Positions 1 to 64,000 of a DNA stretch of 64,000 nucleotides are shown here, in pieces. A model generated the notes under the pieces. That model saw only the letters and a program-made list of their open reading frames with translations. It was not told the DNA's origin and searched no databases. Position 1 is the first letter of the stretch, and each line of letters begins with the position of its first letter. Origin of the DNA: Kibdelosporangium persicum (GTDB taxonomy: Bacteria > Actinomycetota > Actinomycetes > Mycobacteriales > Pseudonocardiaceae); assembly GCF_013280595.1 (NCBI RefSeq), contig NZ_JAAATY010000021.1, positions 62,001 to 126,000 on the forward strand, read 5' to 3'. Made by a program: the position numbers and the translations under genes.

Positions 1-39
1 GGCCTGATCTGACCGGAACACGCGTTCCTGTCGCGCCGT

Positions 40-75
40 GCGCAAGCACAGCGAAGGCCTCGTCTGTGCTTGCGC
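40..75 (-). terminator. Hairpin terminator downstream of gpmA
   Basis: A perfect 12-bp inverted repeat, GCGCAAGCACAG at 40-51 and CTGTGCTTGCGC at 64-75, has a 12-nt loop. It lies 43 bp past the gpmA stop in the direction of transcription. There is no T-run, which is usual for high-GC actinomycete terminators. It could work in both directions. Confidence 0.6.
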
Positions 76-118
76 GTGCCTCTGGGACGCGTCCGCGGTT
101 CGCTGGGCGCCGGGCGGG

Positions 119-859
119 TCAGCGGCCCTGGTTGGCCACGGCCTTGATCGCGTCGGCCGCCGCGTCCGGGTCCAGGTACGTTCCGCCCGCGGTCACCGGC
201 TTCAGGTCGTCGTCCAGGTCGTAGCGCAGCGGGATGCCGGTCGGGATGTTCAGGCCGGCGATCGCTTCCTCGGAGATCCCGTCGAGGTGCTTGACCAGAG
301 CGCGCAACGAGTTGCCGTGCGCGGCGAGCAGCACGGTCTTGCCCGCGCGCAGGTCGGGGACGACGGCTGATTCCCAGTACGGCAGGAATCGGGCGACGAC
401 GTCCTTCAGGCACTCCGTGCGCGGCACCTCGATGTCCGTGTACCGGGTGTCGGCGTCCTGGCTGAACTCCGAGCCCAGCTCGATCGGCGGCGGCGGGGTG
501 TCGTAGCTGCGGCGCCAGAGCATGAACTGCTCCTCGCCGAACTCGTCCAGGGTCTGCTTCTTGTTCTTGCCCTGCAACGCTCCGTAGTGGCGCTCGTTCA
601 GGCGCCAGTCACGGCGCACCGGGATCCAGTGCCGGTCCGCCACGTCGAGCGCGATGTTGGCGGTCGAGATCGCCCGCCGCAGCAACGAGGTGTGCACGAT
701 GTCGGGCAGGATGTCCGCGTCACGCAGCAGCTGGCCGCCGCGCTCGGCCTCCTTGACACCCTTCTCGGACAAGGGGACGTCCACCCATCCGGTGAACAGG
801 TTCTGTGCGTTCCACACGCTCTCGCCGTGGCGGAGCAACACCAGGGTTCCGACTGACAT
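119..859 (-). CDS. gpmA: 2,3-bisphosphoglycerate-dependent phosphoglycerate mutase
   Basis: This cytosolic glycolytic enzyme interconverts 3- and 2-phosphoglycerate. The 246-residue protein begins [14 protein letters not shown], with the RHG phosphohistidine motif at residues 10-12. It also has the family LNERHYG block near residue 92, the second active-site histidine in AAHGNSLR near residue 183, and NIPTGIPL near the end. The length is standard for the family. An in-frame codon 78 nt upstream would add a 26-residue Arg/Pro-rich stretch unlike the family, so the ATG at 859 is preferred. A gpm gene near mshA and a YbjN gene matches the mycobacterial order Rv0486-Rv0489. Confidence 0.95.
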
Positions 860-1251
860 ACCGCAGAGCCTGCCAGATCCGCCGGGTTTCACCCGAACAG
901 GTGTGCGCGGGCAACGCCTTTCGGCGCACCGGCCCACAGCCAGTTGTCCACCGGGCCGTGTCCGAAACAGAACTGTGACTTCTTTTCCCGGTTAAAACCC
1001 GAATGGGTTAAGCGCCAGGCTTGCTCTCGCCCGTGCGTTCTGCCAAGTTGACAAAGCTTCCACCGACCGGCTCCCACGCACTCCCCGGTCGGCCGGAGGC
1101 GGACGCGGCTCGTCTCCCCTGTCGAGCCGCACCCCGCTGGGGACGCTGGGGTGCCCCCCGCCCCACGCGTACGGTGCGGGACTTGCGTCACAGGGCGGCC
1201 TGAGAACGCGACTCCCCCTCGCTCGGGCCGTCCTGTGACGATGCCTTGGCC
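860..1251. other. Gene-free stretch with two hairpins
   Basis: No credible gene lies in this 392-bp gap between the gpmA start and the DUF4349 stop. It must carry the gpmA promoter, read leftward, but I cannot place it with confidence. A short inverted repeat, AACCC-GAAT-GGGTT at 996-1009, is followed on the minus strand by a TTTTAA run. A much stronger hairpin at 1186-1240 is listed separately. Confidence 0.5.
1186..1240 (-). terminator. Strong hairpin terminator after the DUF4349 gene
   Basis: Two 19-nt arms (1186-1204 and 1222-1240) pair with two mismatches around a 17-nt loop. The arms begin CGTCACAGG and end CCTGTGACG. The hairpin starts 12 nt past the stop codon at 1252, as expected for an intrinsic terminator of the leftward gene. 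Confidence 0.65.
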
Positions 1252-2160
1252 TCAAGCACTTTCCGTGACCGGCGTGGCCGGTTTCCTACGCCTGCGTCGG
1301 AAGTAGAGCGCCAGACCGGCCGGTATGCCGAAGGCCACCAGGAACGGCAGCAGCACGCCGAACACCCGGGTCACCCCGGTGAAGAAGTCCCCGAACGCGC
1401 CCCAGCCCTCGGACAGTCCGTCGAAGAAGCCGGGGCCTGCGGCCTCGACCGGCACGGGCGGCGGCGCGTTCTCCCTGCCGAACTGAAGCGTCACTGTGGA
1501 CAGTGCGACCTTGCCGGTGAGCGCGTCGCGCCTGCTCTGCAACGACTCCAGGTCGCTCTGCCGGCGCGTCAGCTCGCTTTCGATCTGCGCGATCTCCGAG
1601 ACACTCGACGCGCGGGCCAGCAGCGCCTGCATCCGGGTGACGCTCTCACGCTAGGTGGCCACCCGGGATTCGAGGTCGACGACCTGTTCGGTGACGTCCT
1701 CGGCCTGTTTGTGCTGGACCTTGATGGTGCCGAGGTCGGCGAGCTGCCGCAGCGCCGCGTCGAACCTGTCCGCCGGGATACGCAGCGTGATGGACGCCTT
1801 GTCGCCCCGGGACTCCTCCTGCCCGGTGAACCCCTGGTTGCTCGTGGCGATCGAACGGGCCGCGGTGACGGCCTCGAACGTGTCCTTCACGGTCATCTCG
1901 ATCCGCGCGGTCTGCACGAGCTTGCGTTCCTGCACCGGCGCGGGCGGTTGCTGCTCCTGCTTCGGAGCCTCCTGTTGCGCCCCGCCGCCGCCCGCGGGCG
2001 CACCACCCGAACCAGGTCCGGCGGCGTTGTTCGGCTGCGCCGGCGCGGCGATCCCCGCGGCCGATCCGGCGTCACCACCGCTACTGGAACAAGCCGTCAA
2101 CCCCAGAAGCAGAGCCACCCCCGCGACCGAGACGGACAAGCCACTCTTTCGTCTGCTCAT
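1252..2160 (-). pseudogene. DUF4349 lipoprotein gene with an in-frame TAG
   Basis: The frame would encode a 302-residue DUF4349-type envelope lipoprotein. It has a signal peptide with lipobox LTAC near residue 28, a Pro/Gln/Gly-rich linker, the conserved DUF4349 core (residues about 85-210), a coiled-coil stretch after the TAG, and a C-terminal membrane helix followed by RRRRRK. Codon 170 (1651-1653) is TAG. The reading frame and family similarity continue unbroken on both sides, from DLESRVAT to RESVTRMQALLARA. Family members usually have an ordinary residue here, often glutamine, so a CAG-to-TAG change would explain it. As written, the product stops after 169 residues and loses its membrane anchor. 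It may be a recent pseudogene, a sequencing error or, less likely, readthrough. Confidence 0.8.
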
Positions 2161-2206
2161 GCACCCCAGACGGAAGGCCGGCGGACGCGCGTTGGCCGGA
2201 CCGGGG

Positions 2207-2716
2207 TCACGAGTCGGACACCCTCTGGTCACCGTCCGGCTTCGCCAGATGCTCGAACGCCTTCAGGTTGGCCAGCGACTCGCCGCGGGAGGTCCGCCAC
2301 TCCCATTCGCGCTTGATGGACGTGGCGAAGCCGATCTCCAGCAGCACGTTGAAGTCGCCGTCCGCGGCCTCCAGCACCTGACCGAGCAGCCGGTCCAGTT
2401 CGTCCGGTGTGACCGCGTGCAGGCCGATCCGGCCGAGCAGGTAGATGTCGCCGACACTGTCGATCGTGTAGTGCACGCCGTAGAGCTTGGCGTTGCGGCG
2501 CAACAGGAAGCGGTAGACCTCCTGGTGCGCCTCGTCCGGGCGGCGACAGACGAACGCCTCCACCACCAGCGCGTGCTCGCCGACGATCAGCCAGCAGTTG
2601 GTCTGGAGTTTCTTCGTGCCGGGCAGGGTCACGAAGAACTTGCCGGGCTCCGGGCGGTCGTAGGCGATCTCCCGCTCGTCCAAAGTGGACTTGATCACTT
2701 CGTCCACATCGGTCAC
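2207..2716 (-). CDS. YbjN domain-containing protein (Rv0487-like)
   Basis: This 169-residue cytosolic protein starts [14 protein letters not shown] and belongs to the YbjN (type III secretion chaperone-like fold) family. Core blocks such as [17 protein letters not shown] and [19 protein letters not shown] are evident. The GTG at 2716 overlaps the mshA stop as GTGA, so translation is probably coupled. The neighbour of mshA in mycobacteria (Rv0487) is the same type of gene. The biochemical role is unknown; co-conservation suggests a link to mycothiol or redox physiology, which is inference. Confidence 0.85.
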
Positions 2717-3999
2717 GACGCCACCTCCGCCTGGTCCTGCACCTCCCGGAACGCTACCGCAGCCCGCATGTACGCGCCGATCAGCTCGTCGGTCGTGTGG
2801 TCCCACGAGAACGCCCGCGCGTGGTTCACCGCTCCCGCCGACAACGTCGCGTGCAGGTCCGGACAACTCAAGCGCGCCAACGCGTTCGCCCATTCGACCG
2901 AAGAATGCCCAGGCACGAGCAATCCGGACACACCGTCGTTCACCGCGACGCGCAGGCCGCCGACGTCCGTGGCCACGACAGGCGTGCCACATGCTTGCGC
3001 CTCAACGGCCACGAGCCCGAAGGACTCGTTGTGACTCGGCACCGCAACGGCATCCGCGGCACGGTAGACCTGCGCCAACGAGGGACCGGGAAGCGGCGGC
3101 AGGAACCGCACGACATCCTGGATTCCCAGGTGTACGGCCAACTCCTGCAACGCGCGGGGCTGTTCCAGACCGGTGCCCGACGGTCCGCCGACCACCAGGA
3201 CGACGAGCTTGGACCGGTCGGCGAGTCCCTGGGACAGCAGTTCCGCGGCGGCGTGCAGCAGGACGTCCGGCGCCTTCAACGGCTGGATCCGGCCGACGAA
3301 CGCGAACACCGTGGCGTCGGGCGCGATCCCGAGGAACGACCGCGCTTCGCGCCGCGAGCCGGGGGTGAACTGCCTGAGGTCCACGCCGGGCAGGACCGTG
3401 CTGACCTTGGCCGGGTCGGCGTCGTACCGGCGGATCAGGTCGTGGGCCTCCGCCTCGGTGTTGGCCACGAGGCTGTCCGCCTGGTCGACGACCTGCTGCT
3501 CACCGATCTCACGCAGCCGCGGCTCCGGTGTGTCGCCTTCGGCGAGGGCCGCGTTCTTCACCCGGGCCAACGTGTGCGCCGTGTGCACGAGCGGAACGCC
3601 CCAGCGGTCCCGGGCCAGCCAGCCGACCTGCCCGGAGAGCCAGTAGTGCGAGTGCACGAGGTCGTAGAAACCGGGCTCGTTGTTCGCCTCGGTCCGCAAC
3701 ACCGCCGCGGTGAAGGCGCACAGCTGCGCCGGTAGCTCACTGCGGTCGAGCGTCTCGTACGGCCCGGCGTGCACGTGCCGGACGAGCACGCCCGGCGCCA
3801 GTTCGGCCACCGGGGGCAGTTCGGACGAGGTGGCCCGCGTGAAGACCTCGACCTCGATGCCGCGCTCGGCCATCCGGGTGGCGGTCTGGGCGATGTACAC
3901 GTTCATGCCACCCGCGTCGCCCGTCCCAGGCTGCTCCAACGGCGAAGTGTGCACCGACAGCAGCGCGACACGGCGGGGAGGCCGAAGCCATCGAGTCAC
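2713..3999 (-). CDS. mshA: D-inositol-3-phosphate glycosyltransferase MshA
   Basis: MshA catalyses the first committed step of mycothiol synthesis, transferring GlcNAc from UDP-GlcNAc to 1-D-myo-inositol 3-phosphate. The 428-residue GT4 protein has the MshA signature [19 protein letters not shown] near residues 17-35, [12 protein letters not shown] near 116, the [13 protein letters not shown] sugar-nucleotide loop, and the [19 protein letters not shown] motif in the C-terminal Rossmann domain. The ATG overlaps the upstream hydrolase stop (ATGA), and the 3' end overlaps the YbjN start, so the three genes appear to form one transcript. Confidence 0.96.
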
Positions 4000-4862
4000 T
4001 CCGAAGCCCCCATGACCCGATCCGTGAACTCCAGCAACATCTCGTCGAACTCCTCAGTGCGTTCGGCGAAGGGCATGTGCCCGGTCTTGGGAAACCAACG
4101 CAGTTCGGCGCCGGGAATCTTCCCGGATGTGTACTCCGCCACACTGGGGTCGACAACGGCGTCCAACTGCCCGTGCGCCACCAGCGTCGGCACGTTGATC
4201 AGCTGGAGCACTCCTGAGCTGTCGAAATCCCGCCGGAACATGGCTCGCCGGACCTCCCACGGCACCCGCAGCGCGTCGCCGACGATCCGCTGGCTCAGCT
4301 CACCCGGCAGGTGCGTCTCGGCCATTCCCCGGACGAACTCGGTGAACCCCCTGGCGGCCATGTCGAGGTCCTCCAGGTTGACGTACGGCACCACCGCCCG
4401 CATCGCGGTCCCCGGCCCGGCGCCCGGCCGGTCACGGCCGACCTCGGTGGCGGCCGAGGCGAACACGATCCCGGCCAGGTCCTGGTCGCCGAACGAACGC
4501 AGGTAGTCGGTGATCACCGCGCCGCCGTACGACCAGCCGACCAGCACGACGGGCCTGCCGACCAGGTCGATCACGGCGGCGACGTCGTCGGCCCACGCTT
4601 CGGCGTCGCTGTAGCCGCCGTCCGGGTCCGGCACGTCCGACGCGCCGTGGCCACGCAGGTCAGGCGCGGCGAGCCGGTACTTGCCGGTCAGCTTCGGATC
4701 CGCCAGCTGAGCCGACCACGCGGCGCTGGACTGTGCCCAGCCGTGCAGCAGCACGATCGCCGGGGCACCGGGCGGACCGGCCGTGCGCACCGCCAGCCGG
4801 ACCCCGTTGCCCCCGACGACCTGGTGCAGGGTGGTTATTTGATCGCTGACATGCTCTTCCAC
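3996..4862 (-). CDS. Alpha/beta-fold hydrolase
   Basis: This is a cytosolic alpha/beta hydrolase of about 288 residues. It shows the oxyanion motif LLHGW, the nucleophile elbow GWSYGG (Ser near residue 111), the acid in [12 protein letters not shown], and the histidine in FPKTGHMPF. The substrate cannot be predicted. The GTG at 4862 has a GGGA a few bases upstream. A TTG at 4883 is also in frame but lacks a ribosome-binding site. The 5' end overlaps the 3' end of the L,D-transpeptidase gene and the 3' end overlaps mshA by 4 nt, so it sits inside a tight leftward operon. Confidence 0.85.
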
Positions 4863-6007
4863 TTGTCCCACGAGAACAGCCAATCATTGACGTCCGATGT
4901 CGTGGGGAAATTCGCCTGCGATCCGGTGATTTCCACCGGATCGCCGATCAGCACCGCGTCGAACACCGCCTTGGCGTCGGCCTCGAACAGGTTCACACAG
5001 CCGTGCGACGTGTTGGCCTTGCCGATGTTGGCGCGGTTCTCCTCGTTCTCGTGGATGAACTCGCCATGGTTGGAGATCCGCACGGCCCACTTCTTCTTGA
5101 CGTTGGTGTAGCCGTAGCGCGGGTTGGAGAAGTCGCCGACCTCTTCCTTGGCCATCACGATGACCGTGCCGTTCGGCGTGTTCAGGTTCGGGTCGGCGTC
5201 CTTGCCGTTGCTCGCCGGGTACGTCGCGGCCAGCGCGCCGTCCCGGTAGACCTTGAGGTTGTGGTCCGGCGTGTGGACCTTCAGCACCTGGTTGCGGCCG
5301 ATCTTGAACTTGCTGGTCACGTCCGCGCGGCCGTACCCGTTGCCGTAGTTCACGCCGTAGAGGCTGGCCGAGACGCTGACCTGCGTGTTGGCCGGCCAGT
5401 ACTCCTTGGGCCGCCAGTCCACCTGGGTCGCCGATAACCATGCCCACGACCCCTCGACCTTGGTCGGCGAGGTCTCGACCTTCAACGCCTTCTCGGCGGC
5501 GGCCTTGTCCTTCGGCGCGGTGTCGAACTTCACGCTGATCGGCATGCCCACGCCGACCGTGGCGTTGTCCACCGGGTTGACCGTGGCCCTGATCTGCTTG
5601 GCCGGGGTCATCGTGGTGAAGCTGCCCTTGAGCTCGACGTCCTTGTTGTCGGTGCCCTTTGCCTTCGCGGCGTACGTGTAGGTCTTGCCGTAGCCGAGCT
5701 TCTCGGTGTTGGTCCAGCTCAGCTTGTCGGCCGCGATCTCGCCCTTGACCTGCTTGCCCTCCGTGTTGGTCAGCGTGGCCTCGGTGAGCGTGCCCTCGGT
5801 CACCGAGATCCTGACCGGCTTGAGGACCTCGACGTCCTTGGCGTCGGCGGCCGGATCGGCGACGATCTTCGCCTTCGGGGCCCCACCGTCTCCGGGAGCC
5901 TCACCCACGGCGTTGGGATGGCCTTCCTCCGTCGAGGAACAGCCTGCGACTGCGAGTACGGCGGAGAGAAGAAACGCGCTGATTACCGTTCTTCGTCCTG
6001 CCCGCAC
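4835..6007 (-). CDS. L,D-transpeptidase lipoprotein (LprQ/LdtMt5-like)
   Basis: This envelope enzyme is predicted to form 3-3 peptidoglycan cross-links. The 390-residue protein has a lipoprotein signal peptide with lipobox AVAGC (Cys23), two Ig-like domains (about residues 45-235), and a YkuD catalytic domain with the SHGCVN motif (catalytic Cys337). It ends in a Trp-rich tail, DWLFSWDKW, typical of Ldt proteins. Its position beside murB and near mshA matches LprQ (Rv0483) of M. tuberculosis. The 3' end overlaps the hydrolase gene by 28 nt, counting from the chosen GTG. Confidence 0.93.
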   Translation of the reverse strand: MRAGRRTVISAFLLSAVLAVAGCSSTEEGHPNAVGEAPGDGGAPKAKIVADPAADAKDVEVLKPVRISVTEGTLTEATLTNTEGKQVKGEIAADKLSWTNTEKLGYGKTYTYAAKAKGTDNKDVELKGSFTTMTPAKQIRATVNPVDNATVGVGMPISVKFDTAPKDKAAAEKALKVETSPTKVEGSWAWLSATQVDWRPKEYWPANTQVSVSASLYGVNYGNGYGRADVTSKFKIGRNQVLKVHTPDHNLKVYRDGALAATYPASNGKDADPNLNTPNGTVIVMAKEEVGDFSNPRYGYTNVKKKWAVRISNHGEFIHENEENRANIGKANTSHGCVNLFEADAKAVFDAVLIGDPVEITGSQANFPTTSDVNDWLFSWDKWKSMSAIK

Positions 6008-6085
6008 GTCAACCTCCGTCTAAGTCCGTCCATCTACCAGTAAGGACGCACCCAGAGGCATCCGGTGTGCCGAAAGTGACTCCGG

Positions 6086-7174
6086 TCACAGTGTGACGCC
6101 CACCAACACCGGCTCTGCCTCAAGCAGTACGCCGAAAACCCTGTGCACCCCGTCGCGGACTTCCCTGGCCAACGACACCAGATCCGCTGTCGTGCCGTCG
6201 CCCCGGTTGGTCAGCGCCAGCGTGTGGCTGTGCGACAGGGACACACGGTTCCCAGGTCCTGGATACCCCTTCGCGAAGCCCGCACGCTCGATCAGCCACG
6301 CGGCCGACAGCTTTCCGCCACCGTCCGCCGGGTACTGCGGGATGCGCACGTCCGTGCCGACGTGTGCGGCGATCCGGGCGAGCGCCTCGTCGAGTTCGTC
6401 GTGCGACAGCACCGGGTTGGTGAAGAACGAGCCCGCGCTCCACGTGTCGTGGTCGTCCTCGTCGAGCACCATTCCCTTGCCGCGCCTCAGGTCCAGCACG
6501 GACTGACGGACCCGCTCGACGGGCGCGCGTTCACCCGGCGCGACCCCGAGGGTGTTGGCCAGTTCGGCGTACCGGATCGGCGCGGACATGCCCGTGTCGG
6601 CCAGTTCGAACCGCACACGCAGCACGACCGCGCGGTTGGTGCCCTTCAACACACTCGTGCGGTAGGCCAGGCCGAGCTGGTCGGGCGTGAGCGTCCGGAC
6701 CTCACCACTGGCACGGTCGAGCAGGTCGACGGACACCAGCAGCTCGGACACCTCGACGCCGTACGCGCCGACGTTCTGCACCGGCGTGGCGCCGACCAGA
6801 CCGGGGATGCCCGACAGGCATTCCAGCCCGCCCAGGCCCGCGGAGACGGTCTTGGCGACGACGTCGTCCCAGTTCTCACCCGCCTCGGCGGTGAGCTGCA
6901 CGACACCGGCCGACGTGGAGTCCATGCCGACGCCCTTGGTGGCGATGTGCACCACTGTTCCGTCGAAGCCCTCGTCGGCGACCAGCACGTTCGACCCGCC
7001 GCCGAGCACCAGCAGCGGCTCGCCCGCCGCGTCGGCCGCACGGACCGCGTCGATCACCTCACGCGCGGTTCTCGCTTCGATGAATCTCGTGGCCGGGCCG
7101 CCAAGGCGTAGCGTCGTGTAGCCGCTCAGCTCAACCGCTGAACGGACGTGGATGCCGGGAGGCGAGGTCGTCAC
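6086..7174 (-). CDS. murB: UDP-N-acetylenolpyruvoylglucosamine reductase
   Basis: MurB is a cytosolic FAD enzyme that reduces UDP-GlcNAc-enolpyruvate to UDP-MurNAc. Visible family blocks are TTLRLGGPA near the N terminus, LGGGSNVLVADEGF for FAD binding, GLVGATPVQNVGAYG, the catalytic serine in WSAGSFFTNP, and the C-terminal LSHSHTLALTNRG. The GTG at 7174 gives 362 residues. A TTG at 7183 has the better-spaced ribosome-binding site (GGAGG six bases before it) and adds only three residues, so the start is not settled. The gene is divergent from the DUF2505 gene by only about 25 bp. Confidence 0.93.
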   Translation of the reverse strand: MTTSPPGIHVRSAVELSGYTTLRLGGPATRFIEARTAREVIDAVRAADAAGEPLLVLGGGSNVLVADEGFDGTVVHIATKGVGMDSTSAGVVQLTAEAGENWDDVVAKTVSAGLGGLECLSGIPGLVGATPVQNVGAYGVEVSELLVSVDLLDRASGEVRTLTPDQLGLAYRTSVLKGTNRAVVLRVRFELADTGMSAPIRYAELANTLGVAPGERAPVERVRQSVLDLRRGKGMVLDEDDHDTWSAGSFFTNPVLSHDELDEALARIAAHVGTDVRIPQYPADGGGKLSAAWLIERAGFAKGYPGPGNRVSLSHSHTLALTNRGDGTTADLVSLAREVRDGVHRVFGVLLEAEPVLVGVTL

Positions 7175-7199
7175 GGGCGTCAACGGTAACCTCCGGTTC

Positions 7200-7691
7200 A
7201 TGCCTAGCCGTATGGAGCACCGGGCGAGGTTCGCCGCCCCTGCCGAATCCGTGTACGCCGCGGTCGTCGATCCGGCGTTCCTGACCGACCGGCTCGATGC
7301 TCTCGGCGGCAACAACGCCTCCGTCGTGAACCGCACGGAGTCGGCACAGGCCACGACGTTCGAGGTCCGCCAGGGGCTTGCCGCGGAACATCTTCCCTCA
7401 GCTGTGCGCACCCTGCTGAAGGGCGACCTGGTCGTTCACCGTACTGAGACCTGGCGGCCGGACGGGACCGGCACCGTCAAGGCCGCCGTGCAGGGCGTTC
7501 CCGGCGAGATCGACGGCACCATGCGGCTGTCCGACGTGGACGGCGGCGCGGAGTGGGTGACCTCGCTGACGGTCAAGGTGAGCATCCCGCTGGTCGGCGG
7601 CAAGATCGAGAAGTCGATCGGCGACCAGGTGCTGAAACTGCTGGCCAGCGAGGCCGCGTTCACCGAGAAATGGCTCGCACACCGCGGCTAG
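7200..7691 (+). CDS. DUF2505 (SRPBCC-fold) protein
   Basis: This 163-residue protein starts MPSRMEHRARFAAPAESVY and fits DUF2505, a START/SRPBCC-like ligand-binding fold. It has the typical EHRARF beginning, VRQGLAAEHLPSAVRTLLKGD in the middle, and a final helix, EKWLAHRG. No signal peptide or membrane segment is visible. Its ligand is unknown. It diverges from murB and its 3' end overlaps the next gene by 22 nt, suggesting co-transcription with the methyltransferase-like gene. A second ATG at 7212 is possible. Confidence 0.8.
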   Translation: MPSRMEHRARFAAPAESVYAAVVDPAFLTDRLDALGGNNASVVNRTESAQATTFEVRQGLAAEHLPSAVRTLLKGDLVVHRTETWRPDGTGTVKAAVQGVPGEIDGTMRLSDVDGGAEWVTSLTVKVSIPLVGGKIEKSIGDQVLKLLASEAAFTEKWLAHRG

Positions 7692-8479
7692 CCGCGGGCC
7701 GGGCCCGCGCGCTCGGCGTACCCACGCGCGGCACCACGAACCCGAACCGGCTGCGCAAAGTGGACCGGTGGATGACCGGGACACCGTGGGTCGCCTCGGT
7801 ACTGCGCGACGCGCCCGATCCGCTCGTGGTCGACCTCGGCTACGGCTCGTCACCCGTGACCACGGTCGAGCTCGCGTCGCGGCTTGCCGTCGTCCGGTCC
7901 GACGTCCGCGTGCTCGGGCTGGAGCTCGATCCGGACCGGGTCGAGGCGGGCAAGGCCGCGGCCGACCCGCCACGGCTGGACTTCCGGCGCGGTGGTTTCG
8001 AACTGGCCGGGGCACGCCCGGTGCTGCTGCGTGCGTTCAACGTGTTGCGCCAGTACACCGAGGCAGACGCGGCTGACGCGTGGCAGGCCATGTTGTCCCG
8101 GCTGGCTCCCGGCGGGTTGCTCGTCGAGGGCACGTGCGACGAGATCGGCAGGCGTTGCTGCTGGGTGACGTTGTCCGTGGCCGGCCCGTTCGCGTTCACG
8201 TTGGCGTGCCTGCCTTCCGACATCTCACAGCCGTCCGATTTGGCCGAACGGCTGCCGAAGTCGTTGATCCACCGCAACATCCCGGGTGAACGGATTCACG
8301 ACCTGCTCAAGGCCATGGACGCGCACTGGGCGGCGGCCGCCCCGGTGAGCCCCTACGGCCCACGGGCGCGCTGGGTCGAGACGATCAGCCGGCTTTCGTC
8401 GGACGACTGGCCGGTGCTGGACACCAGGCGGCGGTGGCGAATGGGCGAGGTCACCCTCTCGTGGTCGATGTTCCACTAG
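7670..8479 (+). CDS. SAM-dependent methyltransferase-like protein
   Basis: The 269-residue protein has a class I Rossmann SAM-binding pattern: VVDLGYGSSPVTTVELA (motif I), LGLELDPDRVEAGKA (motif II), LLRAFNVLRQY (motif IV region) and LAPGGLLVEGTCDE. The substrate is unknown. The ATG at 7670 lies inside the 3' end of the DUF2505 gene. The gene is in line with the mycothiol-dependent-type enzyme and purU genes, with gaps of 10 and 14 bp, so 7200-10102 may form one rightward operon. Confidence 0.8.
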   Translation: MARTPRLAAGRARALGVPTRGTTNPNRLRKVDRWMTGTPWVASVLRDAPDPLVVDLGYGSSPVTTVELASRLAVVRSDVRVLGLELDPDRVEAGKAAADPPRLDFRRGGFELAGARPVLLRAFNVLRQYTEADAADAWQAMLSRLAPGGLLVEGTCDEIGRRCCWVTLSVAGPFAFTLACLPSDISQPSDLAERLPKSLIHRNIPGERIHDLLKAMDAHWAAAAPVSPYGPRARWVETISRLSSDDWPVLDTRRRWRMGEVTLSWSMFH

Positions 8480-8489
8480 GCTCCGGTGA

Positions 8490-9227
8490 GTGGATCACGA
8501 GACGTACATCGCGCACATCGTGGAACAATCCGAGGCCCTGCAGGCGGCGGCGGTCGCGGCCGGGCCGTCGGCACCGGTGCCCACTTGTCCGAAGTGGACA
8601 GTTCAGGACCTGGTCAGGCACATCGCACGCGTCCACGCCTGGGTGTGTGAGTCGCTGAAGCGCACCCCGGCGGACGCCCGCCCCGACGCCCCGGTGGCCC
8701 CGAAGGACTGGGACGAGCTGCTCAGCTGGTGGGAGGGCGTGCGGACCGAGATGGTCACCACCCTCGGCGCGTCGGAGCCGGGCAAACCGGCCTGGGGCTT
8801 CCTTCCCGAGCTGGGATCGTACGGCTGGTGGGCACGCCGCCAGGCGCATGAGACGGCGATCCACCGCCTGGACGCCGAACACGCCCGTTCGGAGAACGTG
8901 CCGACGCTGCTGTTCGACTCCGAGCTCGCCGCCGACGGCATCGACGAGGTCCTCACCGTGCTGTCGCCGGCTCTCGCGAGGGTGAAGCGGCCCGAGGTGA
9001 CCGTCGAGGGAACGCTCCTGGTGCACGCGGCGGACGCAGGCCGGGCGTGGATGGTGCACGCCCACGGCGGAGCGGTGGAGGTCGGCCCGGTCGAGGACTC
9101 CGCGACCGACGCCGACGCGAACCTGGCGGGCACGGCCGACGCGGTGTTCCGGGCGTGCTGGAAGCGGCCCAGCCACGCGATCCTGAACGGGCGGGAGGAG
9201 CTCATGCGGGCCGTCAACGGCGGCTGA
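8490..9227 (+). CDS. Maleylpyruvate isomerase-type mycothiol-dependent protein
   Basis: This 245-residue protein belongs to the MDMPI/DinB-like family, whose members are metal-dependent mycothiol S-transferases or isomerases. The N-terminal four-helix region has the conserved WTVQDLVRHIARVHAWV helix, and the metal-binding pattern continues in QAHETAIHRLDAE near residue 130, with candidate His ligands. The C-terminal MDMPI_C part follows. The substrate is unknown. GTG is the start. Having mshA 5 kb away fits use of mycothiol but does not prove it. Confidence 0.85.
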   Translation: MDHETYIAHIVEQSEALQAAAVAAGPSAPVPTCPKWTVQDLVRHIARVHAWVCESLKRTPADARPDAPVAPKDWDELLSWWEGVRTEMVTTLGASEPGKPAWGFLPELGSYGWWARRQAHETAIHRLDAEHARSENVPTLLFDSELAADGIDEVLTVLSPALARVKRPEVTVEGTLLVHAADAGRAWMVHAHGGAVEVGPVEDSATDADANLAGTADAVFRACWKRPSHAILNGREELMRAVNGG

Positions 9228-9241
9228 GACAATCTCCAGTC

Positions 9242-10102
9242 ATGACCCAGCCCGAACGCCGGTACGTGATCACCTTCGGCTGTCCCGACCGGACCGGCAT
9301 CGTCGCCCGGATCTCCCAGTTCCTGGCGGACGCCGGTGGCTGGATCGTCGAGGCGGCGTACCACACCGACCAGGACACGGGCTGGTTCTTCACCCGCCAG
9401 GAAGTGCTGGCCGGCTCACTGCCCTTCGGCATGGACGCGCTGCGAGCCCAGTTCGCCGAAGTGGCGGCGGAGCTCGGTGGCGAGTGGACGGTCACCGACA
9501 CGGGTGAGCGCCGCCGAGTCGTGATCCTGGTGTCGAAGGAAGGACACTGCCTGTACGACCTGCTCGGCAGGGTGGCGTCCGGTGAACTCGACATCGACAT
9601 CCCAGCGGTGATCGGAAACCACACCGACCTGGCGGGCATCACCGAAGCGCACGGAATCCCGTTCCACCACGTCGAGTTCCCCCGTGAAGGCAAGGACGCG
9701 GCATTCGCGCGGGTACGCGAACTGGTCGCCGAGCACAACCCGCACGCGATAGTGCTCGCCAGGTTCATGCAGATCCTGCCGACCTCGTTGTGCGCGGAAT
9801 GGTCGGGAAGGGCACTGAACATCCACCACAGCTTCCTGCCCTCGTTCGTCGGCGCGAAGCCCTACCACCAGGCCCACCAGCGCGGCGTCAAACTTGTCGG
9901 GGCCACGTGCCATTACGTGACCGCGGAGCTGGACGCCGGCCCGATCGTCGAGCAGGACGTGATCCGCGTTGGTCACGCGGACAGCATCCCGGACATGGTC
10001 CGCAAGGGCCGTGACATCGAGAAAGTAGTGCTCGCCCGTGGCCTTCGCTGGCACCTGGAGAACCGGGTCCTGGTCCACGGCAACAAAACAGTGGTGTTCT
10101 AG
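9242..10102 (+). CDS. purU: Formyltetrahydrofolate deformylase
   Basis: PurU hydrolyses 10-formyl-THF to formate and THF, balancing one-carbon pools and supplying formate. The 286-residue protein has an N-terminal ACT regulatory domain (TFGCPDRTGIVARISQFL, residues about 10-27) and a C-terminal formyltransferase fold. The catalytic set is visible: the Asn-His of LNIHHSFLPSF and the Asp of TAELDAGPIVEQD. Its length matches the family. The ATG at 9242 lies 14 bp past the previous gene. Confidence 0.95.
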   Translation: MTQPERRYVITFGCPDRTGIVARISQFLADAGGWIVEAAYHTDQDTGWFFTRQEVLAGSLPFGMDALRAQFAEVAAELGGEWTVTDTGERRRVVILVSKEGHCLYDLLGRVASGELDIDIPAVIGNHTDLAGITEAHGIPFHHVEFPREGKDAAFARVRELVAEHNPHAIVLARFMQILPTSLCAEWSGRALNIHHSFLPSFVGAKPYHQAHQRGVKLVGATCHYVTAELDAGPIVEQDVIRVGHADSIPDMVRKGRDIEKVVLARGLRWHLENRVLVHGNKTVVF

Positions 10103-10116
10103 CCCGTCACGGTGTC

Positions 10117-11115
10117 CTAAAGCGACACAATCATCTTTCCGGTGTTCTTGCCCGACAACATGTCCATGAAGGCTTCCGGGGTGTGCTCGAAGCCTTCCAC
10201 CACCGTCTCGGCGTACTTCAACCGGCCTGACCGCACCCATTCGCCTGCCTCGGCGATGAAGTCGCGCATCCGGTTGTAGTGGTCGGTCACGATGAATCCC
10301 TGCAACCGCAGGCGCCATCCGACGATGCGGAACATGTTGCGTGGGCCTGGCGGCGGTGAGGTCGCGTTGTAGCCGGAGATCGAGCCGCAGAGGGCCGCGC
10401 GGCCGTACTGGTTCATCGCTCCGATCGCGGCTTCGAGGTGGTCTCCGCCGACGTTGTCGAAGTAGACGTCGATGCCGTCCGGGGCCGCGGCCGCCAGTTG
10501 TCCGGCGACGGGGGCGTCCTTGTAGTTGAACGCCGCGTCGAAGCCGAGGTCCTCCTTGAGATAACGGACCTTCTCCGCCGTTCCGGCCGAGCCGACCACC
10601 CGGGCGGCGCCCCGGAGCCGGGCGATCTGACCGGCGATCGAACCGACCGCGCCCGCGGCTCCGGACACGAACACGTGATCACCGGGTTTGAGCGAAGCGA
10701 TGTCCACGACGCCGACGTACGCGGTCAGTCCGGGCATGCCGAGTACGCCGAGATACGCGCTGAGCGGCGCCACCTCGGGGTCGACCTTCCGCGCTTCACG
10801 CGCTTGGGGCACCGCGTACTCTCGCCAGCCCAAGTTGTGCAACACGAAGTCGCCGGGCTGGAAATCGTCCACTGTGGAGGTCACGACCTCGCCGATCGCA
10901 CCGCCCCACATCACTTCCCCGACGCGGTACGGCTCCGCGTAGGATTTCGCCTCGCTCATCCGGCCGCGCATGTACGGGTCGACGCTGAGCAGGACGTTTC
11001 GGACCAGCAGCTGCCCTGCGCCTGGCTCAGGGACGGCGACCTCGGCGACCTCGAAGTCGGACGGCTTCGGCTCACCCACCGGGCGGGCCGCGAGGCGGAT
11101 CTCACGAGCGATCAT
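10117..11115 (-). CDS. NADP-dependent medium-chain oxidoreductase (CurA/PTGR type)
   Basis: This 332-residue zinc-independent MDR protein resembles alkenal/one or prostaglandin reductases, which reduce activated double bonds with NADPH. The N-terminal catalytic domain has LLSVDPYMRGRM. The nucleotide-binding site, VFVSGAAGAVGSIAGQIARL, is near residue 145, followed by FDAAFNYKD and YFDNVGGDHLEAAI. No structural-zinc cysteine cluster is present. The ATG overlaps the stop of the upstream FAH-family gene by 4 nt, so the two are probably co-translated. Confidence 0.88.
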   Translation of the reverse strand: MIAREIRLAARPVGEPKPSDFEVAEVAVPEPGAGQLLVRNVLLSVDPYMRGRMSEAKSYAEPYRVGEVMWGGAIGEVVTSTVDDFQPGDFVLHNLGWREYAVPQAREARKVDPEVAPLSAYLGVLGMPGLTAYVGVVDIASLKPGDHVFVSGAAGAVGSIAGQIARLRGAARVVGSAGTAEKVRYLKEDLGFDAAFNYKDAPVAGQLAAAAPDGIDVYFDNVGGDHLEAAIGAMNQYGRAALCGSISGYNATSPPPGPRNMFRIVGWRLRLQGFIVTDHYNRMRDFIAEAGEWVRSGRLKYAETVVEGFEHTPEAFMDMLSGKNTGKMIVSL

Positions 11116-11993
11116 GCCTCCACGCTATCCAGCCATTCCCGTGTCCGCAGCACGGTGTTGGTCAGGCTGCCGACGTTGGCGATCCGGATCTCGACGGTGT
11201 CGCCCGGTTTGAGGTCGAAGTCCAGGCCCGGCACGATCCCCGTGCCCGTCGACAGCACGGCGCCGTCCGGGAACCGCAGGTGGGACGTCAGGTACGGGAC
11301 AAGCCCCGCAGCCGGGCGGTGGAACGACGCCGTCGACGTGTGCCCCTCGAACGCGACCGTGCCCGCGCGGTGCACCCACATGGAGATGGCCAGGTCGTCG
11401 ATGCCGGTCAGCCACGCGGGCACGATCCCGGCCGAGATCGAGCAGCTGCCCGCGTAGATCTTGGCCTGCGGCAGGTAGAGCGGGTTGTCGCCTTCGATGG
11501 AGCGCGAGCTGACGTCGTTGACCACGACATATCCGGCGATCTCACCGTGCGCGTTGACCACCAGGCCGAGTTCCGGCTCCGGCACGTTGATCGTGGAGTC
11601 GTCGCGTACGGAGATCGGCTCGCCGTCGGTCACCACCCGCCACGCCGGTGCCTTGAAGAACAGCTCCGGCCGTTCGGCCTGGTAGATACGGTCGTACACG
11701 GTCGGCTCGCTGGTCTCCTCGACCCGGGCGTCGCGCGAGCGCTCGTACGTCACGCCGGCCGCCCAGACCTCCATCAGGCCGTCCACCGGGGCGAGCAGCC
11801 GGACGCTCTCGGCCGGGATCTCGGTGCTCGCACGCGCCACCATGTCACGCATGGTGTCGAGCGGGACGCCGAGCAGGTCCGCGATCCGCCACTCGCCGGG
11901 CAGGCGTCTGATCACCTCACCCTCGTGCAGTCCGATGTGGACTTGACCGTTCGGCTCCGCGAACCTGACCAGGCGGGTGCGAATGTGTTCCAC
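11112..11993 (-). CDS. Fumarylacetoacetate hydrolase-family protein
   Basis: The 293-residue protein fits the FAH superfamily, metal-dependent hydrolases, decarboxylases or dehydratases of aromatic or sugar-acid breakdown. Typical blocks are VWAAGVTYERSRDAR, the metal-binding VPEPELGLVVN (acidic ligands), GYVVVNDVSSRSIEGDNPLYLPQAKIY, and the C-terminal STGTGIVPGLDFDLKPGDTVEI. The exact substrate is unclear; FAH members near MDR oxidoreductases often act on 2-keto-3-deoxy acids, which is only a suggestion. The GTG at 11993 is preferred because the upstream extension has no family similarity. Confidence 0.87.
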   Translation of the reverse strand: MEHIRTRLVRFAEPNGQVHIGLHEGEVIRRLPGEWRIADLLGVPLDTMRDMVARASTEIPAESVRLLAPVDGLMEVWAAGVTYERSRDARVEETSEPTVYDRIYQAERPELFFKAPAWRVVTDGEPISVRDDSTINVPEPELGLVVNAHGEIAGYVVVNDVSSRSIEGDNPLYLPQAKIYAGSCSISAGIVPAWLTGIDDLAISMWVHRAGTVAFEGHTSTASFHRPAAGLVPYLTSHLRFPDGAVLSTGTGIVPGLDFDLKPGDTVEIRIANVGSLTNTVLRTREWLDSVEA

Positions 11994-12102
11994 CTGGCGA
12001 GCGTAACGCGAAATTTCCCCGCGGCGCCCCGGCCGGACGGCGGGAACGGTGTTGTGGCCCCAACCGCTCCGCCGCCGTCCGCCGCCGAAGTAAGCTGCCC
12101 GC

Positions 12103-13203
12103 GTGCGGACCGAGATCACCGACATCGAGGCGTTGCGCGATCACCGGGCGGCCGGTCACGATCTGCGCGACACCGTGCTGATCGGGCTGGACCTGACCGG
12201 CCACGGCGATCTGCTGCGCACCGCGCTGGACGGCGCCGTCCTGCTGGGCTGCGAGGTGCCGGACAGGACCAGGCGGCAGGCCGAGGCGGCCGGGGCGTTG
12301 ATCTTCCCGGACATCCCCGACCTGCCGTACCACGTCTACCGGACCCGGCTGTACACCCCGGCCGAACTGTTCGACGGCTTCGACCCCGGACGCCCGGAAA
12401 CCTACGCGGACACTCCGGACGCCCGGATCTACGAACACAGCAAGCAGCAGGGCCGATCACCAGATCCCTTGCACGCCTTGGCAGAGCGGCTGCACGACCA
12501 CTCCATCACCACGGCACTGGCCGAAGTGCTGGCGACCTGCACACCGCCTCCCGTCGCCGTGATGGGAGGGCACGCGCTGACACGTGACTCCGAGGGCTAT
12601 CGGGCCGCGATGCGGCTCGGCGCCGCGTTGGGCGTCGCCGGATTCACCGTGCTGACCGGTGGTGGACCGGGAGCGATGGAGGCGGTTCCGTACGGCGTCC
12701 GGATGCCGGACCACGTCGACGAACTGCACGCCGAACTGGCCAAGTCGCCGCGGTTCGGCGCGGACGCCGCCGCGATCGGCGAATGGCTCGCCACCGGACT
12801 GCGGCCGTCGCTGCCGGATTCCGAGCCGCTCACCATCGGCATTCCCACGTGGTTCTACGGCCACGAGCCGCCCAACCCGGCCTGTCACCTGCACGCCAAG
12901 TACTTCGCGAACTCCGTGCGCGAGGACGGTCTGCTGACCGTGGCGACCGGCGGTGTCGTGTACACGCCCGGCAGCGCGGGCACGGTCCAGGAGGTCTTCC
13001 AGGACTACACCCAGAACCACTACACGTCGATCGGCCCGGCGGCGCCGATGGTGTTCCTCGGCAAGCACTTCTGGACGACCGAAGTACCCGCCGCACCCCT
13101 GGTCCGGCAACTGGCCCGGGGACGCGACGCGGAGGAATGGATCCTGGTCACCGACGACGTCGACGAAGCCGTCGCCCTCCTACGGAAGTACTCAGCGACC
13201 TAG
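12103..13203 (+). CDS. LOG-family Rossmann-fold protein (possible nucleotide 5'-monophosphate nucleosidase)
   Basis: This 366-residue protein has a LOG/DprA-like core, with VAVMGGHALTRDSEGYR and FTVLTGGGPGAMEAVPYG. The second signature, usually PGGxGTxxE, is seen here as YTPGSAGTVQEVFQD. LOG proteins cleave the N-glycosidic bond of nucleotide 5'-monophosphates or cytokinin nucleotides. This one is longer than plant-type LOGs, with an N-terminal extension of about 140 residues, so its substrate is uncertain. The Gly-to-Ser change in the motif is worth noting. GTG is the start. The stop codon overlaps the left edge of the MITE-like element. Confidence 0.8.
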   Translation: MRTEITDIEALRDHRAAGHDLRDTVLIGLDLTGHGDLLRTALDGAVLLGCEVPDRTRRQAEAAGALIFPDIPDLPYHVYRTRLYTPAELFDGFDPGRPETYADTPDARIYEHSKQQGRSPDPLHALAERLHDHSITTALAEVLATCTPPPVAVMGGHALTRDSEGYRAAMRLGAALGVAGFTVLTGGGPGAMEAVPYGVRMPDHVDELHAELAKSPRFGADAAAIGEWLATGLRPSLPDSEPLTIGIPTWFYGHEPPNPACHLHAKYFANSVREDGLLTVATGGVVYTPGSAGTVQEVFQDYTQNHYTSIGPAAPMVFLGKHFWTTEVPAAPLVRQLARGRDAEEWILVTDDVDEAVALLRKYSAT

Positions 13204-13391
13204 GTCGTGTTTCGAATGTCCCGGTCGATGAGAGTCTGCCCCGGCCGGAGGCCGGAATCGGCTCGGTGGGGCGGTTCCTGGCGTCGCCGCGGGATCGCCG
13301 CGAATCCTGGTTGTCTTTGGGCGGTCCCGCGGTGGCGTCAGGGGCCGCATCCGGCCCGGCTATCGCGATCGGGCATTTGAAACACGACCTA
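13201..13391. mobile_element. MITE-like element with terminal inverted repeats
   Basis: A non-coding segment of about 187 bp (13203-13389) is flanked on both sides by TA. Its ends form inverted repeats of about 24 bp: both read TAGGTCGTGTTTC inward, then AATG after one mismatch, then near-identical CCCGRTC after a one-base shift. There is no transposase inside. TA duplication and short inverted repeats fit a non-autonomous derivative of an IS630/Tc1-mariner or IS5 (IS427-group) element. It sits between two convergent genes and changes the 3' end of the YbaK gene. Confidence 0.75.
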
Positions 13392-13929
13392 GCCCCTCGA
13401 TCACCTCGGCACCGGGGAACTTCGCCAGCACCTCACCAGGGACAAGGATCTTGCTGCCGCGGATTCCGCTGCCGATCACCAGCTCCGGCGCGGTCGCGAC
13501 GGCCTGGTCGATCAGCAGCGGCCAGCCGTCCGGCAGGCCGAGCGGTGTGATTCCGCCGTACTCCATCCCGGTCAGTTCGACGGCGGTGTCCATCGGCGCG
13601 AACGACGCCTTGCGGACGTCGAGCCTGCGCCGGACCACGCCGTTGACGTCCGCCCGGGTCGTCGCGAGCACCAAGCACGCGGCGAAACGTTCCTCACCAG
13701 CACGTTTGCCTGAGACGACGACGCAGTTCGCGGACGCGTCCAGCGGTGAGCCGTAGGCCTCGCAGAACTGGGCGGTGTCGGCGAGGTCCGGGTCGATCTG
13801 GGCGACCCCGACGCGCGCGGCGTCGCTGGGGTCGAGGGCGGCGAGTGCGGCGGCGACGGGCGCGGCGAGCAGGTCGGTCCGGTCAGTGGCGCCCAGGACC
13901 CGCAAAGAGCCCGCGATTGTCCAAGTCAC
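13360..13929 (-). CDS. YbaK/prolyl-tRNA editing domain protein
   Basis: This 189-residue protein resembles the YbaK/EbsC deacylases that hydrolyse mischarged aminoacyl-tRNA (for example Cys- or Ala-tRNAPro). Supporting blocks are SANCVVVSGKRAG, ACLVLATTRADVNGVVRRRLDVRKASFAPMD, and GGITPLGLPDGWPLLID. GTG is the start, overlapping the next gene's stop as GTGA. The last residues, RVSNARSR, are read from inside the MITE-like element. Without it the frame would probably stop soon after EGLGR, so the C terminus is extended by about seven residues. Confidence 0.82.
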   Translation of the reverse strand: MTWTIAGSLRVLGATDRTDLLAAPVAAALAALDPSDAARVGVAQIDPDLADTAQFCEAYGSPLDASANCVVVSGKRAGEERFAACLVLATTRADVNGVVRRRLDVRKASFAPMDTAVELTGMEYGGITPLGLPDGWPLLIDQAVATAPELVIGSGIRGSKILVPGEVLAKFPGAEVIEGLGRVSNARSR

Positions 13930-14633
13930 GCCTGCCAGGCTACTTGCAGCAGGCCACGCAGCTCCGCCCGGTGAGTGATCATCGGCGCGGGCGAGTCGAA
14001 CAGCCGCAGCTCGCCCTTGCCGAACGCGGCGGCGGTCTGCTCCGCGATCCCGGCCGGGTGCAGCGGGTCACCGACGGCGCCGATCACCAAGGTCGGAGCG
14101 GTGACGTGCCGCAGCACTTCCCGGTCCGCGATCGGGAACGCCCCCGACAGCTGGTCGATCGCGGTGGTGAGCCTGCGCAGGGCCTTGGCGCGTGCTTGCA
14201 CGTAGTCGCCCAGCGCGTATCCGGTGGGCAAGGTCTTCGCGATCTCGTCCTCGCTGGTCTGCCTGCGCAGCACCGCCTGCACTTCGGCCGACCGCGGCCG
14301 GTCCAGCACCGCGGGCAGCAACAAGGCGATTCGGTCGAACCTGTCCGGGTGGTCGGCGGCGATCCTGGTCAACGCGCCCGCGCCGAGCGAGACGCCGATC
14401 GCTTTCCGGGCTTTGACCTCGTCGGCGACCTTCAGGACGTCCGCGGCGATGGTTTCGTAGCGCCAGTAGCCGTCCGGCGCGTCCGGCTCGTCACCGTGCG
14501 ACGGCAACGTGAGCACGACCCGGGCTCCGGGCAGCCCGGACGCGGGAATGCGCGCCTCACCGGGCGTGGCGCCAAGACCTGGGACGACGATCGTGACCGG
14601 GTCACCCGATCCGTAGGCCTGCCAGTTCACCAC
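13926..14633 (-). CDS. Alpha/beta hydrolase
   Basis: This compact 235-residue alpha/beta hydrolase has the oxyanion region VVPGLGATPG, the nucleophile elbow GVSLGAG near residue 83, an acid candidate in GAVGDPLHP, and a histidine candidate in MITHRAELRG. The substrate is unknown. It overlaps the YbaK gene by 4 nt at its 3' end and the DUF2516 gene by 7 nt at its 5' end, forming a leftward DUF2516-hydrolase-YbaK operon. Confidence 0.8.
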   Translation of the reverse strand: MVNWQAYGSGDPVTIVVPGLGATPGEARIPASGLPGARVVLTLPSHGDEPDAPDGYWRYETIAADVLKVADEVKARKAIGVSLGAGALTRIAADHPDRFDRIALLLPAVLDRPRSAEVQAVLRRQTSEDEIAKTLPTGYALGDYVQARAKALRRLTTAIDQLSGAFPIADREVLRHVTAPTLVIGAVGDPLHPAGIAEQTAAAFGKGELRLFDSPAPMITHRAELRGLLQVAWQA

Positions 14634-14920
14634 CGGTTGCCGCGCTGGACCTCGATCAGCCGGGGCCGCACGTCCACGATGTAGACCAGCACGGCCACCA
14701 GGCCCGCGATCCAGAACATCATGGTGAAGTTGGCGAACGAGAACAGCACGAGCGCCGCCGTGCCACCGCCGGTGATGCCCAGCCAGGCCGGTTTGGTCAT
14801 CCGGTCGATCGCCGTGAACGCGTCCGCACGCTGAAGCAGGGCGTGCACGAACGCGAACACACCGACTGGGAGTGCGGCCCAGTTGATGGCTATCACGATG
14901 TATTGGGCGAACGTCGGCAC
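14627..14920 (-). CDS. DUF2516 membrane protein (Rv0476-like)
   Basis: This 97-residue integral membrane protein has three hydrophobic segments (residues about 5-27, 46-68 and 70-85) and ends DVRPRLIEVQRGNRW. DUF2516 members such as Rv0476 follow hbhA in mycobacteria. Here the gene lies upstream of and opposite to the regulator/hbhA pair, so local order has been rearranged. The function is unknown. Confidence 0.85.
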   Translation of the reverse strand: MPTFAQYIVIAINWAALPVGVFAFVHALLQRADAFTAIDRMTKPAWLGITGGGTAALVLFSFANFTMMFWIAGLVAVLVYIVDVRPRLIEVQRGNRW

Positions 14921-15023
14921 ACCATCAGACTACGTTGCCACGCGTCGCTGTGACCACATGGTCAAGGCCGCGCACAGTCGAACCAGGTTTCCCGCCGACC
15001 CGATCTTCGCTGGTTTCCGCTGG

Positions 15024-16166
15024 TCACGGCAGAGGCCAGCGATGCTGCCCGGCTGGATCGTCGAGCCAGAGTTCCTGGCTGTCGCCGTCGACGGTGATGC
15101 CGAACCGGGCGCGTCGCGGTTCGCCGAGAGCACGCCACCGGTCGTGGGCGATCTCGATCTCGTCCCACAGCCGGCGCGGGCCGGACTGCACGACGACGTC
15201 CGTCTCGTGCCTGGCCCACGAGCCGTCCGGGTGCGTCAGCACCACCGACTGGGCGGCGCCTGCGGCGTGCACGCCGGGTAGTTCCAGACCGGCGAAGAAC
15301 TCGAACGCGCTGGTCGGACTGATCATCCCGGCCGGCAGGGTGGTGGTTCGGGTGCTGCCCGGCGCGTCCGGCTCCGGCCACCGGACCTCCTGGGCCCGCG
15401 GTGCTCGCAACGGCATGAAACGGCCGTCGTCAGCAAGCACCCTGCCTTCGCCCGTCGCGCCTTCTCCGGCGGTGATCCGCACGAGCCCGGCGCCGAGCGG
15501 ACGGCTGAGCGTGGTGACCACGACGCCGCCAGGACGGGTTTGTTCCAGCCAGGCGGGCGGGATTCGCGGGACGGCGCAAGTGCACAGAATGCGGTCGTAC
15601 GGCGCGCCCGGCGGGTAGCCGTTGACGCCGTCCATCACCGCGCATGTCGGGTGGAACCCGCACTCCGCGAGGTGTTCCGCGGCGGGCCCGGCGAGCGAGG
15701 TGTCGATGTCTATTGTGGACACCAGGTGGTCACCCTGGCGGACGCACAGCAGCGCGGCGTTGTAGCCGGTGCCCGTGCCGATCTCCAGAACGCGCTGATT
15801 CTCCTTGACCATCAAGGCTTCCAGCATCACGGCCATGATGGTCGGCATGCTCGACGAGCAGGTCGGCGCGCCCCGCACCGGGCCGTTGCTGCGCGCGTTC
15901 TCCCACTTGGAACTGTCGCCGTCGAGCTGGGTCACGAGCACGCGATCGGCGTAGACCTGCGTCAGCCAGTCCTCGTCGGTGGCGTCCACCGCCTCCCAGC
16001 GACCGCCGCGCTGCTGGAAGTAGCGCGGCAGGAAAACGTGCCTCGGAACGGCCAGGAAGGCGTCCCGCCAGGCGGGGTCGGTCAGCGTGCCGTTGCGCAC
16101 GAGGGCACGGACGAGCCGGCTCCGCAGTCGCGCCGCGGTGCCGTCCACATCCGCTTTCACGCCCAT
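15024..16166 (-). CDS. PCMT-like methyltransferase-domain protein
   Basis: The 380-residue protein resembles protein-L-isoaspartate O-methyltransferase relatives in its first 210 residues: FLAVPRHVFLPRYF, SSSMPTIMAVMLEAL, the SAM motif VLEIGTGTGYNAALLC, and CTCAVPRIPPAWLEQTRPGGVVVTTL. The remaining 170 residues are a beta-rich C-terminal domain absent from canonical Pcm. Actinomycetes have many such long relatives, some modifying ribosomal peptides; no peptide precursor gene is seen here. The role is therefore open. The start MGVKADVDGT at 16166 leaves a divergent region of about 110 bp before the XRE regulator. Confidence 0.8.
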   Translation of the reverse strand: MGVKADVDGTAARLRSRLVRALVRNGTLTDPAWRDAFLAVPRHVFLPRYFQQRGGRWEAVDATDEDWLTQVYADRVLVTQLDGDSSKWENARSNGPVRGAPTCSSSMPTIMAVMLEALMVKENQRVLEIGTGTGYNAALLCVRQGDHLVSTIDIDTSLAGPAAEHLAECGFHPTCAVMDGVNGYPPGAPYDRILCTCAVPRIPPAWLEQTRPGGVVVTTLSRPLGAGLVRITAGEGATGEGRVLADDGRFMPLRAPRAQEVRWPEPDAPGSTRTTTLPAGMISPTSAFEFFAGLELPGVHAAGAAQSVVLTHPDGSWARHETDVVVQSGPRRLWDEIEIAHDRWRALGEPRRARFGITVDGDSQELWLDDPAGQHRWPLP

Positions 16167-16209
16167 CGCCCCTCACTGTAGCCCGGTGTGACAGACCCCA
16201 CCGACCAGG

Positions 16210-16228
16210 TGCAAGCATCCCGCTTGCA
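16210..16228 (+). promoter_or_regulatory. Inverted repeat upstream of the XRE regulator
   Basis: TGCAAG (16210-16215) and CTTGCA (16223-16228) form an inverted repeat with a 7-bp spacer, about 50 bp before the regulator's GTG. It is followed directly by ATTGCTAGCA. The position suits an operator, perhaps for autoregulation by the adjacent XRE protein. No binding data support this. Confidence 0.4.
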
Positions 16229-16278
16229 ATTGCTAGCACCCAGCCCTACCGTGGACTGTGTCGAGAGGAGGTGACCAG

Positions 16279-16719
16279 GTGACCGACGAGACGCAGTCGC
16301 CGATGGAGAAGGTCGCCGATCTCGGCCGGGACATCGGCGAGTACATCCGCCAGCAGCGCAGCAACGCGAAGATCTCGTTGCGCCAGCTGTCGAAGCTCGC
16401 CGGCGTGTCCAACCCGTACCTGAGCCAGATCGAGCGGGGCCTGCGCAAGCCGAGCGCGGAGATCCTGCAGCAGATCGCCAAGGGCCTGCGGATCTCGGCC
16501 GAGGCGCTGTACGTGCAGGCAGGCATCCTCGATCTGCCGACCGGCGGCCCGGTCGCCGACGCGATCAGGGCCGACGAAGAACTGAACGAGCGTCAGAAAC
16601 AGGTGCTGCTGGACGTCTACGAGTCCTTCCGCAAGGAGAACGCGACCCCGCGATCGGCAGCCCCAAGGTCCACAGTGGATAAGTCCGATGTGGACAACAG
16701 GAGACCCACTGAGGAGTGA
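16279..16719 (+). CDS. XRE-family transcriptional regulator (Rv0474-like)
   Basis: This 146-residue DNA-binding protein has an HTH_3 domain at about residues 18-72: IRQQRSNAKISLRQLSKLAG, then VSNPYLSQIERGLRKPS as the recognition helix region. An acidic, disordered tail follows. The GTG at 16279 has GAGAGGAGG at the right spacing; the earlier in-frame GTG at 16258 lies upstream of that ribosome-binding site. It lies 6 bp before the HbhA-like gene, as Rv0474 precedes hbhA in mycobacteria, so it probably regulates that operon. Confidence 0.88.
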   Translation: MTDETQSPMEKVADLGRDIGEYIRQQRSNAKISLRQLSKLAGVSNPYLSQIERGLRKPSAEILQQIAKGLRISAEALYVQAGILDLPTGGPVADAIRADEELNERQKQVLLDVYESFRKENATPRSAAPRSTVDKSDVDNRRPTEE

Positions 16720-16725
16720 TCGACC

Positions 16726-17385
16726 ATGACCCGTCCGAACGCCGAGGACGTGCGCAAGGCCGTCGAGCCGGTGCGCACCTCGCTGCTGGCCGCCGTGGGC
16801 GCCGGTGACCTGGTCGCCAAGACCGTCATCGAAGCCGTCGGCAAGGCCCGCGAGAGCGCCACCCAGGGCGCCGAGGCGGCGCAGAAGGCCGCACAGAACC
16901 TGCCCACCGAGGTCAGCTCGCTGCGCGGCAAGCTGGACCCGGCCGAGCTGCGCAAGGCCATCGAGGACTACACCGAGGCCGCGGTGAAGCTGTACCGCAA
17001 GCTCGCCGAGCAGGGCGAGGACGCCGTGGAGAAGCTCAAGGCCCAGCCGCAGGTGAAGAAGGTCGTCGACCAGCTCGAGGACGCCATCGCCCAGGCACAG
17101 GCCCGCGCCGGTGACGTCGCCACGGACGCCCGCGAGCTCGCCGAGGAGGTGCTCGCCAAGGTGACCCGCAAGACCCGCTCGGTCGGTGAGAAGACCGCCC
17201 GCGAGGTGCAGAAGCTGGCCGACGAGACCGCCGAGGCCGTCGAGGACCTGGGCGACGACGTGGCCCACGAGGTCCGCAGCACCACCCGCAAGGTCGCCAA
17301 CCGCACGACCCCGGCCCGCAAGCCGGCCGCGACCCGCACGACGACCACGAAGACCAACGCCGCCGGCAAAACCGCCCAGAAGTAA
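16726..17385 (+). CDS. Heparin-binding hemagglutinin-like protein (HbhA-like)
   Basis: This 219-residue alpha-helical protein resembles mycobacterial HbhA (Rv0475). It has a predicted long coiled coil over residues about 5-185 (for example ALNLPTEV-type heptads, YRKLAEQGEDAVEKLKAQPQVKKVVDQL), then a Lys/Arg/Ala/Thr-rich tail, TTPARKPAATRTTTTKT. In mycobacteria the lysine-rich tail binds heparan sulfate and the protein is surface-associated, with no classical signal peptide; none is seen here either. In a probable soil organism a role in cell aggregation, lipid or envelope organisation is more likely than host adhesion. It is co-transcribed with the XRE regulator. Confidence 0.85.
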   Translation: MTRPNAEDVRKAVEPVRTSLLAAVGAGDLVAKTVIEAVGKARESATQGAEAAQKAAQNLPTEVSSLRGKLDPAELRKAIEDYTEAAVKLYRKLAEQGEDAVEKLKAQPQVKKVVDQLEDAIAQAQARAGDVATDARELAEEVLAKVTRKTRSVGEKTAREVQKLADETAEAVEDLGDDVAHEVRSTTRKVANRTTPARKPAATRTTTTKTNAAGKTAQK

Positions 17386-17403
17386 CCCGTAGCGGCAGGA
17401 AAC

Positions 17404-17451
17404 CCTCGTGAGTGGTTATCAGGGTTCTAACCCCGATAACCACTCACGAGG
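17404..17451. terminator. Long palindromic hairpin between convergent genes
   Basis: Arms CCTCGTGAGTGGTTATC (17404-17420) and GATAACCACTCACGAGG (17435-17451) are perfectly complementary over 17 bp, around a loop containing GGGTTCTAACCC. It lies 19 bp past the HbhA-like stop and includes the stop codon of the opposing gene at 17444, so it probably terminates in both directions. A second copy with compensatory base changes lies at 62111-62156. Confidence 0.75.
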
Positions 17452-18082
17452 TCTTTTGTGCCAGGCCTGTACGTACCCAGTCCGCCACTTCGCGCGCTGT
17501 GTCCTCCACCGGACGGTCGGTCGTGTCCAGCAGGCGCATCGGCGGTTTCATGGTCGCTGCTTCGCGGCGTACCCAGTCGTTGAACTCGAGCATCTCGTCG
17601 ATTCGCGGCTCGTCCCACTCGCGCCAGGCCGGGCGGGCGCGCAGGCGTTCGCGCATGACCAGTCTGTCGCAGGTCAGCGCGAGGTAGTGGATGTCGCCGA
17701 TCAACGGGCGCTCGGGGATCTCCTCGAACTGCACCGGCACAACTGTCCCGCACAGCACCACCGGCCTGCCGCTTTGGTGGATCATGCCCACCATTCGCAG
17801 CCAGGTCGAGCGGAAGAGCTGGAAGTCGTTGTGCGGGTCCCGTAGACCGGCCGTCCACAGCACGTCCTGCTCAAGCACGACCACTTGGTCGCCGAGCAGG
17901 CCCGTGAGCAGACGGCTCACCGTCGACTTGCCGGTTCCGCTCGGTCCGGTCAAGGCGAACATCGGCAACCGCAGGAACGGCTGCCGATGACCGCACTCCT
18001 CACAGACCAGCACAGCCTCGTCGGCCAGGACCACGGGCACGTCCATGCGCGTGCCGCAGCCCATGCAGATCTTCAGGTCCAC
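17444..18082 (-). CDS. P-loop kinase-like NTPase with N-terminal zinc ribbon
   Basis: The 212-residue protein begins with a predicted zinc ribbon (CMGC at residues 6-9, CEEC at 27-30), followed by a Walker A motif GPSGTGKST near residue 46 and a Walker B-like VVVLEQDVLW. The layout resembles small-molecule or nucleoside kinases and AAA-type ATPases. The substrate is unknown. Zinc ribbons with this spacing often bind nucleic acid or mediate protein contacts. The stop codon lies inside the bidirectional hairpin. It is separated by 11 bp from the upstream zinc-ribbon gene, so the two are likely co-transcribed. Confidence 0.8.
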   Translation of the reverse strand: MDLKICMGCGTRMDVPVVLADEAVLVCEECGHRQPFLRLPMFALTGPSGTGKSTVSRLLTGLLGDQVVVLEQDVLWTAGLRDPHNDFQLFRSTWLRMVGMIHQSGRPVVLCGTVVPVQFEEIPERPLIGDIHYLALTCDRLVMRERLRARPAWREWDEPRIDEMLEFNDWVRREAATMKPPMRLLDTTDRPVEDTAREVADWVRTGLAQKTS

Positions 18083-18093
18083 CGGCGCTTTGC

Positions 18094-18453
18094 TCAGTCG
18101 AACAGCTCTTCCAGGAAGCTCTTGCGCTTGCGCTTGTGGCCGTAGCCGCCGTGACCGCCATACGGGGGCGGCGAGTCACCGCGGTGGCCGTAGCCGCCGC
18201 CGTACGGAGGCGCGGAGTCCTTGTAGCCGCCGTGACCGCCGCGGTACGGCGGAGCGGAGTCGCCGCGGTACATGGGCGGCGGCGCGACCGGCGGCGGCGC
18301 AGCGTACTGCTGCTGGTAGCGCTGCTCCGCGTTGAGGATCTGCTCCAGCTCGCCGCGGTCCAGGAAGATCCCTCGGCAGGCCTGGCACTGGTCGATGTGG
18401 ACACCGCCACGGTCGACGGTCTGCATTGCGTTCTGACACTTCGGGCAAATCAC
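18094..18453 (-). CDS. TFIIB-type zinc-ribbon protein
   Basis: This 119-residue protein starts VICPKCQNAMQTVDRGGVHIDQCQACRG. Two CxxC pairs form a zf-TFIIB zinc ribbon, with FLDRGELEQIL after it. The second half is low complexity: repeated Gly/Tyr/Pro units such as APPYRGGHGGY and PPPYGGHGGYGH, then a basic KRKRKSFLEELFD end. Such proteins are common in actinobacteria and have no assigned role. The GTG at 18453 is chosen because the zinc ribbon begins immediately after it. Confidence 0.85.
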   Translation of the reverse strand: MICPKCQNAMQTVDRGGVHIDQCQACRGIFLDRGELEQILNAEQRYQQQYAAPPPVAPPPMYRGDSAPPYRGGHGGYKDSAPPYGGGYGHRGDSPPPYGGHGGYGHKRKRKSFLEELFD

Positions 18454-18579
18454 ACCCGCCAGACTACTTATGGTCGAAGCCGCATGCTCGTGTCCGGGGC
18501 GAATCCACATGGATGGCGTACAGAGTGTGTGGACACGACACATAGCTCTCACCGCAGGTTGCACCTAGCGTGAAGAGCC

Positions 18580-19329
18580 ATGAGCAGTGGCGTACCTCAC
18601 ACCGGCCGGGTCGCTCTTGTCACCGGCGGAGCGCATGGGATCGGCCTCGCGTGTGCCCGTGCACTGGCCAAGAGCGGCGCGCGGGTGCACATCGCCGACC
18701 TGGACGGCTGCGCCGCCAAGGCGGCCGCCGACGAGATCGGCGGCCAGCCGCACGAGGTCGACCTGGCCGAAGGCGTCGACGACCTGCCGGCCGAGATCGA
18801 CATCCTGGTCAACAACGCCGGCCTGCAGCACGTCGCGCCGATTCACGAGTTCCCGCCGGCCATGTTCACGCTGCTCCAGCAGGTCATGGTGACCGCGCCG
18901 TTCCTGCTGGTCAGACGGTCCCTGCCGCACATGTACCGGCAGGGCTGGGGCCGGATCGTGAACATCTCCAGCGCACACGGCCTGCGGGCCAGCGCGTTCA
19001 AGTCCGGTTACGTCGCCGCCAAGCACGCGCTCGAAGGGCTGAGCAAAGTCGCCGCCCTTGAAGGCGCGCCGCACGGCGTGACCAGCAACTGCGTCAATCC
19101 CGGCTACGTGCGCACCCAACTGGTCGAGGGCCAGATCGCCGCGCAGGCCGAGGCGCACGGCATCAGCACCGACGAGGTGGTCGAGCGGATCCTGCTCGAC
19201 CGGTCCGCGGTGAAGCGCCTGATCGAACCGGAGGACGTCGCCGACGTCGTGCTCTGGCTGTGCGGCCCGCACGCCAGCCACGTCACCGGCACATCGATCG
19301 CCATGGACGGCGGCTGGACCGCCAGTTGA
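18580..19329 (+). CDS. 3-hydroxybutyrate dehydrogenase-type SDR
   Basis: This 249-residue short-chain dehydrogenase has the cofactor motif TGGAHGIG near residue 15, NNAG near 78, and the catalytic Ser and YxxxK in NISSAHGL and YVAAKHALEG. The NNAGLQHVAPIHEF block and the SAFKSGYVAAKHALEGLSKV stretch are characteristic of D-3-hydroxybutyrate dehydrogenases, which oxidise 3-hydroxybutyrate to acetoacetate with NAD. The gene is followed 16 bp later by an MHS transporter, consistent with uptake and use of an organic acid. Confidence 0.88.
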   Translation: MSSGVPHTGRVALVTGGAHGIGLACARALAKSGARVHIADLDGCAAKAAADEIGGQPHEVDLAEGVDDLPAEIDILVNNAGLQHVAPIHEFPPAMFTLLQQVMVTAPFLLVRRSLPHMYRQGWGRIVNISSAHGLRASAFKSGYVAAKHALEGLSKVAALEGAPHGVTSNCVNPGYVRTQLVEGQIAAQAEAHGISTDEVVERILLDRSAVKRLIEPEDVADVVLWLCGPHASHVTGTSIAMDGGWTAS

Positions 19330-19345
19330 GGAGGGTGTGTGGCCA

Positions 19346-20668
19346 ATGACGACCACTGACCAGCGTTCGTTACGCAAGATCATCGGCGCAAGCATGGTCG
19401 GCACCACCGTGGAGTGGTACGACTTCTTCCTGTACACGTCGGCCGCCACACTGGTGTTCAACAAGGTGTTCTTCCCGACGTCCGACCCGCTCAACGGGAC
19501 CTTGCTGTCCTTGGGCACGTACGCGCTCGGCTTCGTGGCCCGGCCACTGGGCGGGCTGGTGTTCGGGCACTACGGCGACAAGCTCGGCCGCAAGAAACTG
19601 CTGGTCATCAGCCTGTTGATGATGGGGATCTCGACGTTCCTGATCGGCCTGCTGCCCGGCTACGCCACCATCGGTGTCGCCGCGCCGATCCTGCTGACCG
19701 TCCTGCGCCTGGCGCAGGGTTTCGCGATCGGCGGTGAGTGGGGCGGCGCGGTGCTGATCGTGTCCGAACACGGGTCGCCGGAACGCCGCGGGTTCTGGAC
19801 GTCCTGGCCGCAGGCCGGGGTCCCGGCGGGCAACCTGCTGGCCACGGCCGTGCTCGCGGTTCTCGCCGCGGTGCAGTCCGACGAGGCGTTCCTGTCGTGG
19901 GGCTGGCGGGTCGCGTTCCTGGCGTCGGCGATCCTGGTGCTGATCGGGCTGTGGATCAGGATCAGCATCGAGGAGTCACCGATCTTCCTCGACGCGGTGG
20001 CGAAGGCGGGCAACGCACCGGAGAAGGCGCCGATCGTCCGGGTGTTCAAGCACAGCTGGCGCGAGGTGCTGATCGCGATGGGCGCCCGGATCGCGGAGAA
20101 CGGCTCGTACTACATCATCACCGGATTCCTGTTGGTGTACCTGACCCAGGAGCTCGGCATGTCCCGGTCGGTCGGGCTGAACGCCGTGGTGATCGCCTCG
20201 GCCGTGCACCTGGTCGCGATCCCGTTGTGGGGCGCGCTGTCGGACCGGATCGGCCGCCGGGTGGTGTACCTGTTCGGCGCGGTCGGCCTTGGCGTGTGGG
20301 CGTTCGTCTTCTTCGCCATGCTGGACACCAGGTCGTTCTGGGTGATCGCGCTGGGCGTCACGCTGGGGCTGGTGCTGCACGGCGCGATGTACGGGCCGCA
20401 GGCGGCGTTCTTCTCCGAGCTGTTCGACACCCGCGTGCGGTATTCGGGCGCGTCCGTCGGATATCAGCTGGCGTCGCTCGGTGCGGGCGCGGTGGCGCCG
20501 TTGATCGCGACCGCGCTGCTCGCCGACTACGGCTCGGCGTGGCCCGTCTCGATCTACGTCGCGGCGATGTGCCTGGTCACGGTGGTCGCGGTGGTGCTCG
20601 CCAGCGAGACGCGGGGCAGGCACCTGGGACAGGATGACCAGCGTGCGAGCGTATCGGGAACTGCTTGA
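19346..20668 (+). CDS. MHS-family MFS transporter (metabolite:H+ symporter)
   Basis: This 440-residue protein has twelve predicted transmembrane segments and belongs to the metabolite:proton symporter family. The MHS signature GTTVEWYDFFLYTSAATLVF occurs near residues 17-36, and the MFS loop GHYGDKLGRKKLLV near residue 83. MHS members import organic acids and compatible solutes. Being co-transcribed with a 3-hydroxybutyrate dehydrogenase suggests a hydroxy- or ketoacid substrate, which is inference. The ATG at 19346 follows GAGGAGG. The 3' end overlaps the next gene by 35 nt. Confidence 0.9.
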   Translation: MTTTDQRSLRKIIGASMVGTTVEWYDFFLYTSAATLVFNKVFFPTSDPLNGTLLSLGTYALGFVARPLGGLVFGHYGDKLGRKKLLVISLLMMGISTFLIGLLPGYATIGVAAPILLTVLRLAQGFAIGGEWGGAVLIVSEHGSPERRGFWTSWPQAGVPAGNLLATAVLAVLAAVQSDEAFLSWGWRVAFLASAILVLIGLWIRISIEESPIFLDAVAKAGNAPEKAPIVRVFKHSWREVLIAMGARIAENGSYYIITGFLLVYLTQELGMSRSVGLNAVVIASAVHLVAIPLWGALSDRIGRRVVYLFGAVGLGVWAFVFFAMLDTRSFWVIALGVTLGLVLHGAMYGPQAAFFSELFDTRVRYSGASVGYQLASLGAGAVAPLIATALLADYGSAWPVSIYVAAMCLVTVVAVVLASETRGRHLGQDDQRASVSGTA

Positions 20669-22433
20669 ACTGCTGGCCGACGGCGCGGAGGGCACTGAGC
20701 TGGCCAAGCTCGCCGCCTCCCGCGCCGCCGGTCTGCCGCCGGACGAGGCCGCGGAGTGGCAGGCCGCGACCGAGGCGGCGCTGCGTGTCCGGCGCACCCT
20801 CGCCGAGCACCAGCGCCGCGAGACGGAGCTGTCCGCGCTCGTCGACACGGCCAACGACCTGGCGCGGCTTCGTGATCCGGACGCCGTGCTGCAACAGATC
20901 GTGCACCGGGTGCGGATGCTGCTCGGGGTCGACGTGTCGTACCTGAGCCTGAACGACACGGCAGGCGGGCAGACGTTCATGCGGGTCACCGAGGGGTCGG
21001 TGTCCGCGCTGTTCCAGCAGCTCTCGCTGGGCATCGGCGAGGGGCTCGGCGGGCTGGTCGCCCAGACCGGCCTGCCGTACGCGACGCCGGACTACCTCGC
21101 CGACACCCGGTTCAAGCACACGCGTGCGATCGACACGGCAGTCCGCGACGAAGGCCTGGTCTCGATCGTCGGCGTGCCGCTCACGTTGGGCCGCAGGGTG
21201 ATCGGCGTGCTGTACGCGGCCGACCGGGCGTTGCGGACGTTCGCGCCGGAAGAGGTCGCCCTGTTGTCCTCGCTGGCCGACCACGCGGCCATCTCGATCG
21301 ACAACGCGCACCTGCTGGCGGAAACCCGGCGGGCCAACTCGTCGATCCGGCGGGCCGAGGAGGTCCACGACCAGCTCACCGCTCTGGTCCTGCGTGGCGC
21401 GGACTTCCACTCGGTGGCCGCGGCGGTCGCCCAGGTGCTCGGCGGCGGGATCGTCCTGCACGACGCCGCCGGGGTCGAGCTCGCGTGCCTGGGCGAATCC
21501 GTTGCCCCACCGGCACAAGCGATCGCCCGCGCCCAGGCGGGCGGACGCGCCGTGGCCCAGGGCGACATCTGGGTGTGTGCCGTGCTGGCCGGGCCGGAAC
21601 TGCTCGGCAGCCTGGTGCTCACCGGCAGGCCCACGCTGACCGACGAGGACCGGCTGCTGTTCGAACGCGCGGGTCAGGTCGCGGCGCTGTTGTTGCTGCT
21701 CCGCCGATCCGTCGCGCAAGCCGAGGAGCAGGTGCGCGGTGAGCTGCTCACGGACCTGCTCACCGCGCCCGACCGCAATCCCGGCGCGTTGATCGCGCGG
21801 GGACGGCGGTTCGGCGTGAATCTCGCCGCGCCGCACAGTGTGCTGATCGCGCACGCGGACGGCGTGTCCCGTGGCCGGCTCGCGGCGGCGGCGACGGGTC
21901 ACGCGGCCCTGGTCGGTGTGCACGCCGAGCAGGTCGTCCTGCTGACGGCCGACGGCGATCCCGACAAGGTGGCGAAAGCGCTGACCACGGCCGTCGGCTG
22001 CCCGGTGACCATCGGCGCGGCCGGGCCGGCCACCGGGCCCGTCGAACTGGCCGCCGCGTACGCCGAAGCGGGCCGTTGCCTGCGTGCGCTGCGTGCGCTC
22101 GGGCAGGACGGCACCGGAGCTTCCCTGTCCGGCTTGGGTTTTGTCGGTGTGCTGCTCGGCGATCGAGCTGACGTCGCCGGTTTCGCACACCGCACGCTGG
22201 GGCCCGTGCTCGACTACGACGCACGTCGCGGCACCGAGCTGGTCCGGACGCTGCGGACGTACTTCTCGTGCGGCGCAAGCCTGACCGCGACCAAGGACGT
22301 GCTGCACGTGCACGTCAACACGGTGGTGCAACGACTCGACCGGATCGCGTCGCTGCTCGGGCCGGACTGGAACGCGCCCGACCGTGCACTGGAGATCCAG
22401 CTCGCCCTGCGGGTGTTGACGATCAGCTCGTGA
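20634..22433 (+). CDS. PucR-type regulator with GAF domain
   Basis: This 599-residue transcriptional regulator has a GAF domain at about residues 70-225, where DPDAVLQQIVHRVRMLLGVD and IVGVPLTLGRRVIGVLYAADR are visible. A middle PucR-like region follows, then a C-terminal HTH_30: LRTYFSCGASLTATKDVLHV and HVNTVVQRLDRI. Such regulators sense small metabolites and often control the adjacent catabolic genes, here the dehydrogenase and transporter upstream. The start overlaps the transporter by 35 nt; a GTG at 20643 is also possible. Confidence 0.87.
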   Translation: MTSVRAYRELLELLADGAEGTELAKLAASRAAGLPPDEAAEWQAATEAALRVRRTLAEHQRRETELSALVDTANDLARLRDPDAVLQQIVHRVRMLLGVDVSYLSLNDTAGGQTFMRVTEGSVSALFQQLSLGIGEGLGGLVAQTGLPYATPDYLADTRFKHTRAIDTAVRDEGLVSIVGVPLTLGRRVIGVLYAADRALRTFAPEEVALLSSLADHAAISIDNAHLLAETRRANSSIRRAEEVHDQLTALVLRGADFHSVAAAVAQVLGGGIVLHDAAGVELACLGESVAPPAQAIARAQAGGRAVAQGDIWVCAVLAGPELLGSLVLTGRPTLTDEDRLLFERAGQVAALLLLLRRSVAQAEEQVRGELLTDLLTAPDRNPGALIARGRRFGVNLAAPHSVLIAHADGVSRGRLAAAATGHAALVGVHAEQVVLLTADGDPDKVAKALTTAVGCPVTIGAAGPATGPVELAAAYAEAGRCLRALRALGQDGTGASLSGLGFVGVLLGDRADVAGFAHRTLGPVLDYDARRGTELVRTLRTYFSCGASLTATKDVLHVHVNTVVQRLDRIASLLGPDWNAPDRALEIQLALRVLTISS

Positions 22434-22800
22434 AGGTGTACTCGGTGCTCATCGTGCCCAGTTCCATCAGGTAACTGCCGTGTCCCTTGGCATCCTGGAG
22501 ATCGCCGGTTCCCGTGCCGGGCACGATCTCGAAGGTCCCGGTGACCTTCTCCGCGTCGAACGTGTTGGTGGTCCGCAGGATCACCGTGCCCGCCCTGCCG
22601 TCGATCGTGCCCGTGAAGAACTCGGCGCCGGTCGCCGTGCCGGTCCCGTCGGCGGTGTACGTCAGCAGACCGGCGGATTTGCCTTCGCCGTCAAGGATTC
22701 CGCTGTACCGGAAGGTCATCTTCGCGTCGCCGATCCTGGCACCGTCCTCGGCGCCCGCGTACACGCTCTCGTCCCACGCGGTGCATTCGAAAGTGTTCAT
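22423..22800 (-). CDS. DUF3224 protein
   Basis: This 125-residue protein starts MNTFECTAWDESVYAG and matches the DUF3224 type: a small beta-barrel (allene oxide cyclase-like) fold with FTGTIDGRAGTVILRT and the glycine-rich loop GTGTGDLQDAKGHGSY. The ATG at 22800 is chosen because the upstream extension has no family similarity. The 3' end overlaps the convergent PucR gene by 11 nt. No substrate is known for the family. Confidence 0.82.
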   Translation of the reverse strand: MNTFECTAWDESVYAGAEDGARIGDAKMTFRYSGILDGEGKSAGLLTYTADGTGTATGAEFFTGTIDGRAGTVILRTTNTFDAEKVTGTFEIVPGTGTGDLQDAKGHGSYLMELGTMSTEYTFTS

Positions 22801-22925
22801 GTCCCGAGCATGCCCGCCGTACCTGACACTTCCTGTCAGGAATTTCGGTGTTTTTCCTCCGGGACAGCAGGCCTGATCAGGTGACATGTCTGGCGGGTCG
22901 TGCGGCGAGCGGTCAGCCTGAAGGG

Positions 22926-23633
22926 ATGCGGGAGGTACTGGACGAGCTGGGAGTCTCACCCGAGGCGCTCGTCCCACGACATCGAGAGGAGCTTGACGAG
23001 CTAGGGTTCTGCCGGCTCGACGGGTTCATCGACGCGGACACGGCCGGACAGATGATCGGGCAGATCACCCGGCTGCTGGCGGGCACCCGCCAGGGCGGCA
23101 CGCTGCACCTCAAAGGCCTGCTCGACCAGGGCAGCCTGTTCGACGCGCTGTGGCTGCGGCCGGAACTGCTGGCCGCGGTCACGCACCTGCTCGGCCCGGA
23201 CTTCCAGATCAGACAGATGCACTACCGGGCGGGAAAACCCGGGCACGGCGGCCAAGCACTGCACATGGACGCGACCGAACGGGCCGGTCCGGGGCAATGG
23301 CGCGCCTGCAACGCGATCGTCGCGCTGACCGGCTTCACGCCGACGAACGGCGCCACCCGCGTGGTTCCCCGGTCCCATCTGGACCATCACTTCCGGCCAC
23401 CGGGCGGGCATCGTCCGCATCCGGACGAGATGCTGCTGACCGGGCCCGTGGGCACCTGTTGGCTGTTCAACAGTCATCTGTGGCATTCGGGCACCCGCAA
23501 CGACTCCACCGAACCACGGCACGCTGTGCTGACCGCGTTCCACCGTCGCAACAGCGGACCGACGCTGGGTTCGGCCTTGCCGTCGCACGAAACCGTGCTC
23601 AGGCTCGGCAATGCGGCGTATCTGCTGCTATAG
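22926..23633 (+). CDS. Phytanoyl-CoA dioxygenase-family protein
   Basis: The 235-residue protein is a probable Fe(II)/2-oxoglutarate oxygenase. The HxD pair is in ALHMDATE, the distal histidine in NSHLWHSGTRN, and the 2OG-binding arginine in EPRHAVLTAFHRR. PhyH members hydroxylate lipids, secondary metabolites or compatible solutes; the substrate is not predictable here. The ATG at 22926 has a modest AAGGG before it. The 3' end overlaps the convergent monooxygenase-like gene by 6 nt. Confidence 0.85.
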   Translation: MREVLDELGVSPEALVPRHREELDELGFCRLDGFIDADTAGQMIGQITRLLAGTRQGGTLHLKGLLDQGSLFDALWLRPELLAAVTHLLGPDFQIRQMHYRAGKPGHGGQALHMDATERAGPGQWRACNAIVALTGFTPTNGATRVVPRSHLDHHFRPPGGHRPHPDEMLLTGPVGTCWLFNSHLWHSGTRNDSTEPRHAVLTAFHRRNSGPTLGSALPSHETVLRLGNAAYLLL

Positions 23634-23933
23634 GTCGACGGCAACGTCGTGGTGCTCGACGACTTCGTCCCAGTGCCTCAAGGCTCGCCGCGCCTCGTCC
23701 GCGAGTACGGCCTGTTCGTAGTTCTCGCCGGCGAAGCCGCGGACCGCGTCGAGGTCGTCGAAGAACGTCAACGACGTGAACTTGATTTCGTCGCCGTCCG
23801 GCTGCCGAAGCAGCCGTGCGCCACGGAACCCCGCCACCCCACGAAGGTGGTCCGCGACTTCGGCCGCATAGTGCCGCTGGTAGTCGTCGGCTGTCGCCCG
23901 CGGCGCCCAGCCCCGCCATATCCGTGTGATCAT
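23628..23933 (-). CDS. Antibiotic biosynthesis monooxygenase-like (ABM fold) protein
   Basis: The 101-residue protein looks like a dimeric alpha/beta-barrel (ABM/EthD-like): ITRIWRGWAPRATADDYQRHY at the N terminus, GFRGARLLRQPDGDEIKFTSLTFFDDLDAVRGF in the middle, and a C-terminal strand HDVAVDL. Many members are haem degraders, quinol oxygenases or stress proteins. No specific role can be assigned. It diverges from the acetyltransferase gene by only 17 bp, so the two promoters must overlap. Confidence 0.78.
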   Translation of the reverse strand: MITRIWRGWAPRATADDYQRHYAAEVADHLRGVAGFRGARLLRQPDGDEIKFTSLTFFDDLDAVRGFAGENYEQAVLADEARRALRHWDEVVEHHDVAVDL

Positions 23934-23950
23934 CCGGGCATCATGGCAGA

Positions 23951-24514
23951 GTGAGTGATCAGAAAGAGCGGATGCTGCGGGGCGAGCTCTACCAGGACAA
24001 CGATCCGGTCCTGGTGGCGGAACGCAGGCGCTGCCAGGAGCTGCTGGACGGCTTCAACGCGACGAAGTCGGGCGACGACACGCTGCGCCAGGAGATCCTG
24101 GCGCAGCTGCTCGGCGAGATCGGCGAGCGCTCATGGATCATGCCACGGTTCCAGTGCGACTACGGCTACCTGATCCGCATGGGCAGCAACAGCTTCCTCA
24201 ACTACGACGCCATCCTGATGGACTGCGCGCCGATCACCATCGGCGACGACGTCTCCATCGGCCCGCGCGCACAACTGCTGACGGCGTTGCACCCGATGGA
24301 AGACCATGAGGCACGCCGCCAACGATGGGAGACCGCCGCACCTATCACCATTGGGGACAACGTGTGGATGGGCGGCGGCGTCATCGTCTGCCCGGGCGTC
24401 ACCATCGGCTCGAACACCGTCGTCGGCGCAGGCAGCGTGATCACCCGCGACTTGCCCGAGAAGGTCTTCGCCGCGGGCAACCCGTGCCGCGTGATCAAGT
24501 CACTCGGTGCGTAA
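23951..24514 (+). CDS. Maltose/galactoside O-acetyltransferase-type hexapeptide protein
   Basis: The 187-residue protein has the N-terminal Mac domain (ERMLRGELYQDNDPVLVAERRRCQELL) and a left-handed beta-helix: APITIGDDVSIGPRAQL, then HPMEDHEARR, and VWMGGGVIVCPGVTIGSNTVVGAGSVIT with hexapeptide spacing. It should acetylate a sugar hydroxyl from acetyl-CoA in the cytosol. The histidine in LTALHPMED is the expected catalytic base. GTG is the start. The natural acceptor is unknown. Confidence 0.92.
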   Translation: MSDQKERMLRGELYQDNDPVLVAERRRCQELLDGFNATKSGDDTLRQEILAQLLGEIGERSWIMPRFQCDYGYLIRMGSNSFLNYDAILMDCAPITIGDDVSIGPRAQLLTALHPMEDHEARRQRWETAAPITIGDNVWMGGGVIVCPGVTIGSNTVVGAGSVITRDLPEKVFAAGNPCRVIKSLGA

Positions 24515-24553
24515 CCTTCATTAGTGTTACGCGAGTTATTCGACCAATCGTAG

Positions 24554-25024
24554 GTGGTCAAGGTGGGCACGGACGACGTCCGGCTGGTGCTGGACTTCCT
24601 GAACACGGTCGACTACGAGGACCACGTCGATCACCTGGACACGGACGCCGAATGGCGGGCCTGGTTGGCCGAACGGCGACTGGCCGTCAGCGACCGTGCG
24701 CACGCGCGACACGTCCGTGACGCGATGCGCGCGGCCATGGGGGACCAAGGCGGCCAAGCCACCTTCTCGGTGCCCGTCGAAGTCACGCTGCAAGCCGGTA
24801 TACCGACGTTGACCGGCCAGAACGCCGTCAGCAACGTGCTCGCCGCGGCGACACGCCTGGCCCTTCAGGGCGACTGGGAACGGGTCAAGATCTGCCCGGC
24901 GCACGACTGCCGCTGGGCCTTCTACGACCAGTCCCGCAACCGTTCCCGGACCTGGTGCTCGATGCGGGTCTGCGGCAACCGCGAGAAGGCCAGGGCGTGG
25001 CGGGAACGCGCGCGTTCTACGTGA
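24554..25024 (+). CDS. CGNR zinc-finger (ABATE-type) regulator
   Basis: This 156-residue protein has an N-terminal ABATE-like helical region starting VRLVLDFLNTVDYED and a C-terminal CGNR zinc finger: ICPAHDCRWAFYDQSRNRSR, WCSMRVCGNREKARA. These proteins are thought to be stress-linked transcription regulators. GTG at 24554 or at 24563 are both possible starts. The 3' end overlaps the convergent DUF445 gene by 8 nt. The N-terminal ligand domain is shorter than in most relatives (often 180-200 residues). Confidence 0.87.
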   Translation: MVKVGTDDVRLVLDFLNTVDYEDHVDHLDTDAEWRAWLAERRLAVSDRAHARHVRDAMRAAMGDQGGQATFSVPVEVTLQAGIPTLTGQNAVSNVLAAATRLALQGDWERVKICPAHDCRWAFYDQSRNRSRTWCSMRVCGNREKARAWRERARST

Positions 25025-26282
25025 ACAGGTGCGCGATCGTGTGGATCGCCAGCCCGGCCAGCGCGCCGACCACGGTGCCGTTGATCCGGATGAACTGCAG
25101 GTCACGGCCGACTTGCAGCTCGATCTTGCGGGAGGTCTCCTGGGCGTCCCACCGGTCGATCGTGTCGGTGATCAACGTGGTGATCTCGTCGCGGTAGTTG
25201 AGCACGACGTACGCCGCCGCGTCCTGGACCCAGTTGTCGACCTTGCCGCGCAGCGCGTCCTCGCCGGTCAGCCGCTTGCCCAGCGAAATGAGGCCTTCCC
25301 GGACACGTTTGCGCAGCTCGGAGGAGGGGTCTTCGGCGGCGTCCAGCAGCAGGCGTTTGACGTTGGCCCACGCCGAGCCGATCACGTTCTGCACCTCGCG
25401 GTGTTCGAGGACCTGGTGCTTGACCCGTTCGGCCCGGTCCATCATCTCCGGGTCGTGCTGCATGTCCGCGGCGAAGCCGATCAGGAACCGGTCGATGGCC
25501 TGGCGCATCGGGTGGTTCGGGTCGGTCTTCAGTGCCCACGCGAACGTCATGACCTCGCCGTAGATCCGGTCGGCGACGATCGAGTCGACGAACTTCGGCG
25601 ACCACGAAGGCGCCCGTTCGGAGACCATGCTGACGAACTTGTCGTGGTTCTCCTTGACCCAGTCGTAGGACCGGTCGCACAGCAGGTCGACGAGCTGGCG
25701 ATGCGTGCCGTCGGCGAGAACGCGCTCCATCAGCTTGCCGAGCGGCGGCCCCCACGGCACGGACATGATCCGCTTGGTGACGGCCTGTTCGAACACGGCC
25801 TGCACGTCCTCGTCACGCAGCACGGTGACCATGCCGCGGACGACCGTGGCGAGCTCGGACGTGACCCGTTCGGCGTTCTCCTCGTGGCCGAGCCACTCGC
25901 CGAGCCGCTTGGTGACGTCCACCCTGGCCAGCCGCTCGCGGACGACCTGCTCGGACAGGAAGTTGACGCCGACGAACTCGCCGAGGCTGTCGCCCAGCAC
26001 GTTCTTGCGGGTGGGGATGATCGCGGTGTGCGGGATCCGGATGCCCAGCGGGTGGCGGAACAGCGCGGTGACGGCGAACCAGTCCGCCAGCGCGCCGACC
26101 ATGCCTGCCTCGGCGGCGGCCCGCACGTACCCGACCCATGCCGGTCCGCCGTTGGCCTCCCATGCCCAGGCGAAGCCGAAGATCACCGTCGCGCCGACGA
26201 GGAAGCCGAGCGCCACGAGCTTCATTTTGCGCAGCGCACGCTGCTTCTCCGCTGCCCCGGGGACGGCACCCAGTTGCTCCAC
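25017..26282 (-). CDS. DUF445 membrane-anchored protein
   Basis: The 421-residue protein matches DUF445: an N-terminal membrane helix near residues 22-40 (MKLVALGFLVGATVIFGFAW), AAEAGMVGALADWFAVTALFRHPLGIRIPHTAIIP near residue 56, a long helical region, and a second C-terminal hydrophobic segment, IRINGTVVGALAGLAIHTIAHLF. The family is found in many bacteria and is proposed to act at the envelope; its function is unproven. GTG is the start. It diverges from the aminotransferase by 29 bp. Confidence 0.9.
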   Translation of the reverse strand: MEQLGAVPGAAEKQRALRKMKLVALGFLVGATVIFGFAWAWEANGGPAWVGYVRAAAEAGMVGALADWFAVTALFRHPLGIRIPHTAIIPTRKNVLGDSLGEFVGVNFLSEQVVRERLARVDVTKRLGEWLGHEENAERVTSELATVVRGMVTVLRDEDVQAVFEQAVTKRIMSVPWGPPLGKLMERVLADGTHRQLVDLLCDRSYDWVKENHDKFVSMVSERAPSWSPKFVDSIVADRIYGEVMTFAWALKTDPNHPMRQAIDRFLIGFAADMQHDPEMMDRAERVKHQVLEHREVQNVIGSAWANVKRLLLDAAEDPSSELRKRVREGLISLGKRLTGEDALRGKVDNWVQDAAAYVVLNYRDEITTLITDTIDRWDAQETSRKIELQVGRDLQFIRINGTVVGALAGLAIHTIAHLFT

Positions 26283-26311
26283 GGGTCCATTGTCCGTGAG
26301 GATGACCCATC

Positions 26312-27496
26312 GTGCGTCGTGCAGCTCTGACTCCCCGGCTCCAGCCGTTCACGTCAACGATCTTCGCGGAGATGACCGCCCTGGCCACCAGGACCAACGC
26401 GGTCAACCTCGGCCAAGGCTTCCCGGACACCGACGGGCCCGCGTCGATGCTGGCCGAGGCCCAGAAGGCGATCGCCTCGGGGATCAACCAGTACCCGCCG
26501 GGCCCGGGCCGCCCGGAACTGCGGCAGGCGATCGCCGAGCACCGGACCCGCTACGGAACGCACTTCGATCCGGACACTGAGGTGCTCGTCACGGTCGGCG
26601 CGACCGAGGCCATCGCGTCCGCCCTGCTCGGTCTGGCAGGCCCGGGTGACGAGGTGCTGCTGATCGAGCCGTACTACGACTCGTACGCGGCGTGCGTGGC
26701 CCTGTCGGGCGCGACCCGTCGCGTGGTTCCGCTGGCCGAGGACCCCCAGACCGGCCGGTTCGCGCCGGACATCGAGGCGATCCGGGCGGCGATCACGCCG
26801 AACACGCGGCTGATCCTGATCAACACCCCGCACAACCCGACCGGCACGGTGTTCACCCGCGAGGAGCTGACCGCGATCGCGCAGCTGTGCGTCGAGCACG
26901 ACCTGATCGCGGTGACCGACGAGGTCTACGAAGACCTGATCTTCGACGGGCGCGCCCACGTGCCGCTGGGCTCGCTGCCGGGCATGGCCGAGCGGACGCT
27001 GACCATCTCCAGCGCGGGCAAGATGTTCAACTGCACGGGCTGGAAGATCGGCTGGATGTGCGGGCCCGCGGAACTGGTCGCGGCCGCGAAGGCGGCGAAG
27101 CAGTTCCTGACGTTCGTCGGCGGCGCCCCCTTCCAGCCCGCGGTCGCGCACGCGCTGCGGCACGAAGCCGCCTGGGTCTCGGACCTGCGTGCGCGGTTGC
27201 AGTCCAAGCGGGACCGTCTGGTGGCGGGTTTGTCGGAGGCGGGTTTTGAGGTCCGGCCCAGCGAAGGCACCTACTTCGTCTGCGCGGACGTCCGCCCGCT
27301 GGGCTTCACCGACGGGTTCCAGCTGTGCCGTGAGCTGCCCGAACGCATCGGCGTCGCGGCCGTGCCGGTGCAGGTCTTCACGGACACGCCGGAGAACTGG
27401 CAGCACGTGGTGCGGTTCGCGTTCTGCAAGAAGGACGAGGTGCTGGACGAGGCCGTGTCCCGGCTGCACAAACTCACCCCGAACCCCAGCAGCTGA
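26312..27496 (+). CDS. PLP-dependent aminotransferase (class I/II)
   Basis: This 394-residue fold-type I aminotransferase has PGPGRPELRQAIAEH near the N terminus, NTPHNPTGTVF, the Asp/Tyr pair in AVTDEVYEDLIFDG, and the PLP lysine in SSAGKMFNCTGWKIGW. It is closest to the DapC/kynurenine aminotransferase (YbdL-like) group; N-succinyldiaminopimelate aminotransferase activity is possible but unproven. GTG is the start. The 3' end overlaps the convergent CHAT gene by 23 nt. Confidence 0.9.
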   Translation: MRRAALTPRLQPFTSTIFAEMTALATRTNAVNLGQGFPDTDGPASMLAEAQKAIASGINQYPPGPGRPELRQAIAEHRTRYGTHFDPDTEVLVTVGATEAIASALLGLAGPGDEVLLIEPYYDSYAACVALSGATRRVVPLAEDPQTGRFAPDIEAIRAAITPNTRLILINTPHNPTGTVFTREELTAIAQLCVEHDLIAVTDEVYEDLIFDGRAHVPLGSLPGMAERTLTISSAGKMFNCTGWKIGWMCGPAELVAAAKAAKQFLTFVGGAPFQPAVAHALRHEAAWVSDLRARLQSKRDRLVAGLSEAGFEVRPSEGTYFVCADVRPLGFTDGFQLCRELPERIGVAAVPVQVFTDTPENWQHVVRFAFCKKDEVLDEAVSRLHKLTPNPSS

Positions 27497-29588
27497 ACCC
27501 GAGGTGACCGTGCCGGACCTGCGCGTCCGCCAAAGCCTTGGCGGGCGCGTGTCCGGCACGTAGGCGGTCGTGGAAGTCGGCCATGAGGTCGACAGCGGCC
27601 TCGTCAGGGACAGGCAGGATGCTGGCGATCATGGCCTGGCCGCCCCGGTCCAGCAGCACGTTGGCGAACACGTCGGCACGGGCGACCTCACACGCCGACA
27701 GGACGAGGATTCGCGGTGCCCGCTTGAGCCTCGCCAGGTCGTAGCCGTAGAGCGGGCCGTCGTCGAGTTGGAGGCACGAGAACATCGGCGCGTCCCGGCG
27801 GAACTTGCCATGAGCGGCGACGTGGACGAGATCGGCGCCGTCCATGACAGCGAGAACCGAGTCCACAGTGGACTCGATGACCCGGTGACCGAGGAGTCCG
27901 GCTTCCCGCTCGGCATGGTTCAGCCCGGGCCCAGCGACGGCGACCGCACCAGCCCCGGTCGTGGCTCGCGTGGCACGCAGCCACGCCGCCGTTGACGGCG
28001 CCAAGGAAACCGGTCGTCCGGCACAGGACGGCATCGCCGCCCAGACCACTTCGGACATCCCGGCGGCCGGGACGATGACCAACGGCCGGTCACCGGTCCG
28101 AAGTGGCCTGAGGAGTTGGTCATCCAGCTCGGTGGACAGGTGAGCGGCGACGGTCGGCCTGCCAAGGTGGTGCACCCGCACAACGCCATCGACGACAGTG
28201 CAGGCCACGACAGAGCCCTGGCACACCGCGAAGGTGACCAGCATCCGCTCGCCGAGCGCCTCGACCAGGTCGTCGATGTGGCCCGTACCGTAGGAGGCGC
28301 GGGTGTGGCGGCGCATCCTGTCTTCGAGTCGAGCCGCTCGGCCGACGTCCCCTTCCGCCTCAGCGGCCCGGAGTTCGACCAGATCCGCCGTATCGACCTG
28401 CGGCAGCACGATGATCCTCTGCCGCTCGATCCACTGGAACACCGTGCGAGCACGGCTCGTCTGGGCGATGGCCACCCCCGCCAGCTCGGCGGCGAGTTCA
28501 CCCGCGCCCGGTCCCATCGCCGCCGCGTACTCGGTGACGACTCGCATCCCGGCCTGGCATGCCGCGAACCTGGCCTGGCTGCTGGTCGCCAGCCTGGCCT
28601 CGGCCAGCCAGCCGATCGCCCGCAGTCGCGCGGTGGCGGCAAAGCGTTCCGAGCGCAGGCGGACCAGCAGCTCCGGCGCCACTTTCGCCGCATCGAGCAG
28701 AAGTTCGGCCGCTTCGGTCCGTTTCCCCCACCGCAGACATCGATCCGCGACTCTCTTCGCCGCCGACACGTCAACCAGGTTGGTACGCAACGCCAACGCG
28801 TCGGCCGCGGCGATCCACGCCGGTCTTCGCTGCGCCCGGAAGAGTTCCTGGGCACGCTTGGCCTCCCCGGCGGCGTGGTCGATGTCCCCGGCCCTGAGCG
28901 CGCAGTACCCCGCGGCCAGCACGGCTTCCGCCAGTCGGCTCTCCCGGCCCGCCAGCAGTGGTTCCGCCTGCTCCAGCAGGGCACTGGCGTCCCGGGTCAT
29001 TCCCGCGGCCAGCAACGCGGAAGCATGGTCGATCAACGCTTCCGCCCGCCCCGCACGCAGTCCGCCGCTCGCCCGCTCGAACAACTCAAGCGCCTTCGGC
29101 AAGTCACCCGCCTGCAACGCGACAAAACCGCGATTGTGGATGCAGACTGCCACCCGTTCGTGCTCCCCCAACCGGGTCAGAATGCTCGCTGCCGCAGCGA
29201 AATCGCGGTCCGCCGCCGCCAACCTGAACAGGTAGGCACGGGAAATTCCTCGACCGGTCAGCGCATTGGCCAACCACTTCGGGTCACCGCCCAGCTCGCG
29301 CATCGCGGCCGACAGTTCCGTCACCGCCTGCTCGTAGGCCCCGATCGCGCACATCCGCAGGCCGTCCAGGCACCGGATTCGTGCAGGTGGGGCGCCGGAT
29401 TCCCGTGCCTTGCGCAGTTCACGGGCGCAAGCTCGCGGATTCCCCCGCTCCAACTCGATCCACGCGATGGTCAACCAGATCTGGCCGACATCCGCCGCAG
29501 CCGCGGTATCCAGCGCTTGGCGTGCTTGTTCCAACGCCCTGGCGAATTCGCCTCGCTCGACCGATGCGATCGCTTCGGCGTGGCTCAT
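27474..29588 (-). CDS. TPR-CHAT domain protein (caspase-like protease candidate)
   Basis: The 704-residue protein joins an N-terminal helical repeat region (residues about 1-330, TPR-like units such as GEFARALEQARQALDTAAAA and AGDLPKALELFERASGG) to a C-terminal CHAT domain (about 440-700). CHAT is a clan CD cysteine protease fold related to caspase and separase. The expected catalytic histidine (LVHVAAHGKF, His593) and cysteine (LVLSACEVA, Cys633) are both present, so activity is plausible. No signal peptide or membrane segment is seen. Its ATG overlaps the stop of the upstream sigma gene by 4 nt, so the two are translationally coupled. The substrate is unknown; the subtilase and the sigma factor are natural candidates. 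Confidence 0.9.
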   Translation of the reverse strand: MSHAEAIASVERGEFARALEQARQALDTAAAADVGQIWLTIAWIELERGNPRACARELRKARESGAPPARIRCLDGLRMCAIGAYEQAVTELSAAMRELGGDPKWLANALTGRGISRAYLFRLAAADRDFAAAASILTRLGEHERVAVCIHNRGFVALQAGDLPKALELFERASGGLRAGRAEALIDHASALLAAGMTRDASALLEQAEPLLAGRESRLAEAVLAAGYCALRAGDIDHAAGEAKRAQELFRAQRRPAWIAAADALALRTNLVDVSAAKRVADRCLRWGKRTEAAELLLDAAKVAPELLVRLRSERFAATARLRAIGWLAEARLATSSQARFAACQAGMRVVTEYAAAMGPGAGELAAELAGVAIAQTSRARTVFQWIERQRIIVLPQVDTADLVELRAAEAEGDVGRAARLEDRMRRHTRASYGTGHIDDLVEALGERMLVTFAVCQGSVVACTVVDGVVRVHHLGRPTVAAHLSTELDDQLLRPLRTGDRPLVIVPAAGMSEVVWAAMPSCAGRPVSLAPSTAAWLRATRATTGAGAVAVAGPGLNHAEREAGLLGHRVIESTVDSVLAVMDGADLVHVAAHGKFRRDAPMFSCLQLDDGPLYGYDLARLKRAPRILVLSACEVARADVFANVLLDRGGQAMIASILPVPDEAAVDLMADFHDRLRAGHAPAKALADAQVRHGHLGFSCWGSG

Positions 29589-30394
29589 CGGACGAACCAG
29601 TCCGTGACCACGCCGTCAACGGCCAGCCGCACCGGCCCTTGCGGCACGTCCGCCCTGAACAGGCCGTGGTCGTCGACGTCCACTCGGACCATGCCCTCCG
29701 GCCACCACACCTGGACGTCAGCGCGCGGCAGCACCGTTCCGGTGAGCATCGCGCCGACCTCCACCTGCACGGTCTGTTCCCGATACCCGAACTTCAGCGC
29801 TGCCTCGGCACTCCTGGTCGCCTGTGGCAGGGTGACGAACCGCGGCCCAGGCTGCCGCGGTACTGCGATCACGGCCGGTGCCGGATCGATCTGGTCGAAG
29901 AGGCTCCGGTCCAGCTTGCCCCGCAATGCCCGCAGGCACCGTCCTTTCGCCTGGCCGACGCTGCCTGCCCGCAGGCCGATGGCATCGGCAAGTTCGGAAT
30001 AGCCGAATTCCGGCGCATACACAAAAAGCCGCAACAACCGCTGACACCGATCAGGCAAAGCCCGAAAAGCGGCCCAGAGCTGCCGATCCCGCTCATCCCG
30101 AAGAACCAGGTGCTCAACCCCGTCCTGCGCGACCTCAGGCCGCCACCGAACAGGCAAAGGCCGCCGAACCGACAGAACCCGAAGGCATTCCCGTTTGGCC
30201 ACGGTGGCCAACCAAGCGGAAACCCGCTCGCCATCCCGAATGTCGGCCAGGTGTTCGGCGAGATTCAACCAGGTCGTCTGAAAAACATCCTCGGCATCAG
30301 CCTCGGCCAGCCGAAAACCCCGGACAACGGCCCAAACCCGAGGCCCATGCACGGCAACCAACTCCCGCCACCCCAGCTCATCAAGCGCATCCAT
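29585..30394 (-). CDS. ECF-like sigma-70 factor with C-terminal beta-rich extension
   Basis: The 269-residue protein has sigma region 2 (VVRGFRLAEADAEDVFQTTWLNLAEHL, residues about 22-60, and WLATVAKRECLRVL) and region 4 (LPDRCQRLLRLF, YSELADAIGLRAGSVGQAKGRCLRALR, about 125-165). Beyond region 4 it carries about 95 extra residues that are rich in beta strands (TGTVLPRADVQVWWPEGMVRV and DHGLFRADVPQGPVRLAVDG). Such a tail is unusual for ECF factors and may replace an anti-sigma partner, as no anti-sigma gene lies beside it. GAGGGGGC before the ATG is a good ribosome-binding site. It is coupled to the CHAT gene. Confidence 0.85.
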   Translation of the reverse strand: MDALDELGWRELVAVHGPRVWAVVRGFRLAEADAEDVFQTTWLNLAEHLADIRDGERVSAWLATVAKRECLRVLSVRRPLPVRWRPEVAQDGVEHLVLRDERDRQLWAAFRALPDRCQRLLRLFVYAPEFGYSELADAIGLRAGSVGQAKGRCLRALRGKLDRSLFDQIDPAPAVIAVPRQPGPRFVTLPQATRSAEAALKFGYREQTVQVEVGAMLTGTVLPRADVQVWWPEGMVRVDVDDHGLFRADVPQGPVRLAVDGVVTDWFVR

Positions 30395-30723
30395 GCCCCC
30401 TCAGACGACCAACCCCACCCCCAGGCTCCAAACCCCCCAAATCCCACCCACCCGAGTGACCCCAGCAGCCCACACCAAGAACCAGCAAAGCAACCGAAAA
30501 CCGAAAGCCAGACAACCCACAAAGACGAAGAGATAAGCCAAGAAACCCGAAAGGAAGAGAATCGAAGCAAAGACAGAAGGGAGAGAACCCAAGAAGACAA
30601 GGAAGGAAGGAAGGAGCGAAAGCCCAAGGCAAAGAGCAGCAAGAAAAGCCAGAGGCCACAGGCAGTCGGCCAGAAAAAAAGAGGACACAGCGCAAAGAAC
30701 CCAAAGGAATCAGTAGTGAGGCC

Positions 30724-30790
30724 GCGAAGCACCCGAAGCCAAGCGAGGGAGCGAAGCACCCGAACCCAAAGTAAGGGTGCGAAGCACCCG
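30724..30790. repeat. Three direct repeats of GCGAAGCACCCG
   Basis: GCGAAGCACCCG occurs at 30724-30735, 30751-30762 and 30779-30790, a period of 27-28 bp, with partly conserved spacers (AAGCCAAGCGAGGGA, AACCCAAAGTAAGGGT). A shorter relative, GCGCGAAGCGCC, follows. The spacing recalls CRISPR, but the units are too short and degenerate and there are no cas genes. Confidence 0.7.
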
Positions 30791-30818
30791 CCAAGGCGCG
30801 AAGCGCCAACGTGGGGGG

Positions 30819-30841
30819 TTTGGGGGGCTCGGCCCCCCAAA
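30819..30841 (-). terminator. G/C-rich hairpin, probable subtilase terminator
   Basis: TTTGGGGGG (30819-30827) and CCCCCCAAA (30833-30841) form a perfect 9-bp stem with a 5-nt loop. It lies about 190 bp past the subtilase stop in its direction of transcription, and upstream of the sigma/CHAT genes. It would separate the two transcription units. Confidence 0.55.
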
Positions 30842-31029
30842 ATAATCGTCCAAGCCGAGGGAAGCGAGCAAAGCGAGCGACTAAGGCTCGGAGCGTAGGA
30901 CGTCCCCGCTCGACCCGGCTGGGGGTCCCGGGGAGCGGGGACGTTTGGCTCGCCGAGGGGGAGGGGGCGAGCATCCATAGAGTAGCGCGTCGACGACTGT
31001 GCGTGCCAGTGGTCACCGCCAAATCGCGT

Positions 31030-32226
31030 TCACAATGTTGGGTGATCGAGTGAATGCCTGTCGAGCGCTTCCGCCGGGGGGTGGCCGTTGTGCAGGAGTT
31101 TCGCCAGGTCGGCGGCCACGTTGGGGGCCGCGAAGGAGGTGCCGCTCCAGCGTGCGAAGCCGTATTCCCTGGCTTCGGTGCCTGGGGCGACGCCGGGCGT
31201 GTCGGGTTTGAGCCGGACGTGGCTGGAGATGATGTCCACGCCGGGCGCGGTGGCGTCGACCCAGGGTCCGCGGTTGGAGAATGCCGCGATTGTGCCGGTT
31301 TGGTCGGACGCGGCGACGGCTGTCACCGTGTCCAGTGCGGCGGGCCAGAACGGGCGGCTGCTTCCGCCGTTGCCCGCCGCGACGACCACGATCGTGTCGG
31401 TGATCTGTGCGAATTCGTGTTCCAGGATCGGCGGGCATTGGTTGTCCGCCGTGTAGCAGCCTGACGTGAGCAGGATGATGTCGATGTGGCCGCGGGCCTG
31501 GACGGCACGCAGAGCGGCGGCGACTGTCGTGTCGTCGGTGATGCCCATGGAGGACAGGACTCGGTGGTGCCTGATCGTGACGCCGGGTGCTTTGCTGATC
31601 AGGACGCCCGCCACGAATGTGCCGTGGCCGGCCTGCCAGTCGGGTGTTCCGTCGATGTCGTGGTCGAGGATTTCGGGTTGCAGGCCCCATTCGGTGAGCC
31701 AGGGCCGTCCCGCGAACCAGGGGTGCGGGTCGAGGCCGGTGTCCAGGACCGCGACCGTGACGGGTGGGTCCCAGGTTTCCGGCGCGGGTGGCCTTGGTGC
31801 CGGGACGTCGATTTCCGGTCCGCCGATCCAGGTCGGGGTGCCGAGCATGATCGGCCCGCCGATGTGGACGTGATTGGGTGCGGCCCGCCATTTGCCGGTG
31901 ACGTCCGCGGCGACTTCGACGGGACGGCCGCGCAGTTCGTCACGCAACACTATGCGTCCACTTGGGTCAATCCGGTCGACCCACCGGCGCAGTTGTTCGG
32001 AGACCGGTTGGACCGCCGCCGGTTCGACGACCAACTGTCCAGCTCGGACAAGAGATTCCCCCGGCCCGTCTGGATCGTGCAAGACGAGGTCCGGTATCCG
32101 CCGGTGCCATCGGCTCACCCATTCGCTGAGTCGCATCGTGTGTTGAGTGTCCACGAAGGACACATTGACCGGGTGTCCCGGCACTCGCCCAGTCGCACTA
32201 GAAGGATCACCCAGTTCGGTGAACAC
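31030..32226 (-). CDS. S8 family serine peptidase (subtilase) without signal peptide
   Basis: The 398-residue protein has a complete subtilisin catalytic set: Asp162 (VAVLDTGLD), His201 (GHGTFVAG), the oxyanion Asn286 (VVAAGNGG) and Ser364 (SGTSFAAP). About 150 residues precede the catalytic core. No signal peptide, membrane helix or sorting signal is visible, so it is predicted to be cytosolic, unlike most actinomycete subtilases and mycosins. The N-terminal part may act as an inhibitory or recognition domain. GTG at 32226 is used; an ATG at 32136 would remove 30 residues. It is on the same strand as the sigma/CHAT pair, and a functional link is inferred from position only. Confidence 0.88.
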   Translation of the reverse strand: MFTELGDPSSATGRVPGHPVNVSFVDTQHTMRLSEWVSRWHRRIPDLVLHDPDGPGESLVRAGQLVVEPAAVQPVSEQLRRWVDRIDPSGRIVLRDELRGRPVEVAADVTGKWRAAPNHVHIGGPIMLGTPTWIGGPEIDVPAPRPPAPETWDPPVTVAVLDTGLDPHPWFAGRPWLTEWGLQPEILDHDIDGTPDWQAGHGTFVAGVLISKAPGVTIRHHRVLSSMGITDDTTVAAALRAVQARGHIDIILLTSGCYTADNQCPPILEHEFAQITDTIVVVAAGNGGSSRPFWPAALDTVTAVAASDQTGTIAAFSNRGPWVDATAPGVDIISSHVRLKPDTPGVAPGTEAREYGFARWSGTSFAAPNVAADLAKLLHNGHPPAEALDRHSLDHPTL

Positions 32227-32431
32227 GACGGACTATGATCGTCGCCGAATGGACACACCGGGGCCGGACAACGAGATCCGCCTTTCCGGGCGGCGCTTGC
32301 GCAGCTAGGGTGCAATCGGCGATGCGAGTGCGACGAGGCGCGGATGTCGTCGCGATGTGTCCAAGGCTGGTTGGGTGGAAACGGTGGTGGTCCTGGTGAC
32401 CGGCTCGGGTCAGGCGCGTGGCGCCTGCGCG

Positions 32432-33385
32432 ATGCTGCGTCGCCTCGTCATGCGCCTGCTCCTGCTGACCGGCTTCACCGCGGCGGGCTGGCTGGCCAGT
32501 GTCCTGCTCATGAGCGGCACCGCGTCGGCCGATCTGATCAAGCTGCCGGAGCTCCCCGGGATCACGTCCGCCCCACAGCAGTCGGCCCAGCAGCAGTCGG
32601 CGCCACAGCAGTCGGCACAGCAATCGACGCGGCAGCCCGCAAAACCGGCCAAGAAGGTCAGTTCCGGGCAGGGCGGCGGTCTGGTCGGCGGCTTGCTCGG
32701 TGGCGTTGTCAGCACGGTCAACACCACCGTCTCCACGGTGACCACCACGGTCACCAACACCGTCAACACGGTCACGAAAACGGTGACCAGCACAGTCAGC
32801 GGCGTCAAGAAGACCGTGACCACGGTCGTCGACCGGGTCACCGACAGCCCGCAGTCCACTCCTGGTGACGACGGTGACAACTCGCTGTTGCCTGAGCCCG
32901 TGGTGGATTTGCTGACGCCGGATCCGAAGTCCGACACCGACACGACCACGGACTCGAACACGGCTCGCGGCACTGTCGAGACCACCGCCGCCGAGGTTCC
33001 CGCGCCGGTGGTGGCCGCCACCGAGCCGCCGGCGCCCGCGGTGACCGAGGCTCCGGTGACCGAGCGCCCGCGCGTCCAGCACCACGAGGTCCGCCGAACG
33101 CAAGCGACCGCCCATCCGGTCCGGGTGGGCTCGATCCAGGAAAAGGTGGCGCCCGCCGACAAGAGCCCCGGCCCGATGCCGGGTCCGTCGGCGCCGGTCG
33201 CTCCGGCCGCCCCCGCGCCGACGGCTTCGGCCGGTGGCAACGGCGGTTCGGACGCGCGTGGCCTGCTCGCCGTCCTGACCCCGCACAGCGCTCTGGCTCC
33301 GCCGCAGGCGGGCCTGGTGCCGCGGGAGCACACCCGTACCGAAACCGGGCGGTGCGCGGGTCTGCCCGCGACCGCGCCGGACTGA
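32432..33385 (+). CDS. Secreted Thr/Val/Pro-rich low-complexity protein
   Basis: This protein of about 317 residues is not recognised. It starts MLRRLVMRLLLLTGFTAAG, with a clear signal peptide ending near ASA. It then has Gln/Ser repeats (APQQSAQQQSAPQQSAQQ), a Val/Thr heptad-like tract of about 50 residues (STVNTTVSTVTTTVTNTVNT and on), and Pro/Ala-rich disordered sequence. It looks like an envelope or secreted structural protein. An in-frame GTG at 32357 could extend the start, but the signal peptide argues for 32432. It diverges from the subtilase gene. Confidence 0.7.
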   Translation: MLRRLVMRLLLLTGFTAAGWLASVLLMSGTASADLIKLPELPGITSAPQQSAQQQSAPQQSAQQSTRQPAKPAKKVSSGQGGGLVGGLLGGVVSTVNTTVSTVTTTVTNTVNTVTKTVTSTVSGVKKTVTTVVDRVTDSPQSTPGDDGDNSLLPEPVVDLLTPDPKSDTDTTTDSNTARGTVETTAAEVPAPVVAATEPPAPAVTEAPVTERPRVQHHEVRRTQATAHPVRVGSIQEKVAPADKSPGPMPGPSAPVAPAAPAPTASAGGNGGSDARGLLAVLTPHSALAPPQAGLVPREHTRTETGRCAGLPATAPD

Positions 33386-33525
33386 TTTCCCTTTTTCGCG
33401 GCATATCCCTGCCCTGAGTGCGTCTCACCTAGGGCTGAACTCTGTCCCGGGGCTGTACCCGGTGCTCCATGCACCTCCCAGAGCCACCCGACCTGCCGAC
33501 CGCGCCCGGTCAGGTCGGGGCCTGG

Positions 33526-33560
33526 GCCCCGGCGCCGCGATGCCCCCGCGGCGCCGGGGC
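33526..33560. terminator. Very stable GC hairpin
   Basis: GCCCCGGCGCCGCG (33526-33539) and CGCGGCGCCGGGGC (33547-33560) are perfectly complementary over 14 bp with a 7-nt loop. It lies 140 bp past the stop of the secreted protein gene on the plus strand and could end that transcript. Confidence 0.5.
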
Positions 33561-33669
33561 TCCCTCACTGGCCGCGACGCCTGGCCGGCACAACGAGGGG
33601 CTGTGCCGACCACTCGCGGACGAGCGGCCGGAGTGTCCGACCGGGTGTGATGGAACCCGAGAAGACACG

Positions 33670-33730
33670 AGTGCGCCGGATGGATCCGCGAGGACCAACA
33701 GGTCGAAGCGGTTACGCCATCCGGCGCACT
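33670..33730 (-). terminator. Long-loop hairpin at the end of the HTH/Clp-N operon
   Basis: AGTGCGCCGGATGG (33670-33683) and CCATCCGGCGCACT (33717-33730) form a perfect 14-bp stem with a 33-nt loop. It begins about 50 bp past the last stop of the leftward HTH/Clp-N operon. GCTTTTT follows on the plus strand, so it may also terminate rightward transcription. Confidence 0.55.
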
Positions 33731-33779
33731 GCTTTTTACAGCGTCCGAGGGTACGTTGACTACCCCTAATCGGATGGAC

Positions 33780-33872
33780 CTATCTGAGCCACATCCTGAG
33801 CAGCAGAAACCTGGGGTCGGGCAGACGCCGGACGCGCGGTGGCGGCTTCGGCTCCGCCCGCTTGGCCGTCAT
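33780..33872 (-). CDS. Putative 30-residue peptide coupled to the Clp-N gene
   Basis: An ATG at 33872 overlaps the stop of the Clp-N gene as ATGA and opens a 30-codon frame ending in TAG at 33780. The product is strongly basic with a hydrophobic end (MTAKRAEPKPPP, then PDPRFLLLRMWLR). The exact coupling is the only support, as short frames arise by chance. No family is recognised. Confidence 0.3.
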   Translation of the reverse strand: MTAKRAEPKPPPRVRRLPDPRFLLLRMWLR

Positions 33873-34411
33873 GACGCCTTCGCGAGCTGGTCGCTGACGC
33901 CTTGATACGTGACGCCCTTGGCTTGGAGGGCCTCCGAGGCCAGCGTCCTGCCGGTCAGCAACGCGAGCAGCAGGTGCTCCGCGCCGATCTCCCGCTGGTT
34001 GCGGTTCAGTGCTTCCTGTAGGCACTGCGCCAGGGTTCGTTTCGCCTCGGAGCTGAACGGGATGTGCCCTTTCAGGAAGCGCCGTTTGCGGACCGGCATG
34101 GCCAGCGCCTGTTCCCCGAGCGTCTGTTCGACGCCTCGGATCACGCTGTCGGCATCGACCCCGAACGAGCTCAGCGCGGCCAGGTCGGCCTCGGTCATCC
34201 CGCCCCGGCGCCTGGCCTTGGCGAACTCCTCGGCCAGGCCGTCGGCGGACAGCTCGTACCCGGCCAGCAGGTGGGCGATCATGTCGTCGCGCGTGCGCAG
34301 CAATGCGACGAGCAGATCCGGGCTGTCGATCTCGCCCGCCCCGGCGTCGCGGGCTACCTGCTGCGCGGTCACGACCACGTTCCGGGCCGCGCCGGAGAAC
34401 CGCTCGAACAT
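33869..34411 (-). CDS. Clp N-terminal domain protein without ATPase
   Basis: The 180-residue protein starts MFERFSGAARNVVVTAQQVARD and consists mainly of a double Clp-N repeat: DSPDLLVALLRTRDD in the first half and IGAEHLLLALLTG in the second. These modules bind substrates or adaptors in ClpA/ClpC, but no AAA domain follows, so it is a free-standing adaptor-like protein. ATG codons at 34414 and 34411 are adjacent, following GGGAGGGG; the second overlaps the HTH stop as TGATG. It is paired with a small HTH protein, a recurrent arrangement in actinomycetes with no settled role. Confidence 0.85.
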   Translation of the reverse strand: MFERFSGAARNVVVTAQQVARDAGAGEIDSPDLLVALLRTRDDMIAHLLAGYELSADGLAEEFAKARRRGGMTEADLAALSSFGVDADSVIRGVEQTLGEQALAMPVRKRRFLKGHIPFSSEAKRTLAQCLQEALNRNQREIGAEHLLLALLTGRTLASEALQAKGVTYQGVSDQLAKAS

Positions 34412-34620
34412 CATCCCCTCCCATGTTTCTTGTGCACCGCTTGCCGGCTGACGCCGAGCTCGTTCGCGATGTCCTGCCATGACCACCCGTTCGCCCGCGC
34501 GTTGCGGACCTGCACCGCTTCGAGCCACTCGAGCAGCTTGCGCAACGCCGCGACCGCACGCAGCCCCACCTTGGGGTCTTTGTCGCCGGCGGCGGTCGCC
34601 AGCTTGGTCGCCTCACTCAT
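34411..34620 (-). CDS. Small HTH DNA-binding protein
   Basis: This 69-residue protein starts MSEATKLATAAG and ends with a helix-turn-helix, WSWQDIANELGVSRQAVHKK, then HGRG. The ATG at 34620 is chosen because an upstream in-frame codon at 34668 would lie inside the operator/promoter region. The transcript appears to begin at the ATG (leaderless). It probably autoregulates the operon through the two palindromes immediately upstream. Confidence 0.8.
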   Translation of the reverse strand: MSEATKLATAAGDKDPKVGLRAVAALRKLLEWLEAVQVRNARANGWSWQDIANELGVSRQAVHKKHGRG

Positions 34621-34622
34621 GG

Positions 34623-34640
34623 TGTCAATGTAGGTTGACA
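34623..34640. promoter_or_regulatory. Operator palindrome 1, overlapping the -10
   Basis: TGTCAATGTAGGTTGACA has half-sites TGTCAA and TTGACA separated by six bases. It ends two bases before the HTH start codon and covers the proposed -10 element, so a bound protein would block transcription. Confidence 0.7.
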
Positions 34641-34655
34641 CGGCTGCGCTGTCAA
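34627..34655 (-). promoter_or_regulatory. Leaderless sigma-70-type promoter of the HTH/Clp-N operon
   Basis: Read leftward, a consensus -35 TTGACA (34655-34650) is followed by exactly 17 bp and then TACATT (34632-34627). The first base of the ATG at 34620 lies seven bases after the -10, so transcription is predicted to start at or next to the start codon. There is no ribosome-binding site, which fits a leaderless mRNA. Confidence 0.7.
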
Positions 34656-34667
34656 CCAAAGTTGACA
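34650..34667. promoter_or_regulatory. Operator palindrome 2, overlapping the -35
   Basis: TGTCAACCAAAGTTGACA shares the TGTCAA-N6-TTGACA form with palindrome 1 and lies 27 bp from it, start to start (about 2.5 helical turns). It includes the -35 of the leftward promoter. Confidence 0.7.
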
Positions 34668-34762
34668 CAGCAGGTCAGGACACAGTTGCCGAGTTCTGTT
34701 TGTGACCTAGGAACCACGGATATCGCGCGGTACGGGGTGTGAATGCCCAATAGGCTGACTTT

Positions 34763-35665
34763 GTGGGAAGTCTGCTATGGCTAGCGCTCGTCCTGGCGAT
34801 CGCCGGGGCAGTGCTGAACGGCCTGGGGGCGTTGTGGCAGAACACCGCCGTCCGTGGCAAACAGAGCGGCAAGCTGGTCAGCCTCGCCGCGTTGCTGCAC
34901 CTGCTCCGCAATCGCCGCTGGTTGATGGGCCAGCTGGCAGTGGTCATCGGCAGCGCGCTGCACTTCGGTGCGCTCGCGTTCGCCCCGGTCACCGTGATCC
35001 AGCCGATCGGTGTCCTGGGCATCGCCGTGACCACTGTCGCAAGCGCCCGGCGTGACCGATCCGGCCTGTCTGTCGGCACCTGGCTGTCACTGATGGCGAT
35101 CGTGCTCGGCGTCGGCGGCTTCACGTCGCTGGCCGCGTCGAACGCCCAGGTCACCCGGGTCTCCGACGAGACGGCCGTGCTGATCGCGATGATCGTCGGC
35201 CTGCTGCTGATGGTGCTCGGCCTGATCGGCAGCATCGGCCACGGCCTGGTCCGCTGCCTCGCGTTCGCCGCGGGCGGCGGCGTCGTGTTCGGGTTCGCCT
35301 CCGTGGTGATCCGGCTCGCCGCACTCAGCCTGGAGCACGGCAACCCCGCGGACTTCCCGACCGGATCGCTGATCGGCGCGATCCTCTCGATCCCGGTCGC
35401 GGTGTGGTTCATCCAGCAGGCCCACGCCAGCGGCCCGCCCGACCTCGTGGTCGCCGCGCTCACCCTGGCCGACCCGATCGTCGCGATCGGCATCGGCTAC
35501 GTGGTACTCGGCGAAGGCGCCAAGACTCCGACGATCGCGACCCTGGCCGAGATCGTGTGCTTCCTGATCGCCGCGGTCGGCATCCTGATGCTGCCCAAGA
35601 CCCGCAGGAAACCGGCCGCCGGAGCCAAGGCGAACCTGCGTACCGCGCAGTACTCGGAGAGCTGA
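34763..35665 (+). CDS. DMT-superfamily (EamA/NIPA-like) membrane transporter
   Basis: This 300-residue protein has about nine to ten predicted transmembrane helices and drug/metabolite-transporter-type repeats (LVLAIAGAVLNGLGALWQ in the first half; ALTLADPIVAIGIGYVVLGEG in the second). It ends in a basic tail, RRKPAAGAKANLR. The substrate cannot be assigned; related proteins move metabolites or Mg2+. GTG is the start with little leader before it. It diverges from the HTH/Clp-N operon across 142 bp. Confidence 0.82.
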   Translation: MGSLLWLALVLAIAGAVLNGLGALWQNTAVRGKQSGKLVSLAALLHLLRNRRWLMGQLAVVIGSALHFGALAFAPVTVIQPIGVLGIAVTTVASARRDRSGLSVGTWLSLMAIVLGVGGFTSLAASNAQVTRVSDETAVLIAMIVGLLLMVLGLIGSIGHGLVRCLAFAAGGGVVFGFASVVIRLAALSLEHGNPADFPTGSLIGAILSIPVAVWFIQQAHASGPPDLVVAALTLADPIVAIGIGYVVLGEGAKTPTIATLAEIVCFLIAAVGILMLPKTRRKPAAGAKANLRTAQYSES

Positions 35666-36301
35666 CCGCCTGCCGAGGCCCAGGGCAGGGCGGCGCGGGA
35701 CTCAGACCGAGGGCACGCTTGTCCAGGGCCCTCCTGAGCCCGAACCCGGCCCAGCTTCGTCAAGCGCCACCCACCATGCGGCCGCAAAGCCGACGCCACC
35801 CCATATAGGCGCCCCCAAATAAGGTCATACCCCCAGAAGACATCCCCCCGCCCATCCCGGGGGCCGGCCCCGCTTCCATTCTACTCGGGATAAGGCCTGG
35901 TCAAAGGGTTACCGGTCGGTTGTGGACAACCAGATTTGCGAACGGACCGTTGGTACGGGCGACAACCAGGACAGGTGCCAGGACCGCTTCCGGGGCCCTG
36001 GCGGAGGGCGAACCGCAGACGGCACCAGAACAGGACGCCAGGAGCAGGTGCTCCCAACCTCGCGGCGCGGAAGACCGACCGCAGGCAGCAACGAGGACGC
36101 CAGGAGCAGAGGGCTTTCGGAGCCGTGACGGAATGGTGGACCTCGGGCGGCAACCAGGACAGGACGCCAGGAAGGAGACTCCAGCCTCACGGCTCCGGAC
36201 GCTGCCTCGGGCGGTGGACTAGACCAATGAATGTCAACGGGTAATACCCGGCCCCCGGCGCCGATACCCGAGTGGACAGCACGCCGCGAGAAAGGCCGCC
36301 G
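35666..36301. other. Gene-free stretch before the polysaccharide locus
   Basis: No convincing gene occurs in these 636 bp. The region has a short GGGGCCGGCCCC palindrome (35860-35871) and a set of degenerate direct repeats at 35961-36175 (listed separately). It leads into the first gene of the exopolysaccharide locus and should contain its promoter. Confidence 0.5.
35961..36175. repeat. Four degenerate direct repeats with 60-67 bp period
   Basis: A unit resembling CAACCAGGACAGGACGCCAGGA recurs four times. The GCCAGGA core is at 35977, 36037, 36099 and 36166, with spacings of 60, 62 and 67 bp. The fourth copy is the most complete, and the copies share a following AG-rich stretch. The intervals do not code for anything recognisable. 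Confidence 0.65.
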
Positions 36302-36979
36302 ATGCCAGCAAAGGTCATCAACCTCACCGTGCACGGCATCGGGAAACCACCACGGGACCTGGAACCCGGCGAAGACGGCACCTGGGTCACCGTCGACCAG
36401 TTCGAACAGGTCATGGACGCCGTTGCCGGCAGACCGGACGTGCGCATCACGTTCGACGACGGCAACTCCTCGGACATCGAGATCGCCTTGCCCCGCTTGC
36501 TGGAACGCGGCCTGACCGCCGAGTTCTTCGTGCTCGCCGGGCTGCTCGGCGAGCCGGGCAGGCTCGACCGGGCGGATGTCCGGGAGCTTCGGCATGCCGG
36601 AATGGAGATCGGATCGCACGGGTGGTCGCACCGGGACTGGCGGCGGGTCGACTTTTCCCAAGCGGTCGAGGAAATGGTGACCGCGCCACGGGTTCTCGCC
36701 GAAGTGACCGGGCAGCCGGTGACCCGGATGGCCGTGCCGTTCGGGTCCTACGACCGGCTTGTGTTGAGCCGGTTGCGGTACGCGGGCGCGAGTGTGGTCT
36801 ACACGAGTGACGGCGGCGCGGCGGAACCTGAATCGTGGTTGCAGGCCAGGACCAGCCTGCGGCACGACATAGATCCATCGTGGACAGCTGACGTGCTCGC
36901 CGGTCAGCCGGGCTTGCGCCGGGAAGCCCGCAGGTTCGCGGCAGGGCTGGTGAAACGGACCCGTGGCCCGGCGCGATGA
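36302..36979 (+). CDS. Polysaccharide deacetylase-family protein (NodB fold)
   Basis: The 225-residue protein carries the NodB motifs: TFDDGNSSD near residue 50 (catalytic base and metal-binding Asp), a metal-binding HxxxH-type pair in GSHGWSHRDW, and RMAVPFGSYDR. It should remove N- or O-acetyl groups from a glycan or a lipid-linked precursor. No signal peptide is evident, so it may act in the cytosol. The ATG at 36302 follows GAGAAAGG. It is the first of three rightward genes with tight spacing (7-bp gap, then ATGA overlap). Confidence 0.88.
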   Translation: MPAKVINLTVHGIGKPPRDLEPGEDGTWVTVDQFEQVMDAVAGRPDVRITFDDGNSSDIEIALPRLLERGLTAEFFVLAGLLGEPGRLDRADVRELRHAGMEIGSHGWSHRDWRRVDFSQAVEEMVTAPRVLAEVTGQPVTRMAVPFGSYDRLVLSRLRYAGASVVYTSDGGAAEPESWLQARTSLRHDIDPSWTADVLAGQPGLRREARRFAAGLVKRTRGPAR

Positions 36980-36986
36980 GGTTGGC

Positions 36987-37889
36987 GTGAGAGTCGCCGT
37001 CGTCACCGTGACGTACAACAGCGCGGACGCTCTCGGTTCGTGTCTCGCTTCGTTGCCCGACGGGCTCGACGGCGTCGACCTGACCGAGATCGTGGTCGCT
37101 GACAACGCTTCTCGTGACTCGACGTGTGAAATCGCCAAGAGCTTCACCGGGTTGCCGGTTCGGGTCGTGAATCTTGGCCGCAACGCCGGGTACGCGGCCG
37201 GGATCAACGCCGCGATCGCTTCGCTGCGGCCGTATGACGCCGTTCTTGTGATCAACCCGGACGTCCGGGTCCGCCCAGGCGCGGTCGCCAAGCTGGCAGC
37301 CGCTTTCCAGCGCCCAGGTGTCGGCATCGCGGCGCCGAAGCTGGAGAACCCGGACGGCACCCTGCAACCGTCGTTGCGGCGCCCGCCAACGGTTCTGCGG
37401 GCCTGGGCGGAGGCGTTGATCGGCGGAAACCGGGCCGGACGCTGGGGAACGCTCGGCGAACTGATCACCGACCCGAAAAGGTACGACCTCGCGGGGCCTG
37501 CCGCATGGGCGACCGGCGGCGTGCTGATGCTTTCGGCTGAGGCCGTGCGCAGTGCCGGCCGGTGGGACGAGTCCTTCCTGTTGTACGGCGAGGAAACCGA
37601 CTTCGCGCTGCGAGCCGGGCGGTTGGGGTACATGACCTGGTACACGCCGGACGCCGTGTTCGAGCACGACGGCGGCGACTCGGGGACCAATCCGATGCTG
37701 TGGGCGCTGCTCACGGTCAACCGCACGCGCGTGGTCCGGCGGCACTACGGTTTCCTGGCCTGGGCCGGGTACTTCGCGGCCGTGGTCGTCGGCGAGGGAA
37801 TCCGGGCGTTGGCCGGACGACCGACAGCGAAAGCGGCGTTGGAGTCGTTGCTGAAGCCGAGGCGACGCCTGCGGGTGTTGCCGCAATGA
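36987..37889 (+). CDS. Family 2 glycosyltransferase (rhamnosyltransferase-like)
   Basis: This GT-A enzyme of about 300 residues has VAVVTVTYNSADALGSCLASL at its N terminus, IVVADNASRDST, GRNAGYAAGINAAI, and the donor-site motif VLVINPDVRV in place of DxD. The acceptor-side motif DESFLLYGEETDF is typical of WbbL/rhamnosyltransferase-like members. The GTG at 36987 has GAGG upstream; an earlier GTG at 36963 overlaps the deacetylase. The sugar donor is uncertain. A short C-terminal hydrophobic segment (AGYFAAVVVGEGIRAL) may touch the membrane. Confidence 0.87.
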   Translation: MRVAVVTVTYNSADALGSCLASLPDGLDGVDLTEIVVADNASRDSTCEIAKSFTGLPVRVVNLGRNAGYAAGINAAIASLRPYDAVLVINPDVRVRPGAVAKLAAAFQRPGVGIAAPKLENPDGTLQPSLRRPPTVLRAWAEALIGGNRAGRWGTLGELITDPKRYDLAGPAAWATGGVLMLSAEAVRSAGRWDESFLLYGEETDFALRAGRLGYMTWYTPDAVFEHDGGDSGTNPMLWALLTVNRTRVVRRHYGFLAWAGYFAAVVVGEGIRALAGRPTAKAALESLLKPRRRLRVLPQ

Positions 37890-38884
37890 GACTCGTGCCG
37901 TTCGGATCGTTGACAGAGGATGACTTCACGGCCTGGCGGGCGATCCGGGACGGTGATTCCCGCTGGGACAGCCCGTACTTCACGCCGGAGTACATCGCGG
38001 CGGTCCACGCTGGACAGCCGGTTGACGTGCTGCTCGGCGACGGTTTCGTCTGGCCGCTGCACAAGACCGGGAGTTCGGCCCGGCCGGCCGGGTCGCCCGG
38101 CGCCGACTTCCAAGGGCCGCTGCTCGAACCCGGTGTCCGGTTCTCGCCGCGGAGAATCCTGACGGACGTTGGTATCCGGTGCCTCAGCTTCGACCATTTG
38201 CTGGACGGCTACCGGGATCTCGATCCGTACGTCGAAGAACGGCGCACCTCACCCGTCATGGACGTGTCCGGCGGTCTGGACGGATACACCAAGCGGGTGA
38301 CCAAAAGCGGACGGGACAAGATGTCCGAGGCCCGGAGGCTGACCAGCAAGGTGTCCCGCGAGCTCGGCCCGGTGGAGTTCACCGTCGAGGCGACCGAAGG
38401 ACTCGGCCGCGTCATCGCGATGAAGCGCGAGCAGTACGCGTCCACCGGAGCCAAGGACCACTTCGCCGATCAGGCGAACCAAGACCTGCTCTACCGGCTG
38501 CACGCCGGTAATCTCGGCGTATTGTCCACTGTGTACGCCGGACCGCACCTGCTGGCCGCGCACTTCGGGATTCGATCCGGCGAAGTGCTGCACTGGTGGT
38601 TCCCGGTGTACGACCGGAAGTTCGGCACGTACTCGCCCGGCTGGATCCTGTTGCGGGAAATGGTCATGGCCGCGCCGCGACTCGGGATCAACCGGATCGA
38701 TCTCGGCCGCGGCGAGGACGAGTACAAGCGCCGGGCGATGACCGGATCGTCCACTGTGTGCATTGGCGCGGTCGCCTCAGGACCGCGGACGACGGTCCGC
38801 CGGATCAGTCGAGCCGCTGTCACCGCGGCGAAGGCGTCGCCCCTCGCTCCTCAGCTCAAGGCGATCGCCCGCAGGTTCCGTTAA
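37886..38884 (+). CDS. FemAB/GNAT-type acyltransferase
   Basis: The 332-residue protein resembles the BioF2-like GNAT (FemAB-related) family used in exopolysaccharide and cell-wall systems (CelD/PelX-like). Support comes from the VTKSGRDKMSEARRL region, HFADQANQDLLYRLHAGNLG, LAAHFGIRSGEVLHWWFPVYD, and the RIDLGRGEDEYKRRAM motif. It probably transfers an acyl or aminoacyl group to the polymer or its lipid carrier. The ATG overlaps the previous stop (ATGA). Its stop TAA shares TTAA with the convergent UDP-glucose dehydrogenase gene. Confidence 0.82.
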   Translation: MRLVPFGSLTEDDFTAWRAIRDGDSRWDSPYFTPEYIAAVHAGQPVDVLLGDGFVWPLHKTGSSARPAGSPGADFQGPLLEPGVRFSPRRILTDVGIRCLSFDHLLDGYRDLDPYVEERRTSPVMDVSGGLDGYTKRVTKSGRDKMSEARRLTSKVSRELGPVEFTVEATEGLGRVIAMKREQYASTGAKDHFADQANQDLLYRLHAGNLGVLSTVYAGPHLLAAHFGIRSGEVLHWWFPVYDRKFGTYSPGWILLREMVMAAPRLGINRIDLGRGEDEYKRRAMTGSSTVCIGAVASGPRTTVRRISRAAVTAAKASPLAPQLKAIARRFR

Positions 38885-40194
38885 CGACCGAGCCCGGTCC
38901 AGGTGAAACCCGCGCGCCGCAAGGTGTCCTTGTCCAACAGGTTACGGGTGTCGACCACGACCGGGTTGCGGACCACCGAGGCCAGCTTCGGCCAGTCGAG
39001 AGTACGGAACTCCGGCCACTCGGTCAGGATCACCAGCGCATCGGCTTCCTTGCCGACCAGGTACGGGTCGTCCACCACAGTGACCGAGCCGATCTCCGGA
39101 CGGAAATTGTCCGAACGCACGGCCGGGTCATACGCCACCAGCTCAGCGCCGGCCTGACGCAACAACGCCGCGACGGCGAGCGCAGGCGAGTCCCGCAGGT
39201 CGTCGGTGTTGGCCTTGAACGTCAGTCCGTAGAGGCCCAGACGCATGTGCGACAGTGAACCGCCGCGCTTGCCGGTGACCGCGAGCCGGATCTTCTCCAC
39301 GATCCGCTGGCGCTGCCGTTCGTTGGTGTCGATCGTGGCCCTGAGCAGGCGGAACTCGAAGTCGGCGGCGTCGGCGACCTGGAGCATCGCCGACGTGTCC
39401 TTCGGCAGGCAGGAACCGCCCCAGCCGGGCCCGGGCGACAGGAAGGCCTGGCCGATCCTGCGGTCGTAGCCCATGCCTTCGGTGACGTCCGCGATGTTCG
39501 CGCCGAGGCGTTCACAGAGTTCGGCCATGGCGTTCACATAGGACAGTTTCATCGCCAGGAAGCAGTTCGCCGCGTATTTCACCAACTCGGCGCTGGCCGC
39601 GTCGGTCAGCACCGTCGGTGCGCCCAACCGGGCGAACAGCGCGGAGACACGCTCGGCGGCGTCCTGTTCGTCACCGCCGACCACGATCCGGTCGGGGTTG
39701 AGGAAGTCGTCGACCGCGGAGCCTTCGCGGAGGAACTCGGGGTTGCTGACCACCGACACGTCCGCGCGGTTGAGCAGTTCCTTGGTGCGCTGGGCGGTGC
39801 CGACCGGAACGGTCGACTTGTTGACGATCACCGTTCCGGACCTGAGCAGCCCGCGGACCTCGTCGATGACCGATTCGACCGTGCTGAGGTCGGCCACCCC
39901 GCCGACGCCCATCGGGGTCGGCACACAGAGGTACACGATCTCGGCGCCCTCTTCGTGCCCGGTGATCGCGGCCTGAGCTCCGACGACAAACGACAGCCTG
40001 CCCGCCGCGAGGCCTTCGGCCACCAGCTCGGCCAGGCCGGGTTCGAGGATGTCCACCTCGGCCCGCCTGAGTCGTTCGACCTTCTCAGGATCCACGTCGC
40101 CGCACACCACCCGGTGACCGAGCGACGCGAGGCACGCGCCGGTGGTCAGGCCGACGTAACCGGTCCCGACCACCGAGATGCGTCTGGCGAACAT
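38881..40194 (-). CDS. UDP-glucose 6-dehydrogenase
   Basis: This enzyme oxidises UDP-glucose to UDP-glucuronate with two NAD, supplying an acidic sugar for polysaccharide. The 437-residue protein has the NAD motif VVGTGYVGL near residue 8, the middle domain with AELVKYAANCFLAMKLSYVN, and the catalytic cysteine in GPGWGGSCLPKD near 265. The C-terminal UDP-binding domain has FKANTDDLRDSPALAV. The ATG at 40194 precedes MFARRISVVG. It is the last of a leftward group that includes the adjacent glycosyltransferase (10-bp gap). Confidence 0.94.
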   Translation of the reverse strand: MFARRISVVGTGYVGLTTGACLASLGHRVVCGDVDPEKVERLRRAEVDILEPGLAELVAEGLAAGRLSFVVGAQAAITGHEEGAEIVYLCVPTPMGVGGVADLSTVESVIDEVRGLLRSGTVIVNKSTVPVGTAQRTKELLNRADVSVVSNPEFLREGSAVDDFLNPDRIVVGGDEQDAAERVSALFARLGAPTVLTDAASAELVKYAANCFLAMKLSYVNAMAELCERLGANIADVTEGMGYDRRIGQAFLSPGPGWGGSCLPKDTSAMLQVADAADFEFRLLRATIDTNERQRQRIVEKIRLAVTGKRGGSLSHMRLGLYGLTFKANTDDLRDSPALAVAALLRQAGAELVAYDPAVRSDNFRPEIGSVTVVDDPYLVGKEADALVILTEWPEFRTLDWPKLASVVRNPVVVDTRNLLDKDTLRRAGFTWTGLGR

Positions 40195-40204
40195 GTGCTG
40201 CCTT

Positions 40205-41446
40205 TCAGACAACGGCCGGCCGTGACGGCGGCACGGAGTAGCTCGGTCCAAGACCGAACAGCGATTCGTAGACCCCGACGTAGGCTTCGGCCTGCGGGCG
40301 CCAGTCGAGCACCTCTTGGGCGCGGCCGCGGCCCGCGGTGCCCAGTTCCTTGCGCCGGGTGGGGTCGTCCAGCAGGTCGATGACGGCCTTGGCGAACCCG
40401 TCGGTGTCGCCCGGCTCCAGGTACACGGCGCACTCACCCGCGGACACGACCGTCTCAGTAAGACGGTAGGCGACCACGGGCAGTGCGTAGGCCATGTACT
40501 CCATCGTCTTGTTCATTGTGGACACGTCGTTCAACGGGCTGAGCGGGTCCGCCGACAGCCCGAGTGACGCGGTGGACAGGTAGTCGGCGATCTCCCGGGG
40601 GCCGACCCGTCCGGTGAACGTCACGTGGTCGTCCAGCCCCAGTTCGGTGCACTGCTTCTTCAGGTCCTCCAGGCAGTCCCCGAAACCGAGCAGAGCGAAC
40701 TGCACGTCCTCGCGGCCGTGCTCGTGGACGATCTTGCGGGCGATCTCGAGCACGCCGTCGACGCCGTCCTGCGGCCCCATGATTCCCAGCCACGCCACCA
40801 GGTGCTCACGGCCGTTGCGCAGTTCCGGCTTCGGCTCGCCCGGTCTCATCACCGACGTGTCCGGCCCGGAGCGCACCACGGCGGTGTGCTCGGGTGGTAC
40901 ACCACCACGGTCCCAGGCAATCCGTTGGTAGGACTGGTTGGTCGAGATCACCCGGTCGGCCGTGTGGAAAGTCCTGCGTTCCAACCAGTACAGCCCGGCG
41001 AGTTGGACACGAGCGGCGAGGCCTTCCGGCTCACCGAACCGGGAACGGAACACCTCGGGATTGAGGTCGTGGTGGTCGAAGACGAACTTCACACCGCGGC
41101 CACGCCATAATCGCGCCAGCGCCCAGTACGTGTCCGGTGGATTACAGGCCTGTATCACGTGGAACGGTTCGCGGCGCCAGACTTTCAGCGTCAGCCTGGC
41201 GGTGCGCAGCCAGCAGTAGACGAACTCCAGCAGGTAACCCAGTGCGCCCTTCGCCTGTGGCGGCGGAATGTACTTGTAGATGTGCACGCCGGAAAGCTCC
41301 TGGTACGCGGAGTCGTCCGGCCCTTTTGGACAGATCACCGACACCGTGAAGCCGGCCGCGGTGAGCGCCTGGCACTCCAGCCACACCCTGCGGTCCAAGG
41401 GAACCGGCAGGTTCTGGACGATGATCAGCACATGCCCACGAGTCAC
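40205..41446 (-). CDS. Family 4 glycosyltransferase
   Basis: This GT-B enzyme of 413 residues starts VTRGHVLIIVQNLPVPLDRRVWLECQ, and its features fit actinomycete exopolysaccharide glycosyltransferases. It has FHVIQACNPPDTYWALA, FDHHDLNPE, AWLGIMGPQDGVDGVL, and the nucleotide-sugar region PLNDVSTMNKTMEYMAYALPVV. The GTG at 41446 has AGAGGG at good spacing; an ATG at 41479 is possible. The donor is unknown. A 168-bp gap with a GTTTGGCCAAAC palindrome (41515-41526) separates it from the upstream GT2 gene, so it may have its own promoter. Confidence 0.87.
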   Translation of the reverse strand: MTRGHVLIIVQNLPVPLDRRVWLECQALTAAGFTVSVICPKGPDDSAYQELSGVHIYKYIPPPQAKGALGYLLEFVYCWLRTARLTLKVWRREPFHVIQACNPPDTYWALARLWRGRGVKFVFDHHDLNPEVFRSRFGEPEGLAARVQLAGLYWLERRTFHTADRVISTNQSYQRIAWDRGGVPPEHTAVVRSGPDTSVMRPGEPKPELRNGREHLVAWLGIMGPQDGVDGVLEIARKIVHEHGREDVQFALLGFGDCLEDLKKQCTELGLDDHVTFTGRVGPREIADYLSTASLGLSADPLSPLNDVSTMNKTMEYMAYALPVVAYRLTETVVSAGECAVYLEPGDTDGFAKAVIDLLDDPTRRKELGTAGRGRAQEVLDWRPQAEAYVGVYESLFGLGPSYSVPPSRPAVV

Positions 41447-41514
41447 CTTGGCGCCCTCTTTCTCATCTCCGGCCGACATTCCCCATGTCGTTGCCAAGAG
41501 GGCAGGGGTTACCG

Positions 41515-41526
41515 GTTTGGCCAAAC
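41515..41526. promoter_or_regulatory. Palindrome GTTTGGCCAAAC upstream of the glycosyltransferase
   Basis: This perfect 12-bp palindrome lies 69 bp before the GTG at 41446. GGGTTAC and GTAACCC flank it at a distance, forming a wider imperfect inverted arrangement. It may be an operator; nothing more can be said. Confidence 0.35.
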
Positions 41527-41615
41527 AACACCAAATGCGTCCGTTGGGGCAAGTAACCCGATCACCGAGGCGGTCGTGGGACCGTGAATAACCATTGCGG
41601 TATAGGCAGAATGGC

Positions 41616-42461
41616 CTAACGTGAACTGCGATCGGCCGACCACGCCGCGTCCGTGCCACGCACCCGCCGCCAGCGCGCGACGATCTTGTCCGCCAGCAGG
41701 ACTCCCAGGAAACACAACGCGTCGAGCACACTCACCCGCCGTTGCCGAACCAGTGTCACCAACTGGCCCGCACCCAGCGACGGCTCATCGGCCTTACGCC
41801 CCAGGCGGTCCAGTTCCCGGTTGGCCAGCCGGACACGGGCTCGCCTGCGAATCACCGCACCGACCGTACGCGCCGGTCGCACCACAGAGCGTGCGCCTTC
41901 GACGGACTGCCGCTCGCTCGCGGAGAACGTGCGATGCACCCAGCCGTCGTCCGACATCACCGTCGGCAGCGGGAAAACCCGGCCGTGCCCCTCTTTGCTG
42001 AGCATGTACGCCCCGGCACCGGCCAGGCCACGGCGACCGGTGAGCAGCTGGTCGAACACGCGATGGAACCGCGACGCGACAGCGGAGACACCGGTCAGGT
42101 CGTATTCGGGGACCGGCGAGCACGCCAGCGCGCCGCGTTCGATGGCGTTGAGCATGCGGCGTAAGGAAGCCATGTCGAGGTCGACGTCGGCGTCCAGGTA
42201 CAGCCGGGGGAAGGTCCGGCATTCCGCGTCGCCGAGGCCGAGCGCGTGCGCCTTGCCCGCGACCGGGGTCTCCACCACGCGTGCTCGTTCCGCTCTGGCG
42301 ATCTGCGCGGTCCGGTCGCCGCACGCGTTGGCCACCACGATGATGTCCAACTCGCCCAGTTTGGCCCCACTGGTCAGCGACCGCAGACACCGCGCGATCA
42401 CTGCCTCCTCGTCGTGTGCCGCGATGACGACACTGACCACAGGTTCGCCCACAGCCTCCAC
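41616..42461 (-). CDS. Family 2 glycosyltransferase
   Basis: This 281-residue GT-A protein has VSVVIAAHDEEAVIARCLRSL near the start, DIIVVANACGDRTAQIA, the metal/donor motif LYLDADVDLD, and AGAGAYMLSKEGHGRVF. A C-terminal hydrophobic stretch (VSVLDALCFLGVLLADKIVA) may anchor it at the membrane. The GTG at 42461 overlaps the previous gene's TAG by one base (TAGTG). The donor sugar is unknown. Confidence 0.86.
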   Translation of the reverse strand: MEAVGEPVVSVVIAAHDEEAVIARCLRSLTSGAKLGELDIIVVANACGDRTAQIARAERARVVETPVAGKAHALGLGDAECRTFPRLYLDADVDLDMASLRRMLNAIERGALACSPVPEYDLTGVSAVASRFHRVFDQLLTGRRGLAGAGAYMLSKEGHGRVFPLPTVMSDDGWVHRTFSASERQSVEGARSVVRPARTVGAVIRRRARVRLANRELDRLGRKADEPSLGAGQLVTLVRQRRVSVLDALCFLGVLLADKIVARWRRVRGTDAAWSADRSSR

Positions 42462-43432
42462 TATTTCACCGAAACCGGTGAAGCGGCGTTATCAATCTCC
42501 GGCCGGGCCGCCGTGGACCCGTCCGCGGGCACGAAGTACACCGCTGTTCGCTGTTCCTGCTTGGCCATGCCGAAGGCCAGCGTGTGCTGGTCGATCCAGG
42601 CCGCCTGGTCATCGATCCCGGCGGTGCCAGGCAAGGTCGTTTCACGGTTCGTGCCCAGGTCAAGCACCACAAGGCTCCATTTGTCGAGCGGCGTGGGGCG
42701 CTTCTTGTACGCGACCTTCGTGCCGTCCGGCGACAGCGACGGGCACTCGGCGTTCTGCCGGACACCGCGCACGGTTCTGGCCTTCAGATCGCCCTTGACC
42801 AGCCAGTTCAGCCCGCCGGACGCCAGCGTGGCGTAGAAGGTCCGGTCGTCGGACGCGACCGTGATACCCCAGTAGTTGACGTCCGCCGCCTTCATCGGCC
42901 TGTTGTTGACGGTCGCGTCGAAGTGCTCGATCGACTCGGTGACCTCACCGGACCGCAGGTCGAAGAACCCGGTGCGGGTCGAGAAGCCGCCCGGCACGGC
43001 GTACGAGTCGCCGGTCACGAACGACGTCCAGGACACGATGTCGCCGGATGCGGACACCCGGGCCCGGCTCGGGATTCCTGGCAGCGGAACAGTTTTCACG
43101 ACAGTGTTATCGTTGGTCATCACTGCGGCTTCGTAAGCAGGCCCAGGCCCGGCGAGCCGCAGGCACACCGAGGTCTTGCCGGAGCGGTAGAACCGCTGGC
43201 AACGCAGAGCGCTGACGGTCCGCTGCCCGTCGGCGGCACGGGTGGTCACGCGATCCTGGCCGCCATCGAGGTCGATGTACATCACGTCCCCGGCGACAGG
43301 CGTCGGCGCGTTTTCGGTCACCGCCGGCTGCTTCACCGCAGTCCACGCCACGTATCCACCGCCGCCCAGCACGAGCAGCACGATCGCGGCGACACCGACC
43401 AGCACCCGATGCCCTGACACCCAGGTCTTCAA
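42461..43432 (-). CDS. Membrane-anchored beta-propeller-like (TolB-type) protein
   Basis: This protein of about 323 residues is not assigned to a family with confidence. It has one N-terminal membrane helix (VLVGVAAIVLLVLGGGGYVAWTA) and an extracytoplasmic domain with repeated beta units, including PSLSPDGTKVAYKK, as in TolB/WD40-like PD40 repeats. The TTG at 43432 overlaps the MFS stop (TTGA) and has GGTGAGG six bases before it; a GTG at 43420 is the alternative. It lies between an MFS gene and a GT2 gene in one tight leftward group, so it probably helps assemble or sense the polymer at the cell surface. Confidence 0.7.
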   Translation of the reverse strand: MKTWVSGHRVLVGVAAIVLLVLGGGGYVAWTAVKQPAVTENAPTPVAGDVMYIDLDGGQDRVTTRAADGQRTVSALRCQRFYRSGKTSVCLRLAGPGPAYEAAVMTNDNTVVKTVPLPGIPSRARVSASGDIVSWTSFVTGDSYAVPGGFSTRTGFFDLRSGEVTESIEHFDATVNNRPMKAADVNYWGITVASDDRTFYATLASGGLNWLVKGDLKARTVRGVRQNAECPSLSPDGTKVAYKKRPTPLDKWSLVVLDLGTNRETTLPGTAGIDDQAAWIDQHTLAFGMAKQEQRTAVYFVPADGSTAARPEIDNAASPVSVK

Positions 43433-44643
43433 GCGGACCTCACCAGGAACGCGACCACGACCAGCGCAACGACCAGCACAGCCGCCAACGCGACAACGGC
43501 CGTCGACATCGCCATGGCGGCAAGCATCACGCCGAACACGACCGACGAGACCATCCGCGTCAACGCCTGTCCGGTTTGGATGGTCGCGAGCCCGGTCGCC
43601 CGCAAGCCGGCAGGCACGAATCCACTGGCGTACGCCGACAGAACGCCATCCGTGCACGCGTAGAACAGTCCATGGGCGGCCAATGCAACCGCCATGGCGG
43701 TGAATCCGCCACCAGGCACCAACAACATCGCGTAAGTCACCAGCAGCAGCACGTGCCCGGCGAAGAACACCTTCCAACGGCCCAGCCGATCCGCCATCCG
43801 GCCGATCGGAGCCGCGGCGAGCAGGAACACGGCAGCGGTCCCCAACGGCAGCAACGGCAGGAATCCGACCGGAATGTCCGAAACCTTCTGCAGCACGACG
43901 AACACGAACGCGTCGCTGATTGTCACCAGGCCGAGCAACGCGGCCGCGATCGTGGCCCGCCGGAACTTGGCGTCCCGCAACAGGCCCAGCCCTGCCTTCG
44001 GTGAGACCCGCTTGCGCTGGACCCTGCCGCCGCGCTCCCGTACGAAGGTCAGCAGAACGACGATGCCGATCGCGGCGAAGACAAAACTCACCACGAACAC
44101 CGGCCCGGCGGCGGAACCCAACTGGTACAGGATCAGGAAAGTCAGCAACGGGCCCAGCAGCGCGCCCACTGTGTCCATCGCCCTGTGCACACCGAAAGCG
44201 GCGCCGAGCTGGTCCGGCGGTGTGGCCAAGGAGATCAGCGCGTCCCGTGGCGCGGTCCGGATTCCTTTGCCGGCACGGTCGACGGCGAGAACGCCACCGA
44301 TGCCCGCACCCGATGTCCCGGCCAGCGGGAAAACCAGCTTGGTCACGGCAGAAAGGCCGTAGCCGACCAGCGCGACGCGCTTGGGCCTACTGGTCCTGTC
44401 CGACACGTAACCGCCGACGAGCCGCAGGATCGCGGTGGCGCCCGTGTACAAACCGTCCAGCAACCCGAACTGCACGTAGCTCATCTGCAACGTGTAAATC
44501 AGGTAAACGGGCAGGAACGCGGTGACCATCTCGGCGGAGATGTCGGTCAGCAGGCTCACGGTGCCGAGCGCGAAAACGGTTCCAGGTAACCGGCCTGACA
44601 CACGCGGTGTCCTACCTGGACTCCGCGTCGAGGCGACGTACAC
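43429..44643 (-). CDS. Major facilitator superfamily transporter
   Basis: The 404-residue protein has about twelve transmembrane segments. The first half carries FALGTVSLLTDISAEMVTAFLPVYL and the MFS loop motif GGYVSDRTSRPKRVALVG; the second half has GRMADRLGRWKVFFAGHV. The ISAEM pattern and GKGIRTAPRDALIS loop recall MFS proteins of unknown substrate found with exopolysaccharide genes. The GTG at 44643 sits eight bases after GGAGG; one at 44652 is too close to it. It diverges from the Wzz-like gene over about 220 bp. Confidence 0.85.
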   Translation of the reverse strand: MYVASTRSPGRTPRVSGRLPGTVFALGTVSLLTDISAEMVTAFLPVYLIYTLQMSYVQFGLLDGLYTGATAILRLVGGYVSDRTSRPKRVALVGYGLSAVTKLVFPLAGTSGAGIGGVLAVDRAGKGIRTAPRDALISLATPPDQLGAAFGVHRAMDTVGALLGPLLTFLILYQLGSAAGPVFVVSFVFAAIGIVVLLTFVRERGGRVQRKRVSPKAGLGLLRDAKFRRATIAAALLGLVTISDAFVFVVLQKVSDIPVGFLPLLPLGTAAVFLLAAAPIGRMADRLGRWKVFFAGHVLLLVTYAMLLVPGGGFTAMAVALAAHGLFYACTDGVLSAYASGFVPAGLRATGLATIQTGQALTRMVSSVVFGVMLAAMAMSTAVVALAAVLVVALVVVAFLVRSA

Positions 44644-44867
44644 TCCCGCCACCTCCGTCTCGGCGTCGTCACTGCCAACGACATCGCCTGGTGACCACGG
44701 GCTGTTAGCCGACTTCCCCCAGCGGCGCCCCGGCCACCTCCGCCACGCATCGCGGAGCGACCACCCGAACCCGGCCCGTGAGCGTGATCGCTCGGCGTAA
44801 CAGAAAGCCTGGTCACGCAGATTGCTCGGGAAGAGAACACAATCGGGCCACGCCGATCGGGGACGTG

Positions 44868-45608
44868 ATGGACTTCTGGAAGACGCTCAAGGTGCTGCTG
44901 CGCCGCTGGCGCGTCGCAGTGCCGGTCTTCGCGGTGTCCCTTGGCCTCGCGGCCGGCGTCTACCTGTCGGTGGACACCGAGTACGAATCCAGCGGCACGA
45001 TCGTGCTGACGTCCCCCACGGACGGCGCGCGGGTCGCGGCCGACCAGCAGGGTCCGGCCGACCGGGTGAATCCGTTGCTGGCGTTCGACGCGAGCCTGAA
45101 CACCTCGGCCACGATCATCATCCAGAAGTTGCAGGACCCGGTCGTGCAGGAGCAGCTGACGGGCGCCAGCAAGCAGATCGGCTACGAGATCGGCAACGGC
45201 CAGCTGACCGGTCCCTTCATCGTCGTGGTCGCGTTGGCGCGCACGCCGGACGACGCCAAGAACACTGTCGGCAAAGTCCTCGACCGGGCCAGGACCGAGC
45301 TCAAGCAGAGCCAGGAGGCCCTGAAGGCACCGGCCTCCACGTTCATCACCCCGGTCGACATCATCTCGCCGACCAACGCCGAACCGAAGACGGGCGGCAA
45401 AGTCCGGTTCGCCGCGGTCGCGCTGGCACTCGGGTTCATCGCGAGCCTGTCGTCGGCGTACGCGATGGAAAGCTTCACCCAGTCCCGTAAGAAAAAGCGC
45501 AGCCGGGAACGCGCGCAGCAGCAGTGGCAGCACCAAGGCTCGTTGGAGCAGAACGGATCCTCAGGCGAGACGGTGCGTACGCACCCCGTCACGCAGAAGC
45601 CCGGCTGA
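44868..45608 (+). CDS. Wzz/YveK-like chain-length protein without kinase
   Basis: The 246-residue protein has the Wzz layout: an N-terminal membrane helix (residues about 19-37), an extracytoplasmic domain, and a second helix (VRFAAVALALGFIASLSSAYA, about 185-205) followed by a short basic cytosolic tail. Such proteins set polymer length and work with a BY-kinase (CpsD/Wzc). The usual kinase is neither fused nor encoded in the window. The ATG at 44868 follows GGGGACGTG. It heads a rightward operon: Wzz-like, polymerase, GT39-like, flippase. Confidence 0.85.
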   Translation: MDFWKTLKVLLRRWRVAVPVFAVSLGLAAGVYLSVDTEYESSGTIVLTSPTDGARVAADQQGPADRVNPLLAFDASLNTSATIIIQKLQDPVVQEQLTGASKQIGYEIGNGQLTGPFIVVVALARTPDDAKNTVGKVLDRARTELKQSQEALKAPASTFITPVDIISPTNAEPKTGGKVRFAAVALALGFIASLSSAYAMESFTQSRKKKRSRERAQQQWQHQGSLEQNGSSGETVRTHPVTQKPG

Positions 45609-45611
45609 TCC

Positions 45612-46919
45612 ATGTCCCGTGTTCAGCGTGCTGACGGCGCCACGTTGGCATGCGTCTTCCTGTTGATGTTGTTGATGATCCCGGCCCGGCTGGTGATCAG
45701 CGGCATCCCGATGTCCATCACCCCGGCCACCCTCGCGGGCCTCGCGCTCGGCGTGATCTGGTTCTGCTGCCAACTGGTCACCACCCTCGGCGTCGCCAAG
45801 GGGCGTAACATCGCCAGAACGGCGTTGTTCCTGTACGCGATCTCGCAACTGGCGACCTACGGCTACGCCACGCGCAACTACCTGCCGATGGACGAGCTGG
45901 AAGGCGCGGACCGCACGATCGTCGTGGTGTTCGGCACGATCTGCGTGGGTATCGCGGTGTGTGACGGCGTGCGGAACCTGGCACGACTGGACGTGCTGCT
46001 CAAGTTCATGACGGTCGCCATCGGCGTCGTGGCGTTCATCGGTTTCCTCCAGTTCTCGATCGCCTTCGACCTCACCAAGTACCTGGCCGTGCCGGGTCTG
46101 CGGCCGGTCACCGATGACGGTTTCGTGCTGGAACGCGCGACGTTCCGCCGGCCTGCCGGAACGACCGGGCATCCCATCGAGTTCGGCGTGGTGTGCGCGA
46201 TCGGCGTCCCGTTCGCCGCGCACTACGCCTACCGGGCGAAGGAGTCGGGCCAGAAAGCCGGCAAGTGGTGGCTGTGCCTGGCGATCATCGCGGCGGGCGC
46301 GGTGATCTCGCTGTCCCGCTCGGCGATCCTCGGTCTGTGCCTCGGTGGCGTGGTGCTGCTGATCGGCTGGCCGGGCAAACGCCGCGGCCAGGCGCTCATC
46401 GCCGCCGCCGGATTCCTCGTCGTGCTCAGGATGGTCGTGCCGGGGTTGATCGGCACCCTGTACAGCCTGTTCGACAACATCGGCAGCGATCCGAGCATCG
46501 AGGGACGCACCGACGACTACGAGTCAGCCGGTGAGCAGATCGCCAAACACTGGCTTCTCGGCCGTGGCAACGGAACCTACCTGTCCGAAAAGTACGGTCC
46601 GCTGGACAACCAGTACCTCGGCACGCTCGTCCAGAACGGCTACATCGGACTGATCGTCCTGGTTTTCCTGTTCCTTGTCGGCATGTACTCGGCCGCCAAG
46701 GTCCGGGCGATCAGCCCGGACCCGGTCGTGCGCGATCTGGCGCTGTCGTTGATCGCGGCACAGGCCATCGTGGCGCTCGGGGCGGCCACGTTCGACCTGC
46801 TGTGGTTCTCCACCGCGACCGGCCTGACGTTTGTCCTGGTCGGTGCGAGCGGCGCGTTGTTGCGCACGGTCCAAGCACAAACCCCTGTCCTTCCGCCGAT
46901 GTGGGAAGCAGTCCGATGA
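45612..46919 (+). CDS. O-antigen ligase/polymerase-like membrane protein (Wzy type)
   Basis: The 435-residue protein has around ten to twelve membrane helices and a large extracytoplasmic loop. The Wzy/WaaL-type motif GRPAGTTGHPIEFG-like region (RRPAGTTGHPIEFGVVCAIG) lies near residue 180, and the loop segment GRGNGTYLSEKYGPLDNQYLGTLVQNG near 320 resembles Wzy_C. It is expected to polymerise lipid-linked repeat units outside the membrane. It starts 3 bp after the Wzz-like gene and overlaps the next by ATGA. Confidence 0.85.
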   Translation: MSRVQRADGATLACVFLLMLLMIPARLVISGIPMSITPATLAGLALGVIWFCCQLVTTLGVAKGRNIARTALFLYAISQLATYGYATRNYLPMDELEGADRTIVVVFGTICVGIAVCDGVRNLARLDVLLKFMTVAIGVVAFIGFLQFSIAFDLTKYLAVPGLRPVTDDGFVLERATFRRPAGTTGHPIEFGVVCAIGVPFAAHYAYRAKESGQKAGKWWLCLAIIAAGAVISLSRSAILGLCLGGVVLLIGWPGKRRGQALIAAAGFLVVLRMVVPGLIGTLYSLFDNIGSDPSIEGRTDDYESAGEQIAKHWLLGRGNGTYLSEKYGPLDNQYLGTLVQNGYIGLIVLVFLFLVGMYSAAKVRAISPDPVVRDLALSLIAAQAIVALGAATFDLLWFSTATGLTFVLVGASGALLRTVQAQTPVLPPMWEAVR

Positions 46920-48133
46920 CACAGTTGGCAACGCACCGGTCGGCCGCCGTGTTCGACTGGCTCAGCGAGCGAAGCAAGCAGATCGCCATGGCCGCGGCCG
47001 GGCTGAGCCTGCTGCTCGCCGGCGGATACGCGGTCATGCTCGGCAACGAGTTGCGGTACTCGGACGAGCACGTCTACCTGGAGTTGACCCAGTCCCTGGT
47101 CGACGGCCGCGGTTTCGCGTTCGGCACGGACTCGACCGCCTACCGCCCACCGGGATACCCGTTCCTCCTGCTGCCGTTGCACCTGGTGAGCGGGGGCAAC
47201 GTGTTCGTCATGCGGCTGCTGGGAGTTGCCTGCCTGGCCGGTGTGGTGTGGTTCGGATACTTGTTGGCTCGGCGGATCTCGCCAGTCGCAGGCGCGCTCG
47301 TTGCCGTCGTCACCGCGGCGTACCCGTTGTTCGTGTACACGGCGACCGCGCTGTACCCGCAGATGCCCGCGCTGCTCCTGCTGATGACGATGTTCGAGTT
47401 CGGGCTGCGGGCCAAGCATCGCTGGGTATGGGCGATCCCGAGTGGACTGTCGGCCGGTTTCCTCACGATCACTGTGCCGTCCTTCGCACCGACACTGGTG
47501 CTCGTCGCTCTGTTCATCGGGTGGCGGGCGCGTAAGGCGGTCGCTGTGCTGCTGGTCGCGGCGGCGATCATCCCCGGCCTGTGGTGCCTCCGGAACGCTG
47601 TCGTGATGGGGGCGTTCATCCCGGTTTCCACGAACAACGGCGTGAACCTGTTGCTCGGCAACAACCCGGGTGCCACGGGCAGCAGCGGGACGAGTGTCGA
47701 CGTCACGGCGTACGAGCAACGGGCCAAGGAACTCAACCTGGACGAGGTCGGGATCGACAAGTTCTACAGCGACCAGGCCGTCGAGTGGATCACCGCCAAC
47801 CCCGCTCAGGCCGCAGGCCTGTACGCGGCCAAGGTCATGCACAACTTCGCCTACAGCGACACCTTGAAGACCGCGGGCCAGGGTGCGTCCGACCTGCTCG
47901 CCGCACTGAGCTACTACCCGATCCTCGCCCTGGCACTGCTCCGGGTGATGATCTTCAAACGGTTCCCGCCGCACCGGGTGGACAAGCTCTGCCTCTGGGC
48001 GATCGTGCTGAACGTGCTGCTGCTGGCCGTGTTCTTCACCAGAATCCGGTTCCGGGTGCCGTTGGACGAGCTCACCATCGTGCTCGCGGTGTCCACTGTG
48101 GTCGTGTGGTGGGACAGGCGGCGGGTGGCATGA
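46916..48133 (+). CDS. ArnT/GT39-like membrane glycosyltransferase
   Basis: The 405-residue protein has about eleven predicted membrane helices. The first periplasmic loop carries ELRYSDEHVYLELTQSLVDG, with the acidic DE pair typical of PMT_2/ArnT enzymes that use polyprenyl-phosphate sugars, followed by TAYRPPGYPFLLLPLHL. A central loop, NNPGATGSSGTSVDVTAYEQR, is extracytoplasmic. It may decorate the polymer or lipid intermediate outside the membrane. The donor and acceptor are unknown. Both ends overlap neighbours by ATGA. Confidence 0.83.
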   Translation: MTQLATHRSAAVFDWLSERSKQIAMAAAGLSLLLAGGYAVMLGNELRYSDEHVYLELTQSLVDGRGFAFGTDSTAYRPPGYPFLLLPLHLVSGGNVFVMRLLGVACLAGVVWFGYLLARRISPVAGALVAVVTAAYPLFVYTATALYPQMPALLLLMTMFEFGLRAKHRWVWAIPSGLSAGFLTITVPSFAPTLVLVALFIGWRARKAVAVLLVAAAIIPGLWCLRNAVVMGAFIPVSTNNGVNLLLGNNPGATGSSGTSVDVTAYEQRAKELNLDEVGIDKFYSDQAVEWITANPAQAAGLYAAKVMHNFAYSDTLKTAGQGASDLLAALSYYPILALALLRVMIFKRFPPHRVDKLCLWAIVLNVLLLAVFFTRIRFRVPLDELTIVLAVSTVVVWWDRRRVA

Positions 48134-49539
48134 CGACCAGATCCCCTGTTCGCAGAGCTTTGCGGATGAGCCTGCTCAACACGGTCGTCGGCAGGCTCGG
48201 CACCTTCCTCACCGGAATCGTGCTGGCGAGGCTGCTGACACCGCATGACTTCGGCGTGTACGCGATCGCGTTCGTGGCGTTGATCACGTTGCTGTCGTTG
48301 AACGAGCTCGGGGTCAGCCTGGCGATGGTCCGCTGGCCCGGCGATCCTGAGCGCATCCGGCCGACCGTGACCACGATTTCCGTGCTCACGAGCGTTTTCG
48401 TCTACGCATTGTGCTGGTTCGGTGCGCCCCTGTTCGCGGACGCCATGGAAGTGCCCGAAGCCACTGGTGTTGTCCGGGTCCTGTGTGTCAGCGCGCTGAT
48501 AGACGGCCTGAGTTCACCCGTCGCACAGCTGATGAACCGCGAGTTCAAGCAGGGCCTGCGGCTGTTCGTCGACCTGTCGAACCTGCTGGTGACGACTGGC
48601 TTGACGGTCTCGCTGGCAGCGACCGGGCACGGCGCGTGGAGTCTGGCGTGGGGACAGATCGCCGGCAACGCGGTGTCGTCGCTGGTGTTGTTCTCCTTGA
48701 GCCGCAAGTGGCCGAGGCTCGGCTTCGACAGCAGGCTGGCACGTGAGCTGATCGCGTTCGGGCTGCCCTTGGCCGGTGCCAGCCTGCTGATGATGGCGAT
48801 GTGGAACGTCGACAAGGTCTTCACCGGCCCGATGCTCGGCGCGGTCGCCCTAGGTCTTTACCTGCAGGCGTTCAACCTGGCTTCCTGGCCGGTGAACGTG
48901 TTCTCGGTGGTGGTCCGCCGGGTGTCACTGGCCGCGTTCGCCCGTGTGCAGGACGATCGGGAGCAACGACAGGCTGTCTTCGCGAAGATGGCCATGGTCC
49001 TGGCCATCCCGACCCTGCCGGTCTGCGTAATCCTCGGCCTGCTCGCGTTGCCGGTCGTGACCACTTTGTACGGCCAGCCATGGGCCGGTTCGGCGGTGGC
49101 CTTGCAGTTCCTGGCCTTGCTCGGAGTGGTCCGGGTCGCGTCCGAGCTGGCGTACGACTTCCTGGTGGCGCTCGGTCGTTCCCGCACGACTCTGTGGTTG
49201 CAGGCGGGCTGGTTGGTGGCGCTGCTGGTGTGCCTGCCGATCGGTGCGTCGCTCGGCGGGATCGAAGGTGTCGGCATCGCGCACGCCGGGGTCGCGCTAC
49301 TGCTGATGCTTCCGGCGTACGCGATGGCCGTGGCAAGGACCGGGATCTCGGTCCGAGCACTGGCCGCTCCCTTGGCGCGTCCGGTGCTCGGAGCCGTCTG
49401 CATGGTCGCGGTGATTCTCGTGGTCCGGTGGCTCACCGAACCGTCGGTCCTTCAGCTGCTCCTGGGCGGAGCCTTGGGCCTGGTGGCGTACGCCCCCGCG
49501 GTGTGGCCGCTGCGCAGGACTCTCGGCATCCTCAAGTGA
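48130..49539 (+). CDS. Lipopolysaccharide/oligosaccharide flippase (Wzx-like)
   Basis: This 469-residue MOP-superfamily transporter has about thirteen to fourteen membrane helices. RMSLLNTVVGRLGTFLTGIVLARLLTPHDFGVYAIA near the N terminus is typical of Wzx/RfbX (polysacc_synt_3) proteins, as is FGLPLAGASLLMMAMWNVDKVFTGPMLGAVALGLY. It should flip lipid-linked repeat units to the outer face for the polymerase. The ATG at 48130 overlaps the previous stop. It is the last of the tightly coupled rightward group. Confidence 0.9.
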   Translation: MTTRSPVRRALRMSLLNTVVGRLGTFLTGIVLARLLTPHDFGVYAIAFVALITLLSLNELGVSLAMVRWPGDPERIRPTVTTISVLTSVFVYALCWFGAPLFADAMEVPEATGVVRVLCVSALIDGLSSPVAQLMNREFKQGLRLFVDLSNLLVTTGLTVSLAATGHGAWSLAWGQIAGNAVSSLVLFSLSRKWPRLGFDSRLARELIAFGLPLAGASLLMMAMWNVDKVFTGPMLGAVALGLYLQAFNLASWPVNVFSVVVRRVSLAAFARVQDDREQRQAVFAKMAMVLAIPTLPVCVILGLLALPVVTTLYGQPWAGSAVALQFLALLGVVRVASELAYDFLVALGRSRTTLWLQAGWLVALLVCLPIGASLGGIEGVGIAHAGVALLLMLPAYAMAVARTGISVRALAAPLARPVLGAVCMVAVILVVRWLTEPSVLQLLLGGALGLVAYAPAVWPLRRTLGILK

Positions 49540-49605
49540 CCCGGGTGTTGCGGTTTTGGCAACGAAGGTTGCCTGTTTCGCTCGTCCGGGCGCACAGTGG
49601 CCGGT

Positions 49606-50211
49606 ATGGAAGACGTTGTGATGGACGAAGCGTTCTGGGACACCATGTACCGGGAGAAGGACCGGAAGTGGAGTGGCAACCCCAATCCGACGCTGGTCGC
49701 CGAGGTGTCCGGGCTCAGGCCGGGGACGGCGCTGGATGTGGGCTGCGGTGAGGGTGCCGACGCCATCTGGCTGGCCGGGCGCGGGTGGCGGGTGACCGGT
49801 GTGGACGTTTCCAGCGTCGCCCTTGACCGGGCCAAGCAGCACAGCACCGAGGTCGAGTGGCTGCACCTCGACCTGGCCAAGGAGCCCGTGCCCGGCACGT
49901 ACGACCTGGTGTCCGCGCAGTACGTGCACTTCCAGCCCAAAGAGGACATGCTGGAGCTGCACCGGCGTATCGCCGAGGCCGTCGCACCCGGCGGGACGTT
50001 GCTGATCGTCGGGCACGATCCCCAGGAAGCGCATCGGCACGCGGCGGACAAGCCGGACATCCCGCACGACATCTTCTTCGGTGCCGACACGCTGACTTCG
50101 TTGCTGGCACAGAACGAGTGGACCATCGAAGTCGCCGAGACGCGCACGCTCGACCGCCCTGATCACCGCATGTACGACTTCGTCTTCAAGGCGTCACGCC
50201 GTTCCGCGTGA
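49606..50211 (+). CDS. Class I SAM-dependent methyltransferase
   Basis: The 201-residue protein has the SAM motif ALDVGCGEGADAIWLA, the acidic loop VTGVDVSSVALDRAKQ, VSAQYVHFQPKEDM, and IAEAVAPGGTLLIVGHDP. It resembles thiopurine/tellurite-type methyltransferases (TehB-like), also known as general small-molecule methyltransferases. Position does not prove a role in polysaccharide methylation. Starts at 49597 (GTG), 49606 and 49621 are all in frame. The 3' end overlaps the convergent glycosyltransferase by 18 nt. Confidence 0.87.
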   Translation: MEDVVMDEAFWDTMYREKDRKWSGNPNPTLVAEVSGLRPGTALDVGCGEGADAIWLAGRGWRVTGVDVSSVALDRAKQHSTEVEWLHLDLAKEPVPGTYDLVSAQYVHFQPKEDMLELHRRIAEAVAPGGTLLIVGHDPQEAHRHAADKPDIPHDIFFGADTLTSLLAQNEWTIEVAETRTLDRPDHRMYDFVFKASRRSA

Positions 50212-51429
50212 CACCACGACCGGCTTGGCGTTCGCGTCGTCGGTCGCGAGAGTGCCGCGCCACCTCTGGTACTTGGTCCGTACCTTCGTGGTCACGACTC
50301 CGCTGCCGGAGCGGATCAGGTCGGCGGCGATCTCCGCCGTCGCCGTCCTGGTCCGTGCCGCGAACAGGTACTCGTCCTCCTGGACGCGGGCGGCACGGGT
50401 GAGCGCGAACCGCTCCACCACAAGCTTGCGCGCGAACTCGCCGAGTGAACCGCGCAGGTCACGGGACTCCAGCAGCGTTCCGAGGTGCTTGCGCAGGTCC
50501 AGCGCGCCGTTGCCGCCAAGGCCGTACCAGCCCTGCTTCAGAAACAGCGGTGCCGTGTCGGACGTGAGCAGCTCGCTGAAACCCTGCTCGCCGACGACCA
50601 CCAACGGCTTGCCGAACGCCATGCCGCGCAGGGCCGAGCCGCCCTGCCCGACGATCACGTCCGCGGCCGCGTAAGCCGGACGTGGATCGGCGACCTCGCC
50701 GGTCAGCCGGACCACGGTGCGCCGAGCCAGTGCGTTCGCCTTGGCGGCACGGGCTTCGATCTCCCCGCGGGACCGGCCATCGCCGACGATGACCAACTGC
50801 ACCTGGTGGCCCGCGGCTGCCAACGCGCCCACCGCGTCGCAAGCCGCGAGCAGTCCCTCGAGTTTCAGCTCCGGGACGAGACGGCAGATCATCGCGATCA
50901 GCACTTCGTCCCGCGGAATCCCGTGTTCCTGCCGGAACGCTGCGCCGTCCACCGACGGGTGGTCGGTTTCCGTGTCCACCGGCGGTTCCAGCAAGGTCAC
51001 CCGGTGATGTCCAGCGGCCAAGGCGGCCTCACGGATCGCCTCGGTGCCCACGACCAGCGGAACAGTCCGGGGAAAGAACGGTACGACGGACATCGACATC
51101 ACCGTGCCGACGACCGGTGTGCGCCAGCGCAGACCCGGACCGAAGACAGCCTCGATCACCGGTGGCCACTCGTAGCCGTGCACTACGTGAATCCGTCGCT
51201 CGTGGACGGTCCTGGCCAAGGTGGCGAGCACCTGGGGAGACGGCCGACGACGACTCAACGGGATCTCGATGTGTTCCAGACCGAGGTCGTGCACGCGTTT
51301 CACCAACGGGCCCGGCTCGGACAAGACGATCACCTCGTGCCCACGGTCCCGCACCGCGCCCGCCAGCTGGATGGCGTTCAGCTGGGAACCGCCGATCTCC
51401 ATGGCGTGCGGGTAGACCAGAATCCGCAT
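50194..51429 (-). CDS. Family 4 glycosyltransferase
   Basis: The 411-residue GT-B protein starts MRILVYPHAMEIGGSQLNAIQLAGAVRDRGHEV and has IHVVHGYEWPP, ALIAMICRLVPELKLEGLL-type donor-domain sequence (VLIAMICRLVPELKLEGLLAA), VGDGRSRGEIE, and AAADVIVGQGGSALRGMAFGKPLVVVGEQG. The sugar donor is unknown. Its start overlaps the previous stop by one base (TGATG). It is the last of a coupled leftward group beginning with the large DUF4082 protein. Confidence 0.87.
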   Translation of the reverse strand: MRILVYPHAMEIGGSQLNAIQLAGAVRDRGHEVIVLSEPGPLVKRVHDLGLEHIEIPLSRRRPSPQVLATLARTVHERRIHVVHGYEWPPVIEAVFGPGLRWRTPVVGTVMSMSVVPFFPRTVPLVVGTEAIREAALAAGHHRVTLLEPPVDTETDHPSVDGAAFRQEHGIPRDEVLIAMICRLVPELKLEGLLAACDAVGALAAAGHQVQLVIVGDGRSRGEIEARAAKANALARRTVVRLTGEVADPRPAYAAADVIVGQGGSALRGMAFGKPLVVVGEQGFSELLTSDTAPLFLKQGWYGLGGNGALDLRKHLGTLLESRDLRGSLGEFARKLVVERFALTRAARVQEDEYLFAARTRTATAEIAADLIRSGSGVVTTKVRTKYQRWRGTLATDDANAKPVVVSRGTA

Positions 51430-51728
51430 CAGAGCGTGACCCATCGCTCGTCCGGCAGGAAGATCCGCTCCCGGACACCCGGATCACACGCCACGAGACC
51501 AGCGTCCGGCAGTTCGTAGACCAGGTCGAGCGCGCCGAGCACCGGCACACCGTCGATGTCCTTGCCTTGCAGAGCGGTATCGTCGTCCAGGAAGCCGACC
51601 GGAATCCAGGCGTGCGGCCGTTGCCGGACTGCCGCCAGAGCTGCTTTCGCGCGCTCGCCCGCACCTAGCAGGAGTATGGGAGCCACGCCTGCATCATCGT
51701 TGCGAGACCGGGGTTTCTTACCGTTCAT
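51429..51728 (-). CDS. Stand-alone PglD/NeuD N-terminal-like Rossmann protein
   Basis: The 99-residue protein begins MNGKKPRSRNDDAGVAPILLLGAGERAKAA, then has WIPVGFLDDDTALQGKDIDGVPVLGALDLVYELP. This matches the N-terminal domain of PglD/NeuD acetyltransferases or of CapD-type epimerases, with a glycine-rich LLLGAGERA loop for nucleotide-sugar or CoA contact. The C-terminal hexapeptide domain is missing; the frame ends normally and overlaps its neighbours exactly (ATGA and TGATG). It may be a genuine small protein rather than a fragment. Confidence 0.75.
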   Translation of the reverse strand: MNGKKPRSRNDDAGVAPILLLGAGERAKAALAAVRQRPHAWIPVGFLDDDTALQGKDIDGVPVLGALDLVYELPDAGLVACDPGVRERIFLPDERWVTL

Positions 51729-52867
51729 GGGACCAGACCGGCCAGACGGGTGAACGTGTCGGCCCGGGCGGCCCAGGAATGCCGTGCCGCGACGGAACGT
51801 CGTTGCCCGGTCACGGCCGGCGACGCCTCGTCGATCGCGGCTTTCACCACCGCGTCGGCGAATCCCCGCGGGTCGCCGCCGATCTGGATGCCGTCCGTTT
51901 CCTCGGCCAAGCGTTTGCTCGCGGGCAGGTCGGTGCTCACCACGGGCAGTCCCGCCGCGAGGTACTCCAAGGTCTTGAGCGGGATGGACGCCCGGTTGAA
52001 CGCACTGTCCGCATAGGGCGTGAGGCCGACGTCGATCCGCGCGAACCACTGCGGCAGTTCCTCGAACGGCACCGCGCCGACATGGTGGACGTTCGGCCGT
52101 CGCAGCAAACCGTCCGACCGGCCGGGTTCCCAGCCGGGCTCACGCGGGCCGACCAGCAACAGGCCGAGACCGGTCTCCGCGACCGCCTCCAGCAACGAGA
52201 TGTCGATCCGATCGCTCAACTGGCCGATCACCCCGGCGATCCTGGCCGGGAACCCGTCCGGCACCGGCCCGGGTTCCACGTCCCCCTGATACGCCCGCGG
52301 ATCGCACCCGTTGGGGAAGACCACGGGATGTGCCCCGAGTTCCTGCCAGCGTTCCGCGAGCTCCGGTCCGACGGCGAGCACCAGATCCGCGCGGACGATG
52401 GCCTCCCGCTCCTCGCGCAGCACGAAATGCGCGTCCTGGTTCATCAGTGACGCCCCGGCGACCCAGTCGTCCGTGCCGTACAACACGTCCACGCAACGAT
52501 CCCCCCACCTGCCGAGAAGATCATGTTGCGTGCACGCGACGAACACGTCCGGCCTGCGCCGGGCCCGGCGCAGCGCCCAGCCGATCTGTGCCCGGACCAT
52601 CGGCCACGTCAGTGACCTGACGCCCGGCCGGGTCCAGCCAGGCGGACCGACCGGAGTGAGGCGGGCGATCCCTAACCGGAGCGGCCGCAGCAGCGGCCGC
52701 CACACTGGGCCTGACTCGCCCCGGAACCGCGCCGGTGTCACCGGGGACACCGGCGGGTCCACCCACAGCACGTCGGCGTGCCGGGTCAGGGCCTCGGCGA
52801 GTTGCCGTTCCGAGCCCTTGACCCCGTCCCACGTCACTCCCGACGCGACGACTACCAGTGGTCTCAT
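51725..52867 (-). CDS. Family 1/4 glycosyltransferase
   Basis: This GT-B enzyme of 380 residues starts MRPLVVVASGVTWDGVKGSERQLAEAL. It has VFVACTQHDLLGRWGD, YGTDDWVAG, IVRADLVLAVGPELAERW, VVFPNGCDPRAYQG, and donor-domain blocks AGVIGQLSDRIDISLL and PYADSAFNRASIPLKTLEYLAAGLPVVSTD. The sugar is unknown. It overlaps the DUF4082 protein stop and the small Rossmann gene by 4 nt each, so all four leftward genes from 56958 to 50194 appear translationally coupled. Confidence 0.88.
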   Translation of the reverse strand: MRPLVVVASGVTWDGVKGSERQLAEALTRHADVLWVDPPVSPVTPARFRGESGPVWRPLLRPLRLGIARLTPVGPPGWTRPGVRSLTWPMVRAQIGWALRRARRRPDVFVACTQHDLLGRWGDRCVDVLYGTDDWVAGASLMNQDAHFVLREEREAIVRADLVLAVGPELAERWQELGAHPVVFPNGCDPRAYQGDVEPGPVPDGFPARIAGVIGQLSDRIDISLLEAVAETGLGLLLVGPREPGWEPGRSDGLLRRPNVHHVGAVPFEELPQWFARIDVGLTPYADSAFNRASIPLKTLEYLAAGLPVVSTDLPASKRLAEETDGIQIGGDPRGFADAVVKAAIDEASPAVTGQRRSVAARHSWAARADTFTRLAGLVP

Positions 52868-55800
52868 GGTGTGAAGATCACGTCCACCCAGTAGTTGCCG
52901 CCCTGGAACGTCGACGTCGGGAAGCCCGGCCCGACCTTGTAGACGCCGTTGGCGTTGCCCGGCCCGGACAGTGGTGCGCTCAGCGGGTTGCTGGTCACCG
53001 CGGTCCGGTTGAAGTACCCGTTGTCCGCCGCGTACCGGCCGTTCGGCGCGGTGTACGAGGCGATGTAGGTCTGGTTGGCCTGGACAGGCACCGGTGTGGC
53101 GAACATCAGCGTCTGCCAGCCCGTTGCCGTCTCGTTGACGAACGTACCCGTGGCGAGTTGCTCGCCGCCGGCCGTCCACAGTGAACCGGTGTGCGTGCCG
53201 GTGTTGCCCGTTCCCTTGTAGAACTTCACGCCGGTGACGAAGCCGTTCGCCGAGGTGGTGAACCTGACACCGAGCTCGTAGTTGCCTGAGTCGTTGGCTG
53301 CCGTGACCGTCGGAACGGTCGCGTCGCTGAACAGGCCGCACGGGCATGTCTGCGTGAGTGTCGTGGTGAACGACCATGTCGTGGCGTTCGTCATGATGTT
53401 GCCGTTCACGTCAGCGATCTTGACGCTGCCCGTGTACGTCGCACCGGCCGTCAGGCGTGCCGCCGGGGTCCAGGAAACCGTCATCTGGTCCGCGGACAAC
53501 AAAAGCGTGCCGTTCAGTTTGGCACCACCGGAGTCGGCCACCGTGAACTGTGCGGTCGACAGGTCCACCGGCTCGCTGAACGTGGCACTGAGCGGAGCTG
53601 TCAACGACACACCCGCGCCTGCGTTCGGCGGGTTCGTGCTGGTGACGGACGGTGGCGTGCTGTCGCCGTTGGCACCGGCCTGCCAGATCACGTCGACCCA
53701 GTAGTTGGTGTTGCCGTACGAGTTCGTCGGGAACCCTCCGCCGGTCCCGTATCGGTACACACCGTTGCTGCCGTCGACACCGCTCGGCAACGCGTGCATC
53801 GGGCCGTAGTCGGCGCCCACGCCGTTGAAGAACCCGTTTGTACCGGAGTAACGGCCATTGGGCGCGTAGTAGGAGACGACATACGTCGTTCCGGATTGGA
53901 CACTCACCGGCGAGCTGAACAGCAGCGTCTGCCAGCCGCCGCCCGACTCGTTGGTGAACGTGCCGGTGGCCACTCGATCGCCGTCTCTTGTCCACAGTGA
54001 ACCAGTGTGCGTCCCGGTGTTGCCGGGTCCCTTGTAGAAGCGGACGCCGTGCACGGTCCCCCGGCTGTCGAACCGGACCTTGACGCCCAGTTCCACCGCG
54101 GCTGGATCGTTCACCGCGGCGACCGCCGGGGTGGCGAAGTCGTCCCAGATCGTGCACGGACATGTCGCCGGACGCGGGTTTCCTGTCGTGAACGACCAGG
54201 TGTACGGCGGATTCGCGATCGAGTTACCCGCGTTGTCGGTCGCACGGACCTGCGCGGTGTACGTCGTCCCGGCCACCAGCTGTTGGCTTGGTGTGAACGT
54301 TGCCGTCTTGCCGTCGCCGGACAGGGCGTACGTGCCGGACACCATCCCGTTTGGACCACTCAAGGCGAACTGCAGCGACGCCGGGGCGATCGGCTCGTCG
54401 AAACTGATCGTCGGTTTCGCGTTCAGCGCCACGCTACCGCCGTTGGTGACCGGGTTGGTCGACGCCACCAGGGGTGCACGGGTGTCCGGCCCGGGGTCGT
54501 AGCCGTAGACGACGTCGACCCAGTAGTTCGCGTTCTGGTAGCTGCGGTTCGGGAAGCCGGACGCGCCGACCTTGAACACACCGTTCGGGTTCGTGGCCGT
54601 GCCTTGCGGAGCCGTCAACGGTTCCAGGCCGGTCGCCGAGTTCGTGAAGTAGTTCGCGTCGGCCGCGTAATGACCCGTGCTGGTGTGGTACGAGGCGATG
54701 TACGTGGTGTTGGCGGTGATCGGCACCGACTCCGGGAAGGTCAGCGTCTGCCAGCCCAGCGCCGTCTCGTTGAGGAACGTACCGGTCGCCATCAGCGTGC
54801 CGTCGGTCCTCCACAGTGACCCGGTGTGGGTGCCGGTGTTGCCGGTCCCCTTGAAGAACCGGACACCGCGGACGTAACCGTCGGACGACGCCTGGAACTT
54901 CACACCGAGTTCGAGCGCGGCCCCGTCACCGGAGTCGGGTGTCGCGGGCACCGCGTTGTCCGGCCAGATACTGCACGGACAGGAGCGCGGGTTCACCGTG
55001 ACCGACTGGGTGAACTCGCCGGACAGGTTCGCCGAGTCGTCGACAGCACGGACCTTGAGCGTGGCCGGACCGGACTTCGACGGCGTGTACGTGTAGTTCC
55101 ATGTGGACGCTCCGGCCTGCCAGTTCGCCGCGTGCCAGGACGTTCCGTCCACCGAGACCTCGACTCCGGCGGGCTTGCCACCGACGTCGAGGACCGTGCC
55201 GGAGAACGTGTACCCGGAACCGACAACCGGCGACGGAGTCGTTCCAATGGTGACTGTGGGCGCGATCGTGTCCGTTGTCATCGTCGCCGGCGTGATGTCA
55301 CGCGGTGTCCTCGGCTGGACGTCGTCCATGTCCGCCAGGAGGTTCGCCGTCGCCTGCTGAATCCGCGGATCGGCCGTGTCGCCGTGGTTGCGGATGTGCT
55401 TGTTGTCCAGGCCCCACGACCACTGCACGGAGCCGGCGGCGAAGACGAGCGCGCCACTGGGCTGGTGTTTGTAGAGCGTCAGCGCGTGCGTCTTCGTTCC
55501 GGGGGCGTAGACGTCACCCTCGTTCTGCAGAACGTAGTTCCCGTCCGACATCTCCACGGTGGTACGAGACAGCTGCGCCACACCCGGAGGCTGGAAGCTG
55601 TTCTCCTCAACGGTGTCCCACTCGTACCCGAGCGTGCCGGGCTTGAAGACGTACGCCTCGGTCAGCTGGGTGCCCATGGTCGGGGTGTTGCGCCACAGCC
55701 GCTGCTGCCGGTTGCCCGGCGGGACGACCAACTGGTCCCAGCGCTCGCCGTTGACCGTGAAAATCTGGCCCAGCAGCGCGTTCTCCGGCCTGTTGCCGTC

Positions 55801-56958
55801 CTTCGGCGGGCTCTTGCGGCCGTCCCGCCAGGTCCCGGTCCACTCGGTCGGGTGCGGGTCGACCTGGCCGGGCTTGGTCTCCTTGTAGCAGACCAGGGTC
55901 CGCCAGTCGGTCGCCGGACCGGCCTGGCTCGGTTCCCAGCGGGTCTTCCAGAAGATCTCGTTGCCGGTCATGAAGGCCATGTTCACGCCGGCGTCCCTGG
56001 CGTCCTCCACGGCCGCGCGCTGTTCGTTCGACCAGTACTCGTCGTGCCCGACCGGCATGTAGACCTTGTGGTTCCTCAGCAGGTGCCCGCGACGCGACAT
56101 GTCCACGTTGGTGGTGTAACTGACGTCGTAGCCGTTCTTCTCCAGCCAGCGCAGCATCGGGTACTCGGCGTTGAAGAAGAAGTTCTCCTGCTCGCCACCG
56201 ATGATCGGCCGGTTGTAGCTGACCTTGTACGCCGAGCCGCCGTTGCCCTGCGCGGTCCCGGTGTAGAAGCTGTTGCCCCTGAGGGTCCCGGTCTGCGGAT
56301 CGCGGTTGCCGAACGTGTTGTACGCCTGCCAGGTGGCGTCGGCGGTCTGGAAGAGGATGTCCGAGTGACTGGCGTCGTCGCGCACGATGAAAACGATGTC
56401 GCTCTCTCCGATGACACCATTTCCGTAGTCACGTCTGAGCACGGTGTAGTAAATTCCGGAAACCGATTCGGCCGGCACGGTCCACGTCATCGAGGTGGAC
56501 CAGTTCCCGCAGTCCACAATTCCGGTGTCCTGCGCGGCGGTCGCCGGATTGTCCTCGAAGCAGTCCGGCTGGACGACCGAATTCTCCACCTGCTGGTTGT
56601 CCACGATCTTGCGGGCACCGGCACCGCCGTAGTACCCCAGCCGGTAAATGTCGAACCAGAACCGCGGCGCATCGGTCCTGACCTTGAAACCGACCGTCTC
56701 ACCGGGCAGGTAGCTGATGTTGTCGGTGAAGCCCGCGATGGTGTCGTCGATCGCGCTGATCATCCAGTTGTCGCCGGTGTTCGGCGCCAGGGTGTTCTCG
56801 CAGGCCACCGGGTTCGCGGGCAGGGCACACGGCGGCGCGGGGGTCTCGGCGGCACCGGCGCCGGGCAGCACGCCGAGCACCGTCACGTTGGCCGCGAGCA
56901 CCGCGGCACCGGCGAAGTGAGCAATTTTTCGTCGCGATCGTCTGAATACCGAACGCAT
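52864..56958 (-). CDS. Large secreted protein: N,N-dimethylformamidase beta-like domain plus three DUF4082 modules
   Basis: The 1364-residue protein has a signal peptide (residues 1-37, ending GAGAA). A region of about 500 residues follows that resembles the N,N-dimethylformamidase beta subunit C-terminal family (RLGYYGGAGARKI, VYMPVGHDEYWSNEQRAAVEDARDAG, MTGNEIFWKTRWE), then an Ig-like domain. Next are three DUF4082 modules, each starting with a CPC motif (residues 660, 933, 1205), separated by Ig-like (Big_5) domains. The repeat period is 272-273 residues, with strongly conserved GTGNTGTHTGSLW and NYWVDV. It is probably secreted and may bind or modify the polysaccharide; the activity of the first domain is unknown. 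The ATG at 56958 has GGCGGAAC upstream. Confidence 0.87.
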   Translation of the reverse strand: MRSVFRRSRRKIAHFAGAAVLAANVTVLGVLPGAGAAETPAPPCALPANPVACENTLAPNTGDNWMISAIDDTIAGFTDNISYLPGETVGFKVRTDAPRFWFDIYRLGYYGGAGARKIVDNQQVENSVVQPDCFEDNPATAAQDTGIVDCGNWSTSMTWTVPAESVSGIYYTVLRRDYGNGVIGESDIVFIVRDDASHSDILFQTADATWQAYNTFGNRDPQTGTLRGNSFYTGTAQGNGGSAYKVSYNRPIIGGEQENFFFNAEYPMLRWLEKNGYDVSYTTNVDMSRRGHLLRNHKVYMPVGHDEYWSNEQRAAVEDARDAGVNMAFMTGNEIFWKTRWEPSQAGPATDWRTLVCYKETKPGQVDPHPTEWTGTWRDGRKSPPKDGNRPENALLGQIFTVNGERWDQLVVPPGNRQQRLWRNTPTMGTQLTEAYVFKPGTLGYEWDTVEENSFQPPGVAQLSRTTVEMSDGNYVLQNEGDVYAPGTKTHALTLYKHQPSGALVFAAGSVQWSWGLDNKHIRNHGDTADPRIQQATANLLADMDDVQPRTPRDITPATMTTDTIAPTVTIGTTPSPVVGSGYTFSGTVLDVGGKPAGVEVSVDGTSWHAANWQAGASTWNYTYTPSKSGPATLKVRAVDDSANLSGEFTQSVTVNPRSCPCSIWPDNAVPATPDSGDGAALELGVKFQASSDGYVRGVRFFKGTGNTGTHTGSLWRTDGTLMATGTFLNETALGWQTLTFPESVPITANTTYIASYHTSTGHYAADANYFTNSATGLEPLTAPQGTATNPNGVFKVGASGFPNRSYQNANYWVDVVYGYDPGPDTRAPLVASTNPVTNGGSVALNAKPTISFDEPIAPASLQFALSGPNGMVSGTYALSGDGKTATFTPSQQLVAGTTYTAQVRATDNAGNSIANPPYTWSFTTGNPRPATCPCTIWDDFATPAVAAVNDPAAVELGVKVRFDSRGTVHGVRFYKGPGNTGTHTGSLWTRDGDRVATGTFTNESGGGWQTLLFSSPVSVQSGTTYVVSYYAPNGRYSGTNGFFNGVGADYGPMHALPSGVDGSNGVYRYGTGGGFPTNSYGNTNYWVDVIWQAGANGDSTPPSVTSTNPPNAGAGVSLTAPLSATFSEPVDLSTAQFTVADSGGAKLNGTLLLSADQMTVSWTPAARLTAGATYTGSVKIADVNGNIMTNATTWSFTTTLTQTCPCGLFSDATVPTVTAANDSGNYELGVRFTTSANGFVTGVKFYKGTGNTGTHTGSLWTAGGEQLATGTFVNETATGWQTLMFATPVPVQANQTYIASYTAPNGRYAADNGYFNRTAVTSNPLSAPLSGPGNANGVYKVGPGFPTSTFQGGNYWVDVIFTP

Positions 56959-57096
56959 TGTTCCGCCTTCCAGCCCACACCTCTGCACCCCTGCCATCGC
57001 TGGAAAAATCGGCTGCCCGGCAGGTGACGTTACGACTTTCGGGGGAGACCGCCCGGCAGGGAGGTCAAGATTCCGTCACGCCGCGTTCACAGGAAT

Positions 57097-57128
57097 CTCG
57101 TGGATTCACCGAATGGCGAACCCACGAG
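57097..57128 (-). terminator. Hairpin after the secreted DUF11-like gene
   Basis: CTCGTGGATTC (57097-57107) and GAACCCACGAG (57118-57128) pair with one mismatch around a 10-nt loop, 22 bp past the stop at 57151. It may terminate that gene or attenuate transcription into the large protein gene. Confidence 0.5.
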
Positions 57129-57150
57129 TTTCTTTCCACCGCGGCCGGGG

Positions 57151-58008
57151 TCAGCCACAGCTGACCAGCAGCGGCGTCAGCACCTTGCACGTGGCCGACG
57201 CCGAATCGTTGGCACTGTTGGGATCATTCGGGCTTGACGCCGTTCTCGTCGCCGAGAACTGGTACGGCAGTCCGATGTGGAGCAGTCCGAGCGGGACGGA
57301 GAACGTGGCCGTCGCACTCGCGCCGGGCGCGAGCTCGCCGTACGCGCAGACCGGCACCGAGCCGCCGGTGCACCCGGGGCCCGCGTTCGCCGTCAGGCCG
57401 GGCGTGAGCCCGCCCCGGACTTCGGCGGAACGCAGCTTGCCGGGCCCCTTGTTGGTGATCCGCACGGCCACGTCGATCTTCGGCACCAGCAGGCTCTGCT
57501 TGGTCGTCGCGGTGATCCCGACCGCGACGTCGGCCTGGGTGAACACGGTCAGCGTCGCGAAGCCGACCGGGAAGATCCCGTAGTTGCGGCCGAACAGCTG
57601 GGCCTGCAACGTGTGCGTGGCGTCGGCCGCGTTCTGCTTGACACGCAGGGTGAACGTGGCGGTCGCCGGCTGGAAGCCGCTCAGCGCCTCGGCGAGCACC
57701 GCCTGGTATCCGACCGGTCCGCTCGGTCCGTCCACAGTGGTGCATGACGCGACACCGGCACCGGCGCAGCCGATCAACTCGGCGTAGTCGGTGAGGTTCG
57801 TCGGCGTGCTGAGCACCCGGATGGTCGGGTTGAGAATGCTGAACGAGTGGATGTTGTGCACGGTTTCGGTGACCGTGAACGTGTCACCCGGTTGCACTTC
57901 GTTCGGCGACACGGTCGCCTCCACCTCGGCGGGTTCGGCGAAGGCCGGTGTCGCCGCACACAGCCCGGCGACCACCGCGAACACGAGCAGAACGGGCCTG
58001 ATCCTCAT
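57151..58008 (-). CDS. Secreted DUF11-like protein of unknown function
   Basis: The 285-residue protein starts MRIRPVLLVFAVVAGLCAATPAFA, a clear signal peptide cleaved after AFA. Two Ig-like (DUF11/CARDB-like) halves follow: VEATVSPNEVQPGDTFTVTETVHN and VDVAVRITNKGPGKLRSAEVRGGL. Paired cysteines (CAGAGVASC, GCTGGSVPVC) suggest disulfides outside the cell. No enzymatic motif is seen. It starts 13 bp past the glycosylphosphotransferase gene and is likely in its transcript. Confidence 0.75.
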   Translation of the reverse strand: MRIRPVLLVFAVVAGLCAATPAFAEPAEVEATVSPNEVQPGDTFTVTETVHNIHSFSILNPTIRVLSTPTNLTDYAELIGCAGAGVASCTTVDGPSGPVGYQAVLAEALSGFQPATATFTLRVKQNAADATHTLQAQLFGRNYGIFPVGFATLTVFTQADVAVGITATTKQSLLVPKIDVAVRITNKGPGKLRSAEVRGGLTPGLTANAGPGCTGGSVPVCAYGELAPGASATATFSVPLGLLHIGLPYQFSATRTASSPNDPNSANDSASATCKVLTPLLVSCG

Positions 58009-58021
58009 CGGTGAGTTCCCA

Positions 58022-59521
58022 TCAGTAGGCCCCCTGCCCGGTAACCACGGCTCGCACTGTCTTCCACAGGATCACCGCGTCGAGGGTGAGCGACCAGTCC
58101 TCCACATACCGCAGGTCCAGCCGGACCGACTCCTCCCACGGCAGGTCGCTCCGGCCGCTGACCTGCCACAGGCCGGTCATGCCCGGCTTGACCAGCAGCC
58201 TGCGCCGCATGTCGGGGCCGTACTTCTCGGTCTCCTCCGGCAACGGCGGCCGGGGCCCGACCAACGACATCGACCCGGTGAGCACGTTGAACAGTTGCGG
58301 CAGCTCGTCCAGTGAGTACCGCCGCAGCACCGCGCCGACCCTGGTGACCCTGGGGTCCTTGCGCATCTTGAACAGCGGCCCGGCCCCTTGGTTCGGCAGA
58401 CCGCCGCGCAGCGCGTGCGCGTTGCGCACCATCGTCCGGAACTTGATCATCATGAACGTCCGGCCGTCCTTGCCGACCCGGCGCTGCCGGTAGAACACCG
58501 CACCCCGGCTGCCGGTCACGATCAGCAGGCCGATCAGCAGGATCAGCGGGGAGAACAGGGTGAGCAGCAGGGCGGAGCCGACCCGGTCGACGATCTCCTT
58601 GACCAGGCGGCGCGCACCGCTGAAAACCGGCGCGCTGACGCGTAACAACGGCATGCCGAGCACCGCGCTGACGTGCAACCGCGGTCCGGCCACCTCCATC
58701 AGCACCGGCGCGACGACCATCTCGGCCTCGCTGCCCTCGAGGTTCCACGCCAGCTCCTGGAGCCTGCGCGGAGTCCAATATGGATCCGAGGCGATCGCGA
58801 CCACGCGATAACCACCGCGGCGCACGTGCTCGGCGAGATCCCTCAACCGTCCGACAACGGGAACGCCTTCGAGGTCGGCGTCGGTGTCGCCGCGGCCGTC
58901 GAACGTGCAGACGGCTTCCACCTTCCACCCGAGGTGTGGCGTCAGCTTCGTCCGCACGATCAGGTCACGCGCCGTTTCGGTGCTTCCCGCGACGAGCACG
59001 GGCAGCATGCACCGGCCCTCCTTGCGGGACTTGTGCAGGAACCGGCGCAGAAGATAGCGCTGGGGGAACGAAACCAGGGCGATCACGGGGATCGCCACGA
59101 AGACCCATAACCGGATGTTGGTGGAGTCGACCGCGAGGCCTCCGAGGGCGAGCACCACCGCCGCGGAGAACAACCCACGGCCGAGCCTGCCGAACTCGTC
59201 GGCGCCGTGCCCCAGGACGTTCGGGCTCCAGGCCCGGTTCATCAGCAGGGAACACAGGACGAGAGCCACGGTGGTCACGCCGAGCACGATCCACAGGTGC
59301 CGCCAGTTGTCCGCACCCCGTGCGCCGAACAGCAAACCCACCACGGTGACTGAGAACACAGTGGCGATGACGTCGCTGAGCACAACCGAACGGCGGTAGC
59401 GCGGCTCCCACGCCGCGATCGGAGCCTGACCGGGTTCGCCGATCGGCAGCACCGGCCGTGCCCTTTCCGGCGACAGGCGGCCGTGTACGCCATGGCGAGT
59501 CGGACTGACTTGCTCACCCAT
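58022..59521 (-). CDS. Exopolysaccharide polyprenyl glycosylphosphotransferase
   Basis: The 499-residue protein should start repeat-unit synthesis by transferring a sugar-1-phosphate to undecaprenyl phosphate. The N-terminal half has about four or five membrane helices and a CoA-binding-like/Rossmann region (MLPVLVAGSTETARDLIVR). The C-terminal catalytic part carries the WbaP-family blocks MMIKFRTM, YSLDELPQLFNVLTGSMSLVGPRPP and KPGMTGLWQVSGRSDLPW. It is the first gene of the leftward run towards the DUF4082 protein. Confidence 0.93.
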   Translation of the reverse strand: MGEQVSPTRHGVHGRLSPERARPVLPIGEPGQAPIAAWEPRYRRSVVLSDVIATVFSVTVVGLLFGARGADNWRHLWIVLGVTTVALVLCSLLMNRAWSPNVLGHGADEFGRLGRGLFSAAVVLALGGLAVDSTNIRLWVFVAIPVIALVSFPQRYLLRRFLHKSRKEGRCMLPVLVAGSTETARDLIVRTKLTPHLGWKVEAVCTFDGRGDTDADLEGVPVVGRLRDLAEHVRRGGYRVVAIASDPYWTPRRLQELAWNLEGSEAEMVVAPVLMEVAGPRLHVSAVLGMPLLRVSAPVFSGARRLVKEIVDRVGSALLLTLFSPLILLIGLLIVTGSRGAVFYRQRRVGKDGRTFMMIKFRTMVRNAHALRGGLPNQGAGPLFKMRKDPRVTRVGAVLRRYSLDELPQLFNVLTGSMSLVGPRPPLPEETEKYGPDMRRRLLVKPGMTGLWQVSGRSDLPWEESVRLDLRYVEDWSLTLDAVILWKTVRAVVTGQGAY

Positions 59522-59942
59522 CGTCTTGATCCCCCCGGTTATCGGGTTCGGGCAACGGCTTTCCGCACGGATGACCGGTGATCACCCGCCTCGTTCGGCG
59601 AAATCATTGGTAGCTAACAATCTGGTTGCCGGTGCTGCGGCGCGTCGGCAAACCATCAGTCGCTCGGGTAGTTCCAGCCGTTACGGGCGGCCTTAACCGG
59701 TTTTTCGGCGGCGTGGCACCACATCCGGTCGGTGAGTTGCCGACTGATCAACGAACCGGCCCGTGGATTCACCCGAACCGGACCGGAAAACGGGCAAATG
59801 GTCCTGCCATCCCCGGCACGGGGTAGGCCGAACGGGGCCTTGCCTCACCGCGGGTGCCGGGCGGAACACCGCGTGACGTCAGCAAATACGCCCGGCCAGG
59901 CGGGTGTCAAGCTGAGAATATTTACCTTTGTCATGTCGGCTG
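59522..59942. other. Promoter-containing gap upstream of the initiating transferase
   Basis: No gene is seen in these 421 bp between two leftward transcription units. The region is somewhat richer in A/T around 59600-59640 and 59920-59942 and must hold the promoter of the glycosylphosphotransferase operon. No clear -35/-10 or operator could be chosen, and I see no strong terminator for the upstream aminotransferase gene. Confidence 0.5.
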
Positions 59943-61292
59943 TTAAGACGAGCGGCCGCGTTCCAACCGGCGCGGAGCGGCGAACCGGCGCAGTGCCGGG
60001 GCAACCGGACGGCCGTCGAGCAAGCCGGTCACGCTCCCGGCCTCCAACGCCTTGCGATAGACAGACAACGCTTCGGCGGCAGCGTCCACTGTGTGCTGTA
60101 CGTCCGACTCGGTGTGCGCGGCCGAGATCACGAAGGACTGGCCGAGCACACCACGGCGCAACAACTCCTGGAGGAACAGCGTCCGGAACGCCTGGGACGG
60201 GTGGCCTTCCGGGTCCCTGGTAGTGAAGACGAGGCACGACGGCCTGCCGATCACCGAGACGTGCGCGGCGATCCCGAGGTCGGTGGCGGCGGAATTCACG
60301 CCATCAGCGAGAGTTCTGCCCGCCCGTTCCATTGCCCTAACGGGCTCTTCCGAGGCGTAGGCCTTGACAACGGCCCGGAAAGCCGCCAGCGACATCGATT
60401 CAGGGCCGTGTGTGGTGGACAGCAGGAAGACCCTCGGCTCACCGGTGCGCAACCCGCCGAGTTCCATCAGCTGCCGCTTGCCCGCCAACGCGGAGATCGG
60501 GAAGCCGTTGCCCATCGCCTTGCCCCAGCAGGACAAGTCCGGCGTCACCCCGTAACACTTCTGCGCACCACCGGCCGACCAGCGGAAACCCGTGATCATC
60601 TCGTCGAAGACGAGCACCGTCCCGTGGTCGTCGCACAGTTTGCGCACCCCTTCGAGGAAACCCGGTGCCGGCTCGGCGAGCGCGGTCGCCGCCTCCAGCA
60701 CCACCGCGGCGAACTGTCCACTGTGCGCGGTCAAGAGGTCGTGCAGGGAATCCAGGTCGTTGTACCGGAATCGGTGAACGCTGTCGACCGTCGACTGTGG
60801 TATGCCCGCGTCCATCGGGGTCGTGCCGATGAACCAGTCGTCCACGGAGTAGAACGGCTGGTCGCAGATCGCGACCAGCTCCCGGCCGGTGGCCGCGCGC
60901 GCCAGCCGGACCGCGGCGGTCGTCGCGTCCGAGCCGTTCTTGGCGAACTTCACCATGTCGGCGCCGGGCACCAGGCTCAGGAAGTCCTCGGCCGCCCGGA
61001 GTTCCAGCTCGGTCGGCCGGGAGAAGCTCAGCCCGTTGGCCAGTTCGTCCCGTACGGCCTCGATGACCGGTTCGTAGGCGTGTCCCAAAGTGACACTGCG
61101 CAGGCCCATGCCGTACTCGACATAGGAGTTCCCGTCGACGTCCCACACGGTCGCCCCTTTGCCCCTTGTCAGGACGGGAGCCATGCCCTCCGGGTACTGG
61201 TCGGCACCGCGCGCATAGGTGTGCGCACCGCCGGGCACCAGTTCGTGCAGACGTTGTTGCAGCTCGGTGGACCTGCGGAAATCTCCGTTCAC
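59943..61292 (-). CDS. Class III aminotransferase (glutamate-1-semialdehyde aminomutase-like)
   Basis: The 449-residue PLP protein resembles HemL: LVPGGAHTYARGADQYPE at the N terminus, VDGNSYVEYGMGLRSVTLGHA, FAKNGSDATTAAVRLARAATGR, the Asp in LVFDEMITGFR and the PLP lysine in SCWGKAMGNGFPISALAGKR. The GTG at 61292 follows GGGAGG at eight bases. Within a polysaccharide locus it is more likely to make an amino-sugar or amino-acid building block than to act in haem synthesis; that is inference. It diverges from the WecB-type gene by 56 bp. Confidence 0.87.
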   Translation of the reverse strand: MNGDFRRSTELQQRLHELVPGGAHTYARGADQYPEGMAPVLTRGKGATVWDVDGNSYVEYGMGLRSVTLGHAYEPVIEAVRDELANGLSFSRPTELELRAAEDFLSLVPGADMVKFAKNGSDATTAAVRLARAATGRELVAICDQPFYSVDDWFIGTTPMDAGIPQSTVDSVHRFRYNDLDSLHDLLTAHSGQFAAVVLEAATALAEPAPGFLEGVRKLCDDHGTVLVFDEMITGFRWSAGGAQKCYGVTPDLSCWGKAMGNGFPISALAGKRQLMELGGLRTGEPRVFLLSTTHGPESMSLAAFRAVVKAYASEEPVRAMERAGRTLADGVNSAATDLGIAAHVSVIGRPSCLVFTTRDPEGHPSQAFRTLFLQELLRRGVLGQSFVISAAHTESDVQHTVDAAAEALSVYRKALEAGSVTGLLDGRPVAPALRRFAAPRRLERGRSS

Positions 61293-61348
61293 GTGCACAA
61301 CCTCCCACACTTCGTAGCCGCGCTGACACGGAGCGGTACCCTGCGCCG

Positions 61349-62104
61349 GTGACGAGGCGCGTACCAATTGGCACGGTAGTGGTCGACGCCCTGACCGAGG
61401 CGGAGGTCGTCCACCAGGTACGGGAGACCTGGCAGGACGGCGGCTGGATCCTGACGGCCAATGTGGACATCGTGCGTGCCATCAGCCGTGACCGTACCTT
61501 GGTCGAGCTGGCCTCCACCGCCACGCTGACCGTCGCCGACGGCATGCCGCTCGTCTGGGCCGGCCGCATCGCGGGCGAGGAGATCCCCGAGCGGGTCACC
61601 GGAAGCTCGTTGGTTCATACGCTCAGCCGCGCGGCCGCACTCGACGGCCGGTCGGTGTTCCTGCTCGGCGGCGCTCCTGGCGTCGCGGAGCGTGCGGCTG
61701 CCGTGCTTCAGGCCAACTCACCCGGCCTCAAGATCGCCGGTATCGCCGCGCCGCCCGTGGGCTTCGACGAGGACAAGGACAGCCTCCAGTCGGTGATCGA
61801 CTCGGTCGTGCTGGCCCAGCCGAACCTCGTGCTGATCGGGATGGGCTTCCCCAAGCAGGAGAAGCTGATCCAGCGGCTGCGCGCGATCATGCCGAACGCC
61901 TGGTACGTCGGCTGCGGCGCGGGCATCCCGATGGCGTCCGGCGACGCGAAGCGCGCACCGGAGCCGTTGCAGAGGATGGGCCTGGAATGGCTGCACCGGC
62001 TGGTCATGGAGCCACGCCGGCTGGCCCGCCGCTACCTGCGCGACGACCTGCCTTTCGCGCTCACGCTGCTCGCCGGGGCAGCCGTCCGCCGGCTCCGCCG
62101 CTGA
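61349..62104 (+). CDS. WecB/TagA/CpsF-family glycosyltransferase
   Basis: The 251-residue GT26-type protein has the family blocks TANVDIVRAI near the N terminus, TVADGMPLVWAGRI, GSSLVHTLS, FLLGGAPGVAERAA, and IGMGFPKQEKLIQR with WYVGCGAGIPMASGD. It transfers a sugar (ManNAc-type or related) to a lipid-linked acceptor, usually the second sugar of a repeat. The GTG at 61349 is the best start. A palindromic hairpin follows 6 bp after its stop. Confidence 0.9.
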   Translation: MTRRVPIGTVVVDALTEAEVVHQVRETWQDGGWILTANVDIVRAISRDRTLVELASTATLTVADGMPLVWAGRIAGEEIPERVTGSSLVHTLSRAAALDGRSVFLLGGAPGVAERAAAVLQANSPGLKIAGIAAPPVGFDEDKDSLQSVIDSVVLAQPNLVLIGMGFPKQEKLIQRLRAIMPNAWYVGCGAGIPMASGDAKRAPEPLQRMGLEWLHRLVMEPRRLARRYLRDDLPFALTLLAGAAVRRLRR

Positions 62105-62110
62105 TCAAGC

Positions 62111-62156
62111 CTCGTGAGTGTTTATCGGTGTTCTAACCCTGATAAACACTCACGAG
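62111..62156. terminator. Second copy of the CTCGTGAG palindromic hairpin
   Basis: CTCGTGAGTGTTTATC (62111-62126) and GATAAACACTCACGAG (62141-62156) form a 16-bp perfect stem around a 14-nt loop that again contains TTCTAACCC. It lies between convergent genes, as does the copy at 17404-17451. One stem pair differs between copies and is matched on both arms. Confidence 0.75.
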
Positions 62157-62160
62157 CAGG

Positions 62161-63237
62161 TCAGCGGGTTCGTGCTACTTCTTTGAGGACCTCGGCCAGG
62201 TGCTGGGCCTGGACGTCGGTGGTCAGCTCGCGCTCCAGCCGGGCACGGCCGGCCTGTCCCATGGCGTCCGCACGCTCGGGGTCGGCCATCAACGCGCCGA
62301 CGGCGGACGCGAACACCTCCACATCACCTGGCGGCACCACCAAACCATCGTGCCCGTGATTGAGGTAGCCCTCCAGGCCCTCGCTGGCGGTAACGACATA
62401 GGGACGTCCGCAAGCCATCGCTTCCAGGATCACGGACATGCCCGACCCGTGGATGTTGGGTTTCGTGGCGACCGCGACCACGTTCGCCGAGCCGTAGAAC
62501 TGCCGTCGCCTACGGCCGAGGTGCCCTCGGTGCAGCACGCCCAGATCGGACGGCAGTTCGACGTCGAGCTGAGTGGCCAGTTCCAGCCGGGTACCAGGCC
62601 TGTGGCGGCGAACGTCCGCGACGGCCTTGATCAACGTGTCGTGGTCGCGGTGGCCGTCGTCGCCGACGCTGGCCACGAGGTCACGGTCGACGTCGCCCTC
62701 GATCGGCCGGAACCAGTCACTGTCCACACCGAACGGGACGAACTTCAGCTTGTGCACGGGCACGTTCCACTCGTCACGCAGCACCGGGATCATGCCGTGC
62801 GCCTGGACGAACACCGCTTCCATGTTCTCGAGCGCCCGGCGAGCGGTGCGCAGGAACCTCTTCGAGCGGTTCTGCGGGTCGGTCAGCAGCTGCACACCGC
62901 TGACCACCGGTGGGCCGCCCGGCAACGAAGCCGCTGGGATACCGGTGAATTCGTCCCAGCAGAGCACGACGTCCGCACTGCGCCGGAGCGGGTTGTAGTG
63001 CGACGCGACGGCTTCGAACCACTCCAGGCCGCCGGCCCGGTCCCGTACCCGCCGGGCGATCGCGTTCGGGACCCGTCCGGTCAGGACTTCGCGGAACGCC
63101 ACGTCGACACCGTGCCCGCTCAACTGGTCGATGCCGAACGGGGTCGCGTTGGGGACCTCACCGGTAGCGTTACGGGCCGGCCATCCGGCCGCGTCGAGGT
63201 AGTGGATCAGCTCCACCCAGGCACGCACGCGCGACAA
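62161..63237 (-). CDS. Family 4 glycosyltransferase
   Basis: The 358-residue GT-B protein starts TTG (MSRVRAWVELIHYLDAAGWPA), with AGGAG about eight bases before the TTG supporting this start. It contains ADVVLCWDEFTGIPAASL, KLKFVPFGVDSDWFRP, SVGDDGHRDHDTLIKAV and the donor motif PNIHGSGMSVILEAMACGRPYVVT. It resembles its upstream neighbour closely, which suggests a tandem duplication. The donor sugar is unknown. It is 14 bp from the neighbour. Confidence 0.85.
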   Translation of the reverse strand: MSRVRAWVELIHYLDAAGWPARNATGEVPNATPFGIDQLSGHGVDVAFREVLTGRVPNAIARRVRDRAGGLEWFEAVASHYNPLRRSADVVLCWDEFTGIPAASLPGGPPVVSGVQLLTDPQNRSKRFLRTARRALENMEAVFVQAHGMIPVLRDEWNVPVHKLKFVPFGVDSDWFRPIEGDVDRDLVASVGDDGHRDHDTLIKAVADVRRHRPGTRLELATQLDVELPSDLGVLHRGHLGRRRRQFYGSANVVAVATKPNIHGSGMSVILEAMACGRPYVVTASEGLEGYLNHGHDGLVVPPGDVEVFASAVGALMADPERADAMGQAGRARLERELTTDVQAQHLAEVLKEVARTR

Positions 63238-63251
63238 AGTCAGACTCCTGA

Positions 63252-64000
63252 TCAGGTCGTGCGGATGAGTTCGGCCAACCGGGCGGCTTGCAGCTCGGTC
63301 GAGAAGTGCTGTTCGACCTTACGGCGTGCCGCCCGGCCCATCTCCTCGGCCATGGCGTCGTCGCCGAGCAGCCGCTGCACGCATTTGGCCAGCGCATCCT
63401 CGTCGCCGACCGGGTAGACGAGCCCGGTTCGCTCGTTCTCGACGTAATCGGTCAGGCCGGGGGTATCCGGAATCACTACCGGACGGCCACTGGCCATGGC
63501 CTCGAGGGTGACGGTCAACCCCGAGGCGTGGACGTTCGGTGTCGTCGCGATCGCGACGACACTGGCTCGGTGGTACAGATCCCTGATCTGTCCCTCGTTG
63601 AGGCCGATCCTGGCGAACCGCTGGGGAATCGGCAACCGGGTCGCGATCTCCAGGCGGGCGCCGGGCACCTTGGTGACCGCACGGATCAACGTGCCGTGGT
63701 CGCGGTGCCGGTCGTTGCCCGCGCTGACGACCAGGCCTTCCTCGGTTCTCGGGCGGGCCTGGAAGAAGTCCACGTCGATGCCGAGCGGGATGTGCTGTGC
63801 CTTGCGCACCCCCCAGTCCCGTTCCAGCCTCGGGATCATCGCGCTGGAGGACGCCCAGACCCGCGCCGCCCTGGGCAGGGCCCGTTTCGCAAACCAAGCA
63901 GTTGTTCTGTCCACTTCGTCGGTCAGCCAGACGACCCCGGTGATCACCGGCTTGCGGCGCTCCCGCAGTGCGGCGGGCACTCCGGAGTACTCGTCCCAGC
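63252..64000 (-). CDS. Family 4 glycosyltransferase (5' end beyond the window)
   Basis: The frame is open to the right edge, so the N terminus is missing; at least 248 residues are visible. WDEYSGVPAAL at the edge matches WDEFTGIPAAS of its neighbour. It has AARVWASSSAMIPRLE, IPLGIDVDFFQA, SAGNDRHRDHGTLIRAV and PNVHASGLTVTLEAMASGRPVVIPD. GTG at 63980 is an internal codon, not the likely start. It is paralogous to the 62161-63237 gene and probably co-transcribed with it. Confidence 0.85.
   Translation of the reverse strand, partial: WDEYSGVPAALRERRKPVITGVVWLTDEVDRTTAWFAKRALPRAARVWASSSAMIPRLERDWGVRKAQHIPLGIDVDFFQARPRTEEGLVVSAGNDRHRDHGTLIRAVTKVPGARLEIATRLPIPQRFARIGLNEGQIRDLYHRASVVAIATTPNVHASGLTVTLEAMASGRPVVIPDTPGLTDYVENERTGLVYPVGDEDALAKCVQRLLGDDAMAEEMGRAARRKVEQHFSTELQAARLAELIRTT

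Follow-up and report, generated by a model that had tools for sequence, protein, structure and literature searches.

The genes for a TPR-CHAT protease, an ECF sigma factor, a small beta-sandwich protein and a subtilase (S8 peptidase) probably constitute one real and conserved system, which is present in the window (the whole 64,000-nucleotide stretch of Kibdelosporangium persicum DNA that was analyzed) with the sigma factor and the beta-sandwich protein fused. The four parts are conserved together, and the catalytic sites of both proteases are retained. A quite possible, if not yet probable, interpretation is that these proteins form a conserved four-part cytosolic switch, in which the beta protein would restrain the sigma factor, a cut by the CHAT protease would free it, and the subtilase would serve as a second protease. 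In the window, these genes lie at:

27474..29588, minus strand: TPR-CHAT protease gene, 704 aa (Pfam CHAT 1.1e-22, TPR_12 2.3e-8)
29585..30394, minus strand: ECF sigma factor fused to a beta-sandwich domain, 269 aa (Sigma70_r2 2.7e-11, NCBIfam sigma70-ECF 1.1e-17)
31030..32226, minus strand: subtilase (S8), cytosolic by hydropathy, 398 aa (Peptidase_S8 6.9e-24); start uncertain

A preliminary description of this DNA had recognized a TPR-CHAT protein, an ECF sigma factor and a signal-less subtilase at these positions, with intact catalytic residues, and Pfam, NCBIfam and alignment bear it out. The coupling of the sigma and CHAT genes that it had reported is likewise evident from the ORF coordinates, the sigma stop and the CHAT start overlapping in ATGA.

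The sigma factor and its beta-sandwich partner

The identification as an ECF sigma factor is based on the sigma70-ECF match, on two helical domains (sigma2 and sigma4, without sigma3) and on ECF sigma factors as the best structure matches; hydropathy analysis of the protein reveals no hydrophobic segment. The fused polypeptide divides as follows:

29891..30379, minus strand: sigma2 (residues 6-78) and sigma4 (residues 94-168), helices in the AlphaFold model, with matches to ECF sigma structures
29804..29890, minus strand: linker, residues 169-197, mostly of low confidence
29588..29803, minus strand: beta-sandwich domain (residues 198-269), with TDWFVR as its last residues; encoded separately in relatives outside the genus

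The beta-rich domain had originally been described as an extra C-terminal domain of the sigma factor. It is that in the window, but the description was incomplete: the domain is normally the product of a gene of its own, placed between the sigma and CHAT genes or beside the sigma gene, and the module has four parts, of which the beta protein is the fourth. (What this means operationally is that a profile of the C-terminal tail of sigma, run on the loci of the window's family that are described below, retrieves beta as a separate ORF directly after sigma in 30 of the 32 family loci outside the genus, the other two also being without sigma.) The unfused beta ORFs mostly encode 113-160 aa (one encodes 187). 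Among the 30 family loci with unfused beta that were examined, 26 have a beta start codon that shares 4 bases with the sigma stop. Sigma and beta are fused in seven of eight same-genus genomes and separate in the eighth (L046); they are always separate ORFs in the 33 loci of the class set that have both. Where sigma is present, beta is found on the same strand and no more than 900 nt after it, in 38/38 family loci (7 of them fused) and 33/33 class loci.

Beta has a helix-like stretch at its N-terminus and a conserved TxW motif at its C-terminus; a DPxP motif and a predicted beta-sandwich are its other features. Pfam searches with ten beta proteins return no match to an anti-sigma family, and sub-threshold matches to CarboxypepD_reg in five of the ten (three of the ten queries being shifted by one codon); the best value is 2.5e-6, for an orphan sigma-beta pair (L079), and among module loci 4.8e-4 (L068), and the beta domain of the window itself is without any Pfam match. 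The orphan pair is one of two further sigma-beta pairs in the window's own genome (L079:5369-6723 on contig C15 and L080:5238-6724 on contig C53). A single-sequence search of the ~12 kb around each pair finds neither CHAT nor subtilase, suggesting that beta partners sigma irrespective of the proteases.

The fusion of sigma to beta in the window's genus argues for their physical association. The AlphaFold model of the fused protein is confident for the domains and not for the placement of beta on sigma (pTM 0.38), a negative of little weight, since the first beta strands are loosely placed in the alignment. In the segment that joins the two, pLDDT falls below 50 at residues 169-182 and 192-196, and the mean identity of this segment to the window residue, taken over seven fused proteins including that of the window, is 0.69, versus 0.75-0.81 for the other segments. 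Residues 169-197 are a putative site of cleavage of the fused protein.

Instead of restraining sigma, beta could be an adaptor or a positive cofactor that takes sigma to CHAT or to RNA polymerase, in which case proteolysis would turn sigma off by degradation. C-terminal extensions of ECF sigma factors can be essential for activity (this is the case of ECF42, in the account of PMC8999054), and the TxW motif, with Trp among the last 6 residues of 64 of 72 beta ORFs, could serve as a docking or degradation tag. The CASP precedent, as presented in PMC10028731, favors inhibition, and a positive role of beta is, on balance, unlikely.

The TPR-CHAT protease and the subtilase

The AlphaFold model of the CHAT protein (pLDDT 88.9, pTM 0.83) has two regions, and the catalytic codons, at positions computed from the ORF, lie in the second:

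CHAT residues 1 to ~376: TPR solenoid, in the AlphaFold model
CHAT residues ~379-704: separase-like protease region, with His593 and Cys633
27690..27812, minus strand: catalytic codon span (His593 at 27810-27812, Cys633 at 27690-27692)

The predicted fold is separase/Csx29-like: the top Foldseek match of the model is Csx29 (8eey_B, E 3.2e-13), and separase is also matched, as is DdvA (E 8.1e-13), which is an anti-sigma factor according to the titles of PDB entries 8rw5 and 8rot. His593 and Cys633 are retained in the alignment of 79 of 80 loci (and in 31/31 in a second comparison); the exception, L066, has a gap at the dyad, and its CHAT match goes on in another frame. The Pfam match together with this dyad places the protein among CHAT proteases of the caspase/separase clan. 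No clear membrane segment is found by hydropathy, the highest 19-residue Kyte-Doolittle mean (1.72, at residue 449) falling in predicted beta strands of the protease region.

The S8 triad of the subtilase is kept over 68 loci (His201 in 68/68, Ser364 in 68/68 and Asp162 in 66/68, with two alignment gaps), as is Asn286 (68/68). Apparent motif exceptions that regular expressions had suggested, in 12 of 80 CHAT proteins and 16 of 68 subtilases, are reduced by alignment to 1/80 and 2/68, all of them gaps. As had been proposed, the subtilase is without signal peptide or membrane segment, judged by hydropathy alone (the highest 19-residue Kyte-Doolittle mean is 1.19 overall and 0.73 near the N-terminus). 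It was also considered as a type VII secretion mycosin and rejected, scoring 92.5 bits against an NCBIfam cut-off of 278.75 and having no hydrophobic segment.

Conservation and linkage

Two sets of loci were assembled around the CHAT protein. In the window's family, Pseudonocardiaceae, 297 genomes were searched, of which 204 matched at E<=1e-10 (not all of these matches being orthologues), and 40 loci were taken from 40 of the 204, picked by score and genus spread and not by their neighbors. In the class, 394 genomes were searched and 129 matched at E<=1e-30; the class set consists of 40 loci from 39 genomes and 21 families, none of which is the window's own, and some of its stretches are cut by contig ends.

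Of the 40 family loci, 38 have sigma, 38 have beta, 31 have the subtilase and 30 have all three; the corresponding counts for the 40 class loci are 33, 34, 37 and 31. Every part is kept in 8/8 same-genus genomes that were searched, and a further set of 26 loci from named genomes (10 of them shared with the family set) has all four genes in 20, with two of the six misses (L098 and L103) cut by contig ends; Saccharopolyspora spinosa (L087) and Saccharothrix algeriensis (L094) are among the species with all four. Gene order is variable. The subtilase may precede the other genes in the same orientation, follow them in convergent orientation, or be divergent from CHAT and itself be followed by sigma-beta; CHAT and the subtilase switch side and strand relative to sigma-beta. 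That the genes stay linked while their order changes is strong evidence that they share a function.

The preliminary description had allowed that the linkage might be coincidental. Chance can be set aside: 25 S8 matches are spread over the 10.35 Mb of the window's own genome, a density that, if typical, predicts ~0.035 subtilases per 14.5-kb stretch, as compared with the 31 of 40 family and 37 of 40 class CHAT loci that have one, and all partners occur together, in several gene orders, in 30/40 and 31/40 loci, respectively. The proposal had also been staked on conservation of the subtilase and on constraint at the catalytic residues; the loci examined bear out both, the subtilase being a conserved neighbor of the sigma/CHAT pair and the catalytic residues not being freely variable.

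Shared regulation or shared history might nevertheless have kept together genes of separate pathways, the subtilase in particular being a passenger. The subtilase is not found in the stretch fetched for 9 of the 40 family loci, the motif that precedes sigma (see below) is not enriched before it, and the correlation of its distances with those of beta is the weakest (Mantel rho 0.37). Linkage that outlives several rearrangements across 21 other families, at a chance expectation as low as that just given, makes such co-inheritance improbable.

The proteases might, on the other hand, be the output: sigma-beta would sense stress or infection and switch on CHAT (and the subtilase) as self-damaging or defense effectors, in the manner of bacterial programmed cell death. 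CHAT and caspase-like proteases are known effectors, the CHAT gene in many loci comes immediately after sigma-beta, and a PADLOC scan of three proteins of the locus yields a generic match of the subtilase (2.8e-15). The same scan gives CHAT itself a weak match (BovA, 5.6e-5). Moreover, CHAT is divergent from a subtilase-sigma-beta run in 9 of the 40 class loci, and the locus is kept in 8/8 same-genus genomes and in many families, whereas defense genes are usually patchy. An effector role is rather doubtful on this evidence.

Two loci of the family set (L074 and L076) contain TPR-CHAT homologues with neither sigma nor beta as neighbors, and the window's own genome has several further CHAT matches; CHAT alone is no marker of the module. 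Shortened subtilase ORFs (~307-339 codons, stop to stop) are seen in L051, L077, L078 and the Lentzea loci L095, L104 and L105; Asp, His and Ser are retained in the first three.

A promoter-like site upstream of sigma

One short element precedes the sigma gene:

30401..30429, minus strand: promoter-like site GGAGCC-N16-CGTCTGA, with its end 6 bases upstream of the sigma ATG

A transcript starting from this site would be leaderless or nearly so. Of 38 family loci, 16 have the pattern GGNNCS-N16-SNTCYRA ahead of sigma, versus 1.0 expected from shuffles, a comparison that has to be read with the pattern having been devised by eye on the same loci, several of which are close relatives. The spacer is 16 at every family site, though 14-18 was allowed. 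Before family subtilases the motif is not enriched (1 of 30, versus 0.97 expected). Class-wide (p<=0.05), it is found in 2/33 sigma, 2/37 subtilase and 1/40 CHAT upstreams, versus 2/33 in a coding control, and expectation maximization over 60 deduplicated sigma upstreams (of 71) yields no clear motif. The exact motif has a single occurrence in the genome, that of the sigma gene itself. When one mismatch is allowed there are 17 genome sites, versus 24 for the reversed control, and no further convincing ones, so that no regulon is claimed. Autoregulation of sigma in part of the window's family is plausible.

Relation to known systems

The locus had been put forward as a candidate undescribed system. 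That designation lacks support: CHAT, subtilase and "carboxypeptidase" neighbors have previously been published for the sigma group ECF54, for which proteolytic control, dispensing with an anti-sigma factor, has been proposed from their conservation (2022 review PMC8999054, which cites Casas-Pastor et al. 2021 and Huang et al. 2015 on ECF54). The neighborhood with CHAT and subtilase is also that of the window, whose sigma factor may be assigned to ECF54 on this basis, subject to the group model; the weak CarboxypepD_reg matches of some beta proteins may explain the "carboxypeptidase". The genomic association is, by neighborhood, already reported; what is found in the window's genus is its fused variant. 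The account in PMC8999054 does not discuss the beta protein or mention a sigma-beta fusion for ECF54, although the primary papers could do so. A literature search on ECF54 returned that review, the other titles being unrelated, and no paper came up in searches that combined the CHAT domain either with both sigma factor and subtilase or with both ECF and Streptomyces.

A published precedent for the mechanism is the type III-E CRISPR system, in which, as described in PMC10028731, Csx29 cuts Csx30, a protein that binds and inhibits an ECF sigma factor. Here also a TPR-CHAT protease with catalytic His/Cys, whose top structural match is Csx29, is encoded with an ECF sigma factor; the difference is that beta takes the place of Csx30 and that there is an additional subtilase. 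Membership of a type III-E CRISPR system was considered and discarded: Pfam RAMPs, a proxy for Cas7-11, has no match in the window's own genome, and no CRISPR-like repeat array is found at 22000-38000 of the window.

Other relatives are more distant. The CHAT protein differs from separase in being bacterial, 704 aa long and associated with a sigma factor rather than with cohesin. DdvA, matched by the CHAT model and sigma-regulating by title, is also by title transmembrane, unlike the CHAT protein here; its name is absent among the matches listed of the literature search. EACC2-caspase systems, in the account of PMC8195603, likewise encode a caspase-like protease, a TPR protein and an ECF sigma factor together, with other components (EACC2, DUF1822) and no mention of a subtilase.

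A proposed proteolytic switch

The switch that we tentatively favor would operate as follows. The ECF sigma factor would be held by its dedicated beta-sandwich partner, which is separate in most genomes and fused here. The TPR solenoid of CHAT would read a signal, and CHAT would then cut beta itself or, where sigma and beta are fused, the flexible linker that follows sigma4. The freed sigma would transcribe its own operon, generating more CHAT. The subtilase, as second protease of the same pathway, could be an activator, clean up the cut products or act as a co-effector. Somewhat more tentatively, the module can be thought of as a CRISPR-free chromosomal counterpart of Csx29/Csx30/CASP-sigma, possibly widespread in actinomycetes, to which a subtilisin-type protease would be added in a cascade; in the window's genus, inhibitor and sigma would be one polypeptide needing a cut in order to act.

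If this is right, sigma release by caspase/separase-related proteases would be a general bacterial switch, of which type III-E CRISPR would be one specialized user, and a function would be provided for a sigma group whose mechanism is, in PMC8999054, a proposal. The substrate hypothesis (beta protein or linker) would also be open to test in the tube, with the natural sigma-beta fusion as a convenient single-chain substrate.

Other features of the locus

The listed first codon of the subtilase (GTG, 32226) is GTA in six and GCA in one of seven same-genus relatives, implying that the true start is probably downstream, possibly at about 32136-32163. The adjoining DNA is also similar among relatives:

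32227..32356, minus strand: block preceding the subtilase ORF, with high similarity, as judged by eye, among same-genus loci

The similarity of this block runs past the listed start codon and is partial in other genera; the block is not the sigma promoter motif. Some 1.6 kb upstream of the subtilase, an ORF at 33869-34528 matches Clp_N (in two stretches) and no other Pfam family. Between the subtilase and sigma, at 30440-30990, lies a low-complexity spacer that contains 2.4 copies of a 28-base tandem unit. Parts of this spacer are found at 23 other places in the 10.35-Mb host genome with 80-95% identity, and the spacer accordingly looks like a dispersed repeat.
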